Assembly: GCA_001275005.1 (NCBI GenBank)
Contig: JWZX01002211.1
Span: 1-23,435 of the forward strand
From: Chrysochromulina tobinii
Taxonomy: Eukaryota; Haptophyta; Prymnesiales; Chrysochromulinaceae
Direction of reading: 5' to 3'
Length of the DNA stretch: 23,435 nucleotides
The notes beneath the pieces are model-generated. The model ran no database searches, was not told the origin of the DNA, and was given only the letters and a program-made list of their open reading frames with translations. Shown here one piece after another: positions 1 to 23,435 of the stretch. Numbering within the stretch: position 1 is the stretch's first letter; every line of letters begins with the position of its first letter. The position numbers and the translations under genes were made by a program.

Positions 1-105
1 GCCACGCCTCCGTCCATTGCGATAGCGGCCCCCGTGCTTGGGGGTCCGGAGAGCGCGCGCGTTGTGTGTTTCACAGCAGCAGCAGTCCCTCAAGTTTCGC
101 AAAAG

Positions 106-794
106 ATGCCGTCACCTGAAAAGGCTTCCAAGAAGAAGGCGGTGGTGGAGCCGGCGGCGGTGAAGAAGGCCACGCCGTCGAAGAGCGACGCGGCGCCAGC
201 GAGTCAGCGCGGTGGCCAAGTAAGTCAGCGCGGTGGCCAAGCGAGTCAGCGCGGTGGCCAGAAGGTCTCCTCACCGCCGGCCACGCTGCCGCCAAAGAGC
301 GACGCGGCGCCATTGAGTCAGCGCGGAGGCAAAGGCAAGGATTCGAAGGCCAAGAAGAAGAAGAAGAAGAAGAAGAAGAAGGCCAGCGCCGATGAGCTCG
401 GAGCAGTGGAGGAGGAGGAGGAGGAGGAGGAAGTCATGGCAGACGAGCCCACTGGGGCCGAGATAGCCTCAGCGGACGCTGAGGCGGTGGCGGCAGAGGC
501 TGAGGCGGACGCCGCGGAGGCAGTGGTGGCCGAGGTGTTAGGGGCAGCAGCGGCGGCGGTGGCGGCGGCCAAGGCGGCGGCGGTGGACCCCGCTGACAAA
601 GCAGCCACTGACGAAGCGCTTGGGAAGAGGGTGGCGCACTTGGCAGTCGGCATGGCCTTGAAGGCAGCCGAGGCGCCCGTTACGGCGGCGTCACCGAGAG
701 TCGTCCGGCGCGTGCGCGTGCAGGTGCGTCTGGGCCGGGGCTGGCGAGTGGTCGAGGAGGATGTCCTCCTGACTGGCGAGGAGCCGCCGCTGCC

Positions 795-826
<32 letters not shown>

Positions 827-1761
827 AGCTGGGTGGCTCAACGGCTGCGCATGCCGCGAGCGCGTCGACCGAGCATGAGGCGGAGGTGGCGCGCGCGCTG
901 CTCCGAGATTTCATTTCGAAGAGACGTACAGAGGTTGAAACGGCCGCCCATCGTCTGACGTCCTGGATGGGCAGTCTGATGCATGGCCACAAAACAACGA
1001 CTTCCGATGCGGAAGCGGCTGCGGCCGCGACGAAGGTGCAGGCCGCCATGCGAGGCAAGTCAATCCGGTCCGCGCGCGAGAAGAAGCAGCCGGCCCAGGA
1101 CGAGCCCGCCCCTACAGAGGTTGAGGCGGCCGCCCATCGTCTGACGTCCTGGATGGGCAGTCTGATGCATGGCCACAAAACAACGACTTCCGACGCGGAA
1201 GCGGCTGCGGCCGCGACGAAGGTGCAGGCCGTCATGCGAGGCAAGTCAATCCGGTCCGCGCGCGAGAAGAAGCAGCCGGCCCAGGACGAGCCCGCCCCTA
1301 CAGAGGTTGAGACGGCCGCCCATCGTCTGACGTCCTGGATGGGCAGTCTGATGCATGGCCACAAAACAACGACTTCCGACGCGGAAGCGGCTGCGGCCGC
1401 GACGAAGGTGCAGGCCGCCATGCGAGGCAAGTCAATCCGGTCCGCGCGCGAGAAGAAGCAGCCAGCCCATGCGGCGCACTCGTACGAGCCCGCCCCTGAT
1501 GAGATCCTCACGGTGACACTCAACAAGCCGACAGCAGACACGAAGCTGGGGATTACGCTCGCAGGGAAAGAGCGTCCGTACATCATGTCGCTGATCGCGG
1601 CCGGGCTCACCGCCAAGGCGGGCCTGCAGGAGAACGATGTCTTCCTCAAGGTCAATGGCCAACTGGCCGTTGGCCACGAGAAGACGACGGCGCAGTTGAG
1701 GACGGCCACGGGCGAGATTCTCATCGAGTTCTACCGTGTGCAGATCCAGGAGGAGGTTTAG
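106..1761 (+). CDS. Low-complexity scaffold protein with three IQ-motif repeats and a C-terminal PDZ domain
   Basis: Predicted 551-residue protein. The first ATG of the open frame is at 106; the frame is open upstream to about 34 but without an ATG, so a start outside the window via an intron cannot be excluded. Order: basic N-terminus with SQRGGQ repeats, poly-Lys (about 350-383) and poly-Glu (about 409-432) tracts, an Ala/Glu-rich stretch, a Pro-rich run, three 62-residue repeats, then PDZ at about residues 466-548. Each repeat contains VQAxMRGKSIR (residues 311-321, 373-383, 435-445), which fits the IQ consensus [IV]QxxxRGxxxR and so predicts calmodulin or EF-hand light-chain binding. The PDZ is recognised by KLGITL (carboxylate-binding loop), an AGL/KAGLQENDVFLKVNGQ core and a terminal beta strand. 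A role as a Ca2+/calmodulin-responsive adaptor is inferred. The PDZ and IQ calls are good; the biological role is unknown. Confidence 0.8.
202..264 (+). repeat. Three 21-bp coding repeats (SQRGGQ-type)
   Basis: Three consecutive 21-bp units, each starting agtcagcgcggtggcca, encode SQRGGQ-type heptads. A fourth, diverged partial copy lies near 314 after a second KSDAAP block (181-198 repeated at 296-313). They are in frame with the gene at 106-1761 and look like replication-slippage expansion of a disordered basic N-terminus. Confidence 0.85.
928..1465 (+). repeat. Three near-identical 186-bp coding repeats, each with one IQ motif
   Basis: Units begin at 928, 1114 and 1300 with a period of exactly 186 bp (62 codons). 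The third diverges after its IQ motif. The copies differ by only a handful of bases (for example gaaacg/gaggcg/gagacg near the start, and one gcc/gtc change inside the IQ core), so the expansion is recent or kept uniform by gene conversion. The unit pairs an amphipathic AAHRLTSWMGSLMHGHK segment with the IQ motif. Confidence 0.92.
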
Positions 1762-1990
1762 ATTCTGTAGATCCGGAGATGAGCGGTCCGATCGTCTTTT
1801 AAATGTAGTCAGTCATCAGTCAGTCATGCATAGCTGTGTCGACTCCGTGACAGATCCTCGCTTTTACATCATCCATCGTGCGCTTTTCGGGGGATTGCAT
1901 GCTGATTCGGTGTAATTGGTCAATCTCACCAATTTTTTTGCGAATTATTGGCCACAAACACCTCCAACAACGGCCGCGTACGCCCTGACG
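1762..1990. promoter_or_regulatory. Intergenic region between the IQ-PDZ gene and the K+ channel gene
   Basis: This 229-bp spacer should contain the 3' end of the upstream transcript and the promoter of the channel gene. Visible structure: an 11-bp direct repeat (agtcagtcatc, 1807-1817 and 1818-1828) and an AT-rich stretch with a T7 run around 1930-1950 close to the channel ATG. No clear TATA box. The assignment as promoter is positional only. Confidence 0.35.
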
Positions 1991-3667
1991 ATGCCACCCA
2001 CGAGGCAACGTCGCGCCAACGAGGGAAGCTCTGACAGGTCTGACTTCCCCGCGAGAAAGCCAGTTCCGGGCAGTCCAACTTATGGAATCGACCTTCCACA
2101 GGCGGCCGCCATGCCACCTCCGGTTGATGATGAGGCACAGATGCCGCTGCTGCAAGCGCCTTCGGTACATGCATCGCGCTCGTTCGCGCCTGTGCCTGCC
2201 CCCATCGACAGCTTCGACGCGATGATGCGCGAGGCGACCGACAAGGCTCGGACACTCGCCGCCTTGGCCACCAACCCCGCTCAAGCCGCGGTAGCCAAGG
2301 CTGCCACCCGCTTCGCCACCGAGTTGGAGGTTGCGGCAGCGGCGGCCCTCGCCATTTCTCAGGGCGCCGACGACATCTCGATCGCCATCGAGTCGCCGCG
2401 CGGAAACATCGGCCGTTGCGGCGGTGTGCTCACGAACCTCTGCGATGCTCTCTATGGGCTCTATCAGAGTGCCAAGGTTCCTGTACTTTTTTTCTCGGTG
2501 GGCATCATCGTGTACAACTTGCTCGAGGGATGGGCCCCGGGCGATACGGTGTACTACCTGATCGTCACCTCCACGACCGTTGGATACGGTGACATCTTCC
2601 CCAAATCGCCTCTCGGCAAGCTCTTCACGTGCGTCTATGCTGTCCTCGGCATCACCGTAGTCCTCGGGACTCTCGCGCCGCTGGTTGCGATACTGCAGGG
2701 CGAATGGCGCGAGAAGCTGCTCGAGTGCATCTGTGGCAAGGGCGTGGACACGCGCGACATGAGCCTCTCAATGGATGAGATCAATGCAAGGATGAAAGCA
2801 GAGGGCGGCTACGGGCGCCGCTATGCCCTCGCACTCCTCAGCCCACTTGCTGTGCTGCTCTCGGGTATGGCACTGCACTGGCAATACATCCGCGAGCCAC
2901 CCGATTTCACAGCTGGCGAGGACCCTGTGATGATGTGGCTGGGCGAGCTCGCGGTGAGCTTTCTCGGCCATCACAGTGGGGTTGCACATTGGCTCAAGAA
3001 CCTCGAGCTCGATGTGGTTGGCTTCATCGACTCCTTCTACTGGACTGTGATCACCATGACGACCATCGGGTATGGTGACATCTGCCCGCGAAGCGGCATG
3101 GCCAAGATGCTCGCTGTCATCTACCTGCCGATGGCCGTGATCGCGCTCGCCGACGCCATCTCCGACGTGGGGATGATCGGCAGACGCCGCTCCATCCGAG
3201 AGACTGACTTTGGCATGCGGGTGGACGAGTGCTTGCTACGCGACGCCGTGCGCGACGGCGAGTGCAACGTGCACCCCAAACTCTCCGAGGCAGAGTTCCT
3301 CACCGACCAGCTCATCGCTAACAAGCTCGTTGATGAGGAAGCGGTGCTCGTGCTCAAGCGTCAGTTCAAGTACCTCACGCGGCGCGGCACATTTGAGTCC
3401 GACGAGGACCGTCAGTTGAACGCGCAGCTCGTTTATGAAGAGCTCGCTGGCCGTGTCGCCGAAGGCAAGGTACTCTCTGACGGCGCGAGCGAGCACGACC
3501 TGACACCCGAAGGGAATTTCAAGTGGAAGAGCTTCGAGGCGTGGTTCGAGCGCAGCTGGAAGGTTCGTGTCGTCAAGGCGGCTCGTGGCGACCTGAGCCT
3601 TGCTCAGCCTGGCCGACAGGAGATCGAGCTCAAGACAGCGCTCGGCGCCGCTTCCCGAGGGCGCTGA
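1991..3667 (+). CDS. Tandem-pore-domain potassium channel (TPK/KCO type)
   Basis: Predicted 558 residues from the first in-frame ATG at 1991 (MPPTRQRR). Two K+ selectivity filters are visible: TTVGYGD with GYGD at residues 198-201, and TTIGYGD with GYGD at 360-363. Each sits between hydrophobic helices (about 163-181, 211-235, 278-297 and 373-391), giving the 2-pore/4-TM layout of TPK channels, which pass K+ across vacuolar or plasma membranes. The N-terminal 150 residues are soluble and Ala-rich. The C-terminal tail (about 400-558) has a LSEAEFLTDQLIANKLVDEE segment that resembles the EF-hand helices of plant TPKs, but the Ca2+-binding loops lack the acidic ladder. No introns are apparent. 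A 14-3-3 site is possible at the basic RRQR/RRRS stretches but not shown. The channel call is firm; membrane location and gating are unknown. Confidence 0.93.
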   Translation: MPPTRQRRANEGSSDRSDFPARKPVPGSPTYGIDLPQAAAMPPPVDDEAQMPLLQAPSVHASRSFAPVPAPIDSFDAMMREATDKARTLAALATNPAQAAVAKAATRFATELEVAAAAALAISQGADDISIAIESPRGNIGRCGGVLTNLCDALYGLYQSAKVPVLFFSVGIIVYNLLEGWAPGDTVYYLIVTSTTVGYGDIFPKSPLGKLFTCVYAVLGITVVLGTLAPLVAILQGEWREKLLECICGKGVDTRDMSLSMDEINARMKAEGGYGRRYALALLSPLAVLLSGMALHWQYIREPPDFTAGEDPVMMWLGELAVSFLGHHSGVAHWLKNLELDVVGFIDSFYWTVITMTTIGYGDICPRSGMAKMLAVIYLPMAVIALADAISDVGMIGRRRSIRETDFGMRVDECLLRDAVRDGECNVHPKLSEAEFLTDQLIANKLVDEEAVLVLKRQFKYLTRRGTFESDEDRQLNAQLVYEELAGRVAEGKVLSDGASEHDLTPEGNFKWKSFEAWFERSWKVRVVKAARGDLSLAQPGRQEIELKTALGAASRGR

Positions 3668-3809
3668 GCTCAGGACGGCGCTTCATCAAGTGGACGCTGA
3701 GCTTTTGGCATGCTGTCTTCACGGTGCATAAGAACTCAGTGGCGCGCTGTGCCGTTGTGGAGCTATTGTGGAGCGTCGACGACGGCGTCGAGGAGATCTT
3801 GCATGCGAA

Positions 3810-3819
3810 CTTTATATAA
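3810..3819. promoter_or_regulatory. TATA-like palindrome TTTATATAAA
   Basis: A self-complementary TATA-box-like decamer in GC-rich surroundings, about 145 bp downstream of the channel stop codon. It reads as TATATAA on both strands. No gene was found at a normal distance on either side, so it could be a chance AT island, part of a 3' end signal, or the promoter of an unannotated noncoding RNA. Confidence 0.2.
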
Positions 3820-4367
3820 ACATGCCTTGATGCGGGGGCGATTGGGATGGCGACAATATGGCGACAAGGGCGACAACAACTGCGGCAATAAGTGCAGCAT
3901 CCAAGGCGGGGGTCGTGTGGCATGTCCAAGTTCGACGTGAGCCAAAAGACCAACCTCGCTCTCGACAAGAAGACAAGAAGGTACATGTAACAAGAAGAGG
4001 CGTTCGCTTTTTCGCGGTTTTGGGGAGTGAAAGTAGTCAGCTGACCTCGCGGAGGGCAGCCCAAGGCCATGTGAAATGGCCGGGAGCCCGGAGAGAGACG
4101 GAGAGAGACGGAGGGCGCAACTTACAAGAAAAGTTCAAAGGTGCATGCGATGTGTGGACGGCAAATGTGCTACCGGAGGTGGTAGCTTGGTCGGTGTAGT
4201 TCTAGTTGCCACCCGCTGATGGTGATGCCTGAAATGCAACCACAACGATCGGATGTACGGCTCGGCCCCCTGTAAATCTTCGAAAACGACGGATCCCTGT
4301 CGCACCTGTGGTGTGGTGAGTCATATTTCTGTGTAGAGTGTACATGAAGAAGAACTGTCATCAGAAA

Positions 4368-4583
4368 TAACGTACGGAGCTTTTACTTGTCATGGCGCGC
4401 AGTGTGTACATGAAACAGCGCACACACTGCGCGCCATGACAGTGCGCCGATGCGATCGGGTCTGCACGTTAGGCGGCAGTCCTTAAACGGCAGCGCCGCA
4501 TGCGTCGTGCGTCAAGAACTGTGTACCGGATCCCTATCTCGTATCTGTTCAGTTTTATACGTAACGTACGGTGCTTTTACTTG
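4368..4583 (+). repeat. Pair of 22-bp direct repeats 194 bp apart
   Basis: The copies at 4368-4389 and 4562-4583 start with taacgtacgg and end with gcttttacttg. They differ at one base (a/t after the shared cgtacgg). The first copy runs directly into the left arm of the inverted repeat at 4388. This is close to the 3' end of the NLR-like gene and may be a remnant of a small dispersed element. Confidence 0.8.
4388..4441. repeat. Perfect 20-bp inverted repeat with 14-nt loop
   Basis: Arms at 4388-4407 and 4422-4441 pair perfectly; the core arm reads GTCATGGCGCGCAGTGTG. Such a stem would be very stable in RNA from either strand. It lies 420 bp beyond the stop codon of the minus-strand NLR-like gene and may be transcribed in its 3' region. 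It could be a processing or termination hairpin, a precursor-like small RNA hairpin, or the termini of a tiny palindromic element. Confidence 0.9.
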
Positions 4584-4860
4584 GGAAGGCGTACCCACGT
4601 TTTCCGGGCTCGCGGCGCGCTCGGCTTACCGACCGAACCGGGCGCGTACGCTTTGAGTGCGGTGAGGACCCCCGCAGCCGGCTGTGTACAGCAGCTCTAC
4701 AGAATCCGTCCCCAACCGAGCAGGATTTGGCTTATCTACAGTACGTTGGTACTCTACCGGCTACCGGCCCTGTGTGCTTACCTTCTTGTAGATCAGCCGC
4801 TTTCGGGGCGACTCGCGCCATCTTATCCACAACACCGAGGCTGGTTGCCCGCTCTCTACA

Positions 4861-7800
4861 TTAAGACGCGCCCACGCGCTGGAGGGCCTGGATTTGCTGC
4901 TTGTTCAGCAAGGGGGTCGACGACTCCGTCGTCGTCGCCAGTTGCTGGAGGATCTTGACCGAACTCATGCGCGCGCCCTCGTGGGCCCCCCGGAGCTTCT
5001 GGACGAATTCTTCGGCAAGGTCTTTCAGCTTGAAGTGGGCTATCCGCGACAAAGCATCACCTACGGCGCAGCTCACCTCAAGCCTAGGGTCCTCGAGCTT
5101 CTCGTACAGGGAATACATTTCGTTCTCCGTTGTCAAGTGCGCAAGCGCGCCAATAACCTCAGCCGCCTCTCGACGAACTTGCCATTTCTGGTTCTCCAGG
5201 CGCTTAAAAGCGGCGGCAATTTCCGGGAGAAGCACCTCCTGCTTCGCCTCGAGAACTGTCGGATCCAGCTTGCAGAAGAGCGTCTTCATGAGTAGCTTTG
5301 AGACCGATGCAGCCCTTGGCGTGTTCCGCGCCGAAGTCGCGCCTCGCTCGCGCTCGGCCTCCTTGGCAAAGGTGTCGACGATTCCTTCCGCATAGGCTAT
5401 GAAGTCCTGCTTCTCAAAACGCGCGGCAGTTGGAATGGTCGCTAGCCGCACTTGGGTGCTAGGGTCTTGCAGCAGCTGGACAAAGTCGCCTAGCTCGACA
5501 TACTGCCGGACAAGCTCCTGGTCATAGTCCAGATAGTGCCCCGCCAAAGTGACTGCCAAGGCACGCACCCTGTCGTCTGGGAAGCGGATGCACGAGATGA
5601 TTTGGGGGGTCAGGCTCGCAGTTTGCGCCACGAACTCGGTGGGGTCGATGAGGTTGATCAAGTCGATAACCATCGAGCGCACGTTGTCGTTGGGATCTAC
5701 TAGCATTGGCACGACCGAGCTCATCTTGCTGAGGATGATTGCGGGTTTCATCACACGCATCGTCTCGAGAACCGCGCAGCGCACATTTACGTCGTCGTCT
5801 TCCAGTCTACGGAAAATGAGGGGTGCTGACTGCTGCAAGATGGGCGTGAGCTTGGCCAGGGCACGCAGTCCAGACACACACTCCTTCCAGTCCGCACTGG
5901 CAAGTCGGTCAGTGAAGTCTGTCGCATGCGACGCGAGGGTGGCCGGGTCGAGCTTGCACAATGCCGTCTGCGCAGCGACGCTGACCGCCTCATCCGAATC
6001 CTCCAAGCTGCGCACGAGGCTCTTGGCTAATTGAGCAATCATGAGCGTTGGCATCATGCTCAGCAGCCACACAGCATCCCTGAGCTCGGCGGCTGAGGCC
6101 CCCGAAAGGTATTCGCCGATGACGGGATGGTACGGTTCGAGCGCCGGAGCTGGGATCTGCCCGAACACCGTCGTCAGCATGAGGCGCCGATAGCTGACGT
6201 CGGGATTCGACAGCGTGCTGACGATGCGCTCGGCATAGCCTGAGATCGTGCTCGCCTCCAGGCTGGCCATCGCTCGCGCGACCGCGCGCCGCACGTCCGT
6301 GCTCCGGTCGTCGAGCATCAGCGACAGAGTAGTAGCACAAAGGCCGAGATCCTTGGGGTCAAGAAGGCTGAGAATCTTGATGCCGGTGAGCCGTACCTCG
6401 CCGTTCGAATGCTTGAGCTGCGCGACCACGCTCGGGGCGTGGCGTGCCAAGCATTCCTTGTGCATCAGCGCCAAGACATCGACGACGCTCTGGCGCGTCT
6501 CGGCAGCAGGGTCGATCATCTTCTTAACCAGACTATCGACAAGTTCATCCATATCCGGCGTCAACAGTGGATGGACTTTGAGCTTGCCTGCCGCGCCGAG
6601 GAAGCGATCGAGAGCAGCCCTCGCTGCGATCCGCACATGAGGGTCGGCATCCGACACTGCCTGCACGACCACGGCTGCGTTCCCAACGATGTCCTCGATG
6701 GTGTAGTTGTTGAGCATCGTGGAGAACGCCCCGATTTCGGCCCGACGTTGCTCCTTCTTCTTCGAAGTCACGCGCTTTGCTGCGACGCGGTTTGCGGCGG
6801 CGTCCTTCTTCTTGGCGGCCTCCGTGCGAGCTTTGCGTGCCGCGGCGAGCCGTGGGGTTGCAGGCGCCGTGGGGTCGCAGGTCGCAGGGGGCGGAGGCGA
6901 GTGCGTCGGAGGGGAAAGTGCCCGAGGCGGCGAGCGCTCCCTCTCTGGCGAGACCTCCCTGATCAGCGAGTGGTAAAGGACCTCATCTTCGGCCTCCATT
7001 TGCGGCGGCTTCAGAGCTCGATCCTGAAAGGAGATCACATCCATCCGGACCTTGAACGCTTGCTCTTCGGCGAGGCGCGCAGACCGCGCCGAGCGAGCAG
7101 ATGTGACCTCCTTTACCCGTACCTTGATGTTTTCGATCCATGCGCGCTGTTCAACTCCTTTTCGCTCCTGCCAGGAAATCACGTCCATCTTGACCTTGAA
7201 GCCTGCCTCGAGATTCTGCAGCCTACGTTGCTCGACGCTCTGATGTGCCATCACTGCCGCGGTCCGTATCACGAGCTGACGCTGCTTGACAATCTGCTCG
7301 TGCATGCTCGCCACCTGCAGCCTCTTCTCGCCAAGATCCTTCCGCACTACTTTGACTTCCTGAGCTGCGACCCACTTCGCCTTGCGCACCCTGTCACTCG
7401 CGGCCTCCACCGCGGGGCTCGAGCGCTTCATCTGCAGCTTGTTCCATGGATCGACCCCCTGCAAGAGCCGCTCGGGCCGCTCTGTCTGCACCTTGCTCTC
7501 GTATTCCTGCTTGTCTTCGCAATCGTCGAGCAACGGCAGGGGCGGAGGCATGACCACTGGAGCTTCCGTCTTCTTCCTCATCAGCGGCTTCGTGGTCTGA
7601 GCGCCATCATGACCATCGATGAGGCCGAAATCGTCTTTTGGGATGTGTATGGGCTCAGAGGCTCCTGTGGTGGGATCAGACCCCTCATCAATCTTGGCCG
7701 ATTCATCCACTTCGGGAGCGGGTGCGGGGGCACTTTCCGCCTTGGCTGCTCCGACGCCACTGACAATTAAGTGTAAGGGGGAACTCGTCACGTACGACGA

Positions 7801-10800
7801 TGGCCCATCCTCGCCATATGCAACCCAGATATGGAGCCTCCACGCCCCGGGCGTGCTCGGGCTAGTGAAGTGCACGGAGAAGTCGTCCAGGACCCAGCCG
7901 CCACGGATGGTGCACTCTTCGCTCGGATGAGTCTTGAGTTGATGCGACCCATTCGACCAGCCCATGCCGATGCGCACGGGCGGCGTTCCCTCATCCTGGA
8001 CTGTGAGGCAACGGAGGATAAAATGCATGGGCTGGTTCATGCTAAGCACCTCATTGCTCTGCCAGTCGCAGTCGCGGATTTCAACAAATGCGGCATCGAC
8101 GACGCACTTCCCGGTGAGCCGCAGCTCTTTGACGACACTCGGCGGATACCCGCGCTCCTGCACACCCATGCTGATCTTCGATACAGCCTGTGCGATGTTT
8201 AGGTGCGATGCCATGTCAAGCACGCTTGACATCGAATCTGAAGATGTCAGGTCGAGGCGATGGTTAGAGATGTCAAGGTTGCTCAATTTTGGCAACTTGC
8301 CCGCCTGGAGAGCAACCACGAGAGCTTGAGCGCCTTTCTCATCGAGCCCGTAGTCCGCGAGGTCGAGGCTCGAGATAGCGCTCTCCTTATTGATGCGAAG
8401 AACGGACAGCAACGCCTCGAGCGACCGATTACCCGAGGCACTTTCGTTCGATTGTACGCGCAGCTTGGTGAACAAGGTGTTGGTGCTGACAAGGCCACCG
8501 ATGAGAGTCGCCGTCACCACTCCAAGAGCCTTGATAGAGAAGACTCCGGGCTCGAAGCCTTCGTGATGGATCTCGGCCCCTTTGAGGTACTGAACAGGTA
8601 GCGGTGGGTTTCCAGTGCGCTTACTCTTCTCGACTTGAAGCGTCGTGACACGCGAATTGTACTTGAGCACGCCTGCAAGAAGCACAGCTGCACCGACACT
8701 CAACGTATGTGTTGAGAAGTCCAAGGAGACGTCGTCCTCCCTGACGCTGAACGCGTCACAGCTCAGGTAGGCGACACGGCAACCTGCCTGCACTGCCTCG
8801 CCAGTGGAGCCGTCCAAGAGTGCATTTCCAATTGCGCGCATGCCATCCTCACCGATGGGGCTGCGATTGAGCGCAAGATGGGTAAGAGGAAGGATTGCAT
8901 TGCCCCGAATCGCAGAGGCCATCGACAGTCCAAGGTCTCGACCACCATCCCGAGATGTGGGGTGAACACTCACGTCGAGCCGCGTCAATGAGGCATGGCC
9001 GCAAATGGCACCACTCAGCAAGATGGCAGCAGCAGCATCGAGCCCCACCACTGTGACGGACGTTTCATCAAGCACGTTCAAGGTGCCCAGCTCGGGGCAA
9101 CTCTCCGAGCTGAAGCGGAGAGCCGCCCGACGGCCGCCTTGGTTTTGAAGCAAGGAGCTTCCGAGCATGCGCTTCGCACTCTCACCCAGCTCCACGCCGT
9201 GAAGGTCGATGTTCGTGAGACCGGCATTGGAACGAAGCCCCGTGGCTAACGCGCGTAGGGCTCGCGACGCATCACGACCTCCAATGCGGCCAATATTGCT
9301 ATTTGTCAGCGTGAGCGTTTGCAGGGTCTCGTTGTGTTTCAGCAAGCCAGCAACCAAACTGACTTCTGCTGCACCGAGGTCTGATGTGTTCAGAGCAATC
9401 GTCTCCTCCCGGATCATGATGGCGTCTGAGCGCCAGAAGTTGACGCCGCTTCCGCGATTCTCCAGGAGGGCACGGCCCAGATTCTCGGACGTGCGCAAGC
9501 CCAGCTTCTCACCCAGCAGCACCACTGTGCGCAACGACCGATTCACGCGCAGAACGTCGCACAGCGAAGTGCAACCCATTGGCCCAAGCTGGTTGTTGCT
9601 GATGTCGAGCTCTTTGATCTGCTTGTGGGATTGGAGTGCCGTGGCCAACGGTGCCATGCCCTCCTTACCGAGTGCCGTGTCGGCCAGGTTAAGAGCGGTC
9701 AGCTGAGCTCCGTTGCTGCTCCCAAGCAGACGGGCTGCCAAGAGGCCCGCGATGACGCCCATTTTCGTGCCCTGCAGGTTGAGAAGAGTGAGCGAGTTCA
9801 TGCTGCGCAGGCACTCGCCAAGTACAGCTCCCTCGGTCGCATCGATGGTCATTCCAGAGAGAGTCACACTACGCAGAATGGTATTGTTCTGGAGCAGCGG
9901 GAGCAAGCCCTTGCGTCCCACTGCAGTCAATCCAGAGTTCATCTCCTTCTCAAAGTGCCAGCTGGCCCGCCGCTTGGCTAACGCCTCGCCTAAGGTAGTC
10001 GAGCCGATCCGGCACACGTTTTGGTTGAACTGCTCGTTCAAGAATTTTGCTGCCGACACATCGTCGCACCACCCCACCCACGTGTTGACGTTGCGCAACA
10101 GGTCAGCGGCGAACAAGCCCTCCTGGATGGAAAGGTGCACAAACTCGTACTGTGCTGCCTGCTTGGCAGACTTGGCAGCCACGAGCTTGAGCAATGGCAA
10201 TGGCTTCTCCTCTTTGACGAGTGTATTCCACAGCGTCTGCAGCTCAGGCGTCTTCGTCAGGCATGCGCCCGCCTCGATCGTGGAGATCTCTCGCCGTCTT
10301 GCCATCTGGTTGGCAATGGCGACGGCACTGATGAGATCCTTGGCCGCGTCCTGGTTGACGAGCTTGCGGGCTGCCGCTGCGGTGGCAAGCTGATACAGCT
10401 CAAGTTCGCTACCGGGCAGGCCTTTCAACGAGTCGCTGTCTGCGCCGCAGATGATGACCAGCATCGAGAAGAGGACAGGTAACCTCGTTGCTTCGACGAG
10501 AAATCGGAAGATCCTTTCCATCTCCTCTGCGACATTGACCAGCGAGCTGACGGCAAGCCGCTCACGAAAATACGTGTACGGCTCTTGGCTGGTCTCAAGT
10601 TGGCGCGTCTTGACGATGGCCGTGTGGTTGACCTGTATGTCCACGTAGATGCTCACCTCCGTCGCCGGCAGCTTGGCAGACAGCTTGCCAGTGAATCGCA
10701 TGGTACGGTTGTGCGATGGGTCGAGGCGATCGAATCTGTTTGTCAGCTGAGCTGCTTCTATCCGCATCTGCCTCAGATTGCCGGCAAGGCCCGCAGCGAG

Positions 10801-13800
10801 TTCCGTGTCGAAGCCTTTTACAAGGATTTCGCACAGTTTTACCATCGCAGTGCTATCTGTGCAGAAGATCTTGGCTTTCAGAGCGTCGCGGATGAGCGTC
10901 TCGGGTAGCACGTCCGACGAGTAGCCGCCATACATCTCAACGGCATCGAAATGCATCTCAAAGGGGTCGCGGATGCGCCCGATGACGAGAGCGTCTTTGT
11001 CGTCGATCTGTTCAAAGTACTGGTCATCTACCTTGATGAAGCTGTCAGCCTTGAGGTTCTTTACGTCCAAGAAGGAAATTTCCTTCTTGCTAAACTCCTG
11101 CTTCATACGCAGGGCCTCTTCGAGCTGCTCACTGAAGATTTCGGTGCCGATCATCGGCCTCTCTGGACCGATTTTCTTCCACTTTGAACCAAGCTCCGGC
11201 GGTTTGGACCACAGGGCTTGGATTCCGCCTTGGACCTGGAGTGTCCTCGGCTCCAGTTCCACGCCTGCTTCCTTGAGCAAAAGGGTGAGCGTTTCCCTCA
11301 GAGCGGGGAGCAGAAGCTCGCAGAGCACGTAGAGCTCATCCGTATGTGCTACCACTCGTGCCCAAAATGTGCTCGCCATGAGATTGGGCTCTTTTTTGCG
11401 AGCGCGAAGGGTCATGACGCCGAGCTTGTATGCACTCCATGCATCCCCTTCCAGCCCCTTGGAAGCGTCCACTCCGCATCGCTGCCGTATGACCGCCTCA
11501 ATCTCGGCAGCCCCATTCGTACTCTTCTCGAGACTCTCTCGCGACTTGAGCAGATTATCCAAATCTTGCAAGATCTCAGGCTTCTCGGCAGGTTTCTTCC
11601 TCAAGTTCGGGTTTACGTTTTTATTCTTCAGACGCATGCGCTCAGCTTCTTCTGCGGCTTCTTCTGCCGGATCCTTGTAAACCCGAGGCATCAAAAATCG
11701 CGCGATCTGTAACAAGTACTTGGATTTTGGTGGGCCGTTGTGAGCAGCTAGGAGGCGCATCCCGTCGCAGGTCTTCAGGCGCATCCCGGGATTGAGCTTG
11801 CTGCCGGAAAGAAAGAATCGATCGGCCACTTCGAGGGATTCGATTCGAGCGCGCAGCTCTCGGGTGGGGAAATTGTGCAAGTATACGCTATCCTGTAGCC
11901 TCGCCATGTTGCAAATCGAGCGCATGTGACCAAAGAGCACGCTATTGCCAGTAGTTTCATCGAGAACCTTCCAACGCTGCTCGTCCGTCAAAGGTTGAAG
12001 TGCCACCATGATGAATCGTTCCTTGTACTGCGCTATCTCGAGTCCCTCAGGTCGTGTGGTCACAACGAGCTGATTTCCCGACATCAGCAACGTACCAAAC
12101 ACCCACGTCTCCACGTGCTCGCGGAGTCCGGCTGCCTCATCAAGACCATCCACCAAGATGGTGAGCTCGCGCATGACGTACGCTTGGAGCAGCAGCTGGC
12201 GCGTGCGACTCTGCTCCTCACCAGGGTACTTGAGCTCCAAGTACTGCTGCAGAAGCTGTGGAAATTGCGCGTCGTCCTCCTCGTCCTCATCGGTGATGAT
12301 ACTAGCTAGTGCCGACACATCCACTATCAGGGGCATGTTGCGTCCAATGACAAGGCTTGCCTTCGGCGCGACGTCCTTCAGTACATTGGCCAGCCCTGTG
12401 ATATTGGCGACATCAATGTCCGAGTATGGTGTTGGCTCCAGCAACGCCGGCGCTGCTGTGATATCCACAACAACGGCTGGGGCCATGAGATCGTCTTCTA
12501 CAGGCGCAGCCTCAGGCTCCGGGTCTGGCGGTCTTGTTCGCGGCGGGAGCACGATGGGCCCGTCGTCACGCAAGAAACGCAGGTTGTCGGGAGGGAGCCA
12601 TTTCCCCTCACACTTGACCCTCCAGATTCGCTCCATTGGGATCTCCACAGGCTTAGCGTCGGGCGCCATCACCCACACTCCTGCTTCAACCGTCGGCACC
12701 ACCGACTTCACGAGCAACTTTTTACGCGCGCCCGCCGCGCCGACAAAGTTGATCAGCCCGAGATGCAACTTCACCGCCGCTGCCGCCTCCGCATCGTCCT
12801 CGGGCAGCTCGTCGAGCGTCATCGCACTTGGTAGCAGCTCGATCACTTGGTAGACGCTTATCTCCTTGCCCAAGTCCTTATAATCGACGGAGCCTGCATG
12901 GGCCCAGCCGCCTCGCCCGTCGGGAATCGCCGGAAGCGGCGGCGGAGGTGGAGGCTCTAGCGCAGCTGGCGCGGGCGCAGGAGCTGGCGCAGGAGCTGGC
13001 TCGCCCGTGCCGAGCACGGCGGGCGGCTCTCCGGCAGCCTCCAACAGACGCTCTGCCAGCAGGTAGGCTGCCTGCTGGACGAGCCACGACTTTCCGCTTC
13101 CCGAGGGCGCTGAGATGAGAACAGGCAGCACCTCAATGACGCCTTGGGCGCGGTTTGGCGATGGGGCGAGAAGTAGAGCGGTCAGGTCACGGACGCTGGC
13201 GAGCTTCGTCCATCGCGCATAGGTGCGGCACGAGGAGTGCCACGTCGGCCCATCCCTCAAAGCCACACAGATACGCTGGTCCTTGATGTTCACCTTGTTG
13301 CTCGTCAAATTGTCCTCAACGAGACGAGTCGCCTCGAGCACGCTCCGGATGTACAAGATCCTCTGCTCCTCGTACTCCTGTGCGACCATCATGGGGTTGG
13401 CGATGTGGTTACACTCATTCAGGTCGACCGCAACGTTGAGCTCGGTCGTCGTCTCGGCAGTGAACTTGGACTTTGAGGGCTTCAGGATCGTCATGCGGAG
13501 CTTGTGGAGGCTTCCCTGAGCAAGCCCTTTGGCCTCCCCCTCGAGCACTGCAGCATTCCTCCATTCGCCATCGTACAGCACCATGAGATGGTCGGCAACG
13601 GTGTAGCGGGGAGTGGATGCCGGCTGGACGGTGGGCGGTCGAGGGTCCACGATCAAGACTCCCCCTCCATTGTCAATCTCAACGACGCACTTGCCCCCGT
13701 GCGTGCCGTGCAGCAAGCGTACCACACGCCCCAAGCTCAGCTCCGATGGTCGTTTGGTCGAGCGAACCGCCAGCCGCACGCCCTCGTTGACCGCATAGTA

Positions 13801-15876
13801 CAGATTGGGCGTGATGCGGATGATGGCCGATTGCATGCGCGCCGAGGGAGCACTTTCCATCGAGATGCGACCAGCCCGCGAGCTCGTGGGGACGCCTCGG
13901 GCGGTGATCGTCCCTCGCGGGCTGGTCGCATCTGGGGCCCATCGCAACCGAACGAGTAGACCTCTTCCAGCCGTGCTGACGCCATGCTCAGCCGCCTTGA
14001 ACCACGTTGAGGTGAGGAAGCGCACTCGCTCGGCAAAGCGCGTGCCGCCATCCTTCTTCGCGAGCACAGTGCCGATGACGGTATGGCTGTGTGCCGTGGT
14101 CAATGGGAACGAGAGGCAGGCAGGGACTGTGGACACATCACCCTCGATCACCTCAAACGCGGCGCCTTCGAGATCAAAGAGGAGCGTCGCATTCAGCCCC
14201 TCTGCCAGCTCGTGCCGGAGCGATGCGTACTGTTCGGACTCTCTCGAGTTTTCGGGAGGCGAAGCGCCGAGGCTCGTGCGCACAACGTGATGTGCACTCG
14301 GCTGGCGGCTGTGGACGACCGCATTCGGAGCGCTGCTCGGAAGTCCGACAACGGCTTCTGGCAGCTGGTTCACGGACGACTCCAAAGCTACGTCCAGGGT
14401 GGAGTGGTTGTACTCGGTCAAGTCTACCTCCAGCACCGCGTCATTCACCCAGATCGGAGGCACGACCCTCTCCAACCGCGGATCGTGCTCCGGCAGGTTG
14501 CATAGATCGTGCTCCCGCAGGCTGATCTTAGGCAACCCCGATGAGCTGCAGACATCGTCGACGAGGCCGTCGATGATCTCTTGGGCAGCCTCTTCGGCAT
14601 CCTTCCTCAACCACGTAGCTGCCCTCTCAGCCTCCTCTTCCTGCAGCCGCTTCATTTCTTGTTTGAGCTTCTTCATCTCCAATAGGTCGTTGGTCGAGGC
14701 GCGGGCGCGGTTCTGGTTAAGATGCGCCAGGCGCGCATCTATCGCGGCCATCTCCATTCCAGCCTGCTCCTCTACCTCTGTCCGAGCAGCCTTTTTCGCC
14801 GCTTGCTCTGCTGCCTCCTTTGCGCGCTGCTGGATCTCGACTTTTCGAGTGTGTACAACAACGTCCGCTGCGGTGCTGAGTTGATCTTCGTCATTCCAAT
14901 CGCCTGGCATCTTTTGCAGATCACGTACCGATGTCCAGATCAACGCCAGCACCAGCTGCACCTCCTGTGCGACTGCTGCAGATTCGATGGCGCGTGCCAG
15001 GCGTCGCTCTATCGCTTCGGTCTCTTTCGCGGCCATCTCGCCCTCAAAGTCACGTAGACGTGCAACAACGACGTATCGATTGCCAAAGCCCATCCACTTG
15101 CGCACACGCACCATTGCCCACACCCTATCTCCCGTCTTGTTTTCGTGTGGGACGAGCAGTAAGTCTCCTTCGGAGTACTGGAAATGCGCTGCTGTAGCCA
15201 CTGTCGATGGTCGCGGGTCGACAGGCAAGTCGCCAGCATTTTGGTCCAAACGAACTATGCACGTGCCCTTGTGAAGGAGCCGGTGGACCGTCCCAAAGCG
15301 CACCTCAGACTGAGACCTGGTCGGCAGCACTCTGATGCGGTGGCCCGGCGCCACGGCGTAAGCCAATGTGGCAAGCACCCGGAGTGCGAGTCGGTACGGC
15401 TGCTCGTCCAGGTTCCCTCGAGCCCGCGGCGGAGTGATGAGGCGGTCTTCTACCGACGCGTCCGCGGCTTTGAGAGCGCTCAATTTGCGTGGGCTAAGAG
15501 ACGGAGCCGTCCACTCTACGTATGCGAGGATGGCTCCGGTCTCGTCTGCGCCGTGCTCATCCGCGACGAGCCACTGAGGGTAGAAGCACACGCTTTTTGC
15601 AAAGGAGCGCCGCACGTGATTCGTCAGCTCGAAGACTGCAGCACCCTCGCCAGTCTCCAGCACGCCAATGAGTGTGTCGCCGAACTGCGTGTAAATTTTC
15701 AGGTAGCTGTTGACTGGCAAGGCCGGCACATCAGATCCATCGAGCACATCAAAGTCAGCGCCTCCGCAGTCGAGGAGCAGGACAGCCTCGCTGCTCGAGC
15801 GACCGTGCTCGTGGCGACCATGAGCATGTGCAGCTGCGCTCTTCGTCCCAAAAATGCTCCCACGGCTTGTGAACAT
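4861..15876 (-). CDS. Giant NLR-like STAND protein: duplicated N-terminal module, split NACHT, LRR array, coiled coil, HEAT repeats
   Basis: Uninterrupted 3671-codon frame. The first ATG is at 15876 (MFTSRGSIFG); the frame is open to 15921 but without an ATG. Residues are numbered from that ATG. About 30-275 and 550-830: two copies of a beta-rich module with shared VDPRPxTV and VDLxExNH-type motifs, the first followed by a coiled coil (276-454). Walker A is SAPSGSGKS with Lys929; Walker B is TILVDGLDEA with Asp1243; then VVTTRPEG (about 1268) and LQPLTDEQ (about 1293). These are the standard NACHT signatures. FVHLSIQEGLFAADLL (about 1910) is the conserved STAND winged-helix end motif. About 13 ribonuclease-inhibitor-type LRRs lie at 1990-2540, a beta-sandwich-like domain at 2576-2706, a coiled coil with basic, Ser/Pro-rich tail at 2816-3040, and HEAT-type helical repeats at 3043-3671. 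STAND NTPases act as nucleotide-driven sensor switches that oligomerise. A sensing or defence role is inferred, the ligand is unknown and no effector domain is recognised. No signal peptide or membrane helix is seen. Confidence 0.88.
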   Translation of the reverse strand: MFTSRGSIFGTKSAAAHAHGRHEHGRSSSEAVLLLDCGGADFDVLDGSDVPALPVNSYLKIYTQFGDTLIGVLETGEGAAVFELTNHVRRSFAKSVCFYPQWLVADEHGADETGAILAYVEWTAPSLSPRKLSALKAADASVEDRLITPPRARGNLDEQPYRLALRVLATLAYAVAPGHRIRVLPTRSQSEVRFGTVHRLLHKGTCIVRLDQNAGDLPVDPRPSTVATAAHFQYSEGDLLLVPHENKTGDRVWAMVRVRKWMGFGNRYVVVARLRDFEGEMAAKETEAIERRLARAIESAAVAQEVQLVLALIWTSVRDLQKMPGDWNDEDQLSTAADVVVHTRKVEIQQRAKEAAEQAAKKAARTEVEEQAGMEMAAIDARLAHLNQNRARASTNDLLEMKKLKQEMKRLQEEEAERAATWLRKDAEEAAQEIIDGLVDDVCSSSGLPKISLREHDLCNLPEHDPRLERVVPPIWVNDAVLEVDLTEYNHSTLDVALESSVNQLPEAVVGLPSSAPNAVVHSRQPSAHHVVRTSLGASPPENSRESEQYASLRHELAEGLNATLLFDLEGAAFEVIEGDVSTVPACLSFPLTTAHSHTVIGTVLAKKDGGTRFAERVRFLTSTWFKAAEHGVSTAGRGLLVRLRWAPDATSPRGTITARGVPTSSRAGRISMESAPSARMQSAIIRITPNLYYAVNEGVRLAVRSTKRPSELSLGRVVRLLHGTHGGKCVVEIDNGGGVLIVDPRPPTVQPASTPRYTVADHLMVLYDGEWRNAAVLEGEAKGLAQGSLHKLRMTILKPSKSKFTAETTTELNVAVDLNECNHIANPMMVAQEYEEQRILYIRSVLEATRLVEDNLTSNKVNIKDQRICVALRDGPTWHSSCRTYARWTKLASVRDLTALLLAPSPNRAQGVIEVLPVLISAPSGSGKSWLVQQAAYLLAERLLEAAGEPPAVLGTGEPAPAPAPAPAPAALEPPPPPPLPAIPDGRGGWAHAGSVDYKDLGKEISVYQVIELLPSAMTLDELPEDDAEAAAAVKLHLGLINFVGAAGARKKLLVKSVVPTVEAGVWVMAPDAKPVEIPMERIWRVKCEGKWLPPDNLRFLRDDGPIVLPPRTRPPDPEPEAAPVEDDLMAPAVVVDITAAPALLEPTPYSDIDVANITGLANVLKDVAPKASLVIGRNMPLIVDVSALASIITDEDEEDDAQFPQLLQQYLELKYPGEEQSRTRQLLLQAYVMRELTILVDGLDEAAGLREHVETWVFGTLLMSGNQLVVTTRPEGLEIAQYKERFIMVALQPLTDEQRWKVLDETTGNSVLFGHMRSICNMARLQDSVYLHNFPTRELRARIESLEVADRFFLSGSKLNPGMRLKTCDGMRLLAAHNGPPKSKYLLQIARFLMPRVYKDPAEEAAEEAERMRLKNKNVNPNLRKKPAEKPEILQDLDNLLKSRESLEKSTNGAAEIEAVIRQRCGVDASKGLEGDAWSAYKLGVMTLRARKKEPNLMASTFWARVVAHTDELYVLCELLLPALRETLTLLLKEAGVELEPRTLQVQGGIQALWSKPPELGSKWKKIGPERPMIGTEIFSEQLEEALRMKQEFSKKEISFLDVKNLKADSFIKVDDQYFEQIDDKDALVIGRIRDPFEMHFDAVEMYGGYSSDVLPETLIRDALKAKIFCTDSTAMVKLCEILVKGFDTELAAGLAGNLRQMRIEAAQLTNRFDRLDPSHNRTMRFTGKLSAKLPATEVSIYVDIQVNHTAIVKTRQLETSQEPYTYFRERLAVSSLVNVAEEMERIFRFLVEATRLPVLFSMLVIICGADSDSLKGLPGSELELYQLATAAAARKLVNQDAAKDLISAVAIANQMARRREISTIEAGACLTKTPELQTLWNTLVKEEKPLPLLKLVAAKSAKQAAQYEFVHLSIQEGLFAADLLRNVNTWVGWCDDVSAAKFLNEQFNQNVCRIGSTTLGEALAKRRASWHFEKEMNSGLTAVGRKGLLPLLQNNTILRSVTLSGMTIDATEGAVLGECLRSMNSLTLLNLQGTKMGVIAGLLAARLLGSSNGAQLTALNLADTALGKEGMAPLATALQSHKQIKELDISNNQLGPMGCTSLCDVLRVNRSLRTVVLLGEKLGLRTSENLGRALLENRGSGVNFWRSDAIMIREETIALNTSDLGAAEVSLVAGLLKHNETLQTLTLTNSNIGRIGGRDASRALRALATGLRSNAGLTNIDLHGVELGESAKRMLGSSLLQNQGGRRAALRFSSESCPELGTLNVLDETSVTVVGLDAAAAILLSGAICGHASLTRLDVSVHPTSRDGGRDLGLSMASAIRGNAILPLTHLALNRSPIGEDGMRAIGNALLDGSTGEAVQAGCRVAYLSCDAFSVREDDVSLDFSTHTLSVGAAVLLAGVLKYNSRVTTLQVEKSKRTGNPPLPVQYLKGAEIHHEGFEPGVFSIKALGVVTATLIGGLVSTNTLFTKLRVQSNESASGNRSLEALLSVLRINKESAISSLDLADYGLDEKGAQALVVALQAGKLPKLSNLDISNHRLDLTSSDSMSSVLDMASHLNIAQAVSKISMGVQERGYPPSVVKELRLTGKCVVDAAFVEIRDCDWQSNEVLSMNQPMHFILRCLTVQDEGTPPVRIGMGWSNGSHQLKTHPSEECTIRGGWVLDDFSVHFTSPSTPGAWRLHIWVAYGEDGPSSYVTSSPLHLIVSGVGAAKAESAPAPAPEVDESAKIDEGSDPTTGASEPIHIPKDDFGLIDGHDGAQTTKPLMRKKTEAPVVMPPPLPLLDDCEDKQEYESKVQTERPERLLQGVDPWNKLQMKRSSPAVEAASDRVRKAKWVAAQEVKVVRKDLGEKRLQVASMHEQIVKQRQLVIRTAAVMAHQSVEQRRLQNLEAGFKVKMDVISWQERKGVEQRAWIENIKVRVKEVTSARSARSARLAEEQAFKVRMDVISFQDRALKPPQMEAEDEVLYHSLIREVSPERERSPPRALSPPTHSPPPPATCDPTAPATPRLAAARKARTEAAKKKDAAANRVAAKRVTSKKKEQRRAEIGAFSTMLNNYTIEDIVGNAAVVVQAVSDADPHVRIAARAALDRFLGAAGKLKVHPLLTPDMDELVDSLVKKMIDPAAETRQSVVDVLALMHKECLARHAPSVVAQLKHSNGEVRLTGIKILSLLDPKDLGLCATTLSLMLDDRSTDVRRAVARAMASLEASTISGYAERIVSTLSNPDVSYRRLMLTTVFGQIPAPALEPYHPVIGEYLSGASAAELRDAVWLLSMMPTLMIAQLAKSLVRSLEDSDEAVSVAAQTALCKLDPATLASHATDFTDRLASADWKECVSGLRALAKLTPILQQSAPLIFRRLEDDDVNVRCAVLETMRVMKPAIILSKMSSVVPMLVDPNDNVRSMVIDLINLIDPTEFVAQTASLTPQIISCIRFPDDRVRALAVTLAGHYLDYDQELVRQYVELGDFVQLLQDPSTQVRLATIPTAARFEKQDFIAYAEGIVDTFAKEAERERGATSARNTPRAASVSKLLMKTLFCKLDPTVLEAKQEVLLPEIAAAFKRLENQKWQVRREAAEVIGALAHLTTENEMYSLYEKLEDPRLEVSCAVGDALSRIAHFKLKDLAEEFVQKLRGAHEGARMSSVKILQQLATTTESSTPLLNKQQIQALQRVGAS
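4864..6760 (-). other. HEAT/armadillo-type helical repeat region of the NLR-like protein
   Basis: Roughly the last 630 residues are built of 35-45-residue helical pairs with recurrent signatures such as LxxxDxxVRxxAxxAL, for example DPHVRIAARAALDRF, DRSTDVRRAVARAMASL and DDDVNVRCAVLETMRV. I estimate 14-16 units; the exact number needs a repeat-profile search. HEAT arrays bind protein partners. They are not the usual C-terminus of an NLR, where LRRs normally end the protein, so this part may be a second sensor or a docking platform. Confidence 0.8.
8230..9905 (-). other. Leucine-rich repeat array of the NLR-like protein
   Basis: About 13 units with the ribonuclease-inhibitor style LxxLxLxxNxL and alternating helical halves, for example LTLLNLQGTKM, LTALNLADTAL, IKELDISNNQLGPMG, LTNIDLHGVEL and ISSLDLADYGL. 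Unit lengths are irregular, with longer linkers between about 2220 and 2480, suggesting degenerate repeats. The array follows the STAND winged-helix motif directly, as in animal NLRs. Confidence 0.85.
11970..13115 (-). other. NACHT NTPase core, interrupted by a roughly 250-residue insertion
   Basis: Walker A lysine is encoded at 13090-13092 and the first Walker B aspartate at 12148-12150, 314 residues apart; most NACHT domains need about 60-90. The extra sequence begins with an Ala/Pro tract (PAPAPAPAPAALEPPPPPPLP) and contains a compact beta-rich segment, a second Pro-rich linker and then a return to NACHT-like sequence (ITGLANVLKDV, MPLIVDVSALA, FPQLLQQYLELKYPG) before Walker B. All nucleotide-binding signatures are intact, so the enzyme is predicted to be competent. 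Confidence 0.82.
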
Positions 15877-15969
15877 CCCGGCGCCCTGCTGCCCGCGCCG
15901 TGCGTCCAGCCACGCCTGCACAGGATGACAGGATGAAATCGGTTTTTTCGATTTTTGGCGTCCGCGCTG

Positions 15970-15981
15970 TGATTATATTTC
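15970..15981 (-). promoter_or_regulatory. Possible TATA-like element of the NLR-like gene
   Basis: On the minus strand the sequence reads AAATATAATC, an AT-only stretch in GC-rich DNA, about 95-105 nt upstream of the ATG at 15876. Position fits a core promoter with a 60-75-nt leader. No mapped transcription start supports it. Confidence 0.25.
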
Positions 15982-16021
15982 TCTCGCCGCGGCGCCGCGC
16001 GCGCGCAATGTGCGTTTGTCG

Positions 16022-16162
16022 GTAAAAAGACACCGGGGGGAGCCGGGCGCGTTTGTCGGTGAGGATGCGGTGCGTGAGATCTTACCGGTACTGCGCGCCA
16101 CGTTGCGATACGAGATACCCGAACCCCTCGTGACCCGTAAAAAGACACCGGGGGGAGCCGGG
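16022..16162 (+). repeat. Identical 26-bp direct repeats in the divergent promoter
   Basis: Copies at 16022-16047 and 16137-16162 are identical over 26 bp; both start gtaaaaagacaccgggg and end agccggg. Their period is 115 bp. They lie midway between the two divergent ATGs and could be paired protein-binding sites or simply a recent local duplication. Confidence 0.9.
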
Positions 16163-16307
16163 ACACACAGGACACACACGGGACACGCGGGCGCACAAGG
16201 GCACACGGACCACACAGACGAACCTCGTGACCCGTACATCGGCAAATTTGCCACCCGGAACCCGCCCCGACCCGCAACCGTGAACGCTCGCCTTGCGACC
16301 TCGGGCA

Positions 16308-19300
16308 ATGCGCGTGGCTTTGCTCGCGTCGCTCCTCTGTGGGACTTATGCGGCCTCCGATGCTTCCAAGCTCATCTCCGAAGCACGAGCGGCGGCCAAC
16401 CGAGGGGAGATCGATCGCGCCGAGCAACTCCTGCTGCAGGCGGAGGCGGACGCGCCAGGCGAGGCGCTCATGCTCAGGGCCAACCTTGCCGCCTTCGTGC
16501 GCAAGGACCAGACGCGAGCGTTGGCGTTATTCCGTGAGTCGGTGGCGGCGGACGCCACCCGCTGGGACGCGCGCTATTTCATGGGGCGCGTGCTGGCCGA
16601 TCAGCAGCGATGGGAAGAGTCCATCGATGCATTTGCATCCGCATCCGAGCTCAACCCTTCGAGTTCGGCAGTGCTGCTTGAGCTCGGGCAGGCGCAGGCT
16701 GCTCACGGGGACGGTGCGTTTGCGACGACGCTCGTGCGCGCCGCTGCACTCGACGTGCACAGCGCCCAGCCGCTGCTCGTGCTCGCGCAGACCGCGATGC
16801 AGCGTGGCCAGGTGGACGTGGCACTGAGGGCTTATGAGGATGTGAGCGAGCTGCATCCATGGCACGCGCAGCCGATGATGCAGCTGGCGAGCCTGCGCGC
16901 GACACTTTCCAGGGCGGCCGTAGGCACTCCCGACGCTGCGCTAGCCGCCGCCGCCGCCGCACGAGCAGGCTCACCGGCGATCTGCGAGCTTCGAGATGCC
17001 GCTCTGTCGCTGCAGCCTTCGATGACGGTGCCCGCGTCTGTCCTCGATGCATGCTCGATGACGGAGAGTAAGCGGCGGGAGAGCAAAGTGGCGCCACTGG
17101 CCGAGTACGCCGACGACGCCCTCGCCTTTGCCACCTCCGAGGCCGCGGCAGCTCATGCCAAAGCGATCATGGATGGCCCTTGCGCCTTTCTCAAGGAGTT
17201 TCCCTCGCTCGCCTCACGCGCCGTTCCGAGCGTGCGACCCGAGGGCGGCGGCGCTGGGCGGATGAACGCGTGCCTGGTGCAATTACCCGCAGGGCGCGCC
17301 GTGCGCCTCCGCGGCGGCGTCGGCGGCGTCGGCGGTAGCGGCGGTAGCGGCGGTAGCGGCGGAGGCGGCGGTGGTGGCGGCGGCAGCGGTGTGGTCGTGC
17401 CGAGCGGCTCTCATCTGATCGTCGAGTCCGACGGCGACGCTCCGGCGGTGCTCGACGCGGCGCAAGCCTCGCGCCACTTTCTGCTTGCGGGCGATGCGCG
17501 CCTGACGCTCCGTCGCGTTCACGTTCGAAACGGTCGGTCTCTCCTGAGCGGGGGAGGCGCCGTGTTGGTGCTCCCGGGCGCCGTCCTGGACGCGACGGAC
17601 GTGACCTTCGAGGGGAACCGCGCCGTGTTGGGCTCGGGCGGCGCGATCGCCTCGCACGGCGCGACGCTGCGTCTCAAGCGCGTCACCTTTTTGGGCAACG
17701 AGGCGACCCTGCGCGGCGGTGCCTTGCTGCACGCCTCCTACTCCGCCGCCGGCGCCGCTGAGGAGCTGCTTCACACCGGCTTGGGCTCTGTTCACACTCG
17801 CCCAGGCTCGTCACCGGGTTTGTCAGGTTCGTCAGGCTCGTCGGCCGGGTTCGTCATCGGCAGCAGCCCACGTGCCGCCACCGCCGAGCTAGCCGAGGTC
17901 GTCTGGGAGGCCAATCGGGCAGGGCGCGTCGTCTCGAGCGCGGACGTGATGCTCTGTAAGGGGGCGACGCTCCGACCCCACGTCCCTCTCCGACCTCTGC
18001 CTTGCATGCACGTGCTCACCACGGCGCGGCATCCTCCCTTCCCCACAGGTGCGGGGGCGACGCTCCGACCACGTCCCCGAGCGGAAGCTTGCGCGCTGAG
18101 TGAGTGCGACGAGCAGAGCGCCAGCAACGTGCTGGGCACTGTCATCAGCGCCGACGGTCACAGCACGGCCGACGGCAGCGGCACCGGCCCGCGGTTGATG
18201 CTCAGCGCGCCCAGCTTGATGGCGCGAGAGTGCTCCATGGAAGCGCTCGAGGTGCTCCACGGATTGCCACTGATTGCCTCTGATTGCCTCTGATTGCCTC
18301 TGATTGCTCCATGGAAGCGCTCGAGCTTCTTGAGTTCAAGGGCTTGGAACGGCACTGATGCACCTCGAGCTGATGACCTCCCTGATGACCTCCCTGACGA
18401 CCTCCCTGATGACCTCCCTGATCAGGTGCTCGAGCTCAAGGGATTGGAACGGCACGCTCTGCGGCTCCTCGAGCACGCGAGTGTGGCGGACCCGTACTCG
18501 CCCAACGCCCTCTCGTTCCACCTCAACTTTCTATACACTCATGCCCTCGACGATGCCGCCGCCGCGCGCCTCGCGGCCTTCGAACGCGCCGTACCGGGCG
18601 CCACCGCGCTCGTAGCGTCGCGCCAGATGCTTGCCAATGCGTCGGCCCCCATGCTGCACCAGCGCGCCCAGACTCTCAATGGCCAGGTGAGTGCCACTGA
18701 GTGACACTGAGTGCCACTGAGTGACACTGAGTGCCACTAAGTGCCACTGATGATGCCGCGCTGATAGCCGTGCTGATAGCCGTGCTGATTGCCGTGCTGA
18801 TTGCCGCGCTGATTGCCGCTGATTGCCGTAAGCTCCATGTTCCAGATAGCCATACGCTGATGCCCCTGAGTGCACCACTTTGGTCGCCTCATGCTATGGG
18901 CAGGTGGCGCGCATGCGCGAGGGCCGCCCGCTCGCCTCCGAGCGCTTTGGGACGCGGCTGGAGGCACAGGACGCCGCAACGTCCGCCTTCGTGCTGGCGA
19001 TCCAACTCCAGCCGACCAACGGCCAAATCTGGTTCGATCTGGGCACATCTCTCTTCTTCGCAGGCGAGTTGGATACGGGGCGTCCCTCGTCTCCCTCTGA
19101 AAGGCCTCCTCGTCCCATTCTAATGGCCTCCCTCATTGCATGCAGGCGAGTTGGAAGAGGCATCTCTCGCCTACGCGGCGGGCGCCCAGAATGACCCCAC
19201 TCACGATGGACTACAGGCCGAGGCCCAGCGCGCCGCAGCCTTTCCGCTCCCACCTCCCTCGGCCAATCAGATCGCTCACGAGCGCTTCGGGGCTCCTCCC

Positions 19301-20576
19301 ACACCTCGTCATGGCGCGAGCGTGCCGAGCGCCGTGTTGAGCGCCCACGAGCGCGCCCTCCTCTTCGACGCTGCCTTCGACGCGATCGAGCTGCCTGAGG
19401 GATCCTATGGCGCCCAAGCCGCCTCTGCGGACTTGCAGGTGATTGCCTCTGATTGCCTCTGCGGACTTGCAGGTGATTGCCTCTAATTGCCTCTGCGGAC
19501 TTGCAGGTGATTGCCTCTAATTGCCTCTGCGGACTTGCAGGTGATTGCCTCTAATTGGCTCTGCACACTTGCAGGCGGGCCCCGAGGCTTGAGTGACGTC
19601 CCTGGATGGCCTCCGATGGCCTCTGAGTCGCACTAATTGCCTCCCTCATTGCATGCAGGCGGGGCCCGAGGTCTTTGGCGCGGCCCCGCGAATTTTTGTG
19701 TCGCAGCAGCCTCTGCTGCCGCCGGCGACGTGCAAACGGTACATAGCGGCGGCGGAGGCGTGGGCGGCGCGCTCTGGCGGGTGGACCACCTCGCGCCACT
19801 ACTCAGGTGATGGCATCTGATTGCCTCTGATTGCATCTGATTGCGGGTGGACCACCTCCCGTCACTACTCAGGTGATGGCATCTGATTGCCGCGGATTGC
19901 ATCTGAATTGCCGCTGATTGCACCACCTGCCGCCACTACTCAGTCGACGACCGACGTCTCCCATATTTGGACGCCTCCCTAATTGCCTCCTTCATTGCCT
20001 CCCTCATTGCCTCCCTAATTGCCTCCCTAATTGCCTCCCTCATTGCCTCCCTCATTGTCAGTCCCGACGACCGACATCCCCCTCACCGCGCTGCCGGAGC
20101 TACTTCACGGCGACGGCTCGTTCACAGAGGCGCTTCACACCCTCCTGCTCCCCGCGCTCTCAGCGTGCTACCCAACGGCCGCGCCCGAGGCGGCGCGCCT
20201 TCGCGTGCTCGACTGCTTCCTTGTGCGCTATGACGCGGCCCATCAGGCGTCGCTGCCCATTCACACCGACCAGTCCCTCCTCTCCTTCACGATCGCACTC
20301 AACGACCCGTCCGAGTACCAAGGGGGCGGCACGTTCTTCCGGGGGCTCGGGCGGCCGGTGGATGCTCCAGCGGCGGGGCATGCTGTCCTCTTCCCCGGCA
20401 AGGTGGAGCACGGAGGCCATCCGATCTCGAAAGGCGTCAGGTACATCATCGTCCTCTTCATGGGTTACGAGGCCAACCGCATGAGCAACCGCAGCAGAGG
20501 CTACTCGCTGCAGCCACTGCGTGCGCAGGCGGCGAGAGGGGCGGGGCAGCGCTCCATTGATAAGGAGGAGCTCTGA
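16308..20576 (+). CDS. Secreted TPR / beta-helix / prolyl-4-hydroxylase-type 2OG-Fe(II) dioxygenase (seven exons)
   Basis: Proposed exons 16308-17955, 18049-18251, 18426-18686, 18904-19063, 19146-19438, 19659-19806 and 20062-20576 give a 1075-residue protein with frame kept at each junction. The start is the first ATG and opens a signal peptide (RVALLASLLCGTYA). Residues about 22-200 are TPRs. A Gly/Ser linker follows, then a Pmp-like parallel beta-helix at about 366-480 (repeated GGAx and TFxxN, for example VTFEGNRAVLGSGGAI). A second TPR-like stretch follows (GELEEASLAYAAGAQNDP across the exon 4/5 junction). The C-terminal domain has the HxD pair His972/Asp974 (LPIHTDQS), distal His1021 (VEHGGHPISKGVRY) and Arg1031 where prolyl hydroxylases use a 2-oxoglutarate-binding Lys. 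It should hydroxylate prolyl or related residues in the ER/Golgi; TPR plus hydroxylase recalls leprecan-type enzymes, but the beta-helix is unusual. Substrate unknown. The exon model is mine and lacks transcript support. Confidence 0.8.
17311..17393 (+). repeat. Gly/Ser-coding microsatellite-like tract
   Basis: Imperfect ggcggc/ggcggtagc repeats encode a GGVGGSGG-type flexible linker between the N-terminal TPR part and the beta-helix. It is in frame and a likely site of length polymorphism. Confidence 0.85.
17956..18048 (+). other. Intron 1 of the TPR/dioxygenase gene (93 nt, frame-neutral)
   Basis: Donor CT|GTAAGG and acceptor CCCCACAG|GT. The length is a multiple of three and the sequence has no stop in frame, so it could be retained as 31 extra codons. 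Its first 22 nt (17956-17977) repeat the first 22 nt of the next exon (18049-18070) with two mismatches. The exon before it therefore already reads into a copy of the exon after it. Confidence 0.6.
18252..18425 (+). other. Intron 2 of the TPR/dioxygenase gene (174 nt), with an internal copy of the spliced junction
   Basis: Donor CTCGAG|GTGCTC, acceptor TGATCAG|GTGCTCGAG. Inside are gattgcctct tandem repeats (about 18268-18305), then 18305-18325, identical over 21 nt to the end of the upstream exon (18231-18251). That runs straight into 18326-18355, a copy of the start of the downstream exon (18426-18455) with five mismatches. The copy would read SMEALELLEFKGLERH and then stop; the predicted spliced exons read SMEALEVLELKGLERH. 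A 12-bp repeat (tgatgacctccc, about four units at 18371-18418) fills the 3' end. Confidence 0.8.
18687..18903 (+). other. Intron 3 of the TPR/dioxygenase gene (217 nt), two tandem repeat arrays
   Basis: Donor GGCCAG|GTGAGT matches the consensus; acceptor TATGGGCAG|GTGGCG. The 5' part is a 10-bp array alternating gtgccactga and gtgacactga (about 18691-18747), which grows out of the donor itself. The middle is a 12-bp array of ctgatagccgtg/ctgattgccgtg (about 18754-18829). Unlike the other introns, no clear copy of the exon junction was found here. Confidence 0.8.
19064..19145 (+). other. Intron 4 of the TPR/dioxygenase gene (82 nt, GC-AG type)
   Basis: The 13-bp sequence caggcgagttgga occurs at 19061-19073 and 19143-19155 and spans both splice sites. 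Only CAG|GCGAGT with GCATGCAG| gives standard ends, making this a GC-AG intron with an otherwise good donor. Splicing restores a TPR-like reading GELEEASLAYAAG. A CTAAT branch-point-like word (19120-19124) lies 22 nt from the acceptor. The last 26 nt match the end of intron 5 with one mismatch. Confidence 0.75.
19427..19562 (+). repeat. Four 34-bp units, each carrying the exon 5 end plus its splice donor
   Basis: Units start at 19427, 19461, 19495 and 19529. Each begins gcggacttgcag, which is the last 12 nt of exon 5, followed by gtgattgcctct and a second decamer. The first unit straddles the real exon-intron border. Each later unit also ends in TTGCAG, an acceptor-like site, so donors and acceptors are repeated at 34-bp steps. 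Confidence 0.92.
19439..19658 (+). other. Intron 5 of the TPR/dioxygenase gene (220 nt), with exon-end repeats and junction copy
   Basis: Donor TTGCAG|GTGATT, acceptor GCATGCAG|GCGGGG, phase 0 on both sides. After the 34-bp array, 19563-19587 is a 25-nt copy of the spliced exon 5/exon 6 junction (three mismatches), followed by a stop. The intron ends with ctaattgcctccctcattg then CATGCAG, almost the same as intron 4, with CTAAT 22 nt before the acceptor. Confidence 0.82.
19807..20061 (+). other. Intron 6 of the TPR/dioxygenase gene (255 nt), with exon-end copies, junction copy and 12-bp array
   Basis: Donor CTCAG|GTGATG, acceptor ATTGTCAG|TCCCG, phase 1. The end of exon 6 (19779-19806) is copied at 19845-19872, followed by the same gtgatggc donor context, and in shorter form at 19922-19943. 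The last copy is joined directly to 19944-19962, which resembles the start of exon 7 (20062-20081) with a small gap. A 12-bp array of attgcctccctc/attgcctcccta (about 19973-20058, some seven units) ends at the acceptor. Confidence 0.82.
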
Positions 20577-20988
20577 AAATGGGAGCGCCGTACACCGCGC
20601 ACGGATTTTCTCTGGAAGTGGAACGACCACCAGAAATCCAGAACGTGCAAATCGATTTCGCAAATGTTGACAGTTGAAGAGCCGAACGACCGTACGATTT
20701 TGCTGGACCAACCGCGCATACGCGCATTCACAGGTTCATGTACGCGTAAAAATTAATTCACATTCACAGTTCTTGACTCTGCACACCGATTCCGGTCGTG
20801 CCTTACCTAGGTCTTTACGCTATGGTCTGTGGTAACCGTCAAGACCGCCTCCCTTCGGCATCTCACCTGTGCTTGCTACGCTGAGCCCCCAACGCCAAGG
20901 CACCGAAGTCACGATCAACTTGTGCTGTATCACACATGGATCGCCAGGTGGACCCGTGGACCTCGAGAGCCGTGGAGCCTGGGCTCGT
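20577..20988. other. Intergenic region between convergent dioxygenase and coiled-coil genes
   Basis: 412 bp between two stop codons facing each other; it should hold both 3' untranslated regions. It is more AT-rich than the flanks around 20640-20760. No gene, hairpin or tandem repeat stands out. Confidence 0.55.
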
Positions 20989-21915
20989 CTATCGCCTGCC
21001 TCGGAAAGGGCTTGACGCGCGTGCGCGCGTAACCACCTCGTTGAAGGAGGGCAGCTCCGCTACCGCCTCGGCCGCGACCTTTTTGAACCGATCGAAAGAC
21101 ATCGAGCGCGGTACGTTGGAGGCCGAGGGCACGGCCGCGGAGCCTCCCCGTCGCTTGACAGCGGCCGCGGCGGCCGCGTGGCGCCGACGAGCAGCGAGGG
21201 CCTCCATCGGCGCCGAAAGCCGAGATTCGATCTCGGAGATCTCCTGAGCTGGGAGGAGATTGCGCAGCTCGGACAGGAGCAGCGCAATGTCCTTCTCGTG
21301 GTCCTCGACGATCCGGCGCGCGGCGGCCTGAGTGCCCTGCGCAGCGGAGCGCGTGAGCTCGAGCTGCTGGAGCACCTCGAGCGATGTGCGCGCCTGCGCC
21401 TCCGCCGAGGCCCGCAAGTGATGGCTCTGCGTCTCGAGCGCCGCGATCCGCGCCTCCTCTCGCGCGAGTTCCAGGGCGAGTGTCGTGCTGACTGCGCTCA
21501 GCTGCGCGCCAGTCGTCGACTCGCCGGGCGCGAGGCTCAAAGAGGCAGCGAGGCTCGAAGAGATTGCCTCGGATGTCGAAGTGATGTCGACTGACGCGCT
21601 TCGCAGCCACGCTGGCTCCTCCTCCTCCTCTGCAGCGCGTGCTGTCGCCGCGGCCGCCTCCTGTGCCGACTTCTCCACGTAATCAAGGTCTTCGAGACCG
21701 GCGTCGAGCACGCCGAGCGCCTCCAGAAGCCGCGGAGTGAGCTGGTCATCATAGGTCGCCACGGGCTGCTGCGGGGCAGCGGACTGCTGAAGCGGAAGGG
21801 CTTCAAAGGGCGGAAGGAGCACTGAAGTGACCGGCAGCACAATCTTGGGCACATGAGGGTCGCGATGGACGTTCACCACGTCCTCGAGGGCTCTGAGCGG
21901 TCCACCGCGCGACAT
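20989..21915 (-). CDS. Coiled-coil protein of unknown function
   Basis: 308 residues starting at an ATG (MSRGGPLRAL) and ending at a stop facing the dioxygenase gene. I do not recognise a family. The N-terminal 90 residues are mixed (LTPRLLEALGVLDAGLEDLDYVEKS), then an acidic run (EEEEEPAWLRS), a Ser/Ala-rich stretch and a long helical, heptad-rich segment at about 140-260 (ELAREEARIAALETQSHHL, LLLSELRNLLPAQEISEIE). The tail is basic, with SFDRFKKVAAEAVAELPSFNEV near the end. No signal peptide or membrane helix. Its neighbour on the opposite strand starts only 204 bp away, suggesting a shared promoter. A cytoskeletal or flagellar structural protein is possible but unproven. Confidence 0.75.
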   Translation of the reverse strand: MSRGGPLRALEDVVNVHRDPHVPKIVLPVTSVLLPPFEALPLQQSAAPQQPVATYDDQLTPRLLEALGVLDAGLEDLDYVEKSAQEAAAATARAAEEEEEPAWLRSASVDITSTSEAISSSLAASLSLAPGESTTGAQLSAVSTTLALELAREEARIAALETQSHHLRASAEAQARTSLEVLQQLELTRSAAQGTQAAARRIVEDHEKDIALLLSELRNLLPAQEISEIESRLSAPMEALAARRRHAAAAAAVKRRGGSAAVPSASNVPRSMSFDRFKKVAAEAVAELPSFNEVVTRARASSPFRGRR

Positions 21916-22119
21916 GGGTTCTGTCGCGCTGTTTCTGTCTCAAATCGCGCCGAGCGTTGTGAACGTGGGGAAAAATTGGCGTTTGACGAAATCAGCATTA
22001 CATGTAGGTGAGGGGAGGGTCGGGAGAAAGCGCCCCGTTGCCGGGTTCCTTAAATCAATTTCAAACATAACGCGCGGACTCACGCGCTGTGTGCTCGTGC
22101 AGTGTGCTACCGGCTGGGG
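21916..22119. promoter_or_regulatory. Bidirectional promoter region of the coiled-coil and CaaX genes
   Basis: Only 204 bp separate the two divergent ATGs, so core promoters and leaders must overlap or adjoin. It is locally AT-richer than the genes, with a palindromic tacatgta near 22000 and a ttggcg-containing stretch near 21975. No TATA box. The assignment is positional. Confidence 0.5.
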
Positions 22120-22698
22120 ATGGCCAGCGTCCGCTGGTGGCCGGACAACCGGCCGCCGCGGAGCGCCTTGCAGGTGCCCAAAGGCATCCAAGGCAACAAG
22201 TGCATCCCGAACCCGCCCTCAGCGGCGCTGCAGGAGGCGATCAATCCGCCAAAGCCTAAAGACCGTGGCTTCTGGGCGCCGCAGCCAGGTGTTTGGAAAC
22301 AAATTCAGGGGAAAATGCAATACGTGCGCTCACGTGTCGAGCCGCCCGGCTGGCAGGAGCCTCGCAAAAAGCTCCAGTTTCCGCTGTCGACGCCGGCAGT
22401 CAACGCGCGAAATGAAAACGGCCTTCTGCCGACACACGTGGAGGCCCTGCTCGGGATGCCGCAAGAGAATTACGCACCCCCGCCCGCTATTGGCGCGGGC
22501 CGCCGGCCGCTCGCGACCATTAACGAGGCCAACGGCGTCGTCAACAGGCCCAAGGGCCAGAAGCAGCAGCAGAATGAGTCAGTGGGTGGTATGGTGTCAG
22601 TGAGGGATGCCGTGGCGCAGATCGAGAAGCGCGCCGTGCAGGCGGCGGCGGATGACAAGCGGGGCGATGGCAAGGAGGAGGCCTGCGTCATCAGCTGA
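22120..22698 (+). CDS. Small basic Pro/Trp-rich protein with a C-terminal CaaX prenylation box
   Basis: 192 residues from the first ATG of the frame at 22120 (MASVRWWPDNRPP). No known domain recognised. The first 100 residues contain spaced aromatic and Pro motifs (RWWPDN, GFWAPQPGVWKQ, EPPGWQEPRKK), the middle has a Pro-rich PPPAIGAGRRP stretch, and the C-terminal 50 residues are charged and probably helical (VRDAVAQIEKRAVQAAADDKRGDGKEEA). It ends CVIS, which fits the CaaX consensus; Ser in the last position favours farnesylation, and the nearby basic residues would help membrane binding. It may be a membrane-anchored protein co-expressed with the divergent coiled-coil gene. Confidence 0.72.
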   Translation: MASVRWWPDNRPPRSALQVPKGIQGNKCIPNPPSAALQEAINPPKPKDRGFWAPQPGVWKQIQGKMQYVRSRVEPPGWQEPRKKLQFPLSTPAVNARNENGLLPTHVEALLGMPQENYAPPPAIGAGRRPLATINEANGVVNRPKGQKQQQNESVGGMVSVRDAVAQIEKRAVQAAADDKRGDGKEEACVIS

Positions 22699-23435
22699 GT
22701 CATCGGTGCGTCTACCGCACGCCATGAATGCATGCACCAGCCAGAGGGACGTGGCATCTACGCAAGCAGTGGGGACAGCGTCAAAGATGGGACAGCTTGT
22801 GACGCACACTCTGCGTCGTGCGCGGAGACGGCGTGACGAGGGGCTCGGCGCGCGCTCTATTCTTGCGGTGGTGACCGAAGGTTCTCTCACGTGCCCACCG
22901 TGGCGCTCGCATCTCGAGGTCGATCTCCAGAGCGAGACTCGACCTCGCCTCGCAGTTGCACAGATGCACCGTGTGAGAGGATACATATTCGATGAGGCTA
23001 GGGTACACGAGCAGAGTCGGGTGTCGTTTGGAGCGTCACCTCAGCAGCCGTGCATCTTCAGCGGTATTCATGTGTATCCGTCGTGTGTATCCGTGTATCT
23101 GTGACATAAGTGTACATCTACATGTCTCATGTGAAGGGAGGTAAAATCCGAATATGTGTCTGAAAGTCGTGCCATGGAGGGCAAATTTGGGGGGTGCGGG
23201 GCGGCAGCCCCGCGAAATTTTTTCTGACGCGGACGGTCCGGATTCATCGGAAAATACTAAAAATTTTCGAATCGGATACTGGGAGGGATTGCGGCTCGTG
23301 GCTAGAGCTTAGAAGTAACAATCCATATGCATGGATCACATCAAGCGATCAAGGCCCTTCAGCCGCTCACCGCACGCTTCACTACAATGTCACTTCAGGC
23401 TAAGCGTTGCAATGCGAAGATATTGCCAAAATGAC
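22699..23435. other. Gene-poor right end of the window
   Basis: 737 bp with no convincing gene. Visible are a tgtgtatccgt repeat (about 23072-23095), a 7-bp-stem hairpin (23196-23213) set in a ggggg/aaattt context, and an AT-richer end. Open frames here are short and overlap on both strands, with no domain. The region should start with the 3' end of the CaaX gene transcript; an exon of a gene beyond the window cannot be excluded. Confidence 0.5.
23196..23213. repeat. Short GC hairpin
   Basis: gcggggc and gccccgc form a perfect 7-bp stem around ggca. It is flanked on both sides by aaattt. It could be a fragment of a dispersed element or a 3' end structure. Confidence 0.6.

Follow-up and report, generated by a model that had tools for sequence, protein, structure and literature searches.

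How does a single gene come to carry introns that hold copies of their own spliced exon ends? The origin of new spliceosomal introns is a long-standing problem, and the mechanisms proposed for it mostly leave little evidence behind. The window analyzed here, a 23,435-nt stretch of Chrysochromulina tobinii DNA, is one contig (C1105) of the assembly that we searched (53.15 Mb, 2,253 contigs); the main text of the C. tobin genome paper gives one intron per gene on average. The gene considered here has six. From their sequence we conclude, with a probability of about 0.8, that these introns are introner-like insertions with long, variable target-site duplications, and that two types of insertion together with tandem amplification would explain the junction copies, which we call ghosts.

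The host gene and the ghosts in its introns

With the six introns removed, the host gene (Table 1) reads as a single open frame of 1,075 aa. Pfam finds TPR_2 and 2OG-FeII_Oxy_3 in the product, the latter at E 4.1e-5 and 24.9 bits, below the cut-off of 27, and the named relatives among its 12 protein matches include Chrysotila carterae and Prymnesium parvum. The junctions fall at residues 549, 617, 704, 757, 855, and 904. In an alignment with five of the 12 matches (P0002, P0003, P0004, P0006, and P0008), all six are continuous, with no added residues there; P0006 has a one-residue gap directly after junction 1, and P0004 has three additional residues a few positions past junction 5. Thus, the introns sit seamlessly in a conserved protein, and the gene model appears sound. 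The relatives may be intron-free or may be spliced themselves; a protein alignment fits both. Intron 1 (93 nt) is in frame and without a stop, within a stop-to-stop frame of 16284-18293. A metagenomic ORF from a JGI protein cluster of 28 member sequences (P0011) is nearly identical to the start of the host gene, runs through intron 1, and terminates inside intron 2.

The surroundings of the gene hold a few further features. The string gtaaaaagacaccggggggagccggg is present twice at 16020-16165, just 5' of the host gene. A frame of 3,703 aa, stop to stop, adjoins this intron-rich gene on the minus strand (4861-15972) and has NACHT and HEAT repeat matches, as well as a leucine-rich repeat match below the cut-off. 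An open frame on the plus strand at 1916-3667 has a strong ion channel match (Ion_trans_2, E 6.3e-31). A tRNA scan of the whole 23,435-nt stretch found none.

For the ghosts, we took the best local alignment of each intron to the last 30 nt of its upstream exon joined to the first 30 nt of its downstream exon. Introns 1 and 4 have one-sided ghosts, in which the downstream exon start is repeated at the donor: that of intron 1 begins at 17960 and scores 20.5 over 27 columns with a single 2-nt gap, and that of intron 4 scores 13. The intron 4 repeat is exact over 14 bp when the GCAG is included; the first 10 intron bases are identical, and the next ∼17 are diverged or gapped. Introns 2, 5, and 6 have two-sided ghosts that are internal and cross the junction, with scores of 42 (18302-18355, 54 columns, 6 mismatches), 23 (19559-19587, 3 mismatches), and 29.5 (19919-19962, with a 2-nt deletion). 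In introns 5 and 6 the upstream exon end also recurs without the downstream exon start. Intron 3 has no ghost by local alignment with its own exon ends (best score 6). Dinucleotide shuffles of the intron never reached the observed score for introns 1, 2, 5, and 6 (0/500 each), reached it once in 500 for intron 4, and always did so for intron 3 (500/500). Random 60-nt pieces of the gene's own coding sequence reached it 25, 6, 1945, 24, 28, and 9 times for introns 1 to 6 (of 2,000 each); this control kept pieces overlapping the junction itself, which could account for the small counts, and so the dinucleotide shuffles are the cleaner control. A preliminary description of this DNA had reported exon-end copies in introns 1, 2, 4, 5, and 6, at the donor in introns 1 and 4 and internal in the others; alignment and shuffles uphold this, and its ghost coordinates and mismatch counts were essentially right.

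Table 1. Host gene and the predicted parts of its introns (positions in the window)
Feature	Position	Strand	Basis
Host gene, TPR with 2OG-Fe(II) oxygenase (prolyl 4-hydroxylase-like) C-terminus, seven exons	16308..20576	+	open frame, Pfam, haptophyte relatives
Host-gene exons	16308-17955, 18049-18251, 18426-18686, 18904-19063, 19146-19438, 19659-19806, 20062-20576	+	
Intron 1, putative left copy of target duplication, predicted to give the GT donor (now GTAAGG)	17956..17986	+	alignment to 18049-18077
Intron 1, putative inserted family A element: 26-nt core 18003-18028, pyrimidine tract, CACAG	17987..18048	+	core 53x exact in genome; 17987-18010 also at C319
Intron 1, putative target duplication, exon copy	18049..18077	+	alignment
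Intron 2, donor-side arm, (GATTGCCTCT)n array	18252..18304	+	TRF
Intron 2, two-sided ghost: exon 2 end copy (18231-18251) and exon 3 start copy (18426-18455)	18305..18355	+	alignment
Intron 2, acceptor-side arm, (CTGATGACCTCC)n array, ends GATCAG	18356..18425	+	TRF; similar stretches on other contigs
Intron 3, without ghost, dispersed tandem-repeat content	18687..18903	+	alignment, TRF; similar stretches on other contigs
Intron 4, putative left copy of target duplication, 10 nt exact then diverged, GC donor	19064..19090	+	alignment; right end by eye
Intron 4, putative inserted family B element, ends CCTCCCTCATTGCATGCAG	19091..19145	+	exact end signature
Intron 5, donor-side arm: 34-bp unit of exon 5 end and donor sequence; array 19421-19575, 4.6 copies	19439..19558	+	TRF
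Intron 5, two-sided ghost	19559..19587	+	alignment
Intron 5, acceptor-side arm, family B end GCATGCAG	19588..19658	+	exact end signature
Intron 6, donor-side arm: 66-bp unit of exon 6 end and donor sequence; array 19777-19943, 2.4 copies	19807..19918	+	TRF
Intron 6, two-sided ghost	19919..19962	+	alignment
Intron 6, acceptor-side arm, (GCCTCCCTCATT)n array, ends TCAG	19963..20061	+	TRF; ∼85-bp stretches elsewhere, up to 95% similar

Dispersed intron families and probable long target duplications

What lies between the exon copies appears to be dispersed sequence rather than local duplication. The 26-nt core of intron 1, which defines family A, has 53 exact copies genome-wide (a first, different family A pattern gave 4 matches). 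Introns 4 and 5 have the 3' end CCTCCCTCATTGCATGCAGG in common, which defines family B and has 78 genome copies. Family C is defined by the end TTGCCTCCCTCATCAG, with 1,074 copies, followed by GT in 726, by GA, GC, or GG in 221, and by a base other than G in 127. Reversed controls gave 0 for each family. Introns 1, 4, and 5 thus belong to dispersed families by exact signature, and other contigs carry repeat arrays similar to those of introns 2, 3, and 6. Four family C copies are located in unrelated conserved genes. Altogether, the three families form many similar copies at unrelated gene positions, as introners do, and the copies are putative introns.

The families have recurrent 3' ends (...CATCAG, ...GCATGCAG, and ...CCCCACAG). 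In families B and C, many interiors consist of tandem repeats with units of 10-12 bp, such as CTGATTGCCT (seen by eye; measured by TRF in the whole stretch), and we take the CTGAT within this type of unit to resemble a branch site. These interiors are minisatellites, so slippage shapes them too. By eye, family A has TGCATGCAA on the 5' side of its core, and family B has the string in reverse at its 3' end. The 5' start of the intron 4 element (CTCCCTCTGA) resembles that of the element at L019, a likeness seen by eye among the matches listed in an all-against-all BLAST of loci that was dominated by minisatellites. The repeats of intron 3 (18687-18903) are found on a number of other contigs at 78-95% identity, and this intron may be an older member of the process behind the others. 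At four loci (L071, L083, L088, and L095) the family A core has no pyrimidine tract or AG and forms repeated units with flanking sequence; these sites are perhaps outside introns.

At other loci, we asked whether the start of the downstream exon recurs upstream of the element. We fixed the repeat start at the base after the element's AG, called an ungapped score above 9, and used cross-locus pairs as the control. The family A sample comprised the 31 of 44 loci with a recognized acceptor (the other 13 and the window were excluded). For family B, 30 of the 78 places gave 22 loci, with the first copy per locus kept and overlapping copies, copies with insufficient flank, and the window dropped. 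The family C sample drew on the first 100 places listed among the 726 GT-followed copies: 40 contigs contributed a single copy each, in most cases their first (C298 was left out). The downstream exon start was repeated upstream at 19/31 family A loci (12-45 nt) versus 5/930 cross-locus pairs, at 9/22 family B loci (12-50 nt) versus 5/462, and at 26/40 family C loci (12-43 nt) versus 10/1,560. These lengths describe detected cases, the threshold being blind to repeats shorter than ∼10 nt and the 12-nt lower limit being set by the test. In all, duplications were called at 54/93 loci, which supports the intron-generating process suggested in the preliminary description and shows it to have worked across the genome. 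The anchored test called none at the remaining 39/93 (12 A, 13 B, and 14 C). By eye, a few of these appear to have a diverged or gapped copy, and some may have duplications too short for the test. An earlier free-alignment test placed 12/36 family B and 20/39 family A loci above the control 99th percentile; its controls were inflated by related loci, and the anchored tests are the ones that we count.

The 20 single family C insertions give the clearest measurements. Their duplications have a median of 22.5 nt (range, 14-40), their inserts a median of 56.5 nt (38-132), and their introns a median of 81.5 nt (56-152). Identity between the two copies is 0.80-1.00, with 6/20 at 100%, and duplication length is not significantly related to insert length (Spearman -0.28, p 0.23). 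Long exact duplications include 43 nt at L132, behind an earlier element end, 36 nt at L122, L066, and L101, and 33 nt at L119 and L062. The position of the duplications can be read to the base, and it is not confined to sites with GT. Among family C copies without a following G (20 sampled of 127), 5/20 score above 9 versus 18/380 controls, and four of these five (L145, L147, L148, and L149) have repeats of 17-33 nt directly after the AG, above the control 99th percentile of 14.0. L148 has neither a starting GT nor an AG ahead of the left copy. Such flush repeats at non-G sites indicate that selection for GT does not alone set the duplication boundary; the AG end looks like the true end of a mobile unit.

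Does removal of the left copy and the insert leave a sensible gene? At five joined loci, picked from 24 for their conserved appearance, the joined pieces match AcuI/YhdH (L122), the replication factor C large subunit, RFC1 (L135), a phospholipid-translocating P-type ATPase, P4-ATPase (L136), a GH3 glucosidase (L110), and a disulphide oxidoreductase of the thioredoxin/glutathione reductase type (L092), as 75-100 aa fragments that fall below whole-protein cut-offs. For L122, L135, L136, and L110, alignments to solved proteins cross the junction with no gap there (L135 has a one-residue gap four residues ahead of it). Removing the left copy and the insert thus appears to restore a conserved protein at four independent loci. 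At all 24 joined loci, the frame stays open past the junction through the whole right piece, a weak result, since these pieces are short. A search of the assembly itself for intron-free versions of 12 joined loci returned only their own split halves and, from other contigs, a short repeat covering query 342-385.

Gene-model-free scans are swamped by coding and minisatellite repeats. Over 96 kb and the window, repeats bounded by AG|GY showed no excess (30, versus 34 for CG|GY and 30 for TG|GY), and neither did AG in a second scan of 96 kb in 11 stretches (33, versus 88 for CT, 81 for CC, 47 for CA, and 38 for AT). By eye, these scans held about three clear cases outside the window (L050, L054, and L057).

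Two probable insertion types and tandem amplification

One-sided duplications of the downstream exon start would account for introns 1 and 4. A mirror type, which repeats the end of the upstream exon and has the GT within the element, is found at L065 (by script) and at L098 and L100 (by eye). At L097, both types occur at one junction with one element family, duplicating ACGCCGGTCGGACGAGCGCAG upstream and at least GCGGTGCGGCTCTTGCACTGGCTC downstream. This architecture appears to be that of host-gene introns 2, 5, and 6, and two-sided ghosts would accordingly break down into two one-sided duplications. Tandem units of 34 bp in intron 5 and 66 bp in intron 6 (by TRF) cross the exon-intron border, which points to later amplification, and tandem duplication is also seen at loci such as L087 and L054. 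Tandem duplication therefore looks like a second step after insertion. Elsewhere, another gene (L026, near position 1500) seems to have an intron with an internal copy of its exon end joined to a few exon-start bases (by eye); the differences in this copy are mostly at third positions.

These observations suggest the following sequence, in which the splicing as drawn and the order of events are our inference. A short dispersed element (38-132 nt in the 20 single family C insertions) with a recurrent intron 3' end would insert into coding sequence and duplicate a long, variable stretch of its target (12 to ∼45 nt as detected). Where the duplicated target starts with GT, the left copy would become the donor and the element's AG the acceptor, so that splicing would remove the left copy with the element and restore the former mRNA. 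In the mirror type, the element would bring the GT and the duplicated upstream exon end the AG. Both types at one junction would leave a contiguous exon-exon ghost inside the intron, and the repeat-flanked units could afterwards multiply in tandem.

How does this compare with known systems? In the available text of Gozashti et al. (2022, PMC9860276), characterized introner families have duplications of 3-9 bp, and that of a haptophyte, Chrysochromulina sp., has one of 4 bp and carries the 5' splice site. The introns described here resemble introners in that similar introns are dispersed over unrelated genes and in the predicted source of the splice sites, one brought by the element and one by the duplicated target, whichever way round. 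They differ from the introners in that text in their variable duplications of 12 to ∼45 nt (as detected), up to about half of the intron, in the 10-12 bp tandem-repeat interiors of families B and C, and in the two-sided ghosts. Rogers and Bendich (2025, PMC11782384) surveyed 213 introns of all classes and, in the text available, report border repeats that average 11.4 bp within a range of 4-30 bp and are 71-100% similar. As here, such repeats are read as insertion footprints; unlike here, the introns of that survey, as far as that text goes, are not one set of related insertions. A literature search that covered few subscription papers and no bioRxiv preprints turned up no description of haptophyte introners with long duplications.

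Possible routes of insertion

By what chemistry would the elements be copied? Target-primed reverse transcription of a 5'-truncated excised intron RNA is our first choice, though somewhat less likely than not. LINE-type target-primed reverse transcription has a constant 3' end, variable 5' truncation, and variable target duplication. We prefer it because a recurrent 3' end is combined here with variable insert 5' ends and variable duplication lengths. The search patterns included the 3' ends, which partly builds in their constancy; the flush repeats at non-G sites support an end at the AG. The genome holds 26 matches to reverse transcriptase domains, 22 of them above cut-off. Unlike the LINE case, the insertions here come with no identified LINE tail or source element, and the templates would be spliceosomal introns. 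Donor-type (mirror) insertions do not fit this chemistry simply, as they would need truncated 3' ends. One can go further and regard excised spliceosomal introns as the mobile unit itself, though we consider this doubtful: an AG-ended, 5'-truncated RNA would be reverse transcribed by LINE-like machinery, the target duplication would supply a fresh donor, and scraps of the previous host exon would remain as a mark of pedigree (C319 to the host gene; C673 to C2166).

A DNA-based route, which we judge rather unlikely, is the capture of fragments of existing introns at staggered double-strand breaks with long overhangs, where fill-in would duplicate the target and selection would keep cleanly spliced fragments. 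It has a precedent in the Daphnia neointrons attributed to staggered breaks, which, in the available text of Li et al. (2014, PMC4202315), have repeats of 4-12 bp. As in Daphnia, an exon end is repeated at the opposite intron end and events recur at one site, and break capture would suit the variable duplication lengths, the variable insert 5' ends, and the occurrence of both donor-type and acceptor-type insertions. However, the detected duplications exceed the Daphnia range (family C median 22.5 nt, range 14-40, with a threshold that hides repeats below ∼10 nt), the inserts are a few families sharing a 3' end, which is not how that text describes the Daphnia inserts, and the ends lie flush with the AG at some sites lacking GT as well.

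A non-autonomous DNA transposon family whose unusual transposase makes long, variable target duplications seems quite improbable. The families are dispersed, as such a family would be, and TGCATGCAA, from its two positions in families A and B, could be one terminal repeat. However, we know of no cut-and-paste transposase that makes variable duplications of 12-45 bp, and those of characterized introners are 3-9 bp.

The preliminary description had favored a different history, in which a once-uninterrupted gene underwent tandem duplication of short exon segments and splicing removes the surplus. The exon ends are indeed duplicated, and the sites were probably uninterrupted earlier, but dispersed elements lie between the copies, and the introns are not merely surplus exon copies. 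As the origin of the introns, tandem genomic duplication in which every copied exon segment brings an AGGT is now very unlikely, even though exon sequence lies in direct repeats and introns 5 and 6 contain arrays, where we keep tandem duplication as the second step. Duplication of a simple AGGT segment predicts an AG within both copies; an AG precedes the left copy at only a minority of loci (10/26 for family C, 4/19 for family A, and 4/9 for family B, some of these being the ends of earlier intron units), which argues against plain tandem duplication. In the available text of a review (PMC3443670), tandem genomic duplication with AGGT likewise duplicates exon sequence and leaves the mRNA unchanged, as predicted here; the difference is that the insert and the acceptor here come from the element, not from the duplicated segment. 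Such a duplication would place both splice sites inside the AGGT-bearing segment, whereas here the duplicated stretch opens with the GT and the AG belongs to the element. The alternative once offered, that reverse-transcribed spliced mRNA was reinserted into its own introns, would yield the contiguous junction copies of introns 2, 5, and 6 and L097, but it is scarcely credible and no longer needed, given that one-sided duplications are common, that introns 5 and 6 repeat the upstream end without the downstream start, and that L097 resolves into two one-sided duplications.

With insertion and target duplication as the preferred reading, one route to new introns becomes unusually easy to study in C. 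tobinii. The long, often perfect duplications mark insertion points and splice-site sources, and carried-over exon scraps may reveal which intron was copied into which gene; together, these make the RNA-versus-DNA question testable. The long duplications would also permit precise intron loss by recombination. We have two cases of carried-over strings in total. At up to 2 mismatches, GTCGGAGGAGCAGGTACATTGATTGCC has two places at C673, one of them with 2 mismatches, and otherwise occurs only at C2166; its first part resembles the C673 exon end (GGCGGAGGAGCAG), and the C2166 copy, as read by eye, has the donor GT before it and the next exon after it (L098). The intron 1 string TCTCCGACCTCTGCCTTGCATGCA, again at up to 2 mismatches, occurs only in the host gene and at C319, a likeness that may be chance microhomology. 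At C319, TCTCCGACCTC is part of the downstream exon sequence, and the upstream duplicate of that sequence has it with a single change (L064); L090 has a version with a small insertion.
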